From: Flagellimonas sp. 389
GTDB taxonomy: Bacteria; Bacteroidota; Bacteroidia; Flavobacteriales; Flavobacteriaceae
Direction: 5' to 3'
Length of the DNA stretch: 64,000 nt
Assembly: GCF_018449435.1 (NCBI RefSeq)
Contig: NZ_JAHCMU010000007.1
Span: 1 to 64,000 of the forward strand
The translations under genes and the position numbers were made by a program. The notes below the pieces were generated by a model. It was given only the letters and a program-made list of their open reading frames with translations. It was not told the origin of the DNA and ran no database searches. Position 1 is the stretch's first letter; every line of letters begins with the position of its first letter. This document shows positions 1 to 64,000 of the stretch, piece by piece.

Positions 1-190
1 TTTTTTTCATGTGACAGTTAAAATTTAAAGTTAGAAAATTCTAATTTTAAGCTGTCCTATTTTTAGGGAAGGCTACAAATTCCTTATGCAATTTAGAATG
101 ATTTTTAGAATCAGTACAGAAAAAAATATTCAGACCCACAAGTTTTTAAAAACTATTGCATCTAAACTTAAAAAGTAAAACAATGAAATT

Positions 191-478
191 ATGAAAATCA
201 GCACTTTAAAATTAGGAATTTCAATTGGAGTAATTGGATTATTGACCTCATGTAATTTGAAAGCCCAACAAGGTCAAAACAGAGAAAGAAGAGAACCTCC
301 CTCATTTGAAGACCTATTGGAAAAAATGGATGAGGATGAGGACGGAAAACTTTCAAAAGCAGAAGTTAAAGGGCGATTGAAAAATATCTTTGATGAGATT
401 GATTCGGATGAAGATGGTTATATCACCGAAGAGGAATTCGAAAAAGCCCCGAGACCAGAAAGGTCTAACAGAAACTAA
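191..478 (+). CDS. EF-hand lipoprotein
   Basis: Small (95 aa) secreted calcium-binding protein. The N-terminus is a lipoprotein signal peptide with lipobox LTSC, so Cys21 would be lipidated. Two EF-hand loops are clear: residues 47-58 (DEDEDGKLSKAE) and 71-82 (DSDEDGYITEEE), each with D-x-D-x-D-G and a Glu at position 12. The pair would form one EF-hand lobe in the periplasm or at the cell surface. An ATG at 183 is closed at once by a stop, so 191 is the start. The next gene on the same strand is SCO1-like, but no joint function is evident. The partner and role are unknown; the calcium-binding call rests on the loops alone. Confidence 0.85.
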   Translation: MKISTLKLGISIGVIGLLTSCNLKAQQGQNRERREPPSFEDLLEKMDEDEDGKLSKAEVKGRLKNIFDEIDSDEDGYITEEEFEKAPRPERSNRN

Positions 479-556
479 AAACGATATTATAAATGGATAT
501 ACCATAGATTATTATTCCAATAACCGATTACAGTAAAAAGTTGGTTTTTAAAACAA

Positions 557-697
557 ATGGGGTTGCAGCAGGCATGGTTGAAAAACGAAAAGATGTATGT
601 AAATTATGAAGCCAAAAACGGAAGGATTTTTGGTATGAGGCGAGCTAATTCATGTTATAAACTAGAAAATGAAGATGTGGTATTATCTAAAAATTAA
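557..697 (+). other. Possible small or relic open frame between the EF-hand and SCO genes
   Basis: The 190 bp between the EF-hand and SCO genes are not empty of coding signal. A frame open from a stop at 521 has an ATG at 557 and runs to 697, giving 46 aa rich in K, N, Y and E, and overlaps the start of the SCO gene by 29 bases. No family is recognised. It may be the eroded tail of a lost gene or chance in AT-rich DNA. Confidence 0.2.
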
Positions 698-1370
698 TTT
701 CCTTGGTTATTTATGTATTTTTCTATTGGTTGGTTTTTCAAGTTGTAGAAAAGAAATCAAGAAAGAAATGGTAAAAGCTGAAGAAACCAGTAGAGTTGAA
801 TTTCTTCCTTATTTTGGTGATGAATCTTTTACACCAAATTGGATGACCCCCGAGAGCAAAGAAGAAAAAGAATTTCATAAAATTCCTGACTTTGAATTAA
901 CTAATCAGTTAGGTGACACCATTACACAAAAAACTTTTGACAATAAGATTTATGTAGTAGATTTCTTTTTTACAAGCTGTCCGGGTATTTGTCTAAAGAT
1001 GACCAACAATATGACCAAAATACAAGAAGCTTTTAAAGATGACCCTGAAGTCCTTATACTCTCACATTCGGTAACACCCACTATAGATTCTGTATCTGTA
1101 TTAAAGGCATATGCAGATAAGTATGGTGTATTGGCCAATAAATGGCATTTGGTCACTGGCGATAAAGAAGAAATTTATACGCTTGGACGAGACCACTACT
1201 TTGTGGAAAACGATTTGGGCGAACCCAAAAGTGTTGATGACTTTTTACATACAGAAAACTTCTTACTGATAGATAAGGAAAAGCATATTAGAGGTATTTA
1301 CAATGGATTGAACAGATCATCCATAGCCCAGCTGACAACAGACATAAAGTCCTTGAAAAAAGAGATTTAA
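669..1370 (+). CDS. SCO1/SenC/PrrC-family lipoprotein
   Basis: Thioredoxin-fold protein of the SCO family, which in other bacteria helps load copper into the CuA centre of cytochrome oxidase or acts as a thiol reductase. Length 233 aa. The lipobox FSSC puts the lipidated residue at Cys26. The SCO metal motif C-x3-C is present (TSCPGIC, Cys104 and Cys108), and the conserved distal His is likely His194 in FLHTENF, so all three copper ligands are kept. It is probably anchored in the inner membrane facing the periplasm. The gene ends only 7 bp from the convergent TonB-receptor gene. No oxidase genes are in the window, so the client is not known. Confidence 0.88.
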   Translation: MKMWYYLKINFLGYLCIFLLVGFSSCRKEIKKEMVKAEETSRVEFLPYFGDESFTPNWMTPESKEEKEFHKIPDFELTNQLGDTITQKTFDNKIYVVDFFFTSCPGICLKMTNNMTKIQEAFKDDPEVLILSHSVTPTIDSVSVLKAYADKYGVLANKWHLVTGDKEEIYTLGRDHYFVENDLGEPKSVDDFLHTENFLLIDKEKHIRGIYNGLNRSSIAQLTTDIKSLKKEI

Positions 1371-1377
1371 GTTTTAA

Positions 1378-4005
1378 TTAAAAGAACAATCTTAGGGTGG
1401 CATTAGGCATAAATCCCAATGACAATTGCTCAATCTGGTCTAACTCTTGCCTGCCGGTATCTGGATTCTCATCCACACGATAAAAAACCGATATCGGAAT
1501 TTGACGATTGTATAGGTTTTGAAAAGAGACGCCAAACGTACCCCTAAAACCACTATCATTGGTATTTCCAAATTTGTATAACATAGAAGCGTCCAGACGG
1601 TGGTAATTAGGTAATCTTCTGCTGTTCAAATTTCCAAAATTTATGGCACCTGTTGTGGCACTAAAGCTATCAACAGGGGTAAAAGGAGTCCCGGTTCTGT
1701 AAGACCATCCTAAAGACAATTCCCAATTCTGAACATCCAAGGTATTGGATATTCTAAAATTATGGGTCACATCATTATTACCAGGAAAAGGATTCGCTTG
1801 TAATGCTTCAAACGTATACTCCACATTATTGTAGGTATATCCCAACCAAATACGGTAATCTGCAATGGACTTTTTCAACAAGACATCGACCCCAAAAATA
1901 TCACTTTCTCCCTGTGATATTTCCTCAGCTGTGTTTGTAAAACCATTGGTAAAAGAGGTAAGTCCAGTTATATTTTTTACATATCCATCAATATCCAATG
2001 TCCAACCATTTGAGTCGACCAATAAACCTGCTGAAAGCTGGGTACTTTCCAAAATTGGGATGTCATTATCGTTGGAAAGTGTCCAGATGTTATTTTCCAA
2101 TCGAAGTTGAATATCCTCAAATTCTATAAGCTGGCTTACTGGCTGATACCTCTTTTCCGCAGTTCCCTTAACTCGAATTATGGGAAAAATAGGATATTCG
2201 ATATTTACCCTGGGTTCTAGAAAAAGTTCATCAACAGATGAATAATGAGACCCTCGAACCCCTAAACTTAACAGACCCTTATTTTGTGGTCGAAAAATAT
2301 ATTCTCCGTAAACCGAATTAGCTTGATTGGTATTGGAACGCCTTACATTAAATTCCCTTGCGGAAGATGGTAACGGAAATTCATCTTCATCGTCAGGATC
2401 AAGATCGTCATCACCATCAGGTTCATCTCGAAACAATTGAAAGAAAACATCCAAATTGGAATATTGGTATCCTAATTTTATGGAATGTTGTGGAATAAAC
2501 TCATAAGCCAGATTAAAATCAAATCCATAGTCTTCGACGGTGTTTCTTCTAAAATTTCGTTCCTCTATTTCTAAATCTTCGCTTACCACGTTCTCATATT
2601 CACTATCAAAGCTGGAATAATATGCTTTTAAAGAATGCTGTAATTTTCCAAACTTGGTTCCGTTCCAATTAAAACTGGCTCCTTGATTCTCAACAATCAA
2701 TTTATCCTCGGTCACGTCTTCTTCATCCCTTGAGAAAAAATCCAGATCATTATTGGTCAAAAGCCCACTTATAGAAATATTATCATTTTTTGAAGGTTGA
2801 AGAAGTAATTTTGCATTGGTATCGTAAAAAAAGAAACTATCTCCTCCCAGGATTTCGCTGATGTCATCATCGTCATCATCAATAATTTCACCAGACACAT
2901 CAGTAACCACTCTTGTATTTTGAAACACTTTTTTTGATAGCGCTGTGTATGTAGGTGTTTCCAGGACGTCTGTATAAGACCTTCTTGCCGATAAGATCAG
3001 GGCAGCTTTTTCACCTAAGGCAGCCTTTAAGAATCCATCCGCATGCGTACCGTTGATTCCTATACCTCCTGTGGTCTTTCTGGGCACATTGGCATCAGTG
3101 GTTATATCGATAACCCCCGAGATACGGTCACCATACTCTGGACTTGCTCCCCCTTTATAAATTTTGGCACTTTCTGTCACGTAAGGATTAAATGCTGAAA
3201 TCATTCCAAAAAAGTGTCCCGTATTGTACATTTTGATGCCATCGAAAAAAATCAGGTTTTGATCCGGTGAACCCCCACGGATTTGAATTCCAGCAGCAGA
3301 TTCGTCCAGACTGGTAATCCCGGGAATCAACTGTATACTCTGAAATACATCTGGTTCTACCAAACCCGGTAAAATCCCTTGTTTGGCGTTGTTCAAGGTA
3401 AACGACCCGTCCGTATTCTTATCAATACCTGTAGTGAGATAGGCCAAGACCACTACTTCTTTCAAAGACTGCGTTTCTGGGAGCATAATTATGTTTTTAC
3501 AATCATCTGTAACATAATCGGATACTTTTAAGGTCTTGTCTGCAAAACCAACATACTCAATAAGCAGACCTTGGCTTTGCTCCACATTTTGTATTTGAAA
3601 AAACCCGTTTTCATCGGTTATCGTACCATTTGTGGTACCTGCTAAAACCACTGTGGCATATGGCAGGGGTGTACTTGTATCACTATCAAATAAGTAACCA
3701 CAAACATCTGTTTTTGTGGAAGGCTTACTAATAATGACCTGTTTTTCTGAAACTTTTTCAAAAATCAGCCCAGTCTGTTCCATCAGTTCGGTCAACAAAT
3801 CAGTTTCTGTTATGTTGGAACTTGAAAGTGTTACGCGTTTACCGGCAACAACATTCTCTGCATAAGAAAAAGAAATATCCATTTTGGATTCCAAATCCAA
3901 CAATACCATTTTTAAACTTGTACCATTATAATTAACAGTAATTATTTTTTGCCCAAAAGCTCCCATTGAACCAAATACAAACAGTAAACACAACAGTCTT
4001 TTCAT
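1378..4005 (-). CDS. TonB-dependent receptor with STN domain (FecA-like)
   Basis: Outer-membrane active transporter, 875 aa. Signal peptide about 1-18, then an STN (secretin/TonB short N-terminal) domain about 20-95, a carboxypeptidase-regulatory-like beta domain about 100-180, a plug around 205-310 (IQIRGGSPDQNLIFFDG), and a 22-strand-type barrel ending in Phe. The STN domain and the adjacent FecR and ECF sigma genes mark the signalling type: substrate binding is relayed through FecR to the sigma factor. No SusD partner is present, which separates it from the glycan SusC type at 20.7 kb. Two very acidic runs (about residues 377-382 and 530-545) would sit in loops. The substrate is unknown; an iron chelate or other scarce solute is inferred from family precedent. 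Confidence 0.88.
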   Translation of the reverse strand: MKRLLCLLFVFGSMGAFGQKIITVNYNGTSLKMVLLDLESKMDISFSYAENVVAGKRVTLSSSNITETDLLTELMEQTGLIFEKVSEKQVIISKPSTKTDVCGYLFDSDTSTPLPYATVVLAGTTNGTITDENGFFQIQNVEQSQGLLIEYVGFADKTLKVSDYVTDDCKNIIMLPETQSLKEVVVLAYLTTGIDKNTDGSFTLNNAKQGILPGLVEPDVFQSIQLIPGITSLDESAAGIQIRGGSPDQNLIFFDGIKMYNTGHFFGMISAFNPYVTESAKIYKGGASPEYGDRISGVIDITTDANVPRKTTGGIGINGTHADGFLKAALGEKAALILSARRSYTDVLETPTYTALSKKVFQNTRVVTDVSGEIIDDDDDDISEILGGDSFFFYDTNAKLLLQPSKNDNISISGLLTNNDLDFFSRDEEDVTEDKLIVENQGASFNWNGTKFGKLQHSLKAYYSSFDSEYENVVSEDLEIEERNFRRNTVEDYGFDFNLAYEFIPQHSIKLGYQYSNLDVFFQLFRDEPDGDDDLDPDDEDEFPLPSSAREFNVRRSNTNQANSVYGEYIFRPQNKGLLSLGVRGSHYSSVDELFLEPRVNIEYPIFPIIRVKGTAEKRYQPVSQLIEFEDIQLRLENNIWTLSNDNDIPILESTQLSAGLLVDSNGWTLDIDGYVKNITGLTSFTNGFTNTAEEISQGESDIFGVDVLLKKSIADYRIWLGYTYNNVEYTFEALQANPFPGNNDVTHNFRISNTLDVQNWELSLGWSYRTGTPFTPVDSFSATTGAINFGNLNSRRLPNYHRLDASMLYKFGNTNDSGFRGTFGVSFQNLYNRQIPISVFYRVDENPDTGRQELDQIEQLSLGFMPNATLRLFF

Positions 4006-4014
4006 TTCAAATGT

Positions 4015-4929
4015 TTACGGGATTTTGAGGAATACTGTTTTTTTATCTTCAGAAACTTCATATGCAATACCCATGGGTACAAATACGGTTTTCAATGCAA
4101 TCTCTAGATTATCGTGAACAAAGCTACCTGTAAAACCTTCTACATTGCCTAAGGCATTGCTTTCAATATTGATTCCGTACTGTGCTTCCAACTCCTTGAT
4201 GACCTCGTTCAAATCAACATTGGAAAACGTGCTTTTGCCCTGTATCCATGATGGGGAGGTTTCATTGATTCTCACCTTCTGGATGGTACTCGCTTCAATT
4301 AGTTTGATAGCATCTCCTTGTTCCAAAATAGCTTCTTTGTCAGCACTAATTGTTTCAAACCTGACTTTTCCTTCATAACAAGTCAAAGAAAAATTAGCAG
4401 TTCTCGTTCTTACATTGAATTCTGTTCCCAGTACGGAAACTGTTCCTGATTCTGTTTCAACCTTAAAACCTTCTCCCTTTGTCACCTTGAAAAAAGCTTC
4501 TCCTCTAAGGTTTACCGTCTTGTTATTCTTCCAAAAAAAACGCTCATGGGCAAGTGTGGTCCCCGCATTAAGCTCCACTACAGACCCGTCAGGCAGCGTA
4601 ACCGTAAACTGCTCACCAAATGAAGTTGAATAGGATACTTCATTAAAGAAAATACCAATAATCAAAACTATTGAAGCCGCCATACCAACAACATAATGAA
4701 GGGGTCTTAGACGAATTACTTTGCTTTTTGATCTTTCATTAATTTTAGCTAGCACCTTACTTTTTAATGAAGTAGTATTAAAGTTTGGTGCTTTAAATTG
4801 ATCCATCCCCTGAACAATCTGCTGATACTCCAAAAACTCAGGGGAGCTTTCAAACTCGGCCTGTTCTTCTGTTGTGAGCTCACCTGCCAACCATTTGGCT
4901 AATATGGTATCATTTTTATCTTCGAACAT
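4015..4929 (-). CDS. FecR-family anti-sigma factor
   Basis: Single-pass inner-membrane regulator, 304 aa. The N-terminal cytoplasmic part (1-75) would hold the sigma factor. One membrane segment lies at about 78-95. The periplasmic FecR domain follows at about 100-200 (TLPDGSVVELNAGT, then VSVLGTEFNVRT), and the C-terminal DUF4974-type domain at about 232-303, which in this family contacts the receptor STN domain. It lies 49 bp after the ECF sigma gene and 9 bp before the TonB receptor, so the three are one signalling operon. In known systems FecR is both inhibitor and co-activator; which applies here cannot be read from sequence. Confidence 0.9.
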   Translation of the reverse strand: MFEDKNDTILAKWLAGELTTEEQAEFESSPEFLEYQQIVQGMDQFKAPNFNTTSLKSKVLAKINERSKSKVIRLRPLHYVVGMAASIVLIIGIFFNEVSYSTSFGEQFTVTLPDGSVVELNAGTTLAHERFFWKNNKTVNLRGEAFFKVTKGEGFKVETESGTVSVLGTEFNVRTRTANFSLTCYEGKVRFETISADKEAILEQGDAIKLIEASTIQKVRINETSPSWIQGKSTFSNVDLNEVIKELEAQYGINIESNALGNVEGFTGSFVHDNLEIALKTVFVPMGIAYEVSEDKKTVFLKIP

Positions 4930-4978
4930 CTTTATGGATTCAATGAATGAACAGGTTAATCATGAATTACCCTACCCC

Positions 4979-5491
4979 TTAAATATTATTTATCGTTTTT
5001 CTCATTTTAACCAATGCTTTGTGCATTCTCTTTTCTACTGCTTTTTGCGAAACTCCCAGCATTTCTGCAATTTCCTTATAGGTTTTCTTGTTAATCCTGT
5101 TCAGCAGAAAAACTTCTCGTTGTCCTTCTGGCAGTGCATTGATCGCATTTTGGAGTTTTTCCATAAACTCGTTCTCTTCAATTTTATATTCCGGTGTTTC
5201 AATATCCGATGAGCTTCTAGGAATTTTGGCGTATTCCAGCACTACTTTTTTATGGGCCACTTGATTATAAAAAGCATTTTTTGCAACCGTGTACAAAAAA
5301 GCTTTGGCCTTTTCCACAATCACCTTTTTACAATTGTTCCAAAGCTTTATAAAAGCCTCTTGTGCCAGGTCTTCTGCCTGTTGTAAATCACCACATTGGT
5401 AATACAGATAGTTACAAAGCGTTTGGGAATTAAGCTCAAAAATTTGATTGAAAACTTTCTTATCACAAACTGAGTTTTCAGTATCAGCCAT
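4979..5491 (-). CDS. ECF-type RNA polymerase sigma factor (FecI-like)
   Basis: Extracytoplasmic-function sigma factor of 170 aa, the usual size. Sigma region 2 covers about 20-90 (DLAQEAFIKLWNN is the core-binding and -10 recognition helix area). Region 4 covers about 110-165, with the -35-binding helix-turn-helix YKEIAEMLGVSQKAVEKRM. It is first in the operon with FecR and the TonB receptor and presumably drives that operon when the receptor is occupied. ATG at 5491 is followed by a polar start typical of the family. No autoregulatory promoter could be identified in the 130 bp upstream. Confidence 0.92.
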   Translation of the reverse strand: MADTENSVCDKKVFNQIFELNSQTLCNYLYYQCGDLQQAEDLAQEAFIKLWNNCKKVIVEKAKAFLYTVAKNAFYNQVAHKKVVLEYAKIPRSSSDIETPEYKIEENEFMEKLQNAINALPEGQREVFLLNRINKKTYKEIAEMLGVSQKAVEKRMHKALVKMRKTINNI

Positions 5492-5625
5492 GGAGCACTA
5501 TTTTAGGAGGGATGGGGTATATTGTTTAGGTCGTTCCTCTATCAAAAATACTAAATAATATGTGTAGAAAAACACAAATAACCCAACGAAATAGGGATAT
5601 TAAAAGTATTGGGAAAGCTGTAATC

Positions 5626-7212
5626 TTAATGCTCCGGAATGACATACTTTCCATTGACCATTCTTAAAATATTCAATGGATTTGCCTGTTTCAGTTCATC
5701 TGGGAGCAACAAATCTGGAAAGTTTTGAAAGCACACTGGCCTTGTAAATCTTGTTATTGCCGCTGTACCCACAGATGTCATCCTTGCATCTGTAGTGGCG
5801 GGAAAAGGCCCTCCATGAACCATAGCGTGACATACCTCAACCCCTGTTGGAAAACCATTGATGAGTATCCGACCTACTTTACGTTCCAAAATTTTCAATA
5901 AATCGGCATAAGCTTGTAAATCATCTTCGGTACCATGGACAGTTGCCGTAAGATGTCCATGCAGACTATTTGCTATGGCTAGCATTTCATCTTTTTCTTG
6001 GGTTTGTATCAAAAGTGTTGAAGGACCAAACACTTCTTCTTCCAAATCTTTGTCTTCCAAAAAATTGTTTGCCGAAACAGCGATAATTTCAGCGACGCCT
6101 TGATTACATCCTTCCCTTTCGACACCCTTTGAGATGGATTCGACCTTAGTCTTGGATTTTAATTTTTCAAGTCCTGACTCGTATCCTTTTTGGATGGAAG
6201 TGGACAACATCGTAGCCGATTCCGAAGTTGAAATGGGATTTCTTAGTTCTTCTTTAAAAAGGGCTGTCTGATCTACTTTAGGCAGTACGGTAATCCCTGG
6301 ATTGGTACAAAATTGACCAACACCTAATTGAACAGAGCCCGATAAACCGTTTGCAATAGTTACATAGCTATTTTGCATCGCTTTTGGTAGGATAAATACT
6401 GGATTGACACTACCCATTTCTGCATACACCGGGATTGGTTCTTTTCGTTTGGCAGCTTCATCAAACAAAGCTTTTCCTCCTTTAAAGGAACCCGTAAAAC
6501 CGATTGCCTTTATCAAAGGGTGTTTGACGATTGCCTGTCCAACGCTGTTGGAAACTCCATGGACCATTGAGAATACACCATTGGGCATATTACATTTCTT
6601 GGCCGCCGTGATTATTGCTTTGGCAACCAATTCAGAAGTTCCCGGATGTAAAGGATGGGCCTTTACGACAACTGTGCAACCTGCCGCCAGGACCGAGACG
6701 GTATCACCACCAGCTACCGAAAAAGCCAATGGGAAATTACTGGCCCCAAAAATGCCTACAGGACCCAAAGGCATTTGCATATAACGAATATCTGGTTTGG
6801 GAACTGGTTTTCTTTCTGGATTTGCTAAATCTATTCTTGCGTCTACCCAGGAACCATCTCTTAATACGGAGGCAAAAAGTTTTAATTGTCCTGTTGTACG
6901 CCCCAGTTCCCCTTTTAATCTACCGGCGGGCAAACCAGTTTCTTGACCACATAACGCAATCAGATCTTCTTCAAGTTTCTGTAATTCTGAAGCAATAGCA
7001 TCTAAAAATGAAGCTTTTTCATGTCCAGATTTTTCTCGATAGGTCACAAAGGCGTGTTCAGCTAAGGCAATGGCTTCATCAATCTCAGTATCCGTCGCTT
7101 CGTAAAATTTTGTAGTTAGGTCCTCTCCTGTAGAAGGGTTTTTAGCACGAAAAACCGTGTCTCCCATATTTGAAGAACGATACCCCAAGAAATTTTTTCC
7201 GCTTGTTCCCAT
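5626..7212 (-). CDS. Alpha-ketoglutaric semialdehyde (2,5-dioxovalerate) dehydrogenase-type ALDH
   Basis: NAD(P)-dependent aldehyde dehydrogenase of 528 aa, closest in pattern to the 2,5-dioxovalerate dehydrogenases of sugar-acid oxidation. The catalytic Cys302 lies in GVGQFCTNPG. The family glutamate is in PVYAEMGSVNP, and FGASNFPLAFS is the cofactor-binding segment. Cytoplasmic, no signal peptide. It is last in the row MFS-SDR-SDR-kdgK-kdgA-Nramp-ALDH, 155 bp after the Nramp-like gene, so it may be co-transcribed or have its own promoter. The standard alginate route (DEH-KDG-KDPG) needs no such step, so the real substrate may be a side product or another uronate or aldarate. The ALDH family call is secure; the substrate is inferred from similarity. 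Confidence 0.8.
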   Translation of the reverse strand: MGTSGKNFLGYRSSNMGDTVFRAKNPSTGEDLTTKFYEATDTEIDEAIALAEHAFVTYREKSGHEKASFLDAIASELQKLEEDLIALCGQETGLPAGRLKGELGRTTGQLKLFASVLRDGSWVDARIDLANPERKPVPKPDIRYMQMPLGPVGIFGASNFPLAFSVAGGDTVSVLAAGCTVVVKAHPLHPGTSELVAKAIITAAKKCNMPNGVFSMVHGVSNSVGQAIVKHPLIKAIGFTGSFKGGKALFDEAAKRKEPIPVYAEMGSVNPVFILPKAMQNSYVTIANGLSGSVQLGVGQFCTNPGITVLPKVDQTALFKEELRNPISTSESATMLSTSIQKGYESGLEKLKSKTKVESISKGVEREGCNQGVAEIIAVSANNFLEDKDLEEEVFGPSTLLIQTQEKDEMLAIANSLHGHLTATVHGTEDDLQAYADLLKILERKVGRILINGFPTGVEVCHAMVHGGPFPATTDARMTSVGTAAITRFTRPVCFQNFPDLLLPDELKQANPLNILRMVNGKYVIPEH

Positions 7213-7367
7213 AATATTTAAAATAAGAAGTTTAGTAGTTTAAAAGTAATGTTTTGAACTCATTTGAATGCTTTGGATTGAAGCGAAGTTGCCTCGTCAT
7301 TTAACAAGAATGATAGTTCTATGAGCTATCGGAAAAGTCTAAACGGGTTCTTTGTACTGCATCCGTA

Positions 7368-8645
7368 CTAAAGATAATTCATTAATGCCGATATACCGTT
7401 GTATGAAATTAGGCAGGCGAAGATCAACGAAAGTATCAAAATGATGTTGATCCATTTGCCAGTACGATGCTCTCTCATAATTACTTTTTTGTTATTGATA
7501 AGAAAAAGAATTCCAACAATTACCAGCGGCAAAACAAATACATTGAATACTTGGGATAGAATTTGCATTTCAATTGGGTTGGCACCAAAAATTGGCACTA
7601 TCAAAGCAAATAAGCAGGCTATAAATGTGATGATTTTAAACTGCCCTGAACTGGTATCCAATTTTCCGGACCGATAATCCGCTACCAAAATTGGTGCGAT
7701 CAATAGACAGGGAAAAATTGAAGATAAACCTGCACTCAAGGTGCCAAAAAAGAAAAGGGTAAGCGCAAATTTCCCTGCCACAGGTTCCAAGACTCCCACC
7801 ATATCCAAAACTTTGGTAACCGGTTCTCCTTGATGAAACAATGCACCACAGGCAACAGCCATGATAGTAGTACTAATGACAAATACCAAACAAGCGGCTA
7901 TTATCGCGTCTCTCTTTTGCTGTTTCAAATCGTTTATGCCCCATCCTTTTCCTTGTACAAAAAGTGGTCTCGATAAAAAGGTCGCAGCTGCCATTGTGGT
8001 TCCTACAAATGCCGCTACCATAATTTGCCCACCTTCTACATCAGGCACAGATGGTATTAATCCTTTTACTACTTCCAGAGGCAATGGGTAGACCATAAAA
8101 AGAGAAATAAGAAACGAGGAGGCCATTATAGTCACAAAAAACACCAATATCTTTTCAAAAAAAGTATATTTTCCAACGAGCAAAAGACCGTACATAGTGG
8201 CGATTACAACAATGGCTATACTTAATACGGTTTCATATTGATGGTCTGCAACACCAGGAAAATATATATGGATAATCTCAAATATGATATTCGAGGATAT
8301 TCCCAGTATACCCATCAACGAATTCCACTGTCCAAATGAGATTCCAACGATAATAAGTATAGCTATTAATTTTCCGTATTTAAGATGCTTCTTAAATGCA
8401 AACAATGCTGTTTCTCCCGTAAGCAGAGCATAATTACCATAAACGTACATCAAAACTCCCGAGAAAAAACAACTTAACAACAATACCCATAGCAATTGCA
8501 TGCCGTAAGTACTACCGGCAACGATCATTGAAGTTACGCTACCTGTACCTATGGTATAACCAATGGCAAAAATACCCGGCCCAAATGCCAATACGACCCC
8601 CAATATCTTTTTCCATATAGATGGGCTTGGGGTCAAATCGGGCAT
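7368..8645 (-). CDS. Nramp-fold (LeuT-like) transporter lacking the metal-binding motifs
   Basis: Polytopic membrane protein of 425 aa with about 11 membrane segments. The Nramp signature frame is present (GPGIFAIGY at residues 22-30), but the DPGN motif of helix 1, whose Asp and Asn bind metal, reads TIGTGS (31-36). In helix 6 the M-P-H-N run is MAAATF (219-224): the Met is kept and Pro-His-Asn become Ala. A normal Mn/Fe transporter is therefore unlikely. The gene lies 6 bp before (upstream of) kdgA in an alginate/KDG operon, so carriage of an organic acid or sugar acid is a fair inference. Automatic pipelines would call it a divalent metal transporter; the missing ligands argue against that. 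Confidence 0.72.
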   Translation of the reverse strand: MPDLTPSPSIWKKILGVVLAFGPGIFAIGYTIGTGSVTSMIVAGSTYGMQLLWVLLLSCFFSGVLMYVYGNYALLTGETALFAFKKHLKYGKLIAILIIVGISFGQWNSLMGILGISSNIIFEIIHIYFPGVADHQYETVLSIAIVVIATMYGLLLVGKYTFFEKILVFFVTIMASSFLISLFMVYPLPLEVVKGLIPSVPDVEGGQIMVAAFVGTTMAAATFLSRPLFVQGKGWGINDLKQQKRDAIIAACLVFVISTTIMAVACGALFHQGEPVTKVLDMVGVLEPVAGKFALTLFFFGTLSAGLSSIFPCLLIAPILVADYRSGKLDTSSGQFKIITFIACLFALIVPIFGANPIEMQILSQVFNVFVLPLVIVGILFLINNKKVIMREHRTGKWINIILILSLIFACLISYNGISALMNYL

Positions 8646-8651
8646 TTTTGC

Positions 8652-9320
8652 TTATGCTTTAAGTTCCGAAATAATCGCCAAGGTTTCTTTGACCTTATTT
8701 TCAAGACCTTTAAAGTCTTTTTTTGCAAGAACGTCCTTGCTTATCAACTTGGAACCCATGCCTACGCAGGTCACACCTGCATCAAACCATCCTTTTAGGT
8801 TACTTTTTTCGGTACTCACCCCACCTGTGGGCATCACACTTGTCCATGGTTGCGGACCCTTGATAGCTTTCACAAAGTCCGGACCATAGGTGGACCCAGG
8901 AAACAATTTAACCAATTCACAACCCAATTCCTCAGCACGATTGATCTCGGTCAATGAGCCGCAACCCGGAGACCAAAGTACTTTTCTCCTGTTACAAACC
9001 TTTGCAATATCTTCCCGTAACGATGGGGTAACGATAAAATTCGCTCCCATTTGCATGAACATGGAAGCTGCAGCAGCATCTGTAATGGAGCCTACTCCCA
9101 TAATCATTCCCGGAAGCTCTTGTATCGCAAACTTGTTCAGTTCTAAAAATACCTCAAAAGCAAAGTCGCCCCTAGCCGTAAACTCCAGTAGTCGTGCACC
9201 ACCATCATAACAAGCCCTTAGTACGTTTTTACCAAGTTCCACATCAGGATGGTAGAACAATGGAACCATTCCATTGCTCCCCATCACCTGTACTACTTCT
9301 AATCTTGAATATTGTGCCAT
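8652..9320 (-). CDS. kdgA: 2-dehydro-3-deoxy-phosphogluconate (KDPG) aldolase
   Basis: Class I aldolase (Eda/KHG family), 222 aa, splitting KDPG to pyruvate and glyceraldehyde-3-phosphate, the last step of the alginate monomer route. The Schiff-base lysine lies in ELVKLFPGST and the phosphate-binding loop in MPTGGVS. The catalytic Glu is in LLEFTARGDF. Cytoplasmic. The gene follows kdgK by 8 bp and precedes the Nramp-like gene by 6 bp, so all three are surely one transcript. Family members may also cleave 4-hydroxy-2-oxoglutarate; the neighbouring KDG kinase makes KDPG the likely substrate. Confidence 0.93.
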   Translation of the reverse strand: MAQYSRLEVVQVMGSNGMVPLFYHPDVELGKNVLRACYDGGARLLEFTARGDFAFEVFLELNKFAIQELPGMIMGVGSITDAAAASMFMQMGANFIVTPSLREDIAKVCNRRKVLWSPGCGSLTEINRAEELGCELVKLFPGSTYGPDFVKAIKGPQPWTSVMPTGGVSTEKSNLKGWFDAGVTCVGMGSKLISKDVLAKKDFKGLENKVKETLAIISELKA

Positions 9321-9328
9321 ATCGTATT

Positions 9329-10375
9329 CTATCTAGCTACTCTTCCTGAGGCGTCCCCGCCCATCAATTTTTCAACTTCAGAAACTGTCACCAAGTTTGC
9401 ATCTCCTTTTATGGTATGCTTCAAACAAGAAGCGGCAACGGCAAAGTTTAATGCGTTCTGGTCATCTTCAGGATATTTCAGCAACCCATAAATCAGTCCA
9501 CCCATAAACGAGTCTCCTCCTCCAACTCTATCAACAATATGGGTTATTTGATATTCTGGGGATTTGAACATGGTCTTTCCGTCATAAAGCACGCCTGCCC
9601 ATGTATTGTGGGAAGCCGATATGGAACCTCTTAAGGTAGTTATCACTTTTTTTGCCTTTGGGAATTTTTCCATCATTTGGGTACAGACCGATAAGAATGC
9701 TTCGGCCTTTACATGCTCCCCTTGTGTGGTTATATCCAATCCTTCTGGTTTGATACCAAAATGTTTCTCGGCATCTTCCTCGTTCCCAAGAACAATATCA
9801 CAGTAGGATGTAAGTTCAGTCATGATTGCTTCACGCTCCTTGTCACCGCAGTACTTCCATAATTTGGCCCTATAGTTCAAATCTGTTGAGATAGTGATAC
9901 CTAAATCACTGGCGGCTTTTACCGCTTCTAGACAGGCATCTGCAGCACCTTGAGAAATGGCTGGGGTAATTCCAGTCCAATGGAACCATTCAACTCCTTC
10001 AAAAACATTTTTCCAATCAATCATCCCCTTTTCTATCTCGGACATAGCCGAATGGGCACGGTCATAGACCACCTTGCTCCCCCTACTAACAGCACCCGTT
10101 TCTAAAAAATAAATGCCCAAACGGTCACCGCCAAAGACCATCTTTTCGGTACCTACACCTCTTTTGCGCATTTCCATAAGGGCGCAATGTCCTATGTCAT
10201 TATCTGGCAACCTTGTGACAAAATCTACCGGTACTCCATAATTGGCCAAGGAAACGGCAACGTTGGATTCACCTCCTCCGTAAACTACGTCGAAGGTATT
10301 GGTCTGTGAAAATCTTAAAAATCCGGGAGGTGCCAGACGAAGCATGATTTCTCCGAAAGTGACTACTTTTTTCAT
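9329..10375 (-). CDS. kdgK: 2-dehydro-3-deoxygluconate (KDG) kinase, PfkB family
   Basis: Ribokinase-fold sugar kinase of 348 aa that phosphorylates KDG with ATP to KDPG. The N-terminus has the substrate-side glycine motif (VYGGGESNVAVSLA, about 31-44). The C-terminal PfkB signature is DRVGGGDSFMGGLIYG, whose GGGD carries the anion hole and the catalytic Asp. The ATP site lies in the last third. Cytoplasmic. It sits between the SDR genes and kdgA, in pathway order: DEH reductase, KDG kinase, KDPG aldolase. No signs of decay. Confidence 0.92.
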   Translation of the reverse strand: MKKVVTFGEIMLRLAPPGFLRFSQTNTFDVVYGGGESNVAVSLANYGVPVDFVTRLPDNDIGHCALMEMRKRGVGTEKMVFGGDRLGIYFLETGAVSRGSKVVYDRAHSAMSEIEKGMIDWKNVFEGVEWFHWTGITPAISQGAADACLEAVKAASDLGITISTDLNYRAKLWKYCGDKEREAIMTELTSYCDIVLGNEEDAEKHFGIKPEGLDITTQGEHVKAEAFLSVCTQMMEKFPKAKKVITTLRGSISASHNTWAGVLYDGKTMFKSPEYQITHIVDRVGGGDSFMGGLIYGLLKYPEDDQNALNFAVAASCLKHTIKGDANLVTVSEVEKLMGGDASGRVAR

Positions 10376-10411
10376 TTTTTGTTTTTACTTATTTATTGGA
10401 TAGTACGGTGT

Positions 10412-11164
10412 TCAGCTAAATGCCAAGCCTCCGTTAATATCGATATTATTTCCTGTAATAAAAGAAGCTTCATCGGAAGCTAGATAAGCAACCAAATCCG
10501 CTACTTCACTTGCGTTGCCTTCTCTTCTTAAGGGTGTGCTTTCCGCAACTTTGACACGAACGTCATCTTTGGTAAAATCATCATGGAATTTAGTGGCTAT
10601 CATTCCCGGACATACTGCATTAATACGTATGCCCTGCGGACCTAACTCTTTGGCCCAATTTCTGGTCAACGCCATGACCGCGCCTTTGGAAGATGCATAA
10701 ATTGCTGACCCTGGACCACCACCATCACGTCCGGCCTGAGAGGCGAAATTAACAATTGAAGCACCTTTGCCCATTAGGGGTTTAAAGGCTTGGGTCACGA
10801 ATACGGTCGACTTGAAATTCACATCCATTACCAAGTCATAAAACTGTTCGTCCAATTCTTCAACTGTTTTTCTAGCAAACAAACCTCCCGCAACATTGAT
10901 TAAAATATCAACTTTTCCCCCAAACGCTTCTTTCGTCTTGGCTACTATGTTGTCAATGTCACCCTTTTTGGTGACATCGGCATAAACTGAAATGGCTTCG
11001 CCATTAACAGCTTCAATTGCTGCCATCGTTTCGATACTATCGGTTTCACTTTCAAAATAGTTTGCTACAACCTTAGCACCTTCTTTTGCCAATTTTACAC
11101 ATACTGCACGGCCAATATCACGACCACCTCCGGTGACTACGGCTACTTTACCTTTTAAACGCAT
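10412..11164 (-). CDS. SDR-family oxidoreductase, candidate DEH reductase (first copy)
   Basis: Short-chain dehydrogenase of 250 aa. Cofactor motif TGGGRDIG (11-18), NVAGG in place of NNAGG, the active-site Ser in NFASQAGR and the Y-x3-K pair in IYASSKGA; the C-terminal INGGLAFS is typical of classical SDRs. In alginate degraders an SDR reduces 4-deoxy-L-erythro-5-hexoseulose uronate (DEH) to KDG, and its place next to kdgK fits that. A second SDR stands just upstream, so one may reduce DEH and the other may serve a related ketouronate or use the other cofactor. Which does which cannot be told by eye. Confidence 0.82.
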   Translation of the reverse strand: MRLKGKVAVVTGGGRDIGRAVCVKLAKEGAKVVANYFESETDSIETMAAIEAVNGEAISVYADVTKKGDIDNIVAKTKEAFGGKVDILINVAGGLFARKTVEELDEQFYDLVMDVNFKSTVFVTQAFKPLMGKGASIVNFASQAGRDGGGPGSAIYASSKGAVMALTRNWAKELGPQGIRINAVCPGMIATKFHDDFTKDDVRVKVAESTPLRREGNASEVADLVAYLASDEASFITGNNIDINGGLAFS

Positions 11165-11207
11165 TCTTGATTTACTTGTAAATGTTTTATCTTAAAATAT
11201 TCTTCAC

Positions 11208-11975
11208 TTAGATGCCCAAACCTTGGCCACCACCTACTTGGATAGTTTCAGCGGTCAAGAAAGCAGCATCATCACTGACCAAAAATGAAATAACAGCAGC
11301 TACATCCTCTGGTTGTCCCAATCGTCCTAGTAGAATATTGTTTTTCCAAGAAGCGAATACTTCTGGCTTAGTGGATTTAATCTGTGTATGAAATGGCGTA
11401 TCAATTGTACCTGGCGATACCGCATTCACTCTAATACCATATTCAGAAAGGTCTTTTGCCAATGCTCTTGTAATTGCATGTACTGCAGCTTTAGACGTTC
11501 CGTAAATACCGGCACCAGGTCCTCCAGCATTCCAACCAGCAATGGATGTATAATTTATTATCGAAGCATTCTCTCCTTTTTTAAGGAAAGGAATTGCCGC
11601 TCTTGACACAAAGAAAGTCGAATCAAGATTTAATGCCATTACACCTCTATAAAATTCAGTGGTCATTTCTTCAAATCGGGATCTTCCTCCCAAGCCCCCG
11701 GCATTGTTGATAAGGACATCTATCTTACCGTATTTTTCCCCAATTGTATTGATGTTTGAAGTCACCGCCTCCTCATTGGTAACATCAAAACCATAGTACT
11801 CAGCCGTAATACCTTCGGCAATAAGTTCTTTTACTCTTTCAGCCCCGGCTTCATCTTCTATACCATTTAGAATTACGGTATATCCGTCTTTACCAAGTCT
11901 TTTGGCTACTTGAAATCCTATACCTCCTGTAGCACCTGTCACTACGGCAACTTTTCCGTTTAAATCACTCATCAC
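11208..11975 (-). CDS. SDR-family oxidoreductase, candidate DEH reductase (second copy)
   Basis: Classical short-chain dehydrogenase of 255 aa. TGATGGIG cofactor loop near residue 15, NNAGG, catalytic Ser in NYTSIAGW and Y-x3-K in IYGTSKAA. It shares the general layout of its neighbour, including a GGPG tract before the catalytic Tyr (NAGGPGAGIYG here, DGGGPGSAIYA there), which suggests an old duplication or related substrates. It lies between the MFS transporter (33 bp) and the other SDR (43 bp), in the alginate catabolic operon. Reduction of DEH or an isomer is inferred from context. Confidence 0.82.
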   Translation of the reverse strand: MMSDLNGKVAVVTGATGGIGFQVAKRLGKDGYTVILNGIEDEAGAERVKELIAEGITAEYYGFDVTNEEAVTSNINTIGEKYGKIDVLINNAGGLGGRSRFEEMTTEFYRGVMALNLDSTFFVSRAAIPFLKKGENASIINYTSIAGWNAGGPGAGIYGTSKAAVHAITRALAKDLSEYGIRVNAVSPGTIDTPFHTQIKSTKPEVFASWKNNILLGRLGQPEDVAAVISFLVSDDAAFLTAETIQVGGGQGLGI

Positions 11976-12007
11976 TATTTATTATTTTTGATTTGTATTT
12001 TGATTAC

Positions 12008-13297
12008 TTAAATTTCTACTGATTGAATTTTTCTGGCAAAGAAATAAATGGCCGCTACTCCGAGAGGGACAAATATTGCAATTGCTATAAAAATGGGTGT
12101 ATATGAAAATTTGTCGACAACCAAGGGCACTAGAAAATTCATTACAATTACAGAGAATACCCCGATCATTCCTCCTAATCCGGCCAAAGAACCAACGGAT
12201 TTTCCGCTAAAAAAGTCACTTGGAAGTGTTTGTACATTACTGATGGCAAATTGAAACCCGAATAATACAACAAATACAATCGCTACAAATTTTTCTGCTG
12301 TATCCCCAATAAGAACAGTTGCTATAAGCCCTAACAACATAATGACACCTCCAACAAAAATAGTTGTCTTTCTCCCTTTATCTATTGAATTTGTTTTTGC
12401 AATAATTTTTCCGGAAACAAATCCTCCGGCTATACTACCAACGGCTGCTCCTACATAAGGTACCCATAAGAACATACCTACTTCCTTCACATTGAATCCA
12501 TACACATCGAACAAATAAATAGGCATCCAACCGACAAACAACCACCATATTGGCTCTAAAAAGAAACGACCAACAACAACCGCCCACGATTCTTTATAGG
12601 AAAGGATTTCCTTTAAACTTTTACCTTTGGTACCCTCTGTTGCCTTTTGATCTGCTTCACTTTGCCCTTCAACAATAAATTTTTGTTCCTCCTCGGTAAT
12701 CCAAGGGTGTTTTTTTGGTCCGGCCTTATTGATCAACAGCCATGGAATAATCCAAAGCATTCCAAAAGAACCTACTACCATAAAGGTAATTCGCCAACCG
12801 TAAGCAACAAATAAAGATGCAATTAGAATAGGAGCGATCACAGAACCTATAGATGCCCCTGCATTAAACAATCCTTGCGCTATGGCCCGTTCTTTAATAG
12901 GGAACCATTCGGCATTACTCTTTACTGCTCCTGGCCAGTTACCAGCTTCTGACAAGCCCAACGTACTTCTAAAGATCGCGATTGAAAACAATCCTCTTAC
13001 AGTTGAATGTAAAAAAGAGGACAATCCCCAGATTCCAATACTGATTACGTAACCTATTCTTGTTCCAACTTTATCGAACAGCTTTCCTGAAAATAATTGT
13101 CCCAGTGCATAAGCCACCATAAAGATGTTCAAGATTAATGCATAATGCTCTTTAGTTAAGTTAAGTGAATGGGCTATTGTTCCTTCCTTGTCCAATCCCC
13201 CCCACATTATTCCAAGGGCACTTCTGTCTATGTAATTTATAACTGTAGCTATAAATATCAGCCCGATTATTACCCATCTTAAACCTTTAACTTTCAT
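12008..13297 (-). CDS. MFS transporter, ExuT-like (anion:cation symporter family)
   Basis: Inner-membrane major facilitator of 429 aa with 12 predicted helices. Family marks of hexuronate/sugar-acid carriers of the ACS group are visible: NYIDRSALG in helix 1, LGLSEAGNWPGAVK in helix 4 and FNAGASIG in helix 5. It is the first gene of the catabolic row and probably imports unsaturated uronate monomer or DEH made by PL17 in the periplasm. Upstream lie 226 bp before the end of gntR, with only a weak match to the operator seen elsewhere in the locus. Substrate by inference from operon content. Confidence 0.87.
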   Translation of the reverse strand: MKVKGLRWVIIGLIFIATVINYIDRSALGIMWGGLDKEGTIAHSLNLTKEHYALILNIFMVAYALGQLFSGKLFDKVGTRIGYVISIGIWGLSSFLHSTVRGLFSIAIFRSTLGLSEAGNWPGAVKSNAEWFPIKERAIAQGLFNAGASIGSVIAPILIASLFVAYGWRITFMVVGSFGMLWIIPWLLINKAGPKKHPWITEEEQKFIVEGQSEADQKATEGTKGKSLKEILSYKESWAVVVGRFFLEPIWWLFVGWMPIYLFDVYGFNVKEVGMFLWVPYVGAAVGSIAGGFVSGKIIAKTNSIDKGRKTTIFVGGVIMLLGLIATVLIGDTAEKFVAIVFVVLFGFQFAISNVQTLPSDFFSGKSVGSLAGLGGMIGVFSVIVMNFLVPLVVDKFSYTPIFIAIAIFVPLGVAAIYFFARKIQSVEI

Positions 13298-13341
13298 TTT
13301 TGTTCATTTTATAGTTAGTGGAAAAAGTACCAGATAGCATT

Positions 13342-13366
13342 TTGAAAAACCTGATGGTCTCCAAAT
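13342..13366. promoter_or_regulatory. Degenerate match to the GntR operator before the MFS gene
   Basis: Within the 226 bp between gntR and the MFS gene, 13342-13366 fits the double-palindrome pattern poorly: a TTGnnnnnACC part followed by TGGTnTCCAAAT with one base missing. It is the only such match here and could be chance. A 12-bp direct repeat (AAAACCTGATGG) also occurs twice, at 13346-13357 and 13398-13409. Confidence 0.2.
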
Positions 13367-13523
13367 GGCAATTCTGAATATCAAAACTTATAAAACTAAA
13401 ACCTGATGGATATGGCAAGCCACTAATTTTCAGGCATATAAATGTTTTGCTAAGTTCTACTTCCCTCCTTTATTTTAATGGTTGTTGATAAAAGCGTGCA
13501 ATTCTATCTTCAACCTATACTTT

Positions 13524-14231
13524 CTATTCTTCTGTGTTGTAACAGTATTGGTACAACGTTTTAAAATGGACCTTCATTTTTTCCCTCGCCATTTTTGGGT
13601 CCTGTTTTTTTATGGCCTCATAAATATCTTCATGCTCCTGAATACCTAAAAAAGATTGATTGCTATCACAAACATGGTACTTCTCGAAATTTGTAATGAT
13701 TTCTGGGGTAATTATCAACATGAACGTGTTCATGGTACTGTTCTTACTTGCATTGGCTATGGCCAAATGAAAAAGCAAATCCTCCTCCACAGCGTCCTGT
13801 TTGTTAAGAACTTTATTGTTATATGCATCAAGGGCATCCCGCATTTTTACCAAATCTTCTTCAGTTCTCCTTAGTGAAGCGAGTTTTACCGTCTTCAATT
13901 CCAGTAAAATCCTTGTTTCTACGAGTGATTTGAAATCCGGGTCCTCTAAACGCAAAATATCATCCAACATACCGCTCATGGCCACCCTACCAATATCTGC
14001 GATGAAAGTTCCACTTTGAGGCTTTGAATTTAAAATTCCAAAAAATTCCAACTTTTGTATCGCCTCTCTAACATTACTTCTGCTCACCTCAAACTTTTCG
14101 GACAACATACGTTCCGATGGTAATTTATCACCGGGTTCTAAATTCTTGTATTCAATTAAATCACGAAGCTTAGCAATTATTTTCTGCTGTACATCGTGCT
14201 TTTCGTAATTTGTTAGTATTTCAACTTTCAT
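13524..14231 (-). CDS. GntR/FadR-family transcriptional regulator of the alginate locus
   Basis: Repressor-type regulator of 235 aa. N-terminal winged helix-turn-helix about 12-78 (LPSERMLSEKFEVSRSNVREAI holds the recognition area), then an all-helical FCD ligand-binding domain about 90-225, whose metal-binding His are likely in FHLAIANAS and LGIQEHEDI. FCD regulators sense carboxylic acids and sugar acids; KDG or DEH is the obvious candidate. A double palindrome lies 23-47 bp upstream of its own start, and near-identical ones precede susC and PL6. It therefore probably represses itself and both alginate operons until a pathway intermediate appears. The gene stands alone between the catabolic and the polysaccharide operons. 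Confidence 0.9.
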   Translation of the reverse strand: MKVEILTNYEKHDVQQKIIAKLRDLIEYKNLEPGDKLPSERMLSEKFEVSRSNVREAIQKLEFFGILNSKPQSGTFIADIGRVAMSGMLDDILRLEDPDFKSLVETRILLELKTVKLASLRRTEEDLVKMRDALDAYNNKVLNKQDAVEEDLLFHLAIANASKNSTMNTFMLIITPEIITNFEKYHVCDSNQSFLGIQEHEDIYEAIKKQDPKMAREKMKVHFKTLYQYCYNTEE

Positions 14232-14253
14232 AGTATTTTAAAAATTGATGAAA

Positions 14254-14278
14254 TTGGTTAACCAGATTGGTTTGTTAA
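14254..14278. promoter_or_regulatory. GntR operator, gntR copy
   Basis: TTGGTTAACCAG followed 13 bp on by a second TTGGTTTGTTAA half-degenerate unit. The first contains a perfect 10-bp palindrome (14255-14264). It lies directly upstream of the gntR start, which suggests autoregulation. It shares spacing and the core TTGGTnnACCA with the sites at 24237 and 29344. Confidence 0.65.
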
Positions 14279-14412
14279 ATTTATAAAATAACTTTAACAA
14301 TTAAGACCTATTTTTATTAAAGTATTTCAATTTGATAAGAATGGACGCTATTCGTCCTTTTATGTACTATAGCGCCCTCTCTTCTAAACTAAACTACTAA
14401 CTCAAAAACTCA

Positions 14413-15336
14413 TTAATGTTCAACCAATAAATCATAATATTTAACTTTAGCGTATGCATCTGCGTCCGTTGTCTGCAGATAATTTCCTGCTTTAAAGTAA
14501 TTTTCAAAAATGCCCCATCTTTTTATATTGTCATCTTCATAGACTATTGATTCCGTATCATTTAAAATTACTTCCATTCTGCCATCAGAAACCAAAACCT
14601 CCAGTGAGAATTTATTAAACCCTACTTCTTCGCTAAAATTAAAACCTTCATCATCCGTCCATGCATCCGTTTGTAATGCTTCTGTATCTGAAGCATTAGG
14701 ATTTTTAAGAACCTTGGTCTTTACCCTTACCTTTCCCTTATTCCAATAGATTTTGAGCACAGGTGGGGCATTATTGTCCTTTTGCCCAATCAAATCGCGC
14801 TGCGCATTTGTTAAACGACCATGAATTTGCATGACCATGGTTCTGTGATATGCATCGGCACCATCTTTTGAAATCTCTTCCATCCTTAAAGTTCCCTTCA
14901 TTCTTCCACCATCAGAGAATTTCCAATTCACACTATTACTTCCAGCAACCATTTGCTCTCTTAATTCTGTTCTAGACCTCGAAGAATTTTGTGTAGTTAC
15001 TCCGGGATAGGTATAGAAAACCAAGGCACCTTCAATGGAATCATTGTACATGAAGGGCAAAAGGGTCTCATTTGTAGCATAACTTAAAATCTCGGGAGGC
15101 TCGACTTCTATCGGTTTCCCATTTTCACCTATAGGCAATGTCACCTTCCAATTGTTCAAATCAATTTCAGGTATTTTAAACGTTTTGTCTTCAGTATCAG
15201 AGTCTGCATCCGCTACCTCATCATCAATAACTTCATCTTTCACGGCCTCAGCTTCTTCGTCTAACAAATCCGAAGCAGTATCCTGACATGCGACAAGTGC
15301 CAATAAGAAACAAAAAAAGAAAATCAACTTCTTCAA
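14413..15336 (-). CDS. Alginate lyase, polysaccharide lyase family 7, lipoprotein
   Basis: Beta-jelly-roll alginate lyase of 307 aa. Lipoprotein signal with Cys17 (LVAC), then a long acidic linker (about 20-52) that would hold the enzyme off the membrane, probably at the cell surface. All three PL7 motifs are intact: R-T-E-L-R at 122-126, Q-I-H at 170-172 and YFKAGNYLQ at 280-288, giving catalytic Gln, His, Arg and Tyr. The QIH form is associated in the family with guluronate-containing substrate. Last gene of the susC operon, 61 bp after its paralogue. A weak GGACG/CGTCC hairpin at 14342-14356 follows the gene. Confidence 0.93.
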   Translation of the reverse strand: MKKLIFFFCFLLALVACQDTASDLLDEEAEAVKDEVIDDEVADADSDTEDKTFKIPEIDLNNWKVTLPIGENGKPIEVEPPEILSYATNETLLPFMYNDSIEGALVFYTYPGVTTQNSSRSRTELREQMVAGSNSVNWKFSDGGRMKGTLRMEEISKDGADAYHRTMVMQIHGRLTNAQRDLIGQKDNNAPPVLKIYWNKGKVRVKTKVLKNPNASDTEALQTDAWTDDEGFNFSEEVGFNKFSLEVLVSDGRMEVILNDTESIVYEDDNIKRWGIFENYFKAGNYLQTTDADAYAKVKYYDLLVEH

Positions 15337-15397
15337 TACTTTACTTTTTGGTCATTAACGGATTGACTTAAGATTCGTCTTACTAGAAATAGAATCA

Positions 15398-16309
15398 TTA
15401 GTGCTCAACAGACAATTCATACAAATTGACCTTGGCGTATGCTCCTTTATCCCTTGTCTGAAAATAGTTGCCCACCTTAAAATAATTTTCAAAAACACCC
15501 CATCTTTTGATGCTTTGACTATCGTAAACAAAGAATTCATTTTTGTTTAAAGAGACTACCATTTTACCGTCAGAAACTTTTACTTCAATTACAAATTTTC
15601 TAAACCCGACTTCTTCTTCGAACGAACGACCTTCATCATCTCCCCAAGCCTCTTTAAGTAAGATTCCTTCAGCAGATACCCCAGAATATTTTAAAACCTT
15701 GGTCTTGACCCTGATCTTGCCATCTTTCCAATAGATTTTTAGTATGGGTGGAGCGTTATTGTCCTTTTGACCGATCAATTCTTTTTGTTCATTGGTCAAC
15801 CTGCCATGAATCTGCGCTATAATAGCTGTATGGTATTTACCATCATCTTTTTTTGTGATTTCATCGATTGCCATTTTTGCTCTTAAATAACCTCCGTCCG
15901 CAAAGGTCCAATTGACATTGTCTTCGCCAGGTACCATTTGTTCCCGAAGCTCAGATCTTGAATATTTAGTGTTTGCCGTGGTCGCTTTTGAAGGATAGGC
16001 ATAAAAGGTGATGGCACCAGTGGTAGAATCGTTGTACATGTACGGTTTTAAAACTTCATTGGTAGCGTAGTCCAGAATCTCTGGTGGTGCTACACTAATG
16101 GCACCACCTTTGCCACTACCTTCGGGTATGGTGACCTTCCAATGGCTTAAATCGACCTTGGGCAGCTTGTATTTCTTTTTCTTCTTTTTACGTTTTTCAA
16201 CCTTCACATCCGATTCTGTAACGCTATTTGTCATGTCTTGACAAATAGCGTTAGCAGATAGAAATATTATTAAAATAAAACCTACTATTTCTTTTCGGAA
16301 GCACTTCAT
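15398..16309 (-). CDS. Alginate lyase, polysaccharide lyase family 7 (paralogue)
   Basis: Second PL7 lyase, 303 aa, a tandem duplicate of the next gene downstream: the catalytic cores align nearly end to end and both finish in a VEH tail. Motifs: R-S-E-L-R at 118-122, Q-I-H at 166-168, and YFKVGNYFQ at 276-284, where the usual Ala is Val. The N-terminus differs: the signal peptide ends ANAICQ, a poor lipobox, so it may be a soluble periplasmic or secreted enzyme. The linker is strongly basic (a run of Lys at about 39-48) where the paralogue's is acidic. This suggests different location or binding for the same reaction. Confidence 0.92.
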   Translation of the reverse strand: MKCFRKEIVGFILIIFLSANAICQDMTNSVTESDVKVEKRKKKKKKYKLPKVDLSHWKVTIPEGSGKGGAISVAPPEILDYATNEVLKPYMYNDSTTGAITFYAYPSKATTANTKYSRSELREQMVPGEDNVNWTFADGGYLRAKMAIDEITKKDDGKYHTAIIAQIHGRLTNEQKELIGQKDNNAPPILKIYWKDGKIRVKTKVLKYSGVSAEGILLKEAWGDDEGRSFEEEVGFRKFVIEVKVSDGKMVVSLNKNEFFVYDSQSIKRWGVFENYFKVGNYFQTRDKGAYAKVNLYELSVEH

Positions 16310-16349
16310 TTTTTACTACTGTTTAGTTTATCTATTCTTTGTTTTAGAA

Positions 16350-17912
16350 TTAGAATCCCGGGGTAGTTATAACTACATCAGTTAAGAATACTTCATTGTC
16401 TACAGTCACTGTATTGGTGGGAACAAAATAGAAAATAACAAAATTTTGATCTGTTGATACCAAAATATCGTTTGCATTCTCGTCTACCCTACTTTGAGGG
16501 AACTTAAATGAAGCATCTGCGGTAAAGCTAAAGGAAACTTGTTGCCAGCCATTAATAGCATCAGAAATCACAGGTTCAGTAACAAGTGCCAATGAAGCTA
16601 AGTCCGTATCAGCAGCAGGCTCATCAGATAAAATATAGAATACGCCTTCAGAATCACCAATCGGAGTACTTTCTGTTTTCACAAAAGCTGAAATAGTATA
16701 TTCCACACCAGGTTCTATTTCAAATGGTTGGTAGGCTCTTTCACCTGTTCCATCAAACTTAATCGACCTACCTGAAGTACCTCCATCAGATTGCGCATTT
16801 GAACTAGATGAACTCGCTTTGTCAGTACCATTTCTATCATATTGATCTGTACCTTCCAAAGCAGTGTTACCATTATTGTTCCTATCAGAAACCCATGCTT
16901 CTAAATCTTCATTTCTCCAGAAATCAAAAGGAGTGTCAGTACCATCATTAAAGGTATTGTCTGGATTTACGGTCCAAGCATCTACAAGATCATTATTATT
17001 GTTCTGCGCAGTGGGGTAGGTCTCAAAATCAGCATTTTGTATAACCGCAGCAAAGGTAGCTTGAATACCTCCTACAGGAACTGCTTTGGTAATACTTTTT
17101 GAAACACCTGCATCATTGGTTGTGGTCAATGTGACATCGTAGGTACCATCAGTAGCATACTCATGCGTTGGATTAACTTCATCCGAAGTATTACCATCTC
17201 CAAAGTCCCAACTGTGGGATACCGCTAAAAGTGAATCATCTGTAAACTCAACAGTCAAAGATGAAACGGAAAAGGTAAAATCAGGTACCGTGGACAATTC
17301 TAAACCTTGTATAATTTTACTGGTAGCTACCTCAACGCCCAGAAAATTAGTTGCTGTTAGTGTTACTTCAAAAACGTCAGCAGAGGAATAGATATAAGTT
17401 GGACTAAAATCTGTATCTTCTTCGGTATCTTCAGCGTTCCAATCAAGCGTTTCGCCATCTCCAAAATCCCACACCAATGAACTTGCACCTGTGGTCAGGT
17501 TCTCAAAAATAACTTCTGAATCTATTGTATCAAAATCAAAATCAACAGCAATAGGCGATACTTCTGTTGAATCTACCGCTATTAAGCCATCTGAACTGGT
17601 CGTTGTCAATTTCACTTTGAATAGACCACCTTCAGCATAGGTGTAATTGGGGTTTGCCTCTGACGAGGTATTACCGTCTCCAAAATCCCATAAATAAGAT
17701 GTCGCATCCGTAGAATAACTTCTGAAAACTACGGTCAGGTTATCATCGGCATCTGTACTTGTTGTAAAGAGCGTATTTGGCTGTATGTTGTTCACATTAC
17801 CAGTAGGCGGCACAAACTCTTCAAATGTTGAATCGAAACAAGATTGAAAGCTTACAGCCAAAAACACCAGTGCTATAGCGCTACTAACGGAATATTTTAT
17901 TTTTTTCTGCAT
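16350..17912 (-). CDS. PKD-domain surface lipoprotein, probable alginate-binding protein
   Basis: Lipoprotein of 520 aa (lipobox FQSC, Cys25) in the position of a SusE/SGBP. Three PKD domains follow in tandem at about 45-120, 121-202 and 207-281, each with the WDFGDG motif. The C-terminal part (about 288-520) looks like a carbohydrate-binding beta-sandwich with long Asn/Ser/Gly loops. No catalytic motif is seen. It lies 11 bp after the coiled-coil lipoprotein gene and before the two PL7 genes. The PKD stalk likely projects the C-terminal module outward to catch alginate for SusCD; binding itself is inferred. Confidence 0.8.
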   Translation of the reverse strand: MQKKIKYSVSSAIALVFLAVSFQSCFDSTFEEFVPPTGNVNNIQPNTLFTTSTDADDNLTVVFRSYSTDATSYLWDFGDGNTSSEANPNYTYAEGGLFKVKLTTTSSDGLIAVDSTEVSPIAVDFDFDTIDSEVIFENLTTGASSLVWDFGDGETLDWNAEDTEEDTDFSPTYIYSSADVFEVTLTATNFLGVEVATSKIIQGLELSTVPDFTFSVSSLTVEFTDDSLLAVSHSWDFGDGNTSDEVNPTHEYATDGTYDVTLTTTNDAGVSKSITKAVPVGGIQATFAAVIQNADFETYPTAQNNNNDLVDAWTVNPDNTFNDGTDTPFDFWRNEDLEAWVSDRNNNGNTALEGTDQYDRNGTDKASSSSSNAQSDGGTSGRSIKFDGTGERAYQPFEIEPGVEYTISAFVKTESTPIGDSEGVFYILSDEPAADTDLASLALVTEPVISDAINGWQQVSFSFTADASFKFPQSRVDENANDILVSTDQNFVIFYFVPTNTVTVDNEVFLTDVVITTPGF

Positions 17913-17923
17913 GATAAATTTTT

Positions 17924-19117
17924 CTATTGTTTAACACTTATGGCGAAAGAATCAAGTCTACTCTCAACACCGGTATTCGTTACATATATAATGACACTTT
18001 CGTTCTCACCTGCTTCAAATGTGATAGCGTGTTGTTTAAAAACATCGCTAACTCGACCAACATTGCTATCTGTCCTTGATGCAACAATATTTTCATCCAG
18101 TAGCGATTCCGTATAATTGGCAGTATCAGGATTTAATATGGATACGGTAATGTCACCAAAGCTACTGTCATCGAACTCACTAAAATAGGTGAGCACATAT
18201 TCTGCTCCAGGTGTCACATCAATTTCTTGATAGGCGACCCTAGCTCCATCAGAAGGAAATTTGGCAGCTTGAAAACCATCGGGCAACCTACCTTCTATAG
18301 ATGTCGAATTGATTTGGATAACCGTTGTACCAGCTCCAAAAGGGCTCCAGTCATCATTGTTTGGCGCTCTCCACGAATCCCTTCCATCACCTGTGCCATC
18401 AAATAAGCTATTGTCCTCAAAACTGGGTTCCGCTATTTCTGGAACGGCTATGGTAGGAACAGCTTGATTTACAGTCACTGTTCGTTCCGTGGTTTCTGAC
18501 TTACCTAAGTTATCGGTCACCACCAACCCAACGTTATAATCTCCTGGACCCGGGAATGAAATAATGAGTTCACGATCTTGCAATGTTGCTGGAGGTAAAG
18601 CGGCGATTTGATCCTCTAAATTTTTAACATTTTGCCGCGTCTCATCTGAAACTGCAGCTTCAGCTAATGCCAATTGTGCCTCTAGTGCAGCAACTTCAGC
18701 TTCCAGCACTTCTACCCTATCCAAATCATCTTCACAGGGTATCCTGAACTCTATTTTTGCAATTTCTTCTTCCAGTGCAACCACAGTGGCAAGCTCAGCT
18801 TCTATCAATTGCTTTAAAATGGGTAAATCTTTATGTATTAAAGTAATTCCTTCAGCTGGCTCAACAGACCATTGGTATTGCGTTCCATTCACTGCCAAAT
18901 TGGAACCAGCCTGAAAGTTAATCTCATAATTTGCTGATAATTCAACATCGTTACAATCAAATTCCGAAGTGGAAATGTCAGCCAAGTTGTAAAAAGGTGT
19001 AGGACCGGTTAAATCCACGTTGTCCCCAACTTCTGCTAAATCATCACTTACACAGGACATCAAGGAAACCACTATTCCCAAAACACCCCATTTTAAATTA
19101 AATAAATTTGTTTTCAT
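17924..19117 (-). CDS. Coiled-coil surface lipoprotein of the alginate operon
   Basis: Lipoprotein of 397 aa (lipobox LMSC, Cys22). After a short N-terminal PKD-like half, residues about 95-175 form a strong heptad-type helical region rich in Leu, Glu and Ala, inserted between two beta-rich parts; PGDYNVGLVVTDNLG closes a PKD-like fold behind it. The last 180 residues are a jelly-roll-like module (YLTYFSEFDDSS). No enzyme motif. Gene order SusD, this protein, PKD protein suggests a glycan-binding lipoprotein associated with SusCD. The helical hairpin could be a spacer or an assembly device. Confidence 0.7.
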   Translation of the reverse strand: MKTNLFNLKWGVLGIVVSLMSCVSDDLAEVGDNVDLTGPTPFYNLADISTSEFDCNDVELSANYEINFQAGSNLAVNGTQYQWSVEPAEGITLIHKDLPILKQLIEAELATVVALEEEIAKIEFRIPCEDDLDRVEVLEAEVAALEAQLALAEAAVSDETRQNVKNLEDQIAALPPATLQDRELIISFPGPGDYNVGLVVTDNLGKSETTERTVTVNQAVPTIAVPEIAEPSFEDNSLFDGTGDGRDSWRAPNNDDWSPFGAGTTVIQINSTSIEGRLPDGFQAAKFPSDGARVAYQEIDVTPGAEYVLTYFSEFDDSSFGDITVSILNPDTANYTESLLDENIVASRTDSNVGRVSDVFKQHAITFEAGENESVIIYVTNTGVESRLDSFAISVKQ

Positions 19118-19128
19118 CGTAGTTAATT

Positions 19129-20730
19129 TTAGTATCCAGGATTCTGTTCATAAAAATTGGGCAAGTTGTCTATCTCCCTTTGTGGAAATGGAAGATATTT
19201 TCGCTCGCTTGTGTAAAACAGACTGTTTTCGTCTGAAAATTGCTGTAAGATGTTATCTGCTTCACCAAATCGAATCAAATCATATAAGCGTTGATTCTCG
19301 TAAACAAACTCTACCCTTCGCTCTTCCAACAGGGCATCTTTTGTCAAGTTAACGACCTCCTCTAGACCGGCCCTTGCCCTAACCTGATTGAATGCAGCAA
19401 CGGCCCTGGGGTCTGTAGTACTTTCACCACCAGCTAAAATTGCTTCAGCATATAGCAATAGAACGTCAGCATATCTTAGGACAATCCAATCGTTGTCACC
19501 AATCTCTCCATCGGTAGGAAACTTATCATTAAAAGTATCATTTGTAATAACGCTTGGGTTATAGGACAATACTTGGATACTGGCAGGAAATCTTACAGGT
19601 TGCAGTTCTGGTGTCATCACTTCCAAAAAGTCAAGTGTTGCAATATTGACACCATTGGAAGGACCTTGTAAAGTCATTGCAAAACTATGGGATTCCGAAT
19701 CGGTTTCAACCTGATCGTCCAGACCACTATCACTCGTTACATAGTTATCGCTACTAAACAAATCATAAGCAATGGAGAATATGATCTCATCATTGATTTC
19801 CAATCCTGGATTGTTTGACCAACTACCATCTAAGACTATCTCGGATTCTGAAAAACCACCCGAAAACTCATTGCCAAATACGTTGCCATATAGTATGGAT
19901 AAATTGGCATTATACTCTGCGTCTGTCAGTAAGTCAACACCAGGATCTAAAGGGTCTGGATTAAATACAAAGTTCTCTGCATCATCCCTTTCAACAAACA
20001 GTAGGTCATAATTGAAAGCTGCATTGTTTTCCACTACAGAGGCCAATAACAACTCAGCCTCTACATAATTAGGATTTGGCTGACTGAGATAGGCTTTTGC
20101 CGCCATACAGATTGCCGCACCTTCTGTAGGTCGATATCTATTCTGTTCACCACCGTTAAGAAAAGCTATTGAAGTCCTAAAATCTTCGATAATTCTATCA
20201 TAAACTTCAGCTTCTGGTAACTGAGGGTAGTCCAAAGCCTCATCTTCGTTTATATCCAACACCTTATCGATAAAGGGAACATTTTGATAGGCCCTAACTA
20301 GATTAAAATGACATAAAGCTCTCATAAAATATGCTTCCCCAACAGTAAACTGTTGACTTTCTGGAGCTAAAAACCGATTGTCAATAACTGTATTTGCATG
20401 CTTTATCGTAGCCATATTGTTGGAATAATATGTAGCTACATCCCCATTGTTGACATCGACATTATACGATGCGATTAAAGGAAAGTTTCCGTTTTCTGTA
20501 TTGGCCCGTACATTATCCGAACGAAGTTCTGTCAACAAAAATTCATTAGCGGGCACTTTTTGATAAGCATCCAATATCCCATTTGCCAACAATAGAAAAC
20601 CATCATCTGTCTGAAGCAACTCTTCTAATGAGAGCGCTGTAGGGTTACTTAGGTCAAGTTCCTCTTCACAGCTTGCGAACAAAGCTATCAAGGAAAAACA
20701 AACTATTACTATTTTATATATTCTTTTCAT
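19129..20730 (-). CDS. SusD/RagB-family glycan-binding lipoprotein
   Basis: SusD-type surface lipoprotein, 533 aa, the lid that binds oligosaccharide over its SusC partner. Lipobox FASC, Cys21. The N-terminal tetratricopeptide-like scaffold includes GEAYFMRALCHFNLVRAY (about 127-144), the usual SusD signature. The C-terminal half has the W-x-V-L-R-Y-A-D-V-L-L motif (WIVLRYADVLLLYAEA) and NQVRARAGL, and the protein ends close to the typical LPFPQREID segment. It lies 6 bp after susC. Alginate oligomers are the likely ligand, since the operon encodes two PL7 lyases. Confidence 0.95.
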   Translation of the reverse strand: MKRIYKIVIVCFSLIALFASCEEELDLSNPTALSLEELLQTDDGFLLLANGILDAYQKVPANEFLLTELRSDNVRANTENGNFPLIASYNVDVNNGDVATYYSNNMATIKHANTVIDNRFLAPESQQFTVGEAYFMRALCHFNLVRAYQNVPFIDKVLDINEDEALDYPQLPEAEVYDRIIEDFRTSIAFLNGGEQNRYRPTEGAAICMAAKAYLSQPNPNYVEAELLLASVVENNAAFNYDLLFVERDDAENFVFNPDPLDPGVDLLTDAEYNANLSILYGNVFGNEFSGGFSESEIVLDGSWSNNPGLEINDEIIFSIAYDLFSSDNYVTSDSGLDDQVETDSESHSFAMTLQGPSNGVNIATLDFLEVMTPELQPVRFPASIQVLSYNPSVITNDTFNDKFPTDGEIGDNDWIVLRYADVLLLYAEAILAGGESTTDPRAVAAFNQVRARAGLEEVVNLTKDALLEERRVEFVYENQRLYDLIRFGEADNILQQFSDENSLFYTSERKYLPFPQREIDNLPNFYEQNPGY

Positions 20731-20736
20731 AACTGA

Positions 20737-23700
20737 TTAAAATTGAAAGTTAATCCCAAATGATACTGATCTAACTATTGGACCATCACCTCTTTGATAG
20801 CCAAAAGTGAGCGGGGTATTTGCATTATTGGAGGTTTGTCCCACCGCTTCAGGATTGAAGCCTTCGTAACCTTCTGCAAAAAAGTATAACAGGTTCTCCC
20901 CCGTTAGATAGAAGCGCAATTTGTCAAAACCATATCGTTCGCCCAACTCGCTGGGTACCGTATAGCCAAGAGTACAGTTTCTCAAAGCAATGAACGAAGC
21001 ATCTTGAATGTGGTCGTCCGTAAACCTTCGGTGCACGGTCAAATCGGCATCAGGAAAACTGGCCACCTCATTTACCGCAGATTCACTGGCATAATACAAC
21101 TGATCTAAATCCGCTACCCTAACCTCGGCTCCGTGCGATCCTTGCCATTGGAAAGACAAGTCAAAATCTTTGTACGTAAGGTCAGAGCTAAAGCCCCATT
21201 CAAAATCAGGATAGGGATTACCTAACTCAGTTCTATCCTCATCGTCAATAACACCATCATTGTTCAAATCCTTCACATATACATCTGCAAAATCGTTATT
21301 GAATCTATTAAAGGGATTGTCAACCCATTCCAATGGGATCTCCCTGTCATATACAAAACCATAGAAGGAAGTTATAGGTTGTCCTACCCGAGCGATAAAC
21401 TCTGTTGGCCGAGTATCTTGATCGATTCTGGAAATAATCTGTTCGTTTTGGCCCAAGCTTTCTACAGTGTTTCTATTCAAAGTGAATTGTCCTGATGCGT
21501 TCCATCTAAAATTTTCGGTTCTCCACAACCTAGTACTGGCCACAATCTCAACACCTTCATTTTTGACCTCTCCAAGATTCTGCAACCAAGCATCAGCTCC
21601 ATAAGTGGCCGCGATAGGAGCAAAAAGAATCAAATCTTCGTTCGTTCTCACGTAGTAATCTGCAGTAAGGCTCAATAACCCTCTACCAAAAGTAATGTCG
21701 ATACCCGGGTTGAATTCAATTATCTTTTCCCAACCTAAATCCGCATTGGGCAGCGTAGTTGCTTTAACCCCCACACCATCATTATACCCCACAGTACTGA
21801 AGGTTTCTTCAAAACGGTATAGGGAATCAAAAACGTTGTTGGATATTTCATTGGAACCAGAAGCACCGTAACTTGCTCTAAGTTTTAAGAAAGTAATAAA
21901 TTCACTAGAAGATAAAAAGTCTTCACTGGATACATTCCACCCGACAGCAGCTGCAGGAAAGAAACCAAATCGGGTATTTGGTCCAAACCTTGTACTTCCA
22001 TCGGCACGTGCCGATACCTGAAACAGATACTTGCTGTCGTAGTCATAATTTATTCGACCAAAATATGAGACCAATTTATCTTCACCGTTCAGGGTAAAAG
22101 TAGTTCCGTTATCGGCAAGTGCAATATTTTCATTGAAGTCATTGGTAAAACCCACCGCTTCGGATTCTTGTCTTAAAAAGTCCCTGTACGTGTATTCAAA
22201 ACCGAGTACTGGATTGAAATTATGTTTGCCCAAACTTTTGTTGTAGGTCAACAAGGATTCAAAGGCATACTGGTAGAGCTCGTCTTTCCTGACCAACCTG
22301 AACGATTCTTGATCCCTGTTTTCTTGACCCAAGACATTGTCTTGTTGGTTGGTTCGGGTATGCCTGAACACGCTTGACACAGCTTGTCTAAAGTTCAATC
22401 CATCCGCCAATTTAAAATCAAAGTATGCAGAAGCGTTCAGGTTAATTTGGTTCTTGGTACTCGAACGTTCCAAAAAATGAACCAAAGGGTGTACGTTTCT
22501 TGTTGTAGAAAGCGTCAATCCACCAGAAGTTAAATCACTAACTAACGGTAATCCCGTACTTGGATCTCTTGCGATTGCCCTTGGGTTGTTCGGGTCAACG
22601 GTAAACACATGGTCAAAAGCTCTCGAGAAACCATAGCTGCCTACCCCAAGATTTTCAAATTGCGCTCCCGCATCTGTTGAAACACCAATATCCCTTGAAA
22701 AGTTTGTGACATAATCTAAATGATCTTCATTTAGAAATAAGGGTAAATGTCCGTATTGTCTTAATGGATCTGTAAATCGTGCCGGCAACCTGTCTTGGTC
22801 AATAAAGTTAGCACGAATATTTGTACCGAACTTAATTTTACCGTTTTTCGATTTACTATCTACTTTTATTCTTGCATTGTACTTTTTAAAATCATCGATC
22901 AAAGCAATACCCTCATCTCGCAGATAGCTCATAGAGGCGGTATATTTTGTCAATTCCGTTCCTCCTCTAGCAGAAAAAGAATGGCTGGTTATCGTACCTC
23001 CAGGAAAAACTTCGTCTTGCCAATTTTGCTCACCATCTCCCAATGAAGCAATAAAGTCCATTGCTTCCAGTTCAGCATATGCAACATTGTAATCATTTGT
23101 AATTCTCTCAAAATTTTCACTGGTCGGAGAGATGGCATCAACTTGGCCTTGTAAACCATTCAGTCTAGACCTTTCTTGTGCTATTGTAGTATTAAAATTG
23201 TTGTTTTTTCTCGAGTATTTAATACCTGTAAACGTGTTGTAGGTAAACGATGTTTTTCCGGCAACACCTTCTTTTAAGGTCACCAATATCACCCCATTTG
23301 CACCCCGCGAACCGTATATGGCCACAGATGCGGCATCTTTCAAGACACTCAAGGATGCGATGTTGTTGTTGTCAATAGTGGCCAAAAGGTCTGGATCATT
23401 TCCCAGAACGATACCATCGACTACGATTAGTGGAGAGGAAGATCCCGTTATTGAACCTGGACCCCTTAGGGTAATCTGTGGGTCACCGCCCGCTTCAGAA
23501 GATGTGGTCTGAATCCGTAAACCTGCAACTTTACCCTGCAACGCGTTTTCAACCCGTGCAACGGCAAAATTTTCAAGTTCTTCACCTCCAATTTTAGTTA
23601 GTGCACTGGTAACATTTTTTTGCTTTTGTTCACCATAACCGATTACCACAACCTCATCCAATTGGCTAACATCCTCTTGAAGAACGATGTTTAGATTTGT

Positions 23701-23964
23701 TTGGCCAGCTACAACTGCGGTCTGCGATGAAAATCCAATATATGAGAATTGCAATACCTCACCATCAGATACCGAAAGGGAGAAATTTCCATCAAAATCG
23801 GTTTGTGTACCTCTAGTAGTATTTAAAATTATAATGTTAACCCCAGGAATGGGCATTTGTTGTGCATCAGTTACCGTTCCTGAAACGGTAAAAGTTTGTT
23901 GCGCGAACAGTTGGATATTACTGAGTAATAAACCAACTAAAAAAAATTTAATTTTTAAGCTCAT
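20737..23964 (-). CDS. SusC/RagA-family TonB-linked outer-membrane transporter
   Basis: Outer-membrane importer of about 1075 aa. I place the start at 23964, because the protein there begins with a normal signal peptide (MSLKIKFFLVGLLL, ending FAQ); a longer frame to 24099 would add 45 residues with no signal character. Domains: carboxypeptidase-regulatory-like fold just after the signal (VSGTVTDAQQMPIPGVN), TonB box and plug (VVVIGYGEQKQKNVTSAL), SusC signature GSRGANGVILVTLKEG, then the barrel ending in FQF. It works with the SusD next door to bring alginate oligomers into the periplasm. The upstream leader carries an operator, a promoter box and a strong hairpin. Confidence 0.95.
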   Translation of the reverse strand: MSLKIKFFLVGLLLSNIQLFAQQTFTVSGTVTDAQQMPIPGVNIIILNTTRGTQTDFDGNFSLSVSDGEVLQFSYIGFSSQTAVVAGQTNLNIVLQEDVSQLDEVVVIGYGEQKQKNVTSALTKIGGEELENFAVARVENALQGKVAGLRIQTTSSEAGGDPQITLRGPGSITGSSSPLIVVDGIVLGNDPDLLATIDNNNIASLSVLKDAASVAIYGSRGANGVILVTLKEGVAGKTSFTYNTFTGIKYSRKNNNFNTTIAQERSRLNGLQGQVDAISPTSENFERITNDYNVAYAELEAMDFIASLGDGEQNWQDEVFPGGTITSHSFSARGGTELTKYTASMSYLRDEGIALIDDFKKYNARIKVDSKSKNGKIKFGTNIRANFIDQDRLPARFTDPLRQYGHLPLFLNEDHLDYVTNFSRDIGVSTDAGAQFENLGVGSYGFSRAFDHVFTVDPNNPRAIARDPSTGLPLVSDLTSGGLTLSTTRNVHPLVHFLERSSTKNQINLNASAYFDFKLADGLNFRQAVSSVFRHTRTNQQDNVLGQENRDQESFRLVRKDELYQYAFESLLTYNKSLGKHNFNPVLGFEYTYRDFLRQESEAVGFTNDFNENIALADNGTTFTLNGEDKLVSYFGRINYDYDSKYLFQVSARADGSTRFGPNTRFGFFPAAAVGWNVSSEDFLSSSEFITFLKLRASYGASGSNEISNNVFDSLYRFEETFSTVGYNDGVGVKATTLPNADLGWEKIIEFNPGIDITFGRGLLSLTADYYVRTNEDLILFAPIAATYGADAWLQNLGEVKNEGVEIVASTRLWRTENFRWNASGQFTLNRNTVESLGQNEQIISRIDQDTRPTEFIARVGQPITSFYGFVYDREIPLEWVDNPFNRFNNDFADVYVKDLNNDGVIDDEDRTELGNPYPDFEWGFSSDLTYKDFDLSFQWQGSHGAEVRVADLDQLYYASESAVNEVASFPDADLTVHRRFTDDHIQDASFIALRNCTLGYTVPSELGERYGFDKLRFYLTGENLLYFFAEGYEGFNPEAVGQTSNNANTPLTFGYQRGDGPIVRSVSFGINFQF

Positions 23965-24158
23965 TTGTAAAATAGTTAGTTTGAATGTTGAGTCAATTCC
24001 AATTCCATATAATGGAATCAATGAATCATTCTGATTGCAACAAATAGCCTTTACAATATCTGATATCTGGAAGAATTTGATTATTTTTATATTCTTCAAT
24101 TCGCATACTATATGTGTATTTGTTGATTTTACTTCCCTCCGAAAAGAAGTAATAAAGT

Positions 24159-24184
24159 AAAGGATAGGCGTGCACCTATCCTTT
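24159..24184. terminator. Strong hairpin in the susC leader (terminator or attenuator)
   Basis: Perfect 10-bp stem (AAAGGATAGG / CCTATCCTTT) with a 6-nt loop. T-rich tracts lie on both sides, stronger on the plus strand. It stands between the presumed susC promoter and the susC gene, so it may attenuate susC or stop read-through from kdgF. Confidence 0.7.
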
Positions 24185-24236
24185 TTTTATGGTATTAACT
24201 GTCTATCATAGTTCTTGGTTTAATTGGTATTCCAAA

Positions 24237-24266
24237 TTGGTCAACCAGTTTGGTTTACCAAATATA
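24237..24266 (-). promoter_or_regulatory. GntR operator and -7 box of the susC promoter
   Basis: TTGGTCAACCAG then TTTGGTTTACCAAA, the two units 13 bp apart. The right unit runs into a minus-strand TATATTTG (24259-24266), matching the Bacteroidota -7 consensus TAnnTTTG. A bound repressor would cover this box. The expected -33 TTG is not clear; a T-run lies there instead. Confidence 0.68.
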
Positions 24267-24378
24267 TGTTATCTAAAGGTTAAAAAAAAGCCTTATTTGA
24301 AATAAAATGTTAAAATTTCAAGATTTTAAAATTTTATCATCTTTTAAATTATCAAGAACTGATTTTTATCATCTTTTT

Positions 24379-24732
24379 TTAACTATTCTGCATAAAATCC
24401 TCTCTAATGGGACTGAATACATCTATTAAAAAACCTGCTTCTAAACACACGGCTCCGTGCATTACGTGGGGAGGGATGTAAAAGGAATCACCACCATTCA
24501 ATATTTTGGTCTCATCTCCAATAGTAAGTTCAAAAGAACCACTTACCACATAGGTTACTTGTGAATGATAATGTTCGTGCATAGGCCCTATTCCACCTTT
24601 ATCAAACTTTACATTTACCAACATAATCTTATCATCATATCCCATTATTTGTCGCTCTACGCCTTCTCCCACGTTTTCCCAAGGGATTTCATTTCCAAAC
24701 AAAAACTCTTTACTTGATCCAAAACTTTCCAT
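24379..24732 (-). CDS. kdgF: KdgF-like cupin, unsaturated uronate linearising protein
   Basis: Single-domain cupin of 117 aa, matching KdgF, which turns the 4,5-unsaturated uronate released by exolyases into open-chain DEH. Metal ligands are visible in MHEHYH and the distal His in PPHVMHGAV, and G-G-D-S-F-Y-I-P-P is the second cupin motif. I choose ATG 24732, preceded by AGGA at good spacing; an in-frame ATG at 24777 lacks a ribosome site and would overlap PL17. The gene starts 5 bp after the PL17 stop, so enzyme and product-handling protein are made together. Cytoplasmic, no signal peptide. Confidence 0.9.
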   Translation of the reverse strand: MESFGSSKEFLFGNEIPWENVGEGVERQIMGYDDKIMLVNVKFDKGGIGPMHEHYHSQVTYVVSGSFELTIGDETKILNGGDSFYIPPHVMHGAVCLEAGFLIDVFSPIREDFMQNS

Positions 24733-24737
24733 ACGTC

Positions 24738-27005
24738 CTATTTTTTGATTTTTCCGTAATAATGCGGGCCAATCCATTTATATATATATTTATCTATTTC
24801 CAATGTATGTTCTAATTGTGCCGAAGATTTCTTGTTGCACACTATAAACAAATGTTTTTCCCCAGTAGAATTTTCTATAGTTACTGCAGTATAGTCCTCC
24901 CCATTGGCCACAACACTTAAATCCTTTACTTTACTGGATGCATTTTTAGCTAATTCCGAAACGGGACTGTAAGACCCATGTGATTCAATGACAGCCGCAA
25001 AAACATCATTAGCAACGTTTTCCCTGCGCAACATAAACCCAGCGTCTCTTCGTAAATTAAACTCTGGGTCATTGGCACCGATTCTTGTAAACAGAAGTTC
25101 GTCGTTGGTTTTGGTTGTTAATGTTAAACTGTAAAATTTTTGATCATTGAGCCAAGTGAGTTTTGTATTCTCCTTCTCAGGATTTCCTTTTCCCTCTAAC
25201 CAAAGATGTTGGTATCCATTTTCTTTTCCCAGCGAAGTCAAAACTGATGGAACATCATAGTCAAAATCTGTATCGATAATTTGCCCCATATAGTAAAAGG
25301 GCAAATCGTATTGATGCTCTTTATTGCCCTTGACCCTAAAGATATCCAGTACAAATCCATTTTTCAGATTATCGTCTTTAATAATTGCCAGTGTCCTCTG
25401 CAGGCTTGTTCCGGGATAGGCATTTTCTTCTTTAGCACTGACAATTTGAATAGCTTCTTTCGAAAAATCGACAAAATGCAGATCCGAATGATGTTTGCTC
25501 CCTACATCGTATGCCCCACCAAAATGGGATACTTCATTTTGAACCAATGTATTGTGGGCCACGGTTTGTTTTGCCCAAGTCTTGTTCTCCTTTAAATAAT
25601 TACCACCTCCTTTTTGCTCGATATTTACAAATCTTGCCAATCCATAATCTTGCAACACTTCTTCTCCATCTTGGTAAAGCATATACGATAGTTTATCGTA
25701 ATGTCCATGACTAAGGCCCTGAGCGGTATACTTAAAAACTAGTGCAAACCCATCTGTAGGCTGCCTTAAGATACTTATCCCACCCTGTTTGCCATCTGAG
25801 CCATCTGAAAAACTTATCGATTCCTTAACAAAAGGGCGAGCCTCCTTGTTTTGCAAACCAAGCGCTACCGACAACCCTGTTTCGTCTAAAACAACACGTT
25901 GCTGTTTTTCTGCGATGCTGAGCAATTCGGGATTCTTACCTCCGTAATAGTAAGCAATATCAACTGCACTCACCAACGACCTTGAAAAATATGACATCCC
26001 TTTTTGGGCATCATTGATGGGGAAGAATTCACCATCTGCATCGGTTAAGTTCAACAAAGCATTAACGGATTTTAAAAGAACGCTGTCTTTATGTTCAAAC
26101 ACCTTTAGTTCTGGTTTGACATTGTGCAATGCCTGGGCAAAAATTAGGAATGGGTATGAAGCGTACCTTTGATAGTAAGGACCTTCTGTATAGTATCCAT
26201 CCGGTGAAAATGGTTCTTCCAAATTGGCAAAGAAACCAACTTCCTGTCCCTCAACAGTTATAAAGCCTCCATCATTATCCTTAGCGCCGGTCTTAAGATT
26301 AGCATCCTTAATTCCATATAAAGCCCTTTGGACCAATTCCTCATCATCCATTACCAAGCCGATCATACCAACGGCAGCATTGCCCCATGTACTGTGATTG
26401 TGCACCCTATTAAAAAATTGTGGGTTTTCTATCGATATGAAATCCGCAAAAGGTCTAAAAAGGTTTTTCTCCAACTGTTTTCGCTCTTTTTTGGAGAGCC
26501 AATCATGAATACAATCGTAAGCTTGGCTTACATACACCAACCAATTTGAATCGTTGAGGCATTGCCAAAATAACTTCCCTCTTGCATATGATCTTTCTTG
26601 TGGATGTATCGGTAAATCTTGATATTTTTCTTCATATTCAAAAAGCATATCCCGAATGTACCTTGCATACTTTTCGTCATCCAAAATTTGAAACAGCACA
26701 CCTGCTTTTTGTAAAATAAAGAAGTTTCTTTTATGCCTTTCGTGTGTATATCCACCTGAAAAATCTTTTGGTATAGGAACATCAATACCATTTTCAATTT
26801 CTACGTCCACTTCTTTTTTTATCTGGGTCAAAGTCTTATCAAACAGTGGAATACTGCCTAAATTGGATTTAATCTGTGCAACTCCATCTTTAGTGAGAAT
26901 AAGTTTAGGATGTTCCTGTGCCTGGATAAAAAGCTGGAAAAAAAGGAGTGTTACCAGTAAAGAAAGTAGAGAGGAAAACCTATTATGGACTCTTGATAGT
27001 TTCAT
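24738..27005 (-). CDS. Oligoalginate lyase, polysaccharide lyase family 17
   Basis: Exo-acting lyase of 755 aa that reduces alginate oligomers to unsaturated monomer. Signal peptide to about 30 without lipobox, so periplasmic. The N-terminal alpha/alpha-toroid (about 35-390) carries Asn203-His204 in VHNHSTWGNA and the Tyr-rich active-site segment SPDGYYTEGPYYQRYA (267-282). The heparinase II/III-like beta-sandwich (about 395-755) has GLSHGHYDKLSY and AKQTVAHNTLVQNE, the zinc-site region of the family. Both halves match PL17 in order and length. The gene abuts PL6 upstream and kdgF downstream with no spare bases, so the three are one operon. Confidence 0.94.
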   Translation of the reverse strand: MKLSRVHNRFSSLLSLLVTLLFFQLFIQAQEHPKLILTKDGVAQIKSNLGSIPLFDKTLTQIKKEVDVEIENGIDVPIPKDFSGGYTHERHKRNFFILQKAGVLFQILDDEKYARYIRDMLFEYEEKYQDLPIHPQERSYARGKLFWQCLNDSNWLVYVSQAYDCIHDWLSKKERKQLEKNLFRPFADFISIENPQFFNRVHNHSTWGNAAVGMIGLVMDDEELVQRALYGIKDANLKTGAKDNDGGFITVEGQEVGFFANLEEPFSPDGYYTEGPYYQRYASYPFLIFAQALHNVKPELKVFEHKDSVLLKSVNALLNLTDADGEFFPINDAQKGMSYFSRSLVSAVDIAYYYGGKNPELLSIAEKQQRVVLDETGLSVALGLQNKEARPFVKESISFSDGSDGKQGGISILRQPTDGFALVFKYTAQGLSHGHYDKLSYMLYQDGEEVLQDYGLARFVNIEQKGGGNYLKENKTWAKQTVAHNTLVQNEVSHFGGAYDVGSKHHSDLHFVDFSKEAIQIVSAKEENAYPGTSLQRTLAIIKDDNLKNGFVLDIFRVKGNKEHQYDLPFYYMGQIIDTDFDYDVPSVLTSLGKENGYQHLWLEGKGNPEKENTKLTWLNDQKFYSLTLTTKTNDELLFTRIGANDPEFNLRRDAGFMLRRENVANDVFAAVIESHGSYSPVSELAKNASSKVKDLSVVANGEDYTAVTIENSTGEKHLFIVCNKKSSAQLEHTLEIDKYIYKWIGPHYYGKIKK

Positions 27006-29336
27006 TTATTGAGATATTACGCCTAAATCACTGCCATCTGTTGCCTTACCTTTTATAGCAGAATTTGAGCTGATCTTATAGTCATCAGATTCAAACTCAA
27101 CTGGAAATGTCCATGCATTTTCAATAGTGTATTTCTGGTCTCCCGTTATCGTAGTTGTCTCGGTTTTGAAAAAATTATTATTCAATATAGCGACAATGGG
27201 CTCGCCTACAACTAAATGCATTCCTATTCCTTTACTATTATTGAAAATATTGTTTTTGATATCGATTACCTGAACACCATATAAAGAGATCGCTTTATCA
27301 TATCTGTTTCGCTTATCATGGCCCACATTATCAAATGTACAATGTTCCATTTCCAAGAAAGGTCCAAATGTACTCTCGTCTTTTCCACCTCTATGCAATC
27401 TTAGCGCAGCACCACCTATGTCTGAAAAAACTGAATTCTTCATGATAACGTACTCAGCGTTGTAAATACCAATATCATCTGTCTCTTTGTCCAGAGCTAC
27501 TATATTTCCTGAGACGGTTTTGAAGATTGAATTTTTTATACTTATTGTGTCGGCAAACGTATTTTTATAGGTCCTGATGGCATCAAAAGAATGATTGACG
27601 TCCAAGTTTTTGAATTCGCAATTATCTATGAACAATTTATAGTTCTTGTTCATAGAATATTTACTTGTACTGATTACCGAATTGCCTGTTCTATCCGGTG
27701 ATTCTTCACCATCAAAGGTCAAATTTTGTAATGACAGACTTCCACCATTTTGAATAGTAATAGCTGATTTTTTCTCAAATAATATTTGTGGCTTTTCATT
27801 GCTTTTAGATGTAATGGTCAACGGGTGTCCAATAGCTATGGTTTTGGTTATGGTGTACCTACCGGCTTCCAAATCTATTACATCTCCCGGATTGGAGTTT
27901 TTTGCTGCATCGAACAGCGTATTCAATCCTGGGGATATCGAAATCTTTTTTCCTGATGATAATGCAACTTCAGCATCTTCTTTTGAATACCAGCTAACTC
28001 CGGTGTTTTCTTTGGTAGCCAACTTATCGCTCAAAACTGCACCTTGACCTTCTCCTGTATTTTTAGGAACCCGAAGTCCGTACTCATTTTCAACAAAATC
28101 AAGTTTTTTAGAGGAAAAGCCAGTTTCCGAAATTGAAACAATATTTGGGCTCAACAGATTGTTTTCGAACGAAATTCCATCGATATCATCGTATACCGTA
28201 AAAATATCATTTTTGGCTTCATTGTAGAAAATATTGTTGGATATAGAAGAATTGATGGGCACCGCGCTTCTTTCGGCATCACTACCGGCGCACAATTGTA
28301 TATGGTCACAGTCTATAAATGTGTTATTACTGATTTTAGCATCTTCAACTTGAAAGTATCTATTGATAGGCGAATTCGGAACCCCGTTCATCACTACGAA
28401 AGCCCCTCGAAAACGATACCCTTTTAAACCAATTCCGTAGTTATTGCGAACCGTTTGTTGCCCATTGATTACGCGGATACCTCCTGTACTTGGTTTATTG
28501 TTTCCAATAAAAACATTGCCTTCTACCAAAGTTTCGTTACCATGCCGCATGGTCAATGTTCCCGTACATTCGAAAAAAACGTTGTCCCGGTATGTATTTT
28601 GAAAAGATTTGTTAGAGATTATTTCATGCTCTCCATTACATCTGTCAAAATAATTTGACTCCACCAAAGTGTTTGAGTTTATCATGGAGTAATGACTTGT
28701 ACCAATACGCAATGTTTCACCACCATTGGAACCAAGGTTAGGTCGAGGGCCAAAATAATTATGGTCTATTCTGTTGTTATTCTCTTGACTTTCTTTCGTG
28801 TTAAGACGAACAATCATAGTTACACCACGGTTCCCTTTACCAACAAGATGGTTGTGGTCTATCCTATTATTCTTTCCATAGATAGCGACCCAAGTATCTG
28901 GTTCGTGACGTTCGGGATTATTGAAATTATCGATAACACACTCGGTTACCCTACAGTTATTTGCAACAGTCTTTTTATCTTTTTTAAAGGAAATGACCTC
29001 GGTAGTGGGTGTGAATCCATTTTTAAAAACAAGCCCTTCCACTATCAAATGGCTTCCTGCGATTCTAATGTTAGAACTTCCCTCTAAGAATACTTTTCCT
29101 TTTTCCTCAACAGTAAGGGTAATAGGGTTTTGTTCAGTACCATTTCCCTCAAACAACAATTCCGTATCTTTCCATACGCCATTGGCCAATGTTATGACGT
29201 CTCCGGGCTGCGCATTTTCCACCGCAGTATTGAATTCTTCTACAGAATTGACCAGTTGTTTTGAGTCCTTTGGGGAGTTGCATGACACTAATAAAGTTGT
29301 GCAAATACAGAAAAAAAATCGAGTAGAAATGTTCAT
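27006..29336 (-). CDS. Alginate lyase, polysaccharide lyase family 6, lipoprotein
   Basis: Right-handed beta-helix lyase of 776 aa with two helix domains (about 25-420 and 455-776), as in two-domain PL6 enzymes. Lipobox LVSC, Cys19. Active-site residues are intact and in register with the chondroitinase B/PL6 fold: calcium ligands in EHE (Glu236, Glu238), base Lys243 in SNKSF and Arg264 in TMRHGNE; GGETLRIG (205-212) supplies another calcium-side acid. It is first in the operon PL6-PL17-kdgF. Family members favour mixed or mannuronate-rich stretches, which would complement the two PL7 enzymes. Surface or periplasmic placement is not certain. Confidence 0.92.
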   Translation of the reverse strand: MNISTRFFFCICTTLLVSCNSPKDSKQLVNSVEEFNTAVENAQPGDVITLANGVWKDTELLFEGNGTEQNPITLTVEEKGKVFLEGSSNIRIAGSHLIVEGLVFKNGFTPTTEVISFKKDKKTVANNCRVTECVIDNFNNPERHEPDTWVAIYGKNNRIDHNHLVGKGNRGVTMIVRLNTKESQENNNRIDHNYFGPRPNLGSNGGETLRIGTSHYSMINSNTLVESNYFDRCNGEHEIISNKSFQNTYRDNVFFECTGTLTMRHGNETLVEGNVFIGNNKPSTGGIRVINGQQTVRNNYGIGLKGYRFRGAFVVMNGVPNSPINRYFQVEDAKISNNTFIDCDHIQLCAGSDAERSAVPINSSISNNIFYNEAKNDIFTVYDDIDGISFENNLLSPNIVSISETGFSSKKLDFVENEYGLRVPKNTGEGQGAVLSDKLATKENTGVSWYSKEDAEVALSSGKKISISPGLNTLFDAAKNSNPGDVIDLEAGRYTITKTIAIGHPLTITSKSNEKPQILFEKKSAITIQNGGSLSLQNLTFDGEESPDRTGNSVISTSKYSMNKNYKLFIDNCEFKNLDVNHSFDAIRTYKNTFADTISIKNSIFKTVSGNIVALDKETDDIGIYNAEYVIMKNSVFSDIGGAALRLHRGGKDESTFGPFLEMEHCTFDNVGHDKRNRYDKAISLYGVQVIDIKNNIFNNSKGIGMHLVVGEPIVAILNNNFFKTETTTITGDQKYTIENAWTFPVEFESDDYKISSNSAIKGKATDGSDLGVISQ

Positions 29337-29343
29337 CTAAAAA

Positions 29344-29368
29344 TTGGTTTACCAAATTGGTTTACCAA
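29344..29368. promoter_or_regulatory. GntR operator between PL6 and rraA-like genes
   Basis: The cleanest copy: two identical TTGGTTTACCAA units at 29344-29355 and 29357-29368, 13 bp apart. It sits in the 99-bp divergent region, so one repressor array could control both the PL6 operon and the RraA-family gene. Confidence 0.72.
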
Positions 29369-29395
29369 ATATATGTATATTTACCATATTGACAA
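29366..29395 (-). promoter_or_regulatory. Promoter of the PL6-PL17-kdgF operon
   Basis: Minus-strand TTG (29395-29393) and TATATTTG (29373-29366) separated by 19 bp, fitting the Bacteroidota pattern TTG/TAnnTTTG. The -7 box overlaps the first operator unit, which would let the GntR protein block transcription directly. Confidence 0.6.
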
Positions 29396-29435
29396 AGATA
29401 AGAAGGCAAAACCGTCAGAAATACATTTTTGAAGT

Positions 29436-30167
29436 ATGAAAAATAGTGATGAATCAATTATAAACAAATTACGTAAGATAAGCACGGCAACCATTGCCAC
29501 CAATCTTTTTAAACGAGGGTTAAAAAATCAGTTCATTCAAAAAGTTAGGCCGTTAAATGCCATAAAGCATACAATGGTCGGTAGGGCTTATACATTAAGG
29601 TACATTCCTGCACGGGAAGATTTGAATTCGCTTGAAGTATTTAAAAACCCTAAACATTTGCAACGAGTTGCCGTAGAAGAATGTCCCAAAGATTATGTGC
29701 TGGTCATTGATAGTAGAAAAGATGGCAGGGCGGCTTCTGCAGGGTCAATTCTTGTTACCAGACTCATGAATAGAGGTGTTGCGGGTATTGTGACCGATGG
29801 TGGCTTCCGTGATTCCAAAGAAATCGCGGAACTTAATTTCCCCTCTTTTCACGTTATGCCGTCGGCACCTACAAATTTATCACTGCATCAAGCTATAGCT
29901 GTTAACGAGCCTATTGGTTGTGGGGACGTAGCTGTTTTTCCGGGGGATTTTATCGTTGGTGATCATGATGGTGTCATGGTCATACCAAAAGACATTGCTT
30001 ATGATGTAGCAAAGGAATGCTTGGATATGACCCTCTACGAAGAATTTGTTATGGAAAAAGTGCAAAAAGGTGTATCCGTGATTGGTTTATACCCATTGAC
30101 CGATTCAAAATTAATCTTGGAGTTTGAGCTTTGGAAATCAAAACTAAATACCTCTAAAAATGAGTAG
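29436..30167 (+). CDS. RraA/HMG-aldolase-family protein
   Basis: Cytoplasmic protein of 243 aa with the RraA fold, a family that includes 4-hydroxy-4-methyl-2-oxoglutarate/oxaloacetate aldolases as well as the RNase E regulator. The aldolase-type signature is present: a Gly-rich loop GSILVTRLM, then G-I-V-T-D-G-G-F-R-D, whose Arg-Asp pair holds substrate and metal, and HDGVMVIP. It is the only rightward gene of the alginate region and shares an operator with the PL6 operon. A pyruvate-releasing aldolase or decarboxylase acting on a uronate-derived keto acid is therefore likely. RNase regulation is unlikely in this phylum. Substrate unknown. Confidence 0.8.
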   Translation: MKNSDESIINKLRKISTATIATNLFKRGLKNQFIQKVRPLNAIKHTMVGRAYTLRYIPAREDLNSLEVFKNPKHLQRVAVEECPKDYVLVIDSRKDGRAASAGSILVTRLMNRGVAGIVTDGGFRDSKEIAELNFPSFHVMPSAPTNLSLHQAIAVNEPIGCGDVAVFPGDFIVGDHDGVMVIPKDIAYDVAKECLDMTLYEEFVMEKVQKGVSVIGLYPLTDSKLILEFELWKSKLNTSKNE

Positions 30168-30367
30168 GTCTAACAAGTTTTTGTCAAATTTATATCTTGT
30201 ATCTTCCCAGTCTACCTATTCTTGATTACAATCCGCAACAAAGCTAACTAAGAAAATACTCGTCAATAACTTCTGCTAAAATCCTTACTATAATGGATAA
30301 ATTCGAAACACAGATTTATTTACCTATGTAGTTATCAAAATCATCCTATAGAATATGTATTTGATTC

Positions 30368-31255
30368 TTAGAATCTAAGTTTTTCATCTTTATCCCAAAG
30401 TCCCCAATAGGCTCCAACGTCACCTTCGGCACCCACCTTCCATGATTCATCAAAAGAAGAGAAATAAAATATCTCGATATCATCTTCCAAAGCCCACTTT
30501 TGGGTATTCATAAAGTACTTGAGCGCATTTTCATGCGATGGGAATGCACCTTCAAGATTGGTACCATGGCTTGGCCAACCTGTTTCTGAAATAATAATCT
30601 TTTTTCCATTGGCAACTTTTACTACCCTCTGGTACATGTCTTTCATATACAGTAGCGAATAATCCATATCACAACCTTCCCAAAATGGATAACAATTGGC
30701 TAATATAATATCGCAGGCTTCTGTGATTCTTTCACGTTCGGTAAACTCATAATAAGCATCCACATAACCTACGGGCACATTGGGAACTGCTTGTTTTACT
30801 TGCGACATAAAAGCCAGTAGTTCATCCTCGGTTAAATCGCCCCGAAGCATAACTTCGTTACCGACGGCAGCAATGTCTACGTGACCTTCTTTGGCCAATT
30901 CAATAAGGTTTTCAACCTCTTGCTTATTAATTTTGGGGTCATCGCCCAACCATGCTCCAACCATAGTTTTTATACCATATTCCTTTGCTATACGTGGAAT
31001 GGCCTCATTACCTTCGGTACATGAAAAAGAACGAATCCATTTAGTATAAGGTTTAATGATTTCCATTCTTCTGCGTATCTGGTCTTCTGTAATCTGGTCA
31101 CCAGGTTTTTGTCCTTCCACATAGGGACTAAAGCACAGTCCGTGCATACCATCTTCTAAAACACTTCTGCATAGGCTTTCGAGTTCGGAGGTGGTTTTAT
31201 CAGCATAATCCATGGCAGCTAGTGCCAAAAACTTCTCTTTTCTAGATGATGACAT
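30368..31255 (-). CDS. Glycoside hydrolase family 17, intracellular type
   Basis: TIM-barrel beta-1,3-glucanase-like enzyme of 295 aa. Acid/base Glu134 in AAVGNEVM and nucleophile Glu224 in IISETGWPS are both present. No signal peptide, so it would act in the cytoplasm on short glucans, unlike the lipoprotein GH17 at 35 kb. It is the last gene of the glucan locus, preceded by a good AAAGGAAC ribosome site. The family also has transglycosylases, so trimming or remodelling of imported laminari-oligosaccharides are both possible. Confidence 0.87.
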   Translation of the reverse strand: MSSSRKEKFLALAAMDYADKTTSELESLCRSVLEDGMHGLCFSPYVEGQKPGDQITEDQIRRRMEIIKPYTKWIRSFSCTEGNEAIPRIAKEYGIKTMVGAWLGDDPKINKQEVENLIELAKEGHVDIAAVGNEVMLRGDLTEDELLAFMSQVKQAVPNVPVGYVDAYYEFTERERITEACDIILANCYPFWEGCDMDYSLLYMKDMYQRVVKVANGKKIIISETGWPSHGTNLEGAFPSHENALKYFMNTQKWALEDDIEIFYFSSFDESWKVGAEGDVGAYWGLWDKDEKLRF

Positions 31256-31298
31256 AATGTTCCTTTAAAGTATTCTATTTAATTTATTTAAAATTAAG

Positions 31299-31414
31299 CT
31301 AAAGCTCGCTTCTACCTTTGATAGGTTTGGCTTTGATTTCTTTCGTTTTTTCAGATTGATTATATTTTTCCACATTACCCAAACTGCAAGTGGAGCTACT
31401 AGTCTGATATCCAT
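31299..31414 (-). pseudogene. Decayed C-terminus of a second GPH-type sugar transporter
   Basis: In the 158 bp between the membrane protein and GH17 genes I read a TAATG-coupled frame (ATG at 31414) whose start, DIRLVAPLAVWVMWK, resembles the last helix of the intact GPH transporter next door (AALAIWIMWK). After a run of five A the frame is lost. Adding one A restores KKYNQSEKTKEIKA and a stop at 31299, matching the KYSLSEERAKDIKA tail of the intact protein. Unrepaired, the frame gives a 49-aa peptide ending at 31265. The first nine-tenths of the gene are gone. It is a relic, or a sequencing slip in a homopolymer at the end of a truncated gene. Confidence 0.6.
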
Positions 31415-32049
31415 TAAAAAACGCCTCTACAGTTTTTCCTTGTATAAATCTTAAGACGCTCTACTTCTTTGGCTCCAGCAGGCATTTCTTCCAGCTTTAA
31501 ACCAGGATAATCATCTGCTTCTTTCCATTTTGCAATGGTGGAACTAAAAAATGATGAAGCCGTTACATCTGCTTCATAAATAATCAAATCATAGACCTCA
31601 CCCTTATCTCCACCAAAACGGGTTACTACCTGCCATTCCCCATCTCTTTTGTAGGAAGTATTGGTATGGTCCGATTGTGGATAATATCTATCATCAGTGG
31701 GTCTAATGATTACCCAAATATCTTTTTCATGGGATTCGGGATAAACTCCCATAGTTAAAATACGGCAATCCACGGAATCTTTATCTATTGGAGAAACTAC
31801 TTTCACAACATTTACCGGTCCTGTAATTTTCAACTTTTTCCCTATGGATACCTGTTCTATTTGGCTGTTATAATTTACCAGTTCAGAAGAATAACTCCCG
31901 TATATCATCATTAAAATACCAATGATTCCCATAGGTATTCCCAGTTTGGAGCTGATAAGCCCTTTGCCTGAATTTCCTTTTTTGCCGGCGAGTATTGCGG
32001 TTAATGTAAGCAAGACTCCTATTAATAGGATTATTATTTTTGTTGACAT
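31414..32049 (-). CDS. Membrane-anchored protein of unknown function
   Basis: Unrecognised protein of 211 aa. Two hydrophobic segments at about 4-21 and 36-53 are followed by a soluble domain of about 155 residues, rich in beta-strand patterns, with VVSPIDKDSVDCRILTMGVY and IWVIIRPTDDRYYPQ as marked stretches. Two Cys (about 94 and 208) could be paired. It lies 46 bp after the GPH transporter and is read with the glucan genes. The soluble part probably faces the periplasm. No catalytic motif was found; a helper of the transporter is possible but speculative. Confidence 0.6.
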   Translation of the reverse strand: MSTKIIILLIGVLLTLTAILAGKKGNSGKGLISSKLGIPMGIIGILMMIYGSYSSELVNYNSQIEQVSIGKKLKITGPVNVVKVVSPIDKDSVDCRILTMGVYPESHEKDIWVIIRPTDDRYYPQSDHTNTSYKRDGEWQVVTRFGGDKGEVYDLIIYEADVTASSFFSSTIAKWKEADDYPGLKLEEMPAGAKEVERLKIYTRKNCRGVF

Positions 32050-32095
32050 TTTACTGTTTTTTTAATTATTTGATCTTCTTAACAATTCAACATTG

Positions 32096-33526
32096 TTATA
32101 ACACTCCTCTTCTTTCTTCCAATTGAGCTTTAATATCTTTTGCTCTTTCTTCGGATAGGCTGTATTTCCACATAATCCAAATAGCCAAAGCTGCGGTTAC
32201 CACGGGTATGATGATATCGGCAATTCTTAATTTTGTCAAAGTATCTACTGTCTGCGTGGCTGCGTTACCATCAAATCCTATTACCTTTAATACCAAGCCC
32301 CCTAAAACTAGCGCCAATCCTTGACCAAGCTTTACAACCCACCAGTATAATGCACCGAAAGTACCCTCTTTCCTTGGCATTCCATTAACGAGTTCGTCTA
32401 AATCACAAACATCTGCGGTCATACTCATCATTAAAGTGAATAAACTACCTAAACCAAATGACATTAAAGGTATTGGAACAAAAGAAAGCCAAATATTATC
32501 TGGAGTAAAAGCCCACCATTTCATAGCATATCCAACAATGGAAAGAGCTGTTGAAACAATAAAAGCTTTCTTTTTACCCCATTTTTCAGCCATTTTTGAC
32601 ACAATTGGAATCACTAAAAATGCTGAAACAAGTGCTCCAATGGAACTGAACCAGGCTGGCCATGTCGAAGTGGCTTCATAACTTCCGTTAAAAATGTAAA
32701 AAACGAAAATGAAGAAACTAAAAGACGCAACAATCTGGTAACCATTAAAAACCAAAAAAGTAGCGCCACATAATTTCATGAAAGGTTTATTCTTTATAGC
32801 CTCTTTTATACTGATCAATAAATCTTTTAAGTTGCTAAATATTGAGGTAAACGTTAGTTTTTTCCTATTCCCCATGTGAGAAGCATCAATACCCCTACAA
32901 AAAATAGCAGGTAAAAGGCCAAGTAGCAGACAGGCTACCCCAACATAAATTGCCATGGTTCTTACACCTTCTGCTTGATTACTAAAAATATCGGGATCGG
33001 CAATGATTACCCAAAACCAGGGTACGATCACCCAAGCCAAAAGACCTACTGTTTGCGAAAACGCCATTAAACGTGTCCGTTCGTTATAATCGGAAGTCAT
33101 TTCGTAGCCTAGGCCCACCAAAGGTGTTGCAAACATGGTATTTCCAATAAGGAAAACCATGGACATAATTAGAAAGTACCAAAAGTTATAGTCTGAAGAA
33201 TTGTTTTCATCAAGTTGCCAAAGCAAGACAAATGTAAAGGCACTCAGAATACCTCCAACCAAAATATAGGGTCTCCTTCTTCCCCATTTTGAACTGGTAT
33301 TGTCCGAAATGAATCCCATGATGGGATCTGTAATCGCATCGAAAAATCTGGGCAGTCCACCTAAAAGTCCTGCCAAAAATGGGTCCATTCCAAATGCGGT
33401 CAGCAAAAAGAACATGAAAAAACCCAAGGCTCCTGGATATAGGTTCAAAACCAAATGACCTGCTCCAAAGGCGGCTTTTTGTCCTAATGGGACCAAATCT
33501 TTTTTAGCAGTTTTTACATTAGACAT
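32096..33526 (-). CDS. GPH-family (MelB-like) sugar:cation symporter
   Basis: Inner-membrane transporter of 476 aa with 12 helices, glycoside-pentoside-hexuronide type. Marks: FDAITDPIMGFISDNTSSKWGRRRPYI (about 62-88) covers the family's cation-site aspartates and the following basic loop, and GYEMTSDYNERTRLM is the second conserved cytoplasmic segment. It follows GH30 by 12 bp. In a beta-glucan locus the likely cargo is glucose or a laminari/gentio-oligosaccharide released by GH3, GH17 and GH30. A broken relative of its C-terminus survives 0.7 kb downstream. Confidence 0.88.
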   Translation of the reverse strand: MSNVKTAKKDLVPLGQKAAFGAGHLVLNLYPGALGFFMFFLLTAFGMDPFLAGLLGGLPRFFDAITDPIMGFISDNTSSKWGRRRPYILVGGILSAFTFVLLWQLDENNSSDYNFWYFLIMSMVFLIGNTMFATPLVGLGYEMTSDYNERTRLMAFSQTVGLLAWVIVPWFWVIIADPDIFSNQAEGVRTMAIYVGVACLLLGLLPAIFCRGIDASHMGNRKKLTFTSIFSNLKDLLISIKEAIKNKPFMKLCGATFLVFNGYQIVASFSFFIFVFYIFNGSYEATSTWPAWFSSIGALVSAFLVIPIVSKMAEKWGKKKAFIVSTALSIVGYAMKWWAFTPDNIWLSFVPIPLMSFGLGSLFTLMMSMTADVCDLDELVNGMPRKEGTFGALYWWVVKLGQGLALVLGGLVLKVIGFDGNAATQTVDTLTKLRIADIIIPVVTAALAIWIMWKYSLSEERAKDIKAQLEERRGVL

Positions 33527-33538
33527 AATGATAGTGTT

Positions 33539-35050
33539 TTAGTTAGTATTAGTTGATTCATCAACAGAAATTACCAAGGTCTGCAGTGCCTGTGCACTTA
33601 TGTTGATATTGGTGATTTTTTCGCCCAGTTGAAGCATTGCGCTTTTTGGCTCATTTTCTTCATTAAAAACAACTACGATAATTTCCCCATTAGGATTCTT
33701 AGCGGCTGTAATCATTAATGAATCATCTGTTTTTTCAAATCCAATTCGTACTGCACCTGGTCTTATGTATTTGCTAAAGTGGGCAAGCGCATAATAAATA
33801 GGTGTAAAGTAGACCTCATCTTTTTCAATATCTACAATTACTGGGGCCACGCACCAGTTTTTGAACCAGTTGGGACCTCCTTGTGTATCCAAGACCATAT
33901 TCCAGTCTATCCAACCATCTACCCAATTGTTAAGACAACCAATGATATCACGGGCATAGCGGTTTACAGGTGCATATTTGGGATGTAAATGTTTTTCATG
34001 CTCAGGGGCCCAATCCCATCCCCAATCAGTAGCTTCTTTTTTCCAATACCAAGCATCGTCTTTCCATACGGGCACTTCTGCATCCACACAGGCCTCTGAT
34101 TGTATTAAATGCTTTGTGGGAGCCGCGTTATGGGCAAACTGTAACGATTCTGGAAACCAATCATAGGTACTAGCGTACCAATGTACTGCTGTACCATCAA
34201 AATATTTTGATGCAGCTTCATCTTGGAACATGACTTTTACCCATTCTTGAAGCTCCTCACCTCTATTTTGATCATATCCTAATATTTTTACCTGATGACC
34301 GTCCTCTTCCAGCTTAGGCCCTAGATGATACTTTACAAAATCGGTCATTTCTTGGGGGGTGTAATGCATACTCTCCCAATTGTTATTATTGCCCAAGGGC
34401 TCATTTTCTACGGTAAGGCCCCAAATATCAATATCCTCTAATTTGTAGGCATCGATATATTTAGAGAAAAAAAGTGCCCATGTATCGTAATATTCTGGCA
34501 ATAACTTGCCCCCACGCCAGTCTTTATTATCTTTCATCCAAGGTGGTGCTGTCCATGGGGATGCCAAAATCTTGAATCCATCCCTAGAAGCAGCCATTGC
34601 CTCTTTTATAAAGGGAATGATATCATCCCTATCCTCTTCAATTGAGAAATGGTTTAGCTCCATATCACCTTCGACCGGGGCATAGGAATAATTGCTCAAA
34701 GAGAAATCACACGAATTTATATGCGTTCTGGTCAAAGAATACCGTGCTCCTTCGTCACCAAAATAGGCTTCTATTATTTTCTCGCGATTCTCCTTGCTCA
34801 AATTGTTCAACAAATACGCCGATGCCTCCGTAAAAGAACCTCCAAAACCGGTAATGGTCTGAAACTTTTGATCTGGTAATATCTCTATTTTTGATTCGAT
34901 ACCGGGAGAAGAAAAGTTGCTGATTTTACTTAGCCTATTTCCATTTGCCGAGGTTTCGAATACTTCGACTTCCAATTTGTTATCTACGTTACACGCATTG
35001 AGTAGTATAGCCAATGTGATACTAAAATTAAATATGTTAAACTTTTTCAT
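33539..35050 (-). CDS. Glycoside hydrolase family 30, lipoprotein (beta-1,6-glucanase type)
   Basis: TIM-barrel plus side beta-domain enzyme of 503 aa. I start it at 35050, giving a proper lipoprotein signal (LLNAC, Cys20) and a one-base gap to the GH17 stop; the in-frame ATG at 35098 adds 16 residues without signal character. GH30 marks: GFGGSFTEASAY (about 68-79), SPWTAPPWMKDN, acid/base Glu217 in TVENEPLG and nucleophile Glu319 in IQSEACVD. In laminarin loci GH30 enzymes remove beta-1,6-linked glucose branches, which fits the neighbours. Glucosylceramidase is the other GH30 activity and is unlikely here. Confidence 0.9.
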   Translation of the reverse strand: MKKFNIFNFSITLAILLNACNVDNKLEVEVFETSANGNRLSKISNFSSPGIESKIEILPDQKFQTITGFGGSFTEASAYLLNNLSKENREKIIEAYFGDEGARYSLTRTHINSCDFSLSNYSYAPVEGDMELNHFSIEEDRDDIIPFIKEAMAASRDGFKILASPWTAPPWMKDNKDWRGGKLLPEYYDTWALFFSKYIDAYKLEDIDIWGLTVENEPLGNNNNWESMHYTPQEMTDFVKYHLGPKLEEDGHQVKILGYDQNRGEELQEWVKVMFQDEAASKYFDGTAVHWYASTYDWFPESLQFAHNAAPTKHLIQSEACVDAEVPVWKDDAWYWKKEATDWGWDWAPEHEKHLHPKYAPVNRYARDIIGCLNNWVDGWIDWNMVLDTQGGPNWFKNWCVAPVIVDIEKDEVYFTPIYYALAHFSKYIRPGAVRIGFEKTDDSLMITAAKNPNGEIIVVVFNEENEPKSAMLQLGEKITNINISAQALQTLVISVDESTNTN

Positions 35051-35051
35051 G

Positions 35052-36350
35052 TTAGTGGGCAACTGCCTGTTCTTTCTTGGTTGGAGGGACAAGAACATCC
35101 TGCATCAATGCTTCTTTGTCTCCATCATATGTTTTGGTGATTGGGTTTCCATTTCTGGTCAAACCTTCAAAAGTTCCTTTATCGACCATATCCCATAAGG
35201 CATATTTTGCTTGGCCTTCGATAGTAAAAAGACCAAAATGATTTTCGGATCCACTAGCGTTTGCGGCGTCCTTCCACTTTTCATTGAAAGCTTCAAAATA
35301 AAAGCAGGAAATACCATTAGCATTTGTCCAATCACGTATTTGATGGTAATACATGGCTTCTTTGTATTCGTCGGTAGCTTTTGAACCTTCAGGGCCATAA
35401 TGACCGTTCGATACTGTTGCCCACCCTGTTTCACCAATATGTATCGGTTTGTCAACACCCAAGCTTTTCATATAATTTGAGACAGCATCATACTGTGAAA
35501 CGGCAAATGCTTTGGCTCGAACCATAGCCGAGTCGATTTTTTGGATATCCGAAAGTTGCTCTTCCGCTTCGGGGACGCCCCAAAACTCAGGATTGTAATG
35601 TGAGTTGTGATAGGGATAGGTATGCATTGAGATATAGTCTACGGCTTTGATGAGTTTTTCAAGGTCTTCGGTATGGTAGCTATCATCTCCCCCACCCCAT
35701 GAAGAATAATCATCGGAGCTTGTAATCCACAAATCTTTGCGCAGTTCTCCTTTTTCCTTTAATTCCTGAAGATGGTTCACCCATTTTAGAATGACGGACG
35801 GTTGTACGTAATAGCTCTCGGCCCATTTGACCATGGATTCATTACCAACTGCAATAATCTTTACAATGTCCGGGTATTGGTTTGCAAGAGCCACAGCTCT
35901 AGCAATTTCACCTTCATTTTGTTCACTTTCTACATTGTGGTCGGGAGTTTCTCCGGTCCACGCATTTTTACAATCTATCCATGCACCCAGCATTACATAC
36001 ATTTCAAAATTGGAATTTTCCTTTTTTAGTTCTTGTATTGCTTTTAACAGGTTGGATGCCTGTTGTAACTGGACATTGTACGTACGCAAAATTTTGATGC
36101 CCATTGCGGAGAGAATCTTCATATCTTCTTTTAGTTCGGCAATGGTAGGCTGAACATCCCGTGTATCTGCCTTATAACCACCATAGGATATTGCCAAGTA
36201 GTCTGGGTTACCTAAAATGTCTTTAGCTATCACTTCTTTTTCTATTTGAGGTTTGTTGTCTTCTACTTTGGTTGTCTTTTCTTTACATGAATAGCTTACT
36301 GTCAGCACTAGTGCAGCAACTATTGGTCTTATCATTCCTTGTATACTCAT
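35052..36350 (-). CDS. Glycoside hydrolase family 17 lipoprotein
   Basis: Beta-1,3-glucanase-type TIM barrel, 432 aa. Lipobox region TVSYSC, Cys22, so membrane-anchored. Acid/base Glu171 in IAVGNESM and nucleophile Glu307 in HIGETGWAT. Compared with the smaller GH17 at 30.4 kb it has longer loops (WIDCKNAWTGETPDHN and SSWGGGDDSYH), which may shape a binding cleft. Its stop lies one base from the GH30 start, so translation of the two is probably coupled. Role: chain cleavage or transglycosylation of laminarin fragments outside the cytoplasm. Confidence 0.9.
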   Translation of the reverse strand: MSIQGMIRPIVAALVLTVSYSCKEKTTKVEDNKPQIEKEVIAKDILGNPDYLAISYGGYKADTRDVQPTIAELKEDMKILSAMGIKILRTYNVQLQQASNLLKAIQELKKENSNFEMYVMLGAWIDCKNAWTGETPDHNVESEQNEGEIARAVALANQYPDIVKIIAVGNESMVKWAESYYVQPSVILKWVNHLQELKEKGELRKDLWITSSDDYSSWGGGDDSYHTEDLEKLIKAVDYISMHTYPYHNSHYNPEFWGVPEAEEQLSDIQKIDSAMVRAKAFAVSQYDAVSNYMKSLGVDKPIHIGETGWATVSNGHYGPEGSKATDEYKEAMYYHQIRDWTNANGISCFYFEAFNEKWKDAANASGSENHFGLFTIEGQAKYALWDMVDKGTFEGLTRNGNPITKTYDGDKEALMQDVLVPPTKKEQAVAH

Positions 36351-36397
36351 GTCGTTTGGTTTTCATCATTAGTTATAACTATCTTGATTCAACATTC

Positions 36398-38200
36398 TTA
36401 ATACCTCAGTCCAAATCCATATGGATATAGCGGAGTGATTGTTTTGTCCCAAAAATTAGGTCCATATTTTCCTTTATAGTCTTCGACCGATTTTGGCCAT
36501 GAGTGCGGTAATGTTCCTTTAAAGTTGTAATCTCCAAAAAGCACTTCCGCAACACCTCCTCCTTCGGACCCAAGTAACCATGCAGCAATAAATGCTTCTG
36601 ATTGTTCTATTTGTTGTGTTGTTACCAAGGGTCGACCCGAAATCAATATCACTATAGTTTTCACGCCCATATTGGCATAAGTGTTCACGTAGTTTCGGTG
36701 ACTTTCGGTCAGTGTTAATTGATACGCATCTATTTCGCCGCCTATATCCCCAAAAGACTCGGCATAAGGTGTTTCACCAATTACTATAATGGCAACATCA
36801 GCATCATTATGGTTTCCCGATGCATCTATATCGTAAACTACTGTTCCTTTAGTTATTTTTTCAATTCCTTCGAGAATAGTGGTTGCTCCTTTATAATTTT
36901 CTGTGGAGCCCTGCCAGTTTATTGTCCATCCTCCAGACTGTAATCCAGCATTATTGGCATGCTCCCCTACAACTACAATTTTTTTCGTTTTTTTATCAAG
37001 TGGGAGTATATTGTCGTTGTTTTTAAGCAATACCAATGATTCCCTTACCGCTTGTCGTGCAACATCCCGATGCTCTTGAATTCCAATTTTTTCGATTAAC
37101 GTAGCATCTGGAAAGGGGTTTTCAAAAAGACCCAATCTATATTTTTGACGCAATATGCGCCTTACCGCATCGTCAATACGTTCTTGTGGCACATCACCGC
37201 TTTGCACACCATTTTTTAAGCCTTCAAGGTACATTTCAAAATCACCTTCCACGGCCATTACTACATCTACCCCAGCATTGATAATGTCGTTCTCCCCAAA
37301 TCGGGAATAGCCTTTCCAGTCCGAAACCATAATACCATCAAAGCCCATCTTTCCCTTTAGGATATCTGTAATGAGTTCTTTGTGGGCATGCATTGGCCTG
37401 CCCGATAACGAATTAAACGATGCCATCACAGAACCAACACCTTCATTAACCGCAATCTTATAAGGGGGCAATAATCGTTCTATTACTTCGTCCATGTTTA
37501 AAGAGGTATCGCCACCTTCAAAACCATAGTCCGTGGCACCATCTCCAATAAAGTGTTTTGCCGTTGCCATTACCGTTCGCTTATCGGATAGCTTACCTTG
37601 AAGTCCTTTTACTGAAGCTTTAGCCAATTTTGCCGTCAGTTCTGTATTCTCAGAAAATGCTTCATACACTCTGCCCCATTTTTCATTGTAGGGTATGGCC
37701 ACACAGGGTGAAAAAACCCATGTAAATCCAGTAGCTTGTGCTTCCAACGCAGTAATTTGGGCTGCACGTTCTACCAGTTCTGCATTTCGGGTAGCTCCCA
37801 AACCAATGTTGTGCGGGAATATAGTAGCACCTTCAAAAGTGTTTTGTCCATGAATGGCATCTACGCCGAAAAACATCGGGATTCCCAAACGGGTCGACAA
37901 TGCCTTTTTCTGTAGTTCTGTAAACTTTTCTTGCCATTCCATAGCTGTTTCTCCAGGTAGCGGACCTTGTGTATGAATTATGGAGCCAATGAACTTTGAA
38001 GCGATATCTTCTTCAGAAATATCATCAAAGTGCCGCACTTGTGTCATTTGCCCTATTTTTTCATCTAAGGTCATCCGCGTCAAGAGTGAGTCAATTTTTT
38101 GTTCTATGATAAGACCTGTATTGGTTTCAGGGTTCATCTTTTGGTTTTTGCAAGACAAAAATGACAAAGCCACCACAAAGCAAAGCATGGAATTGGTCAT
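36398..38200 (-). CDS. Glycoside hydrolase family 3 beta-glucosidase, lipoprotein
   Basis: Beta-glucosidase of 600 aa. Lipobox FLSC, Cys17. The N-terminal GH3 barrel (about 30-370) has KHFIGDG (215-221) and nucleophile Asp294 in GIMVSDWKGY. The C-terminal alpha/beta sandwich (about 385-600) has VVGEHANNAGLQSGGWTINW and a Glu-containing loop around GDIGGEIDAY. The arrangement is that of exo-beta-1,3/1,4-glucan glucohydrolases. It would release glucose from oligosaccharides in the periplasm. A long hairpin lies between this gene and the binding protein upstream, so expression may be uncoupled from the first half of the locus. Confidence 0.92.
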   Translation of the reverse strand: MTNSMLCFVVALSFLSCKNQKMNPETNTGLIIEQKIDSLLTRMTLDEKIGQMTQVRHFDDISEEDIASKFIGSIIHTQGPLPGETAMEWQEKFTELQKKALSTRLGIPMFFGVDAIHGQNTFEGATIFPHNIGLGATRNAELVERAAQITALEAQATGFTWVFSPCVAIPYNEKWGRVYEAFSENTELTAKLAKASVKGLQGKLSDKRTVMATAKHFIGDGATDYGFEGGDTSLNMDEVIERLLPPYKIAVNEGVGSVMASFNSLSGRPMHAHKELITDILKGKMGFDGIMVSDWKGYSRFGENDIINAGVDVVMAVEGDFEMYLEGLKNGVQSGDVPQERIDDAVRRILRQKYRLGLFENPFPDATLIEKIGIQEHRDVARQAVRESLVLLKNNDNILPLDKKTKKIVVVGEHANNAGLQSGGWTINWQGSTENYKGATTILEGIEKITKGTVVYDIDASGNHNDADVAIIVIGETPYAESFGDIGGEIDAYQLTLTESHRNYVNTYANMGVKTIVILISGRPLVTTQQIEQSEAFIAAWLLGSEGGGVAEVLFGDYNFKGTLPHSWPKSVEDYKGKYGPNFWDKTITPLYPYGFGLRY

Positions 38201-38275
38201 TTTTTGGATAGTTTTAGTCTCTTATTTTAAATGAGACTGTAACATTTTAAGTTAGTTAGACTAATAGTATTTGAA

Positions 38276-38315
38276 AACTATACTGTCTTGGTTTTTAAGC
38301 TAAGACAGTATAGTT
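38276..38315. terminator. Long perfect hairpin inside the glucan gene row
   Basis: 14-bp perfect stem (AACTATACTGTCTT / AAGACAGTATAGTT) with a 12-nt loop, between the modular lipoprotein and GH3 genes. Only a short T run follows on the minus strand, so it may be a partial terminator or an mRNA-stabilising end that splits the row into two expression units. Confidence 0.6.
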
Positions 38316-38353
38316 GATTTCTAATTAGACCTTTTAATAAAGCATATTTACTA

Positions 38354-40720
38354 CTAGTCTATTCTTATGTTGTCGATATAGAAAACCCCGTCTTCTGTAG
38401 TCAATTCGCCATCGCCTATACTAACAGGATTATCTGGCTTTATAACCAATTGATTTGCTTCAAAATTAGGTGGAATTCCAGTAAAAACAACTTCCAGTTC
38501 AACCCATTCATTGGCCGCTGCTGCAACCACTGTAACTTCACCCGGAAGTCCTATACCAGGAGCATTAGGATTATTATTTACTCCAAAACGATAAGAAACA
38601 TTTGCTCTATCAGAATATACTAAGACTTTGAGGGTTGTCGAAGCTAAATCGCCAATTACATCTACGTTAGGAAATGCATTTTGCACTCCAGCAAACCTAG
38701 ATGTACCAATTGCTTTATTAATTCTTAAAACATTTGCGGAGGTATTTAAGCCTGTGGCAGAAGGGTTTGCTGCTAACTCTACTGAAATAGAACCATCATT
38801 TGTAAATGTCCCTAAAAATGTTTCACAAGCTTCAAAAGTAGCTGGTAACGATAAAGCATCAGTAGGAGTATCAGTACAACCGCCTCCTGTACTACCACCA
38901 CCATTGTCTGTGTAGAAAAATACGTTGTCCACAAAGATATTTGCCGTCACCCCATCACCTAGAACATCAAAAATGATTTGGTTGATAGTTGGGTCGTCAG
39001 GCAGTGGACCTTCAGGACCGGCCGAGGGTACCAAATCTGTAATGGCCACATCGATGGTATTCCATTCACCACCTGTCAAATTCACCTCTACATCCTCTCT
39101 GGAAGTAGGAGTAGTAAAGGAAATGAGACCGGCCCTGAACGAAACATCCTCTGCCACCCAAATATCCATACTGAAGTTGGTCCTTGAGTCAAAACCTGCA
39201 TCATTTTGTATTCCAACAAAATCAGTATTATCGTACCTCCATACGTCGTCGCCGGCAACCTGTATCTCTGAGAACGTAGCTCCGTCACCGTTTCCAAAGG
39301 CCCTGGTATTCGTGCCCGCTACATTGGTATAAGCATTGCTGAACACCGAGGTCACATCTGCCGCATTTTGGGTCGGTGTTGGTGCGGCCATTGTTGGTTC
39401 GGTGGCCACGACAGTAGCAATATCAAGTACAATATCATCAAAGTAATATGTTCCATCTGCGGTGATAGCGCTATCCATTTCATCATTATCTGGCTTTATG
39501 ACCAATTGGTTATATGCTGTTGGTCCACCTGGTAAATTTGTAAAAGTGACCTCAACTTCTGTCCATTCGTTAGCGTTTGGAACGGTAATAAAGACAGGAG
39601 CAGGATTTCCTGTTGGAGGATCTGTCTGTGGATCTAAAGCCAACTCAAATCTGAACACTACATTTGCTTTCGTTGAATAGATTTTTGCTTTAAATACATT
39701 TGTAGTTGTTAAATCAAAATTATTTTCAAATGTATTTTGGATTCCTGCAAAGAAATCTGCACCAGCAGCCTTATCCACTTGCAATACAAAATCTGAAGTA
39801 TTGATACCTGTTTTAAATGGATTTTCTACAAGTTCAGAAGTTAGTCCGCTTCCAAAGTTAGCATCGGAAAGAAAAGTTTCGCAACCTTCAAAATCCAATG
39901 GAAGTGAAGTAGCAGCCACAAGTGTATCTGAGCATCCAGCAGTTTCTCCACCGTCTCCTCCTTCAACCAAGGATACATTGTCTATCACAACGGTTCCAAC
40001 AGCAGCTCCCAAGTCAAATAACACTCTGCTGTCAGCTCCACCAAATCCTGTAGCCGACAATTCAAGTGTAAAGGTTTGTGTATCCGTTGTTAAATCAACC
40101 GTTCTCGTATCATTGGTAAAGGGGTCTACATTCAGACCAATTCCAGCGATTATGGTTCTAACCCTATCCGACGAAGCATCAAAAGTCAAAATATAATTGG
40201 TTCCTTCAGTAAGATCAAGTACCTGACTCAAGTTTACATTAAAGGCATCGCCTGCAGTTTCCACATTAGCAAAATTGAAGCTATTTCCACCTTCGGTTTG
40301 TACATTAGCGGCATTACCGCTCCAACCTTCAGACCCATTTTCGAAATCACCATTGGTCAAAAGTCCACTATCAAACGGTGGCGGTGGTTCAGGTAAATTA
40401 ATGGTTAATTCATCCTCAAAGACATCTGATGCTCCCGCCGTATTCGAAGCGGTCAGTTTTACGGTATACGTACCACTTACATAAGTTTTGACAGGATTAA
40501 TTTCAGAGGAGGTGGTTCCATCCCCAAAATCCCATGCATAGGTCTGTGCCTCTTCTGAAATATTGATAAAGGTAACTATACCCGCATCTTCATCCAGGGT
40601 AAAAGTGAAGCTTGAGATAACCTCTGGTAATGTACCTTCATCGTCATCATCGCATCCAAAAAAGGATATTGCAAGAGTAAAAAGCACCAAGTACTTTGCT
40701 TTGTTTAGTAATTCTTTCAT
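38354..40720 (-). CDS. Modular glycan-binding lipoprotein (PKD, CBM-like modules)
   Basis: Lipoprotein of 788 aa (FFGC, Cys23, followed by DDDD). Domain order: PKD about 35-110 (WDFGDG), CBM4/9-like jelly roll about 118-252 (LLTNGDFENGSEGWSG), repeat A about 262-433, module B about 440-607, repeat A' about 615-788. A and A' share the course LPxxFExCETFL ... NQLVIKPDN ... FDDI/IDNI, so they come from an internal duplication. Module B has a relative at the C-terminus of the 473-aa lipoprotein at 41.6 kb. No catalytic residues. Probably captures laminarin at the surface; the ligand is inferred from neighbours. Confidence 0.82.
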   Translation of the reverse strand: MKELLNKAKYLVLFTLAISFFGCDDDDEGTLPEVISSFTFTLDEDAGIVTFINISEEAQTYAWDFGDGTTSSEINPVKTYVSGTYTVKLTASNTAGASDVFEDELTINLPEPPPPFDSGLLTNGDFENGSEGWSGNAANVQTEGGNSFNFANVETAGDAFNVNLSQVLDLTEGTNYILTFDASSDRVRTIIAGIGLNVDPFTNDTRTVDLTTDTQTFTLELSATGFGGADSRVLFDLGAAVGTVVIDNVSLVEGGDGGETAGCSDTLVAATSLPLDFEGCETFLSDANFGSGLTSELVENPFKTGINTSDFVLQVDKAAGADFFAGIQNTFENNFDLTTTNVFKAKIYSTKANVVFRFELALDPQTDPPTGNPAPVFITVPNANEWTEVEVTFTNLPGGPTAYNQLVIKPDNDEMDSAITADGTYYFDDIVLDIATVVATEPTMAAPTPTQNAADVTSVFSNAYTNVAGTNTRAFGNGDGATFSEIQVAGDDVWRYDNTDFVGIQNDAGFDSRTNFSMDIWVAEDVSFRAGLISFTTPTSREDVEVNLTGGEWNTIDVAITDLVPSAGPEGPLPDDPTINQIIFDVLGDGVTANIFVDNVFFYTDNGGGSTGGGCTDTPTDALSLPATFEACETFLGTFTNDGSISVELAANPSATGLNTSANVLRINKAIGTSRFAGVQNAFPNVDVIGDLASTTLKVLVYSDRANVSYRFGVNNNPNAPGIGLPGEVTVVAAAANEWVELEVVFTGIPPNFEANQLVIKPDNPVSIGDGELTTEDGVFYIDNIRID

Positions 40721-40746
40721 AGTCTTTATATTTTGAGTTTAGTTAG

Positions 40747-41634
40747 TTATTGTTTGTATACGCGCACGTAGTCCACGATCATAGTCTGTGGAAACTGAGT
40801 TTCAGCATTTGGGGATCCAACAAAGGTCCCACCTACTGCAAGATTCATTAAAATGAAGAAGGGTTTATCAAATACCCACACTCCTTCACCATCTGTTTCT
40901 TCATCCACATCTTCAGGAGTAATTTGATTGTAAAGCACATCATCAACATAGTAATTGATAAAATCCGGACCCCATTCAATTCCGAAAGTGTGGAAACCTG
41001 TATCAAAGCGATCGTTTTCCAATGTAAATTCCTTAGAAATAGCATCACCTCCATTGTAGCCCGGACCATGTACACTTCCAATAAGGATTGAAGGTTCCTG
41101 ACCGCGATATTCCATGATATCAATCTCACCAGCACCTGGCCACGGATTTTCATCAATATCTGCACCCAGCATCCAGAATGCAGGCCATATCCCCTGCCCA
41201 AAAGGCAGTCGGATCCTGGCTTCAAAGCGACCGTATTGCTGCTCAAATTTGTCTTTGGTAATCAATCGTGCTGATGTATACTGAGAACCTTCAAAAGATT
41301 CCTCACGAGCGGTAATCAACAATACCCCGTTTTCAACCCGAACATTGTCAGATCGGTCGGTGTAGTATTGCAACTCTTGGTTTCCCCAACCGTCGCCACC
41401 GGGTCCATTTCCTATATCGAAGCTCCAAAGTTGGTCATTTGGTGCTCCTTCCGTATCAAAATTTTCGTCTAAAACTAAATTGGTAAATGTAGCCACTGTC
41501 TGTGTTTCATCTGTTTCACAACCGGATATAACGCTCATTGCAATTACCCCAAGGCATATTAGCACTGTCGATTGTATTGTTTTAATAGGTATATATTTCA
41601 TAATCATTTTTTTCGATTTTAAATGCAACATCAT
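40747..41634 (-). CDS. Glycoside hydrolase family 16 laminarinase, lipoprotein
   Basis: Endo-beta-1,3-glucanase of 295 aa. Lipobox VISGC, Cys39 counted from the first ATG. Jelly-roll fold with active-site motif E-I-D-I-M-E (Glu170 nucleophile, Asp172, Glu175 acid/base) as in bacterial laminarinases, and WPAFWMLG before it. The first ATG overlaps the upstream stop as ATGA, suggesting coupled translation; ATGs at codons 10 and 12 would give a more usual signal length, so the start is uncertain. It is the main chain-cutting enzyme of the locus. No attached binding module, unlike many laminarinases; binding is left to the two neighbouring lipoproteins. Confidence 0.93.
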   Translation of the reverse strand: MMLHLKSKKMIMKYIPIKTIQSTVLICLGVIAMSVISGCETDETQTVATFTNLVLDENFDTEGAPNDQLWSFDIGNGPGGDGWGNQELQYYTDRSDNVRVENGVLLITAREESFEGSQYTSARLITKDKFEQQYGRFEARIRLPFGQGIWPAFWMLGADIDENPWPGAGEIDIMEYRGQEPSILIGSVHGPGYNGGDAISKEFTLENDRFDTGFHTFGIEWGPDFINYYVDDVLYNQITPEDVDEETDGEGVWVFDKPFFILMNLAVGGTFVGSPNAETQFPQTMIVDYVRVYKQ

Positions 41635-43052
41635 TCCGTGAAAAAGTAAATGTTATCGAATATGAAGTTTGGTCCTCCTGCTAAGATGAGTGCTCCAAGA
41701 TTGTTTCTTTGAGCAGCTAAATTTCCGTCCAGAGGAATTTCAATTGAGGTCCATTGTCCAGGTGTCAACCCTTCTATCAAGAATCTTCGGTCAACATCAT
41801 CCCCATCGGGAAGTCCTGTAGTAGTATTTGTTTCCAATACTTGGTTGGCACCGACATCCCTAATCTGTACGTCCACAGCTGTGGATTCATCAAATGGATA
41901 TACATCAATATGAAGTGTTGTACGGCTAGTACCGTCCAAGGTATTACTGAATACGATTCCTGTAAAGTTATTGTTGGTATATACCAATGCATCCTCATCG
42001 TCGTTTGAAAGGAGCTGAAAGTTAGTTGTAGACCCCCCAAAATTTGGCTCAAAGATGCTTTCAACCGCATTAGCATATTCATTACTGAAGATAGAACTCA
42101 CATTTTCTGCCAATTCCATAGGGAGTGGGGCAGTTGGTAAAACACCGTTGGAAGCAATATCCAAAGAGCCCGATGCCCGAACATTGGCCAATTGCGCAGT
42201 AATGGAAGTATTACCTGCCCCTACTACTACAATTTCGCCCGATTCATTAACTATTGCAACTGAACTATCAGACGAAGAAAAATCGAAATATGCCGGAGCC
42301 GCAGAAACCGTTTGATTTATACCAGAGGATAGGTTAAATGTTTGACTGAGTCCTGTAATCACGAACTCAATACCGTTAACAACCGGAGTAGAAATATCTT
42401 GTCCAAAAAATATAGTTGGACTTGGCTGGGCTATAGTTCCAAGTTTTTCAAAACGTAGTTCATCAATCCAAAACGTATACCCAAAACCATTGGTGGTTTG
42501 TGTTCCTGCCGAGAAAAAAAACATTCCCCTTTCCTGTATCAATTTTGACGGATCTGGAATAGGAATGATAACTTTTCTCCAATCCGTAGATAAGCGTATG
42601 TTCTGGGCAATAACTGCAAACTTATTTTCCTCAAAATCAGTTCCAAAACCTACTTCCCCAATGGTGGCGGTAATGGAGCCTTTTACATAAAAGGTCAAGG
42701 CATCAAATCCGGTAAGATCTCTACCATCACCTCGATCCAGGAAAATACCTCCAATAAATCCTCCATCTGGGTCATCTGGAGCGGGTACATCAATTCGAAT
42801 AGAAGATGACCCTTCAAAAGCCACGTTATCATCAGTACCAAAGCCTTCGGGATTAGCACCTTCATTTGGATCAAAAGAATCAAAGAATTCATCCGTAAGT
42901 CCTACAGGAGCATCTGTAAATATATCCCCGTTTGACGAGAATGTTGCAAACTGTACATCATCTGAAAAGTCTCTTTCACAACTTGTAAAAACAGCAATGC
43001 CCAAGCTAAAAAGAACTATAAAACGTAAGTGTATATTTCTAATATTTTTCAT
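41631..43052 (-). CDS. Modular glycan-binding lipoprotein
   Basis: Lipoprotein of 473 aa (FTSC, Cys25). The N-terminal beta-sandwich at about 35-205 resembles CBM-type folds (SSSIRIDVPAPDD, LTGFDALTFYVKGS, WIDELRFEKLG). A Big2-like domain lies at about 215-305 (VNESGEIVVVGAGNTSITAQ). The C-terminal module at about 310-473 is related to module B of the 788-aa protein. No catalytic motif. It lies between the glycosidase-barrel fusion and GH16, where a SusE/SGBP gene would normally follow SusD. Capture of beta-glucan is inferred. Confidence 0.78.
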   Translation of the reverse strand: MKNIRNIHLRFIVLFSLGIAVFTSCERDFSDDVQFATFSSNGDIFTDAPVGLTDEFFDSFDPNEGANPEGFGTDDNVAFEGSSSIRIDVPAPDDPDGGFIGGIFLDRGDGRDLTGFDALTFYVKGSITATIGEVGFGTDFEENKFAVIAQNIRLSTDWRKVIIPIPDPSKLIQERGMFFFSAGTQTTNGFGYTFWIDELRFEKLGTIAQPSPTIFFGQDISTPVVNGIEFVITGLSQTFNLSSGINQTVSAAPAYFDFSSSDSSVAIVNESGEIVVVGAGNTSITAQLANVRASGSLDIASNGVLPTAPLPMELAENVSSIFSNEYANAVESIFEPNFGGSTTNFQLLSNDDEDALVYTNNNFTGIVFSNTLDGTSRTTLHIDVYPFDESTAVDVQIRDVGANQVLETNTTTGLPDGDDVDRRFLIEGLTPGQWTSIEIPLDGNLAAQRNNLGALILAGGPNFIFDNIYFFTE

Positions 43053-43064
43053 TTTTCAATCTTT

Positions 43065-46000
43065 TTATTTACCAATGTTGATGTGTACATATGTCATAAT
43101 CTCCCACTCGTTACCATTACCAAATCCAACTGGACTAATTATAGGTTCTTGTGAAAAAGTGTTGGGCGGTACCGCGTTTGGCAAATAACGTGGTGAAAAC
43201 TCATTTAAGGATCTCCATGTACCACGAATTCCTATTTGTGTGCTTGGTAAAATAAACCAGTCAGGCTTACCAAGAGTTGTAGAGATATCCAACATCAATT
43301 GTACTGGGTACGTTAAGTTAAAATCTCGATGGTAATCAAATGGTCCCCAATCGTTAATTTTTTGGGTATACTGTACTTTCCAGTTGTTATAAATCATTCT
43401 TACATCTCCACCAAAACGCTTTATCAATCGTTCACTATCTCCATTAGCTTGCCCGTTGCCATAGTAGAAATTTCCAATTAGACCAAAATCCGAACCAAGT
43501 TTGGATACCATTCTGGAATGGACTTCCCATAAATCTTCAGCGGGAACCGAATTTGGGAAAGCAAAGAAGGACCTGTCGGCGTTGAAACCGATATATGAAT
43601 CAACGGTCGTAGGAAGGTGACGATATACAAACCCAAGATTCATTGCGAATTTGGCATCCTCTGATCTGTCATTGTCCCACTCGTACATCCAAGTACCCGG
43701 GGTAGGGTCGAAAGTCAAGAGAATCTCACCGGCAGTGGTCTCTCTGTTGCTTCGAACGGAAAAGGGATCATCAAGATTGTTTCTTAACCTACCAGGGCCT
43801 TGCACATCTTGCGGCATGGCCTCTACCAATGGTTTTTGCCACATGAAATTGGGAGCTATCTGAAAATTTCCTGTGGCTATGGTAAATCCAGAAAATACAC
43901 TGGTTACATTACCACTTCCCGTATCCCTTAATTTCCAACCGGTAAAAGTCATAGTTTGGTCAGCACCACCATTGGCAATTAAACCCATAGCTGCTGCTTG
44001 CCCGTACCAATTAAATTTTCCGCCTTCATAGGTAAGTTTAGCTTTACCGCCCCAGTTATCACTGGCTTGAATCCTATCTTCAAAAACAACATAGTTTCCA
44101 GGTGTACCCCTAACATCTTGGAATGAGGTTCCATTCAAAGGGCTTCCAGCCCAAATACCCCCAAGATGGACCCCAAATTTGCCGAACTCCCTTTCAATGG
44201 CCAATGTGGCTCTTTCGGTCGGCCAAAAGGGGATTACACCACTTCGTACTTGATTTGCATTCAAGACCCGACGTCCACTTTCATCAAAAACCAGATTGGT
44301 TTCAAAGTCTCTATGGTAAATACCGGTAACATCAAATTTTCCAATATGCTTTTTGTACTTGAAAAGCATGGTTGGATTTGCTCCCCACCATAATTGAGGA
44401 CCAATAGCGGCTTTCAATCCTTTTAAAGGGCCCTTGCCGTCAATTTCCATTCCCAATATTTCACCATTGTAAATATCTAGGTTAGGGCCATAGTTGGCTT
44501 CTGGATACAATCCGAAAAAGTCACCTTCATAACCCCAATGATAATGACCTGTTCTAAAGAAACCTCTTAGATCAAATTCTTTGGCATTCCATTCAAACTC
44601 TGCTTGATATACCCGAATTCTATTTACATCCGAAACAATTACATCTCCTTGGTCAGTACTTACATCAATTGGACGGGAATTATTCTCATAAAAAATCTCA
44701 TTGATTGGGTTTTGCGCCACATTACCAACAACATTCATATTTACCTCTGCTCTCATGTTAGGTGCAGGGTTTCCTTCTACTCCAATAAAATATGACTGCA
44801 TGTGATCGAATCCTAACTGATTTGGAAAGGTGTTAGGGTCGTCCGGGTCAGGAGTATCCGGTGTCGTAATTAAACTACCTCCTGTACTGAAGGTTGAGAA
44901 CTTTGCTTGAAGGTTGCTGATACGAAGCAGATTACTTTGCTCTCCATTTAATGCAGCTTTATCACCCCGTGCCTTAAGCACAGCATCCATTAGCTGGATG
45001 TTGTTGAAGTGGTTTGTTATAAAATCCTGATTTACTCCCTCTTCATAAGGATTTAACTGATGTGCGTCTTTTAGTGCGTAGTATGCTGCACGTGGATACA
45101 ATTCGTAGAGTCCCCTTGGGTTGGTCGCACCTTTGGCACAAATCCCAAACCATTCTTCGTTCATATTGTTGGCACCTGGAGATGCTAAATCCCTAGAATA
45201 CCCGCCATTGGACCACGAAGCATTGTTGTCATGCACATCTGCATTTTCTCGATCATCAAAGCCAAACTTCCACCACCCATCGCTAAATTGAAAAGTAAAT
45301 CCACCTAAGGAGTTTCCGGCTTTTCCAATTCCTGCAGCATTCTCATAGATTTCTTTCCAGTTCTCGACCATATAATAGGCCTGGGAATATTGGTCTTCCT
45401 TATTTTCGATGGCATTAAAGGCGTCTGCCCCAAACTCCGTGAACATAACAGGTTTGTTCAATTTCTCTTTTACCACTTGAAACATATCACCAAAAGAAGC
45501 TCCACGATAGGTGTTGGTTCCATAGATGTCCACATCTTTACATTCTTCGGCAACGATATCTATAAAGAGTACGTCCCCATTGCAAATGGCTACCGGATGG
45601 GATGCATCCATGGCTTTCATCTTTTTTGCAGCCTCATTCATTAATCGGTACATAGGTCTTCCGCGGCTTTCCCCTATAAAATTGATTCTTCCTTCATCAT
45701 CTGGAAAGTCTTCGGTTTCCGCTCCTGCCCAGAACAGCCCATAGTTGTTTTCATTACCAAGCAAGTACAGCAAAAGTCCAGGAGTGTCCTTGTACCCATT
45801 GACCAACTCTTCCATTTCTGTCATTAAAAACTCCATGGTCGTAGGGTCGTCATAAATTGTGACGGGAGTCCAAACTCCGTTCAGCGTCAACCCATAACGT
45901 CCAAAAGAGTGGTTGAGCATAGTATAAATACCGTAATTTTCATAGATGTACTTAATCCATTTTGCAGGAACGCCCGTGTATTGTCGAATCACGTTTACGT

Positions 46001-46256
46001 TCATGTTCTTGAGAAGTGACATCTCAGTGTCGAGTCCAGCTTTAATTACATCATCTGGTTTTTTCCAAAATGCTGCGTTCACTGTGTTCGTACCAATTGG
46101 GATGTAATCCCAATTCATACCATTAATCATGAAGTCCTCTCCATTGACCACCAGTTTCATCCCCTCTTCGTTACTTACGACGGAAACCTTGTCTGCTTGC
46201 GCGTACAATCCCACCGTACATAAAAAGAGTAGTAATCTCAGTAAATTGTTTTTCAT
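43065..46256 (-). CDS. Glycosidase (clan GH-A-like) fused to an outer-membrane beta-barrel
   Basis: Protein of 1063 aa. Signal peptide to about 20. Residues 22-415 form a GH2/GH5-like TIM barrel: LVVNGEDFMINGMNWD opens it, LGNENNYG supplies acid/base Glu169 and MFTEFGAD nucleophile Glu274. A helical link follows (about 416-450). Residues about 455-1063 are a run of amphipathic strands rich in Trp, Tyr and Gly, separated by short turns and long loops, ending YVHINIGK: a porin-like barrel with no TonB plug. It is first in the glucan row, where SusC would usually be. I infer an enzyme held at, or feeding, its own pore. The two-part reading is strong; the transport role is a hypothesis. Confidence 0.75.
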   Translation of the reverse strand: MKNNLLRLLLFLCTVGLYAQADKVSVVSNEEGMKLVVNGEDFMINGMNWDYIPIGTNTVNAAFWKKPDDVIKAGLDTEMSLLKNMNVNVIRQYTGVPAKWIKYIYENYGIYTMLNHSFGRYGLTLNGVWTPVTIYDDPTTMEFLMTEMEELVNGYKDTPGLLLYLLGNENNYGLFWAGAETEDFPDDEGRINFIGESRGRPMYRLMNEAAKKMKAMDASHPVAICNGDVLFIDIVAEECKDVDIYGTNTYRGASFGDMFQVVKEKLNKPVMFTEFGADAFNAIENKEDQYSQAYYMVENWKEIYENAAGIGKAGNSLGGFTFQFSDGWWKFGFDDRENADVHDNNASWSNGGYSRDLASPGANNMNEEWFGICAKGATNPRGLYELYPRAAYYALKDAHQLNPYEEGVNQDFITNHFNNIQLMDAVLKARGDKAALNGEQSNLLRISNLQAKFSTFSTGGSLITTPDTPDPDDPNTFPNQLGFDHMQSYFIGVEGNPAPNMRAEVNMNVVGNVAQNPINEIFYENNSRPIDVSTDQGDVIVSDVNRIRVYQAEFEWNAKEFDLRGFFRTGHYHWGYEGDFFGLYPEANYGPNLDIYNGEILGMEIDGKGPLKGLKAAIGPQLWWGANPTMLFKYKKHIGKFDVTGIYHRDFETNLVFDESGRRVLNANQVRSGVIPFWPTERATLAIEREFGKFGVHLGGIWAGSPLNGTSFQDVRGTPGNYVVFEDRIQASDNWGGKAKLTYEGGKFNWYGQAAAMGLIANGGADQTMTFTGWKLRDTGSGNVTSVFSGFTIATGNFQIAPNFMWQKPLVEAMPQDVQGPGRLRNNLDDPFSVRSNRETTAGEILLTFDPTPGTWMYEWDNDRSEDAKFAMNLGFVYRHLPTTVDSYIGFNADRSFFAFPNSVPAEDLWEVHSRMVSKLGSDFGLIGNFYYGNGQANGDSERLIKRFGGDVRMIYNNWKVQYTQKINDWGPFDYHRDFNLTYPVQLMLDISTTLGKPDWFILPSTQIGIRGTWRSLNEFSPRYLPNAVPPNTFSQEPIISPVGFGNGNEWEIMTYVHINIGK

Positions 46257-46802
46257 AGTTATGTTTAGTTTAATTCAGTTATTCGTTATAGGTATCATTG
46301 TTTTGGCTGGTATGAAATAGATACAATTTGATTTTGAGCTTCAACTATAAAAATTTCCAACCATTCCTATCTACACTATTTCGAATGGTTAAACTTATCC
46401 TAATGAATTGATAACTCCATAAAAAATGCCTCAACAAAAAACATACATCTTAAAAATTGATGCTAATTTTTACGATATCTTTATAAAAGCCCATTTTTAG
46501 TGGCTTCTACGGCAATTCGAATTCCATCGCTTTTAGTGAGAAATTAGGTATGTATAGGTAATGTTGAGGTAAAAAACAGAAAGTGTAAAGGCCAAAAGCT
46601 TCAAAAATGTAATTTACAACGTTTTCGTTACGCGAAAGATTCATTTTTCAGTAAAGTGGCTATTACTAAATATATACTCGAGGGGCAGAAATAATACATA
46701 GAGAAACAATTTCTTTAGAAGATAATTTTAGTTCCGAATAAACATCGAGTGGAACATTATTAAAAAAAGAATTTCAAGTTAAAGAGAGGGTAGTGAAAAA
46801 AC
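46257..46802. other. Intergenic region before the glucan operon
   Basis: 546 AT-rich bases between the sensor-regulator gene and the glycosidase-barrel gene, both read leftward. It must hold the main promoter of the glucan row, but I could not pick a TTG/TAnnTTTG pair with confidence. An 8-bp inverted pair CCTCAACA/TGTTGAGG stands at 46429-46436 and 46562-46569, too far apart for a simple hairpin. No gene, tRNA or other repeat was seen. Confidence 0.5.
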
Positions 46803-49619
46803 TTAAAGTTTAAGAATATAATTGACCAGATTTGCATCATGGTCCAAGTTCATTTTTTTCCGAAGCCTGTATCTTTTAATTTCGACACTACGTGCTGATA
46901 TGTTAAGAAGTGGTGCTATTTCCTTTGATGACAGATTCAATCTTAGATAGGCGCATAGGCGTATATCATTTGGGGAAAGGTTAGGGTGTGATTTTTTAAG
47001 TTTCTTCAAAAACTTGCGATCGGCATTGTTAAATGCTTCTTTAAAAAGTTCCCAATCATCATTTTGATTTAGACTTTTATCAATAATAGTAACGATAGGC
47101 CTAACCGATTCTTTGTTTTCAACACTGGATACAAGCTGTTCTTTCACCTTGGACAATAATTCGTTCTTTCTTATAATACTTAATGTGGAAGCGGCGAGCT
47201 CGTTACTCTTACTCCTAAATTCTTCTTTGAGTTGCTCATTTTTAATCTTGATGATTTCCTTTTCATTTTGGGCTCTTTCCAATGCCATTTGTCGCTGATT
47301 TTTTTCAATCAGTTTGCGTTGCTTATTATGATAATATCTTCGATAAAGGCTGTGGATAAATATCGATGCTAAAACAAATGCCACTACATAGATAGCAAGC
47401 ATAGTACGCGATATATACCAAGGTCTTTTAATTTGAAAAGAATACGTAGCCGTGTTGCTGGAGACCGTATTCCCTATTTTGGCCCTAACCTTGAAAGTGT
47501 ATTCGCCATATGGAAGGTTTTCAAAACTAATGGCCGCGTCTTTTTTCCACGAACTCCAATCTGGATACATACCCAATAACTGGTATTGGTATTCCGATTT
47601 TAAATATTTTTTATATTCTGGAGCGTAATAAGCTATTTCAAGATTGTTTTCATAACTCTCAAAATCCCCTTCCCTATTCTTGTCCAATAGGCTATTCTGT
47701 TTCGTACGGTCGTTTTTTCCAGCATTTCGAACCGTCGCAATTTGTACTGAAAAATCTTGTTTTGGGAAAGCGTCGATATTAACCGTAAAATATCCAGAAC
47801 TGGTACCAAACAAATACTTTTTATTTTCGTTCAGTGCAGTAACGTTTTCATATCCTACAATATCATTTCTAGTATCTATGGTCATAGGAACAGATTTAAT
47901 AATTGGTTTTGACGCCAGATTACTTTCTGAAATATATTTGACCCCAGATTTGGAAAATATCCAAAGAAAACCATTCTTTTCATCAACAGTCATTTTACCC
48001 GATATGTAATCTCCATCTGAGATGGCAAGGCTTAGCAAACTATCCTTTACAAAGCTATTTTTGTCTTTATCATATCGTAAAACCCCTTCTTCAAAACAGT
48101 ATAATAAGTCACTACGATACTTCTTAATTCCAGAGTTGGAACCTTTGACAACCGTATCGATGTCCACATTCAATGCCTTGGTTAAATCAGCATCTATCTT
48201 TATTGTAAAGAGCCCTTTGTACTCATGGTTAACAAATATCTTTTTATCAAAAAATTCAAAATATCTAGAAGAGTGCTCAAAACCAGAAATCTTGTTCTTG
48301 AGTTGCCAAGAACCATTGGTGTTCTCGAGAAGGTACAAGCCATCGTAATTGCCCTGTAGAAGAACCTCTGGTCGCCCCTCCATAGGTTTAATGTTCCAAG
48401 TACCCTGTACATTCGCTATTTTTGAAGCCTTGTCGTTTTCTATTAAAAATGTACCTCTATGATGTCCGCAAAACAATTCATTAGCTATAACATTCAATGA
48501 CCAGACTTGGCCTTGCGTTCCCGGGATACGTTCAAAATCCGTAGTCCCGCCCATTCTTTTGTAAAAAAGCCCCTGATTGGTTCCAAGATATAAGTTTCCA
48601 TGGTGCAAGACAGAAGCATATACACTGCCAACTACTCCTCTACTATCGTGATAGACATTGATAGGTGATGTTAGATTTATAAAGCTTATACCATTGTCAA
48701 GCCCCAACCAAAGATTACCATCCATGTCCTCAAATAGGGATAGGATAGTATTGTTACGGAGCCCTTTGAGTTGGTCAATATGATTCAACAGCTTTCCATC
48801 TTTATCCAAATGCAATACCCCATGTGCAATCGTACCAAGGGCGTACGTTCCGTTCTTGAGCTTTAAGGCACTATAGACACTTACTTTAGAGAGTAAGGTG
48901 TCCGCGGCTATTTCCCATGGTGTAGTTATTCCTTTTTCAACTTTAAAAAAACCTTTATTCCGGGTAAGTACCAATAAGCCATCCTGATATTGAAAAATAT
49001 TGATTACTTCATTTTCCAAAAAAAGTTCACTATCGTATCTGAGGGATTTAGAATCGTTTTCTATTCGATACAGCCCCTCATGCAACGTTTGGAAATATAG
49101 ATTTTGATTGAAATCAAACACCTTCGGCAACGTGGTTTCAGATTCAATGACGTTGACCGAATCATCCTGAAGATCATAAATGTAGAAGTGATTAAGAGAT
49201 TGAAATACCATTAACCGATCAATGCTTAAAATATTCCAGAATTCTTCGTCCTGAACCAAATCCTGTTTTATTCTTTTTGATAATGACGTATACTGGAGCT
49301 TGCCAAGCATGTTTTTTTCCCAATAGCCAAACTCCATGTAACAACCTGTATAAATACGCTCTCCAACAACTTTCACTGATCGTATTATGGTCTCGTTCGG
49401 TGATGGGAACAATGTCCATTTAGCACCATTGAATTCTAAAAGTCCCTTGCTGTTAGCGACATAGATAAGTTTATCTTTTGATTGCGATATAGCCCAATTT
49501 TGATTTTCGGCCTTATACTCGGAGGGTAAAAAGTTTTGGACAGGTGGTAACTCTTGTGCCGAGATGATTATCCCAACAAAAAAGAGCATTGGTGACACTA
49601 TTTTGCAAAATATATTCAC
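46803..49619 (-). CDS. Membrane-spanning sensor-regulator (propeller, Y_Y_Y, LuxR-type HTH)
   Basis: One-protein signal transducer of 938 aa. Signal peptide to about 20, then a periplasmic beta-propeller of two-component-regulator repeats (about 25-640), a Y_Y_Y domain (about 650-732, NLPYGEYTFKVRAK), one membrane helix (736-757), a cytoplasmic coiled coil (about 765-830) and a C-terminal GerE/LuxR-type helix-turn-helix (882-938, SSKEIAPLLNISARSVEIKR). No histidine kinase or receiver domain is present, so the membrane protein itself would bind DNA. It stands upstream of the glucan row in the same direction and probably activates it on sensing a glucan fragment. Target and ligand are inferred. 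Confidence 0.87.
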   Translation of the reverse strand: MNIFCKIVSPMLFFVGIIISAQELPPVQNFLPSEYKAENQNWAISQSKDKLIYVANSKGLLEFNGAKWTLFPSPNETIIRSVKVVGERIYTGCYMEFGYWEKNMLGKLQYTSLSKRIKQDLVQDEEFWNILSIDRLMVFQSLNHFYIYDLQDDSVNVIESETTLPKVFDFNQNLYFQTLHEGLYRIENDSKSLRYDSELFLENEVINIFQYQDGLLVLTRNKGFFKVEKGITTPWEIAADTLLSKVSVYSALKLKNGTYALGTIAHGVLHLDKDGKLLNHIDQLKGLRNNTILSLFEDMDGNLWLGLDNGISFINLTSPINVYHDSRGVVGSVYASVLHHGNLYLGTNQGLFYKRMGGTTDFERIPGTQGQVWSLNVIANELFCGHHRGTFLIENDKASKIANVQGTWNIKPMEGRPEVLLQGNYDGLYLLENTNGSWQLKNKISGFEHSSRYFEFFDKKIFVNHEYKGLFTIKIDADLTKALNVDIDTVVKGSNSGIKKYRSDLLYCFEEGVLRYDKDKNSFVKDSLLSLAISDGDYISGKMTVDEKNGFLWIFSKSGVKYISESNLASKPIIKSVPMTIDTRNDIVGYENVTALNENKKYLFGTSSGYFTVNIDAFPKQDFSVQIATVRNAGKNDRTKQNSLLDKNREGDFESYENNLEIAYYAPEYKKYLKSEYQYQLLGMYPDWSSWKKDAAISFENLPYGEYTFKVRAKIGNTVSSNTATYSFQIKRPWYISRTMLAIYVVAFVLASIFIHSLYRRYYHNKQRKLIEKNQRQMALERAQNEKEIIKIKNEQLKEEFRSKSNELAASTLSIIRKNELLSKVKEQLVSSVENKESVRPIVTIIDKSLNQNDDWELFKEAFNNADRKFLKKLKKSHPNLSPNDIRLCAYLRLNLSSKEIAPLLNISARSVEIKRYRLRKKMNLDHDANLVNYILKL

Positions 49620-49879
49620 TTGTATACCTGACTTACGAGTTTAAAATTCACAACTAACTAAAAACTAATACGCTACTAAAATGAATTAAGTGCACTTATG
49701 AGATAAAGCATGATGAAGTATGGGGGTTATGACAATGATATCTTTCCTTTTTCCCGTAAATTAAGCAAAATGATTTTAATCGGAGGAGAACTACGACCAC
49801 TTTACAGATTATCTATTAAACTCGTATCTTAACAGCTACATTTAAAAATTTTACATCTTCAAAAAACAATGACAACCTC

Positions 49880-52800
49880 ATGAAAGTAGACATCACAAAC
49901 TCAAACCTAAACTTCAGCGTGTTTTTTGCAATACTATTTTGCTGCATAACAAGCATTTCACTAAATGCACAAACCGAGACCAAACTCATGCACCAACCTG
50001 CATTGAGCGATACTCACATTGCCTTTATTTATGCCGAAGATCTATGGATTGCCAATAGGGATGGTTCCAACCCTAAACGCCTTACCATAGATGAAGGGAT
50101 TGAATCCAGTCCTATCTTCTCACCAGACGGTAGCATGATTGCCTTTAATGCTGAATATGACGGTAATATGGATGTTTTTATCATCCCTTCAAAAGGGGGC
50201 ATCCCTAAAAGACTGACTTGGCATCCTTACAACGATTTTGTGCGGGATTTTACTTCGGATGGAAAAAATGTACTTTTTGCATCGCAACGAAATTCCCATA
50301 CAAACAGATATCTTCAATTGTATACCATACCCATAGACGGAGGTGCCACTACACAATTGGATGTCCCCAATGCTTTTTGGGCCTCGTATTCCAATAATGA
50401 TAACTATATCGCCTACACGCCTATATTTGATGCTTTCAACCAATGGAAACACTATCGCGGTGGACGCATTTCACGAATTTGGGTCTACAATACCGAGAAT
50501 CATAAAGTAGATGAAATTCCAAAGCCGAATGGGGGAAGCAATGATACCCAACCCCAATGGATAGGTGAAGATGTCTATTTTAGGAGTGACCGTGATGGGG
50601 AATTCAATCTGTACAGTTATAATACGGCAACAAAGTCCGTCAAAAAGCATACAGATTACAACGATTTTCCCGTAATCGGTCCTAGAGCACATAAAAATGC
50701 TATCATCTACGAGCAGGCTGGAACGCTACATATTTTTGATACTGCTTCTGGTACTGATAAAAAACTGACCTTAACCATTAATACCGACTTATTGGAATTG
50801 CGTGAGCGTTTTGTCTCTGGCAAGGAGTACGTCCGCTCAGCCGCCGTTTCTCCTTCTGGTGCAAGAGTAGTTCTTGATTTTAGGGGAGATATCGTAACAG
50901 TGCCCGCAGAAAAAGGAGATGTAGAAAATATTACCCAAACTACCGGAACCCACGAAAAATTTCCGCAATGGTCTCCAGATGGAAAATCTATCGCTTATTT
51001 TTCAGATGCTTCCGGGGAATATGCCATGCATGTGCAAAATGTAGAAAACGGTTCTGTCAGAAAAATCGAATTAGAGGGAACGGGTTTCTATGCAGCTATA
51101 AACTGGTCTCCCGATAGCAAAAAAGTCTGTTATGTGGACAACGGCAGGAATTTGTACGTTACCGACATCGCTTCTAAAAAAACTACTAAGATTGTTCAAG
51201 ATGACCTTTTTGTTCCCGGTGATATAAGAGAATTGTTCAGTGATTGGTCTTTTGATTCAAATTGGGTTGCCTACACCAAGGTAATAGCCACTAATTTTGA
51301 AAAAGCGTATCTCTATTCCCTATCCGAGAACAGGTCGTATGAACTTACAGATGGCCTCTCCAATGTAACGAGCCCTGTTTTTGATCCTAGTGGCAAGTAT
51401 GTTTATCTATTGGCATCAACCGATGCTGGGCCACTGGTCAATTGGTTTGATCAATCCAATACCGATAAAGTTTTGACTACATCGATATATTTGGTAACCC
51501 TTCAAACAGATGTGGTGTCGCCTTTGAAAAAACAGAACGACATTGAAAAAGGAGAAGAAAAAGAAGAACCCAAAGAAAAAGATGTCCCAAAAAATAAAAA
51601 ACAAAAGCCCGAAGCTCCCAAAACACTAAAAATAGATTGGAAAGGTATCGAAAATAGGATGATAGCCCTACCCGTAAAAGCAGGAGTGTACAGTGACCTT
51701 TCCAGTGTTAAGGAAGGTGAACTGTACTACATATCCTCTTCCTTCCACTCACCTGAATCACACCTCAACAAGTTTACTTTCGACAAAAGAGAATCCGAAG
51801 AGCTGCTACCCTTAAACAGTTATCAGATTGCCGCAGGTGGAAAGAAAATGTTCTATAACAACAAGGGAGCTTGGTTTGTTTCCGATGTTGGCAAAAAATC
51901 AGAAGAAGGACCTATAAACTTGGATGCAATTGCCGTGAAAATCAATCCTACCAAAGAATGGAACAATATTTTTTATGAGGCATGGCGCGTCAATAGAGAT
52001 TATTTCTATGACCCGGGAATGCACGGAGCCGACTGGGATGCCATGAAAGTAAAGTACGAACCCTTTATAGCACATGCCGCCTGTAAACAAGATCTGTATC
52101 GAGTTATGCAATGGATGTTCAGTGAATTGGTCGTTGGGCACCATCGTTTTGGCAGTCGTGGCGATGAGATGAACAAACCGGAAGAGATTCCCGGGGGACT
52201 TCTGGGCGCTAACTATAACGTAAACAACAATCGTTATCAGATAAACAAGATATACGGGGGACTTAATTGGACACCAGATTTAAGGTCGCCACTCACAGAA
52301 CCTGGAATAGATATCACCGAAGGGGATTACATTATCGAGGTCAATGGTAAAAATGTAGCGGGCACCGATAACATTTATAGCTTCTTCGAAAATACCGCAA
52401 ATACGTTGGTGGACTTGAAAGTGAGCAAAAGTGCGGATGGAAGCAATGCAAAAACCTTCAAAGTAACCCCGCTAGCCACTGAATGGGCCATCCGAAACCG
52501 AGATTGGGTCGAAGGGAACATGAAAAAAGTACATGAAGCCACAAACGGAGATGTTGCCTATGTGTACGTACCCAATACTGCCACAGCCGGATTCGAATAC
52601 TTTAAACGTTACTTCTTTCCTCAGGCAGACAAAAAAGCAATCATTATTGATGAGCGCTACAATGGCGGTGGATTGTTGGCTGATTACTACATTGATATTC
52701 TAAAACGTCCAGAACAAGCGTATTGGAATTTTAGGTACGGGCAAGATTTAAAGTCCCCAAGTGCCTCAATTCAAGGTCCCAAAGTGATGATTACGGATGA

Positions 52801-53152
52801 AACCGCCGGTTCCGGAGGTGACTATCTTCCTTGGATGTTCAGAAAATTCAAAGTAGGGACCATTGTAGGGAAACGTACTTGGGGCGGCCTAGTTGGGGTA
52901 TTGGGCTATCCGGAGTTTATAGACGGTGGCGTAGTTACTGCACCAAACCTGGCATTTTATACAAAAGATGGATATAGGGTCGAAAACGAGGGTGTGGCCC
53001 CGGATATTGAAGTGGAACAGCTACCCGAACTGGTTATAAAAGGGCAAGACCCGCAATTGGAAAAAGCCATCGAGATTGTCCTAAAGCAACTAAAGGAAAA
53101 TCCGCCAAAGAAAATGGAGCGCCCTGCGTATCCCATAAGGACAAAATCTTAA
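49880..53152 (+). CDS. Tricorn-like protease (S41 family)
   Basis: Large secreted peptidase of 1090 aa. Signal peptide to about 30 (SLNAQ). WD40/TolB-like propeller repeats fill about 35-550 (SPDGSMIAFNAEYDG, SPDSKKVCYVDNG). A charged Lys/Glu linker lies at about 553-580, then the C1/PDZ/C2 protease part. Likely catalytic residues are His754/755 in VGHHRFG, Ser978 in ETAGSGGD and Glu1037 in NEGVAPD, matching the tricorn tetrad pattern; a PDZ domain lies at about 790-860. It degrades peptides, probably in the periplasm. The gene stands alone and ends in its own terminator. No link to the polysaccharide loci is evident. Confidence 0.9.
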   Translation: MKVDITNSNLNFSVFFAILFCCITSISLNAQTETKLMHQPALSDTHIAFIYAEDLWIANRDGSNPKRLTIDEGIESSPIFSPDGSMIAFNAEYDGNMDVFIIPSKGGIPKRLTWHPYNDFVRDFTSDGKNVLFASQRNSHTNRYLQLYTIPIDGGATTQLDVPNAFWASYSNNDNYIAYTPIFDAFNQWKHYRGGRISRIWVYNTENHKVDEIPKPNGGSNDTQPQWIGEDVYFRSDRDGEFNLYSYNTATKSVKKHTDYNDFPVIGPRAHKNAIIYEQAGTLHIFDTASGTDKKLTLTINTDLLELRERFVSGKEYVRSAAVSPSGARVVLDFRGDIVTVPAEKGDVENITQTTGTHEKFPQWSPDGKSIAYFSDASGEYAMHVQNVENGSVRKIELEGTGFYAAINWSPDSKKVCYVDNGRNLYVTDIASKKTTKIVQDDLFVPGDIRELFSDWSFDSNWVAYTKVIATNFEKAYLYSLSENRSYELTDGLSNVTSPVFDPSGKYVYLLASTDAGPLVNWFDQSNTDKVLTTSIYLVTLQTDVVSPLKKQNDIEKGEEKEEPKEKDVPKNKKQKPEAPKTLKIDWKGIENRMIALPVKAGVYSDLSSVKEGELYYISSSFHSPESHLNKFTFDKRESEELLPLNSYQIAAGGKKMFYNNKGAWFVSDVGKKSEEGPINLDAIAVKINPTKEWNNIFYEAWRVNRDYFYDPGMHGADWDAMKVKYEPFIAHAACKQDLYRVMQWMFSELVVGHHRFGSRGDEMNKPEEIPGGLLGANYNVNNNRYQINKIYGGLNWTPDLRSPLTEPGIDITEGDYIIEVNGKNVAGTDNIYSFFENTANTLVDLKVSKSADGSNAKTFKVTPLATEWAIRNRDWVEGNMKKVHEATNGDVAYVYVPNTATAGFEYFKRYFFPQADKKAIIIDERYNGGGLLADYYIDILKRPEQAYWNFRYGQDLKSPSASIQGPKVMITDETAGSGGDYLPWMFRKFKVGTIVGKRTWGGLVGVLGYPEFIDGGVVTAPNLAFYTKDGYRVENEGVAPDIEVEQLPELVIKGQDPQLEKAIEIVLKQLKENPPKKMERPAYPIRTKS

Positions 53153-53177
53153 AAAATTGAATTCTTTTTGAAATTAA

Positions 53178-53206
53178 AAAGCCTGAAAATATGATGTTTT
53201 CGGGTT
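53178..53206 (+). terminator. Terminator after the tricorn-like gene
   Basis: AAGCCTGAAAA pairs with TTTTCGGGTT across a short loop (two G-T pairs) and is followed by a run of T. It lies 25 bp after the stop codon. Confidence 0.8.
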
Positions 53207-53583
53207 TTTTATTGCTATGTGATACCAGAAGGATTCAAATCAAGACCACTACGCCACAAGAAACAAGAACCATGATAAAAGTTTAGTTTTCTTGGTTCTT
53301 CTCCCTTTGATTGGTTTCTGAATATGACCAACTAGATATAATCCCCCGGCAGCGCAAGAAAATACCAATAAAGAAACTACTGCGATACAAGCACAGATAG
53401 TAAACCCATTACATCCCAAATTCAAATAAAAGTCGACTTTTGGACCTGGGCAATGCCATAGTGTAATGCCCGTGCAAAATTGAAATAAGCACTTTTTGAC
53501 GAGCCGCTACAATACTCCGCACAATAATTTTACGCCAAAATATAATGTAGGCATATCATATGCCGGAACAAATCTTTAGACCT
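53207..53583. other. Intergenic region before the kelch lipoprotein
   Basis: About 375 bases with no firm gene. On the minus strand a frame is open from 53506 to a stop at 53249; it encodes two hydrophobic stretches around a basic linker (HIQKPIKGRRTKKTKLLSW) but has no ATG. It could be a small membrane protein with an unusual start, a relic, or chance. No promoter was resolved. Confidence 0.35.
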
Positions 53584-55137
53584 ATGAAACACAAAGTACT
53601 TCTTTTATTGATCCCCTACCTCTTTATAGCGGCATGTAGCAAGGACAATGATAATGGCACCAACAAGAGCGGCGCCAAGGAGATGGTCTCGTTCACCTTT
53701 CTGGCAAGCGATAACGACGAACTCAGCGAAGATGCAAAGGCCGTTCTGGACAAAGGGGAAAAGAAAGCCACCGTGACCCTGCCGAACGGCACCCCGGTAA
53801 CATCGCTCAAGCCCGTTATCGAAGTCTCACAGGGCGCAACGATAGACCCGGAGGACAAAAAGGACACGGACTTTAGCAGTGCCGTACAATATACCATTAC
53901 AGCCGAGGACGGCAGTACCGCAGTCTATACGGTCAGTGTAGCGCTAAATGCCGCTCCGGAGAGCTTTACTTTGACAGCGCCGGAAAAGGACGCCACGGGA
54001 ATATCCGCATTCCCTTCATTTGATTGGGAGGCCGCAACCGACCCTGATGGTGATACCCTTAGCTATAACCTATACCTGGGAACGGAAGAGGACGCATTGG
54101 AACTGTACGCCAAGGACCTTGGTGCTACCGTTTACGAACCAGATGTACGGTTGCTTACCTACCAGACCTATTATTGGCAGGTGGAGGCCCTGGACGGTAA
54201 GGGCGGTGCAACAAGAAGTGGTATCGCCGCCTTTACGGTTAAGGGACTGGACTTTGAAGCCGAGGCGGTAACAACCGATGCCCCCTTTGATGCAAGATTC
54301 TATCATACTTCCGTAACGTTCGACGGTAAGCTATGGGTCATTGGAGGATTCTCTAATAATGAAGGTAATTTAAACGATGTCTGGTACAGTGAGGACGGGG
54401 CGACCTGGACACAGGCAACGGATGCAGCAGCTTTTAATGGAAGGAGTGGTCATACCTCAGTAACGTTCGACAATAAGCTATGGGTCATTGGAGGGTCTGG
54501 GAATGATGGAACTGAATTTAACGATGTATGGTACAGTGGAAATGGATCGAACTGGACACAGGCCACAGGGGCAGCGCCCTTTGATGCAAGATCTCTTCAT
54601 ACTTCAGTAACCTTCGACGGTAAACTATGGGTCATTGGAGGTTACAACGATGATAGTGGGAATGAATTAAACGATGTCTGGTACAGTGGGGATGGGGAGA
54701 CATGGACACAGGCAACGGATGCAGCTACCTTTGATAGAAGAGAGAGTCATACTTCCGTGGTCTTCGATAACAAGATATGGGTCATTGGAGGTTATAGTAG
54801 TAGAGGTCAATTAAACGATGTCTGGTACAGTGGGGATGGGACGACATGGACACAGGCAACGGATGCAGCGGCTTTTAACGCAAGAGATCTTCATACTTCC
54901 GCAGTGTTCGACGATAAGCTATGGGTCATTGGAGGTAGGCCTGGCAGCAGAGTTTCATCAAACGATGCCTGGTACAGTGGGGATGGAACGACTTGGACAG
55001 AGGCTACGAGCGCAGCGGCTTTTAGTAAAAGATATGGTCATACTTCCGCAGTGTTCGATGACAGGCTATGGGTCATTGGAGGCAGTACTGTTGAAGAAAA
55101 TGATTTTAATGATGTGTGGGCCTTTGGCGCAGATTAA
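53584..55137 (+). CDS. Kelch-repeat lipoprotein
   Basis: Surface-type lipoprotein of 517 aa. ATG 53584 gives a clean signal (IAACSKD, lipid Cys about 18); an in-frame ATG at 53560 adds 8 residues only. A DUF5018-like beta domain (about 30-120, ending AEDGSTAVYTVSV) and a fibronectin-III-like domain (about 125-220, YYWQVEALDGKGG) precede six kelch-like repeats of 48-50 aa (HTSVTFDGKLWVIGG ... LNDVWYSGDG), one full propeller. The repeats are near-identical, implying recent expansion or gene conversion. G+C is higher than in neighbours (50 and 60 percent in two 60-base stretches counted by hand), hinting at transfer. Binding role only; ligand unknown. Confidence 0.82.
   Translation: MKHKVLLLLIPYLFIAACSKDNDNGTNKSGAKEMVSFTFLASDNDELSEDAKAVLDKGEKKATVTLPNGTPVTSLKPVIEVSQGATIDPEDKKDTDFSSAVQYTITAEDGSTAVYTVSVALNAAPESFTLTAPEKDATGISAFPSFDWEAATDPDGDTLSYNLYLGTEEDALELYAKDLGATVYEPDVRLLTYQTYYWQVEALDGKGGATRSGIAAFTVKGLDFEAEAVTTDAPFDARFYHTSVTFDGKLWVIGGFSNNEGNLNDVWYSEDGATWTQATDAAAFNGRSGHTSVTFDNKLWVIGGSGNDGTEFNDVWYSGNGSNWTQATGAAPFDARSLHTSVTFDGKLWVIGGYNDDSGNELNDVWYSGDGETWTQATDAATFDRRESHTSVVFDNKIWVIGGYSSRGQLNDVWYSGDGTTWTQATDAAAFNARDLHTSAVFDDKLWVIGGRPGSRVSSNDAWYSGDGTTWTEATSAAAFSKRYGHTSAVFDDRLWVIGGSTVEENDFNDVWAFGAD
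54304..55120 (+). repeat. Six in-frame tandem repeats of 144-150 bp
   Basis: Anchors CATACTTCCG-like at 54304, 54451, 54598, 54748, 54892 and 55039: spacings 147, 147, 150, 144 and 147, all multiples of three. They encode the kelch blades. Identity between some units is high at DNA level, so unit number may vary between strains. Confidence 0.85.
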
Positions 55138-55167
55138 GGACCTGTAAAAGCTTCATTCTGGGAATAG

Positions 55168-55215
55168 AAAACCGGTAACGAAATTTTGAGTCAACTCAAC
55201 TTTGTTACCGGTTTT
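55168..55215 (+). terminator. Terminator after the kelch lipoprotein
   Basis: 12-bp stem AAAACCGGTAAC / GTTACCGGTTTT, with an inner TTGAG/CTCAA stem, followed by T. It begins 30 bp after the stop. Confidence 0.88.
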
Positions 55216-55221
55216 TCCATG

Positions 55222-55243
55222 TATTCGTGACCACGGTAGGATT
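55222..55243. repeat. Partial copy of the tRNA-Arg 3' end
   Basis: 22 bases identical to 55335-55356, which is the last part of the tRNA-Arg gene (its 3' end lies at 55341) plus 6 bases beyond it. The two direct copies start 113 bp apart with a hairpin between them. This is the form of an attachment-site duplication at a tRNA 3' end, but no integrase is present. Confidence 0.75.
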
Positions 55244-55280
55244 TTCTCAGAACATCCTTACAAAGCTCCGCTTTGAAAAT

Positions 55281-55331
55281 AGTTCAAATAAAAAAACGCT
55301 CAAGCAAGCTTGGCGTTTTTTTATTTGAACT
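55281..55331. terminator. Bidirectional terminator downstream of tRNA-Arg
   Basis: 19-bp perfect stem (AGTTCAAATAAAAAAACGC and its complement) with an inner CAAGC/GCTTG pair, A-run on one side and T-run on the other. It would end the leftward tRNA transcript. Confidence 0.85.
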
Positions 55332-55340
55332 ACTTATTCG

Positions 55341-55414
55341 TGACCACGGTAGGATTCAAACCTACGACCGCTGGAGCCGAAATCCAGTGCTCTATTCAGC
55401 TGAGCTACGTGGCC
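55341..55414 (-). tRNA. tRNA-Arg (anticodon TCG)
   Basis: 74-nt cloverleaf read on the minus strand: acceptor GGCCACG pairs with CGTGGTC (one G-T), D arm GCTC...GAGC, anticodon stem CTGGA/TCCAG with loop TTTCGGC (anticodon TCG), T arm GTAGG/CCTAC with loop TTTGAAT, discriminator A, no encoded CCA. The first 23 nt are also read as the end of the GIY-YIG gene. Partial copies of its two ends lie on both sides. Confidence 0.93.
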
Positions 55415-55649
55415 TAATATTTTCCTTTCTCCATCTTCTTCCAGACGCTGTTTTTAGATACTTTTCCCACTCTCTTGCTTTCATTGAATCTTCAAAAGAT
55501 TGTTTATACACTAAAACCCAAGGCAAAAAAGGTTTAGTCGACTTGGTATGTCCTAGATTATGTTCTTTAAGTCTTCTTTTAAGATTGGATGTCATACCAA
55601 CATAAAACCTATCAAATCTTTCACTGTAAAGAACGTACACATTAAACAT
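55392..55649 (-). CDS. Small GIY-YIG nuclease overlapping tRNA-Arg
   Basis: Single-domain GIY-YIG protein of 85 aa: VYVL (4-7) and FYVG (16-19) are the two halves of the name motif, followed by Arg25/26 and a REWEKYLK helix with the catalytic Glu (about 60-62). There is no partner domain; such short UvrC-like forms are frequent near RNA genes in this phylum. Its last seven codons and its stop lie inside the tRNA-Arg gene, so the C-terminus (RPRSSAE) is the tRNA 5' end read as protein. A broken copy of the same tRNA 5' end lies 26 bp upstream of the start. A homing-type element that uses the tRNA as target is the natural reading; activity is unproven. Confidence 0.85.
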   Translation of the reverse strand: MFNVYVLYSERFDRFYVGMTSNLKRRLKEHNLGHTKSTKPFLPWVLVYKQSFEDSMKAREWEKYLKTASGRRWRKENIRPRSSAE

Positions 55650-55674
55650 CTAAACAAATAATTTGATAAAGAAT

Positions 55675-55714
55675 AGCTGAGCCCCGCCTGACCGGACGGG
55701 CAGGTACGTGGCCT
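55675..55714 (-). repeat. tRNA-Arg 5' fragment split by a GC-rich palindromic element
   Basis: Bases 55675-55682 and 55705-55714 together repeat the 18 bases at the 5' end of the tRNA (55398-55415). Between them is a 22-nt insert with imperfect dyad symmetry (CCTG/CAGG arms) of REP-like look. It lies between the YqeY-like and GIY-YIG genes. Confidence 0.72.
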
Positions 55715-55723
55715 TATAATACA

Positions 55724-56176
55724 TCAAGAACTCAATTTAGCTTTTACAATATTGGAAATCGTCTTTCCATCGGCTTGTCCCGCCAATTCTTTGGAAACGA
55801 CTCCCATTACTTTTCCCATATCTTGCATTCCAGAAGCACCAACACTATTAATAGTCTGAATCACTACCTTTTCTATTTCCGCTTCTGTAAGTTGTTCTGG
55901 CAAGAACTTTTCGATTACGGCAACCTGCTCTAGCTCTGGAGCAGCTAAATCTTCCCTGTCCTGTTCCGTAAAAATAGCGGCACTATCTTTTCGTTGCTTG
56001 ACCAACTTCTGTACTATTTTCATTTCATCCTCCTCAGTAAGCGCTCCTCCCCCGCCTTTATAGGTCTTTGCGAGCAGAATTGCAGATTTAATGGCCCGCA
56101 ATGATTCCAATGCAACGCTATCCTTAGCTCTCATTGCTGCTTTCATTTCTGTCATTACTTGTTCCTGCAAACTCAT
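55724..56176 (-). CDS. GatB/YqeY-domain protein
   Basis: YqeY-like protein of 150 aa, about the family's usual length, related to the C-terminal tRNA-binding domain of the amidotransferase GatB. The ATG at 56176 is preferred: MSLQEQVMTEMKAAMRAKD is the typical beginning and a purine-rich site precedes it. A longer frame to 56251 would start inside the ftsZ terminator. Helical, cytoplasmic; LRAIKSAIL and the C-terminal GxADGKTISNIVKAKL helix are characteristic. The exact role of free-standing YqeY is not established; a link to tRNA-dependent amidation is suspected from the domain. It often lies next to ftsZ in Bacteroidota. Confidence 0.9.
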   Translation of the reverse strand: MSLQEQVMTEMKAAMRAKDSVALESLRAIKSAILLAKTYKGGGGALTEEDEMKIVQKLVKQRKDSAAIFTEQDREDLAAPELEQVAVIEKFLPEQLTEAEIEKVVIQTINSVGASGMQDMGKVMGVVSKELAGQADGKTISNIVKAKLSS

Positions 56177-56205
56177 GTTCTCTTTATTTTGGGCTGCGAA
56201 GATAA

Positions 56206-56241
56206 AAAATAAACCCGAAAGTCTCTTAACTTCCGGGCTTA
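56206..56241 (-). terminator. Terminator after ftsZ
   Basis: On the minus strand CCCGGAAGT pairs with ACTTTCGGG (one G-U) and is followed by TTTATTTTTT. It closes the division cluster before the YqeY-like gene. Confidence 0.88.
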
Positions 56242-56277
56242 AGCTTTCCATTTATAATGGGCTAAATTTAAACACTA

Positions 56278-58236
56278 CTAATCAACATTATCATGCAAAA
56301 AGGAGTTATTGGAGCGTAATTGTAAATCCTCGTTACTGTCTTCGCTCAATGTTGTTCTAGAAACCTTTTGTTCCTGTGGTGTATCGTTTAAATCCACACC
56401 CTGTCTTTTATAGGCAGGTTGTTTTTCTATTTCATCGATACTGTTTCTATTATTTTGAAATTTATAATTAAAGCTCTTTAGTTTCTTTCTTCGTTCATCT
56501 GCACGTTCCTTCAACAAATCATTGATAGAACTATTAAAAGGGTCAACAGTGTTTTCAGTTGCATTTTCACCTCCTGTAGAAGCTTCTGTCTTAATTGTTT
56601 TTTTCTCAAAGACCAATTCGTCTTCAACAATTTTAGGCTCATGGGTCTCTACAACGGATTTAGCACCTGTTAACTTGGTCTCCAATTCCATATATTCCTC
56701 TAGGTTGTAACGTGTTTCCCCTTGCTTGTTAAAATCCAAAGCCGGTTTTACTTCTACATACTCATTAACGTCCACATCATTTACGTTATCGTCCAAATCA
56801 AAAGTAATGGTGTGCTCTTTCTCTTCCTCTTCAGTTTTGTTCAATGGCATATCAAACGTGAGGGCAAACTGATCTTCATTAGCTTTTTCCGAAACAATCT
56901 CAGCATCAATAACTTCTATATCATTGAGAATCTTTTTTGCTTCGATAATTATAAAGTCCTCATCAACATTTTCAGGAACGACTTCCTCGTAAAAAACATT
57001 GAAGTTTCTAATGTAATTTGTTGTTGGGATTAAATCGGTCTCTTCAACAGGAACCTGTGGAGTCTGCTCCTCGACCTCTTCCATTTCAAGGGTATGTTTG
57101 ACAATCTCTGGTTCTGGTTCCAAAACAGGTTTTTCAACCTTTATCTCTCGAATTGACGTAGCCTCTGTAGCAAGTTCTTGTTCCGCAGTTTGTTCATCTT
57201 CCAGCGTATAAAAAACTTTTTTTGTTTCCGTGTTGACGATATCATCCTGCTGATCTATATTAAAACCAGTTGCGATTACGGTAACGGCAATAGCATCTCC
57301 AAGGTCCTCATCCTCGCCTACACCCATGATGATGTTGGCACCATGACCCGCTTCAATCTGGATATAATCGTTGATCTCACCTATTTCATCAATGGTAATT
57401 TCCTGTGTACCTGAAACAATTAATAACAATACGTTCTTAGCTCCATTGATCTTATTATCGTTTAACAATGGTGAATCCAATGCTTTCATAATAGCTTCTC
57501 CCGCTCTAGCTGAACCTGAAGCCGAAGATGAGCCCATTATGGCCGTTCCACTATTTGAAAGGACGGTCTTGGCATCTCTAAGGTCAATATTTTGGGTATA
57601 ATGGTGTGTAATTACCTCTGCTATACCTCTAGCTGCTGTTGCTAAAACTTCATCTGCTTTTGAAAACCCTGCTTTAAAACCGAGATTACCGTAAACTTCC
57701 CGTAGCTTGTTATTATTTATAACAATCAAAGAATCTACATTGGAACGTAATTTCTCGATTCCCAACTGGGCCTGCTTGTTTCGCATAGCGCCTTCAAACT
57801 GAAAGGGAATAGTAACGATACCCACCGTAAGAACATCCATTTCCCTAGCAATCTTTGCAATGACAGGAGCTGCGCCCGTTCCGGTTCCACCGCCCATACC
57901 AGCAGTGATAAAAACCATTTTTGTGGTACGCTCCATCATGGTCTTTAGATCCTCCATACTCTCTAGGGCAGCTTGTTCTCCAACTTCTGGATTAGCACCT
58001 GCACCAAGTCCTTCGGTAAGGGATACGCCCAATTGGATTTTATTGGGTACAGGACTATTCTGCAAGGCTTGCGAATCTGTATTACAGATTACAAAATCCA
58101 CTCCATTGATACCGGCCTGAAACATGTGATTGATGGCATTGCTACCACCGCCACCAACGCCTATTACTTTTATTACGCTGCTATTGTTCTTCGGAAGATC
58201 AAAAGCTATATTGTCAAATTCGGTGCTCTTACTCAT
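56278..58236 (-). CDS. ftsZ: Cell division protein FtsZ
   Basis: Tubulin-like GTPase of 652 aa that forms the division ring. N-terminal GTPase domain about 15-210, with VIGVGGGGSNAINHM and the tubulin signature GGGTGTGAAP, and the activation domain to about 330 (IMGVGEDEDLGDAIAVTVIATGF). The C-terminal extension of some 300 residues is acidic, low in complexity and unusually long against the roughly 380-aa enterobacterial protein, as is common in Bacteroidota. The last residues (LHDNVD) are a variant tail. Last gene of the cluster, 43 bp after ftsA, with a strong terminator behind it. Confidence 0.98.
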   Translation of the reverse strand: MSKSTEFDNIAFDLPKNNSSVIKVIGVGGGGSNAINHMFQAGINGVDFVICNTDSQALQNSPVPNKIQLGVSLTEGLGAGANPEVGEQAALESMEDLKTMMERTTKMVFITAGMGGGTGTGAAPVIAKIAREMDVLTVGIVTIPFQFEGAMRNKQAQLGIEKLRSNVDSLIVINNNKLREVYGNLGFKAGFSKADEVLATAARGIAEVITHHYTQNIDLRDAKTVLSNSGTAIMGSSSASGSARAGEAIMKALDSPLLNDNKINGAKNVLLLIVSGTQEITIDEIGEINDYIQIEAGHGANIIMGVGEDEDLGDAIAVTVIATGFNIDQQDDIVNTETKKVFYTLEDEQTAEQELATEATSIREIKVEKPVLEPEPEIVKHTLEMEEVEEQTPQVPVEETDLIPTTNYIRNFNVFYEEVVPENVDEDFIIIEAKKILNDIEVIDAEIVSEKANEDQFALTFDMPLNKTEEEEKEHTITFDLDDNVNDVDVNEYVEVKPALDFNKQGETRYNLEEYMELETKLTGAKSVVETHEPKIVEDELVFEKKTIKTEASTGGENATENTVDPFNSSINDLLKERADERRKKLKSFNYKFQNNRNSIDEIEKQPAYKRQGVDLNDTPQEQKVSRTTLSEDSNEDLQLRSNNSFLHDNVD

Positions 58237-58279
58237 GATTGTTCTTATTACTTATTAGGGTATGCTCTATTTGGGGTCA

Positions 58280-59605
58280 TTATTCTGCATTGTCCAAGAA
58301 GTCTTTCAACTTTTCCGACCATTTGTCAAAAATGGATTTTCTATCCTTGGCAGGAATGTTTGCTGATGTGCTGCTCACATGTTCTTGTCCTACCAAAACC
58401 TGTTCCTCTTCCTGAATATCTTCCTGTAAAACAGTATCCAAAGATGTAGTTTCCAGTGCATTCATTAAAAGACCAACGGCAGTTGCGTACAACGGACTTG
58501 CAATCTCTTCATCTGAATCCCCGGCCAAATGTTCGTTGGGGTATCCAATGCGTGTATCCATTCCGGTAATATATTCGACCAATTGCTTCAAATGTTTCAA
58601 TTGGCTTCCACCTCCGGTAAGCACGATTCCGGCAATGAGTTTCTTCTTTTGCTCCTCGTGTCCATAATTCTTGATTTCCACATAAACCTGCTCAACGATC
58701 TCCACAACTCGGGCATGTATGATTTTTGATAGGTTCTTTAACGTGATTTCTTTTGGCTCCCTGCCTCTTAATCCAGGAATAGAGACAATCTCGTTATCTT
58801 TATTTTCTCCTGGCCAGGCCGAACCAAATTTTATTTTCAATAATTCCGCTTGCTTTTCAATGATGGAACAGCCTTCTTTAATATCCTCGGTGATTACATT
58901 ACCACCAAAAGGTATTACAGATGTGTGACGGATAATACCATCTTTAAAAATGGCCAAATCCGTTGTTCCACCACCTATATCGATCAATGCAACACCTGCC
59001 TCTTTCTCTTCTTGGCTCAGTACCGCTTCTGCGGATGCTAAAGGTTCCAAGGTAATGTTGGAAAGGTCCAATCCTGCGCTTTTGATACATCTGCCAATAT
59101 TCTTGATGGAAGACACTTGTCCGACCACAACATGGAAATTGGCTTCTAAACGGCCACCGTACATTCCTTTGGGCTCTTTGATTTCTGGCTGTCCGTCCAC
59201 ACGATATTCTTGTGGCAGAACATGGATAATCTCCTCACCCGGAAGCATGACCAATTTATAGACCTGGTTGCAAAGCTTTTCCAGATCATCATCATTGATA
59301 ACTTCTTCTGAATCTGGTCTTGTGATATAATCGCTATGTTGTAAGCTTCTGATATGCTGTCCCGCAATACCAACTACAACGGAACCTATTTTTGTTCCAG
59401 AATTAACTTCTGCCTGTTCCACGGCTTGTTGAATTGAGGAAATAGTTTGGGTAATATTGTTGACCACACCACGGTGCACCCCTAAACTCTTGGATTTCCC
59501 AGTACCTAGAATCTCTATTTTACCATATTCATTTTCTTTACCGATAATCGCAACGATCTTGGTAGTTCCAATGTCCAATCCAACTGAATAATTACCTTGT
59601 TCCAT
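58280..59605 (-). CDS. ftsA: Cell division protein FtsA
   Basis: Actin-like protein of 441 aa that anchors FtsZ to the membrane. ATPase motifs: GLDIGTTKIVAIIG (9-22), VALIDIGGGTTDLAIFKDG and GIVLTGGGSQLKHL. The inserted 1C domain lies at about 85-165. The C-terminus (SIFDKWSEKLKDFLDN) fits the amphipathic membrane-targeting helix. It lies 3 bp after ftsQ and 43 bp before ftsZ, in the conserved order. Confidence 0.97.
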   Translation of the reverse strand: MEQGNYSVGLDIGTTKIVAIIGKENEYGKIEILGTGKSKSLGVHRGVVNNITQTISSIQQAVEQAEVNSGTKIGSVVVGIAGQHIRSLQHSDYITRPDSEEVINDDDLEKLCNQVYKLVMLPGEEIIHVLPQEYRVDGQPEIKEPKGMYGGRLEANFHVVVGQVSSIKNIGRCIKSAGLDLSNITLEPLASAEAVLSQEEKEAGVALIDIGGGTTDLAIFKDGIIRHTSVIPFGGNVITEDIKEGCSIIEKQAELLKIKFGSAWPGENKDNEIVSIPGLRGREPKEITLKNLSKIIHARVVEIVEQVYVEIKNYGHEEQKKKLIAGIVLTGGGSQLKHLKQLVEYITGMDTRIGYPNEHLAGDSDEEIASPLYATAVGLLMNALETTSLDTVLQEDIQEEEQVLVGQEHVSSTSANIPAKDRKSIFDKWSEKLKDFLDNAE

Positions 59606-59608
59606 ATG

Positions 59609-60328
59609 TTATATTTTGGTGCAAACCACTTGATTGTCAAATTCTAGACTCACTATTGCATAGTTTTCCAAAGAATTGTCTTTGGCTGCCTTGGCGTAAA
59701 ACGCCATAAAATTTTTAAACTTCTCATTCAGGTTATCAACTCCCCCCAAATTCACCACAAAATTTTCCAAGCGAAATCTAAGTTGATACTTCCCTTCTTC
59801 TTCAATATGTATGCCGATGACATTTTTCCTAAGAAAATCGTCCTCGTTGATATAATTTAAAATCGTGTAAGCATCTTCAAGACTATTACCCGTAATCTTA
59901 CCTGTAATAATCGGAACCCTAGCCGAATGATTTTTGGACAAAGGCATGCGCTCTCCTAAATCATCCAAATAAAATTTAGAGACTCCCTCTATTCTTCCAA
60001 TAGGCTTACGCTGAACAATTTTGGATATAAGCTCTCCATTTACAGTGAGATAGACCTGGGCGTTTTTAACCATATCGTTGGACAGAATGACTTCCTCTAT
60101 GGTATTCAAAACTAATTCTTCTTTCGTCCTATTTTTTAGAGGTCCGTAATTTTGTATTAACAATTTATTAACTGCGGTCTCCGTAATGTATAGACTATTG
60201 TCTCCCAAAAAGTTGATAGAAATAGCATTCACCTTCTTATTCTTACTTCGATAATCAGCAAAACCATAGAGTCCCATTATCGCAACGGACAGAAATGATA
60301 GTTTTATGTAATTCCAATTAACTCGCAT
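59609..60328 (-). CDS. ftsQ: Cell division protein FtsQ
   Basis: Bitopic division protein of 239 aa. Start chosen at 60328 ([14 protein letters not shown]), which puts the membrane helix (about 8-25) near the N-terminus and overlaps the murC end by 11 bp; an upstream in-frame ATG at 60373 would add 15 residues read from inside murC. The periplasmic part has a POTRA-like region (about 35-105) and a beta domain (IEGVSKFYLDDLGERMPLS). Sequence drift is typical of FtsQ, and the call rests partly on its place between murC and ftsA. Confidence 0.88.
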   Translation of the reverse strand: MRVNWNYIKLSFLSVAIMGLYGFADYRSKNKKVNAISINFLGDNSLYITETAVNKLLIQNYGPLKNRTKEELVLNTIEEVILSNDMVKNAQVYLTVNGELISKIVQRKPIGRIEGVSKFYLDDLGERMPLSKNHSARVPIITGKITGNSLEDAYTILNYINEDDFLRKNVIGIHIEEEGKYQLRFRLENFVVNLGGVDNLNEKFKNFMAFYAKAAKDNSLENYAIVSLEFDNQVVCTKI

Positions 60329-61670
60329 ATGCCAATTCTTTTTTAATTTTTGGCACTTCCAATCCAATGTCACCCGCGCCCATTGTCACCAAAATTTTTG
60401 TTTTATTTTTTTTTATTTCACTGATTAAATCTGATTTGGGAATCAATTTCTTTTTTGGGTTATCGATTTTGTCCAATAACCATTCTGAGGTAATCCCTTT
60501 TATAGGTTCTTCTCGGGCAGGATAAATATCCAGCAGTAGGATAGCATCAAATTGAGACAAGCTGCATGCAAAATCCTCCGCGAAATCCTTAGTTCTTGAA
60601 AATAAATGGGGTTGAAAAACTGCTGTCACTTCTTCATTGGGATGCATTTCCCGTATGGCTTGATGAACTGCATTTATCTCTATAGGATGGTGTGCATAAT
60701 CATCAATAAAAACAAAATCCTCTTCCTTGATTTGATAGGAAAACCTACGTTGTACTCCTTTAAAAGTGCCCAAAGCTTTGGCCAGATCCTTTGCAGCACA
60801 ACCAGCCTTTTCCGCCATTGCAAAAGCGGCCAATCCATTAAGCAAATTATGCCTTCCAGGCTTATTGAAACGAACCTGTTTCAACACCTCTTTCGGGGTA
60901 ATTAAATCGAATACATAAGTGCCTTGCTCAATCGAAATATTTTCAATAGAAAAATCAGAGTCATCTTCTATTCCAAAAGTTATGCCTTTAAGCGGCAACT
61001 CACTTTTTACAAATAAAACTCCTCCCGACTTTATTTTTTTGGTAAAATCCCTGAACGATTTTTGCAATTCCTCACCTGTCCCATAAATATCCAGATGATC
61101 GGCATCCATAGAGGTAATGCAAGCAATATTAGGGGATAGCTGCAAAAACGAACGATCAAACTCATCAGCCTCAACTACCGAATATTCCGTTCCCTCTAGC
61201 ACAAAATTACTATTGAAATTTTCAGAAATACCCCCTAGGAAAGCTGTAAAGGGGACTTTACATTCTTGAAGCAAATGTGCCAGAATACAAGTGGTCGTAG
61301 TTTTTCCATGTGTTCCTGCTACCGCAAAACAAAATGTATCTTTTGTAATTATACCCAATACCTCGGAACGTTTTTTAATTTCATATCCATTCGCTTGGAA
61401 ATAGTTCAACTCCGCATGTGTTGAAGGTACCGCCGGAGTATACACCACCAACGTATTTTCCTTGTTTTTGAAGTTTTCAGAAATTAAATGTATCGAATCT
61501 TCAAAGTGTATCGCAACTCCATTTTCAATAAGCTCATCCGTAATTGGGGAGCTTGTTCTATCATAGCCCGAAACTTCTTTACCAATATGTTTAAAATAAC
61601 GGGCCAAAGCGGACATACCTATACCACCGATACCTATAAAATAGACGCTATGGATGTCCTTCAGTTTCAT
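60318..61670 (-). CDS. murC: UDP-N-acetylmuramate--L-alanine ligase
   Basis: Cytoplasmic Mur ligase of 450 aa that adds L-Ala to UDP-MurNAc with ATP. N-terminal Rossmann loop [14 protein letters not shown] (13-26), ATP loop [10 protein letters not shown] (about 119-128), central EADEFDRSF and the C-terminal domain with [10 protein letters not shown], a MurC hallmark. It overlaps murG by 4 bp (ATGA type) and ftsQ by 11 bp, so translation is tightly coupled. Confidence 0.98.
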
Positions 61671-62755
61671 TTTAATAATTTTTCAATTTCGTCAGCTATG
61701 TGCTCGGTTGCTTTTGGCATGGCCAACTTTTTAATATTTGCGCTCAACTCGTTTTGTGTTACTTCAGTATTCATGAGTTCGGTGAACGTCTCTTCAAATG
61801 CTGCATCCAACTGGTTCTCTTTGAGCATTAATGCAGCATTTTCGGCTACTAACGCTTCCGCATTTTTAGTCTGATGGTCTTCCGCAACATTGGGAGATGG
61901 GATAAAAATTACCGGTTTGCCTACCAAACATAATTCTGACACCGAACCAGCGCCAGCCCTAGAAATAATGACATCCGCAGCGGTGTAAGCAAAATCCATC
62001 CGGTTTACGAACGCCAAGACTTTCACGGAATCAGCATTGCATTTTTTATATTCTTCAAAGTAGAGCTTACCACATTGCCATATAATCTGTACTTTTTGTT
62101 CTTTGAAAAAGTCTAGCTCTTTTTCAATCAATTGGTTTACCCTTCTTGCCCCCAAGCTTCCTCCTATGACCAATACGATTCTTTCCTTTGGCTCTAAATC
62201 AAAAAAACGGATTGCCTCCTCTTTTTCGACCCTTAAATCCACTAAATCCGAACGCACTGGGTTACCTGTTTTGACCACTTTTTCCTTAGGAAAAAACTTT
62301 TCCATTCCATCATAGGCAACACAAATACTTTTGGCTTTATTCGCTAGAAGTTTGTTGGTAATGCCCGCGAAAGAGTTTTGTTCCTGTAGCACATAAGATA
62401 CCTTGGAACCTGCAGCCACTTTCAACAGTGGTCCACTGGCGAAGCCTCCCGTTCCGATGGCCACGTTTGGCTTAAATTGTCTCAATATTTTTCGTGCTCT
62501 CAACAAACTACTTATCAGTTTAAAGGGAAACATCAAATTTTTTAATGTCAGTTTCCTTTGCAATCCACTTATCCACAGGCCTTCTATTTTGTACCCAGCT
62601 TGCGGCACTTTTTCCATTTCCATTTTATCCTTTGCCCCAACAAACAAAAATTCGGCATTCGGATGCCTTTTTTTCAGTTCATTGGCAATTGCAATGGCAG
62701 GATAAATATGCCCTCCCGTGCCACCTCCAGAAAGTATGAATCTATAGTTGCCCAC
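61667..62755 (-). CDS. murG: UDP-GlcNAc:lipid I GlcNAc transferase
   Basis: GT28 glycosyltransferase of 362 aa making lipid II at the inner face of the membrane. The N-terminal loop [15 protein letters not shown] (10-24) and the second G loop [12 protein letters not shown] are intact. The UDP-GlcNAc site includes [18 protein letters not shown] and [14 protein letters not shown]. Overlaps ftsW by 14 bp and murC by 4 bp. Confidence 0.98.
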
Positions 62756-63947
62756 TCAATACTTCTAAAGGATTACTTTCATCTATGTCATAGGATTCCT
62801 CCTCTAAATTCTCTTTCTTATTGCTGGCACTTAGTATAATCCCAATGGCCATACAGGTCATCCAAATGGATGTTCCTCCCATACTGATCAACGGCAAGGG
62901 CTGACCTGTAACGGGAAACAATTGCACCACCACTGCCATATTTATAAAGGCTTGAAAAACGATGGGCAGACCCACACCAATCACCAATAATTTTGAAAAA
63001 ATAGTCTTTGCCGAATTGGCAACGACCACAATACGGAACAGCAGCAACAGATAAAAAAACAACAAAGCACCGCCACCCAACAAACCATATTCTTCTATTA
63101 TAATGGCAAAAATGAAATCTGATGTACTTTGCGATAGCATGTTTTTAATCACGCTTTTGCCCGCTCCCTTTCCTACGATTCCACCCTCAGCAATGGCGAT
63201 TTTTGCCAGTGTTAGTTGATGCAAATCATCTTTTCCAGCTTTTTCCGGGCTCCAAAACGTTTCTATTCTAGATTTCCAAGTCCCTGCCCTTGAAGGCAAG
63301 ACTTCTGGTGTTTTAAACAATACAAAAAGAAACATCCCAGATAGTACAATTCCCGTTGCAACCATTGCGAACAAATACTTTAATGGATATCCGCCCAAAA
63401 AACACAGCACTAAAACCAAAAAACAAACAATGGCTGCAGTGGAAAAATTTTCTGGTAAAATGAGCATAACGACCAAGGCCGTAGGTAACCACAACGGCAA
63501 TATGCTTTCCTTAAAGGTGATGGCAACATCTTTTATCTTGGTCAAATAGCGTGCAATCCATATCATTAAAACAACAGATGCCAAGGTCGATGTTTGAAAA
63601 TTGACGCCCACAAACGGAATCTTTATCCATCTGTTTGCCGTAACCCCTCCTATTCTGGTCTCTACCGTAAGCGTGTATGCCAAAAGAATCAAAACAATGG
63701 GCAGTGCTATAATGGAAAGCCCCTTAAAATAATGTGTAGGAATACGATGTACCGCATAGATGATACCAAACCCTAAAAATAATAGTACCGCGTGCTTGAT
63801 GAGGTGCCCAAAAGTGGTACCATCATCATTTACATAAACAAGGTTTGTGCTTGCACTGTACACCGGTAAAAATGAGAAAAGCGCCAAAAGGGCCACTACG
63901 CCCCAAATAGCTTTATCACCTTTCAAATTTTTAAACACTGCCAACAT
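62742..63947 (-). CDS. ftsW: Septal peptidoglycan glycosyltransferase FtsW
   Basis: SEDS-family integral membrane protein of 401 aa with about ten helices, polymerising lipid II at the septum together with a class B penicillin-binding protein. Family marks: [16 protein letters not shown] (TM4 area) with the catalytic-loop region following in the ESWSPEKAG-like segment (here [14 protein letters not shown]), and [11 protein letters not shown] near the end. Starts 2 bp after the murD stop. Confidence 0.96.
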
Positions 63948-63949
63948 TC

Positions 63950-64000
63950 CTATAAATTTTTTATAGCTCTTTTAAATTGATTCCCCCTATCCTCATAGTT
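63950..64000 (-). CDS. murD: C-terminal end of MurD (partial, cut by window end)
   Basis: The last 51 bases encode NYEDRGNQFKRAIKNL and a stop at 63950-63952. NYEDRG near the C-terminus is typical of UDP-N-acetylmuramoylalanine--D-glutamate ligase, and murD precedes ftsW in this gene order. The rest of the gene lies beyond the window. Confidence 0.85.
   Translation of the reverse strand, partial: NYEDRGNQFKRAIKNL

Follow-up and report, generated by a model that had tools for sequence, protein, structure and literature searches.

The window analysed here, a stretch of 64,000 nucleotides from Flagellimonas sp. 389, carries on its minus strand (43065-46256) a single intact open frame of 1063 amino acids, in which a glycosidase and a predicted outer-membrane beta-barrel without a plug form one chain. 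This confirms an observation made in an earlier note on the same DNA. We propose, with moderate confidence, that the protein is a GH158-like periplasmic beta-glucanase joined to its own wide plug-less pore, which together would take in beta-glucan fragments. The features computed for this locus are the fusion, the clan GH-A fold with both of its glutamates, the barrel prediction, a conserved operon and the frequent absence of SusC/SusD genes nearby.

The enzyme part is nearest to GH158

At the start of the chain is a signal peptide that lacks a lipobox, as judged by eye and by pattern (residues 1-20; 46197..46256, minus strand). It is followed by a GH158-like clan GH-A TIM barrel (residues 21-427; 44976..46196, minus strand), which was delineated by Pfam, PDB profile, models and Foldseek. 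Above the Pfam cut-off, the sole match in these residues was PF02836, the TIM barrel of GH2 (28 bits, E 1.5e-6). In the PDB profile search GH158 came top (6pal, E 1.5e-6; 9oro, E 2e-4), followed by GH2 (3e-4), the individual aligned stretches to GH158 being weak by themselves. A Foldseek search with the full-length model returned six GH158 chains as its top six matches. The GNE and TEFG motifs of the window protein aligned in the profile search with GNE and TEWG of BuGH158 (6pal), so placing Glu169 (45750..45752, minus strand) as the predicted acid/base and Glu274 (45435..45437, minus strand) as the predicted nucleophile. Both residues, together with Asn168, were unchanged in all 88 homologous sequences. 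The catalytic residues of BuGH158 are given as E137 and E220 in the available text of PMC7157763. The enzyme part therefore shows two traits of GH158, the clan GH-A TIM barrel and the pair of glutamates for acid/base and nucleophile, and the hydrolase with two carboxylates that the earlier note had recognized stands on the GH158 matches and on this invariance.

Membership in GH2 was rejected, since among the GH2 Pfam models just the TIM-barrel one matches; the N-terminal sugar-binding and Ig-like domains of GH2 found no Pfam match. The Ig-like domain that lies C-terminal to the TIM barrel in solved GH158 structures was absent from the models, and the membrane barrel comes instead. We infer a beta-glucanase nearest to the GH158 endo-beta-1,3-glucanases, with substrate and activity predicted from these likenesses.

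Relatives of the enzyme part, of about 340 amino acids and about 25% identity, stand alone beside GH149, GH17 and MFS genes (L175-L177). They match GH2 TIM-barrel models and, partly, GH72 glucanosyltransferase models, and the best PDB match of one of them was GH158 (E 1.9e-10). These neighbours and matches support the idea that the enzyme part acts on beta-1,3-glucan. One relative (L178) bears a T9SS sorting domain and two distant ones show a lipobox by eye, so that some relatives would be exported or anchored.

The C-terminal part is predicted to be a 24-strand barrel

Beyond a linker that includes the end of a short helix in the full-length model (residues 428-443; 44928..44975, minus strand), residues 444-1062 (43071..44927, minus strand) are predicted to form a 24-strand outer-membrane beta-barrel, on the grounds of models, loop pattern and fold matches. 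Modelled alone from 71 sequences, this part gave 24 long strands with a pLDDT of 81.8 and a pTM of 0.79; the full-length model from 60 sequences had a pLDDT of 73.7 and a pTM of just 0.53. Residues 428-1063 of the window protein matched no family in Pfam or NCBIfam, and as a profile the C-terminal part matched no PDB sequence. A Pfam scan of 73 homologues gave nine single matches to five unrelated families, with a best E of 0.017 and at most six members. In the PDB fold search the best 50 of 799 matches, judged by title, were all outer-membrane barrels; those listed included TonB-dependent receptors (BtuB, ZnuD), porins, AlgE, the PapC usher, LptD and the Mtr complex. TM-scores in these 50 ran from 0.21 to 0.39, and therefore no solved barrel is close among the matches listed.

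The strands of the full-length model are joined by linkers of 7-36 residues (median 28.5) after odd strands and of 2-8 residues (median 2) after even strands, with a single exception of 20. Hydrophobic alternation, on a scale with raised values for Trp and Tyr, averaged 2.50 versus 1.38 +/- 0.21 (maximum 2.06) in 1000 within-strand shuffles; strands 1 and 19 of the 24 showed almost none. The model thus displays the even strand number, amphipathic meander, long outer loops and short periplasmic turns of outer-membrane barrels. The barrels of TonB-dependent receptors have 22 strands and those of type V autotransporters have 12. Neither the plug inside a 22-strand barrel that marks TonB-dependent transporters such as SusC nor the 12-strand translocator was found: 24 strands were modelled, and the window protein had no Pfam match to a plug, TonB-receptor or autotransporter family. 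The earlier note was right about the missing plug; its expectation of 14-18 strands gave way to the 24 of the model.

Three predicted outer loops, all on the minus strand, stand out in mean conservation: loop 3, which is rich in aromatic residues (570-598; 44463..44549), at 0.94, loop 7 (757-783; 43908..43988) at 0.87, and loop 11 (971-981; 43314..43346) at 0.97. The strands reach 0.74 and the remaining long loops 0.56-0.76, most outer loops not being above the strands. Such a pattern fits a fixed putative binding site amid an otherwise variable surface.

The enzyme probably lies in the periplasm

Outer-membrane barrels have long loops outside and short turns on the periplasmic side. Since strand 1 sets out from the side of the short turns and the strands add up to an even number, the usual rule puts both ends of the barrel in the periplasm; the enzyme before strand 1 would then lie there too, unless it threads the pore. 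The enzyme is thus most likely beneath its own pore in the periplasm and not at the surface, as far as the model indicates the side. Two close relatives consisting of the enzyme only, L179 and L181, have kept the signal peptide and show by eye neither lipobox nor sorting tail. Their plain signal peptides, together with the strand rule, speak against cutting at the surface, short of disproof. The earlier note had suggested that the enzyme might cut glucan at the surface; strand parity and loop lengths would place it in the periplasm instead.

A conserved beta-glucan gene row

The fusion stands at the start of a gene row whose members are beta-glucan genes, as the earlier note had it. All on the minus strand, they comprise a lipoprotein of 473 amino acids that is the constant partner of the fusion (41631..43052; weak CBM30 and Big_2 matches below cut-off), a GH16 lipoprotein that is a predicted endo-beta-glucanase (40747..41634; Pfam, NCBIfam and lipobox pattern), a lipoprotein with PKD and CBM4/9 domains (38354..40720; Pfam and lipobox pattern), a GH3 (36398..38200; Pfam and NCBIfam), a GH17 (35052..36350; Pfam), a GH30 (33539..35098; Pfam and NCBIfam), an MFS_2 sugar carrier (32096..33526) and a second GH17 without a lipobox (30368..31255). 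A regulator gene, with propeller repeats, a Y_Y_Y domain and a LuxR-type helix-turn-helix, is located at 46803..49619 on the same strand. The GH3 gene occupies the site of GH149 in most relatives. GH149 is a beta-1,3-glucan phosphorylase. Laminarin PULs of variant B are marked by a single row that unites GH16, GH17 and GH30 with GH3 or GH149, as is found in the window, and the swap of GH3 for GH149 is noted in the available text of PMC13188888.

The row was compared with that of 80 close loci, kept from 591 stretches and nearly all titled Flavobacteriaceae or kin, and of 20 distant loci. The lipoprotein gene was present in 78 close and 19 distant loci, GH16 in 76 and 20, PKD-CBM in 69 and 9, GH17 in 56 and 11, GH30 in 37 and 10, MFS in 17 and 12, and the regulator in 68 and 1; these counts miss the far ends of gene rows because the stretches extend at most 10 kb per side. 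An extra gene, seen in 59 of the close loci and 17 of the distant ones, was taken as GH149, whose model scored 1788 bits in the single member tested. Of the 98 loci with a gene downstream of the fusion, 97 have the lipoprotein gene directly after it (exception, L156). The earlier note had held that such fusions are not standard in polysaccharide loci; with the same lipoprotein next to it so regularly, the fusion is instead a conserved member of this kind of locus. Read from the fusion onward, the row of Bacteroides finegoldii has a hypothetical protein, GH16, a fimbrillin-family protein, another hypothetical protein and GH3; no SusCD is annotated in the stretch, and the fusion is labelled 'glycoside hydrolase family 2 TIM barrel-domain containing protein'. 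This record is labelled a plasmid, yet it has valine-tRNA ligase and rpsA genes.

Spread of the fusion

The same fusion was found in many other genomes. In a family set of 299 genomes, including the window's own, 95 matched and 55 had the fusion whole, in one frame and over nearly all of its 1063 residues. The latter count leaves out G103 (L184), which is broken, G061 (L183), which is split between frames, and G062 and G147, which contig ends cut short. Three genomes (G176, G199 and G258) had the enzyme without the barrel, G048 (L182) being left out of this set as its contig ends within the gene, and the remaining matches were distant or weak, mainly to the enzyme part. The barrel profile matched 35 of 395 genomes in a phylum set, of which 32 had whole frames of at least 1046 amino acids; one other match reached position 578 and two were partial. 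A class set of 395 genomes, searched up to E 1, held 17 whole barrels in frames of 1041-1093 amino acids and three short weak matches (E 0.004, 0.42 and 0.59) taken as chance. The phylum and class sets overlap, and each includes the window's own genome. No stand-alone barrel, and no barrel on another enzyme, was found in either set of 395. Two records in a plasmid collection matched, both with whole fusions. Members occur across Bacteroidota, among them Persicobacter and the gut species Bacteroides finegoldii, and distant members share 54-64% identity with the window protein, at about equal levels in the two halves.

Relation to SusC/SusD

The SusC/SusD pair that defines a PUL in the strict sense is missing from the beta-glucan row of the window; the pair at 19129-24099 belongs to a neighbouring row. 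BLAST searches with three queries located SusC and SusD upstream on the same strand in 18 of the 68 close loci whose upstream stretch is 8 kb or longer, and in none of the 11 distant loci with 8 kb (0/20 when shorter stretches are counted). Among ten further class-level loci, one (L189) had the fusion and SusCD together.

Four relatives have an intact enzyme without an intact barrel. The gene stops after the enzyme in G176 (L179), with SusC and SusD upstream, and in G258 (L181), with SusC and SusD adjoining on the other strand; in G199 (L180, L195) a GH16-like domain replaces the barrel, again with SusC and SusD upstream. G411 (L207) has a decayed barrel remnant with stops, and within the 9 kb read SusCD is absent. 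In G522 (L208) the enzyme is frame-broken and most of the barrel is gone, with no SusCD in the 12 kb read. Loss of the barrel is thus accompanied by SusCD in three of four cases, or three of five, which is suggestive in these small numbers. Strict substitution was rejected: the fusion is no plain substitute for SusCD, because 18/68 close loci and L189 carry both, and in G411 and G522 the barrel was lost with no SusCD seen.

The genome of the window has a single GH16, within the fusion locus. The SusD closest to a laminarin-locus SusD is 42% identical, and beside it lie sulphatase-like, GH3-like and two alike glycosidase-like genes (by eye). A laminarin SusCD elsewhere in this genome was rejected on this low identity and on neighbours that by eye are unlike the laminarin set. 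Other SusD-like genes are present, and therefore a SusCD coded elsewhere could serve.

Proposed mechanism and alternatives

From the above we infer the side of the enzyme, its substrate, the locations of the lipoproteins and a TonB-independent uptake by the barrel. The lipoproteins (the 473-residue partner, GH16 and PKD-CBM) would bind laminarin-like beta-1,3-glucan outside the cell and cleave it there, and the fragments would diffuse inward by way of the 24-strand barrel and its conserved aromatic loops. At the inner mouth the enzyme joined to the barrel would shorten them, so keeping the gradient inward without TonB; GH17, GH30 and GH3 would complete the breakdown and the MFS carrier would take up the sugars. 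The passage of products through the fusion's own barrel, which the earlier note had also considered, is plausible as a putative transport. More tentatively, this may be a phylum-wide form of TonB-free glycan uptake, in which a 24-strand pore, an enzyme at its inner mouth and a constant SusD-like surface lipoprotein use hydrolysis behind the pore in place of TonB energy and are exchangeable with SusCD.

The order of enzyme, short helices and barrel recalls type Va autotransporters, and the enzyme could be threaded out through the barrel, held at the surface and cut glucan there, as the earlier note had also suggested. The T9SS tail in one distant relative and the lipobox seen by eye in two others would agree with such display. 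We nevertheless consider it unlikely, given 24 strands, the lack of an autotransporter Pfam match and the plain signal peptide of the two close barrel-less relatives; the strong conservation of outer loops 3, 7 and 11 would be unexpected in a mere anchor. Somewhat less probable still is that the barrel merely tethers a periplasmic enzyme while a SusCD coded elsewhere transports. SusCD genes beside the fusion in 18/68 close loci and SusD-like genes elsewhere in the window's genome fit this, but a barrel of 24 strands far exceeds the needs of anchoring, enzyme and barrel are about equally conserved among distant members, and most copies of the fusion have no SusCD seen nearby.

That the enzyme replaced the plug of a TonB-dependent receptor, whose barrel TonB still opens, is suggested by its position in the plug's place and by BtuB, ZnuD and other such receptors among the best fold matches. 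With TM-scores of about 0.3, 24 strands instead of 22 and no Pfam match to plug or TonB receptor, we regard this origin as very improbable. A C-terminal half made of soluble beta-sandwiches, the outcome that the earlier note had set against its own reading, is hardly credible and was rejected: the absence of any Pfam family above cut-off means that nothing known forces a barrel, but the barrel model, the loop pattern, the amphipathic strands and the exclusively outer-membrane best 50 of 799 fold matches all oppose it. A pore with a periplasmic glucanase therefore remains the reading that we prefer.

Comparison with known systems

The locus is already in print as a laminarin PUL of Muricauda, where the fusion gene is called a GH2 beta-glycosidase (PMC13188888); the words 'porin' and 'outer membrane' are found nowhere in the available text, nor is any mention of the barrel. 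Among the matches listed from the open-licence literature, none described a glycosidase-barrel fusion in its title or abstract opening. According to the accessible parts of these papers, laminarin PULs of the type GH149-GH0-GH30_1-GH17 have been listed, one without susCD, and a GH0 was among the top 10% of expressed genes in one MAG (PMC10108472); this GH0 may be the fusion gene. GH149 clusters without susCD have likewise been noted (PMC5827456).

Glycan uptake in Bacteroidota is usually described as the work of SusCD. The fusion is a candidate for the missing outer-membrane step of the susCD-less beta-glucan clusters reported in PMC5827456 and PMC10108472. The name 'glycoside hydrolase family 2' conceals the barrel, and surveys that take SusC/D expression as a proxy of glycan use, as in PMC6298971, would miss it. 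Laminarin is described as a large marine carbon flux (PMC6246565), and the fusion is present in a gut Bacteroides as well.

As far as the available descriptions go, the laminarin PULs of Muricauda (PMC13188888), variant B (PMC6298971) and variant 1 (PMC10108472) represent the same locus type as that in the window, sharing regulator, fusion gene, GH16, GH149 or GH3, GH17, GH30 and MFS. The GH158 endo-beta-1,3-glucanases typified by BuGH158 (6pal) are the nearest fold and profile match to the enzyme part, with both glutamates aligned; they have an Ig-like domain and no membrane part after the TIM barrel in the available account (PMC7157763), whereas the fusion has a barrel. SusCD and the outer-membrane utilisomes (PMC7618045) likewise combine a barrel with surface lipoproteins and a glycosidase, but as separate chains with a TonB plug and a SusD lid, in contrast to one chain without a plug. 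The SusCD-less PUL chu_1276-1280 of Cytophaga hutchinsonii (PMC12016534) resembles the locus by description, with a predicted barrel protein, a two-module surface lipoprotein and an endoglucanase; it concerns cellulose, and the available text does not state an enzyme-barrel fusion. The MFS-GH17 fusion of Formosa (PMC6246565), as far as it is described, also joins a transporter to a laminarin enzyme, the transporter there being a helical MFS carrier and here an outer-membrane barrel.

A lipoprotein beside the fusion and changes in the barrel's position

A 473-aa lipoprotein encoded beside the enzyme-barrel fusion (window 41631-43052) was present in 78 of the 80 close and 19 of the 20 distant loci, a constancy equal to that of GH16. 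No Pfam model scored above the cut-off for this protein, which may cap the barrel in the manner of a SusD lid. Elsewhere in the window, an adjoining gene row (13524-29336) includes SusC and SusD together with genes that, by eye, resemble those for alginate lyases, and a lipoprotein with kelch-like repeat units 'DGKLWVIGG...NDVWYS', also judged by eye, is encoded at 53560-55137 (+).

The enzyme part also occurs without an intact barrel. In genome G199 (L180:8379-10436, minus strand) it is joined to a GH16-like domain in the barrel's position, which is a natural domain swap; SusC and SusD lie upstream. In genome G411 (L207:2226-3620, plus strand) the intact enzyme part is followed by a stop-containing barrel remnant and, immediately after it, GH149. 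A T9SS type A sorting domain is present in a protein distantly related to the enzyme part (L178:5461-6639, plus strand).

In the gut species Bacteroides finegoldii, the fusion heads a beta-glucan-type gene row (L161:11867-20654, plus strand), and no SusCD annotation was found within the 33 kb shown.

The MFS genes in L176 and L180, loci of relatives, encode 781 and 789 aa, and the tail of the latter appears GH17-like by eye. Both are long enough for an MFS-GH17 fusion as in Formosa (PMC6246565).
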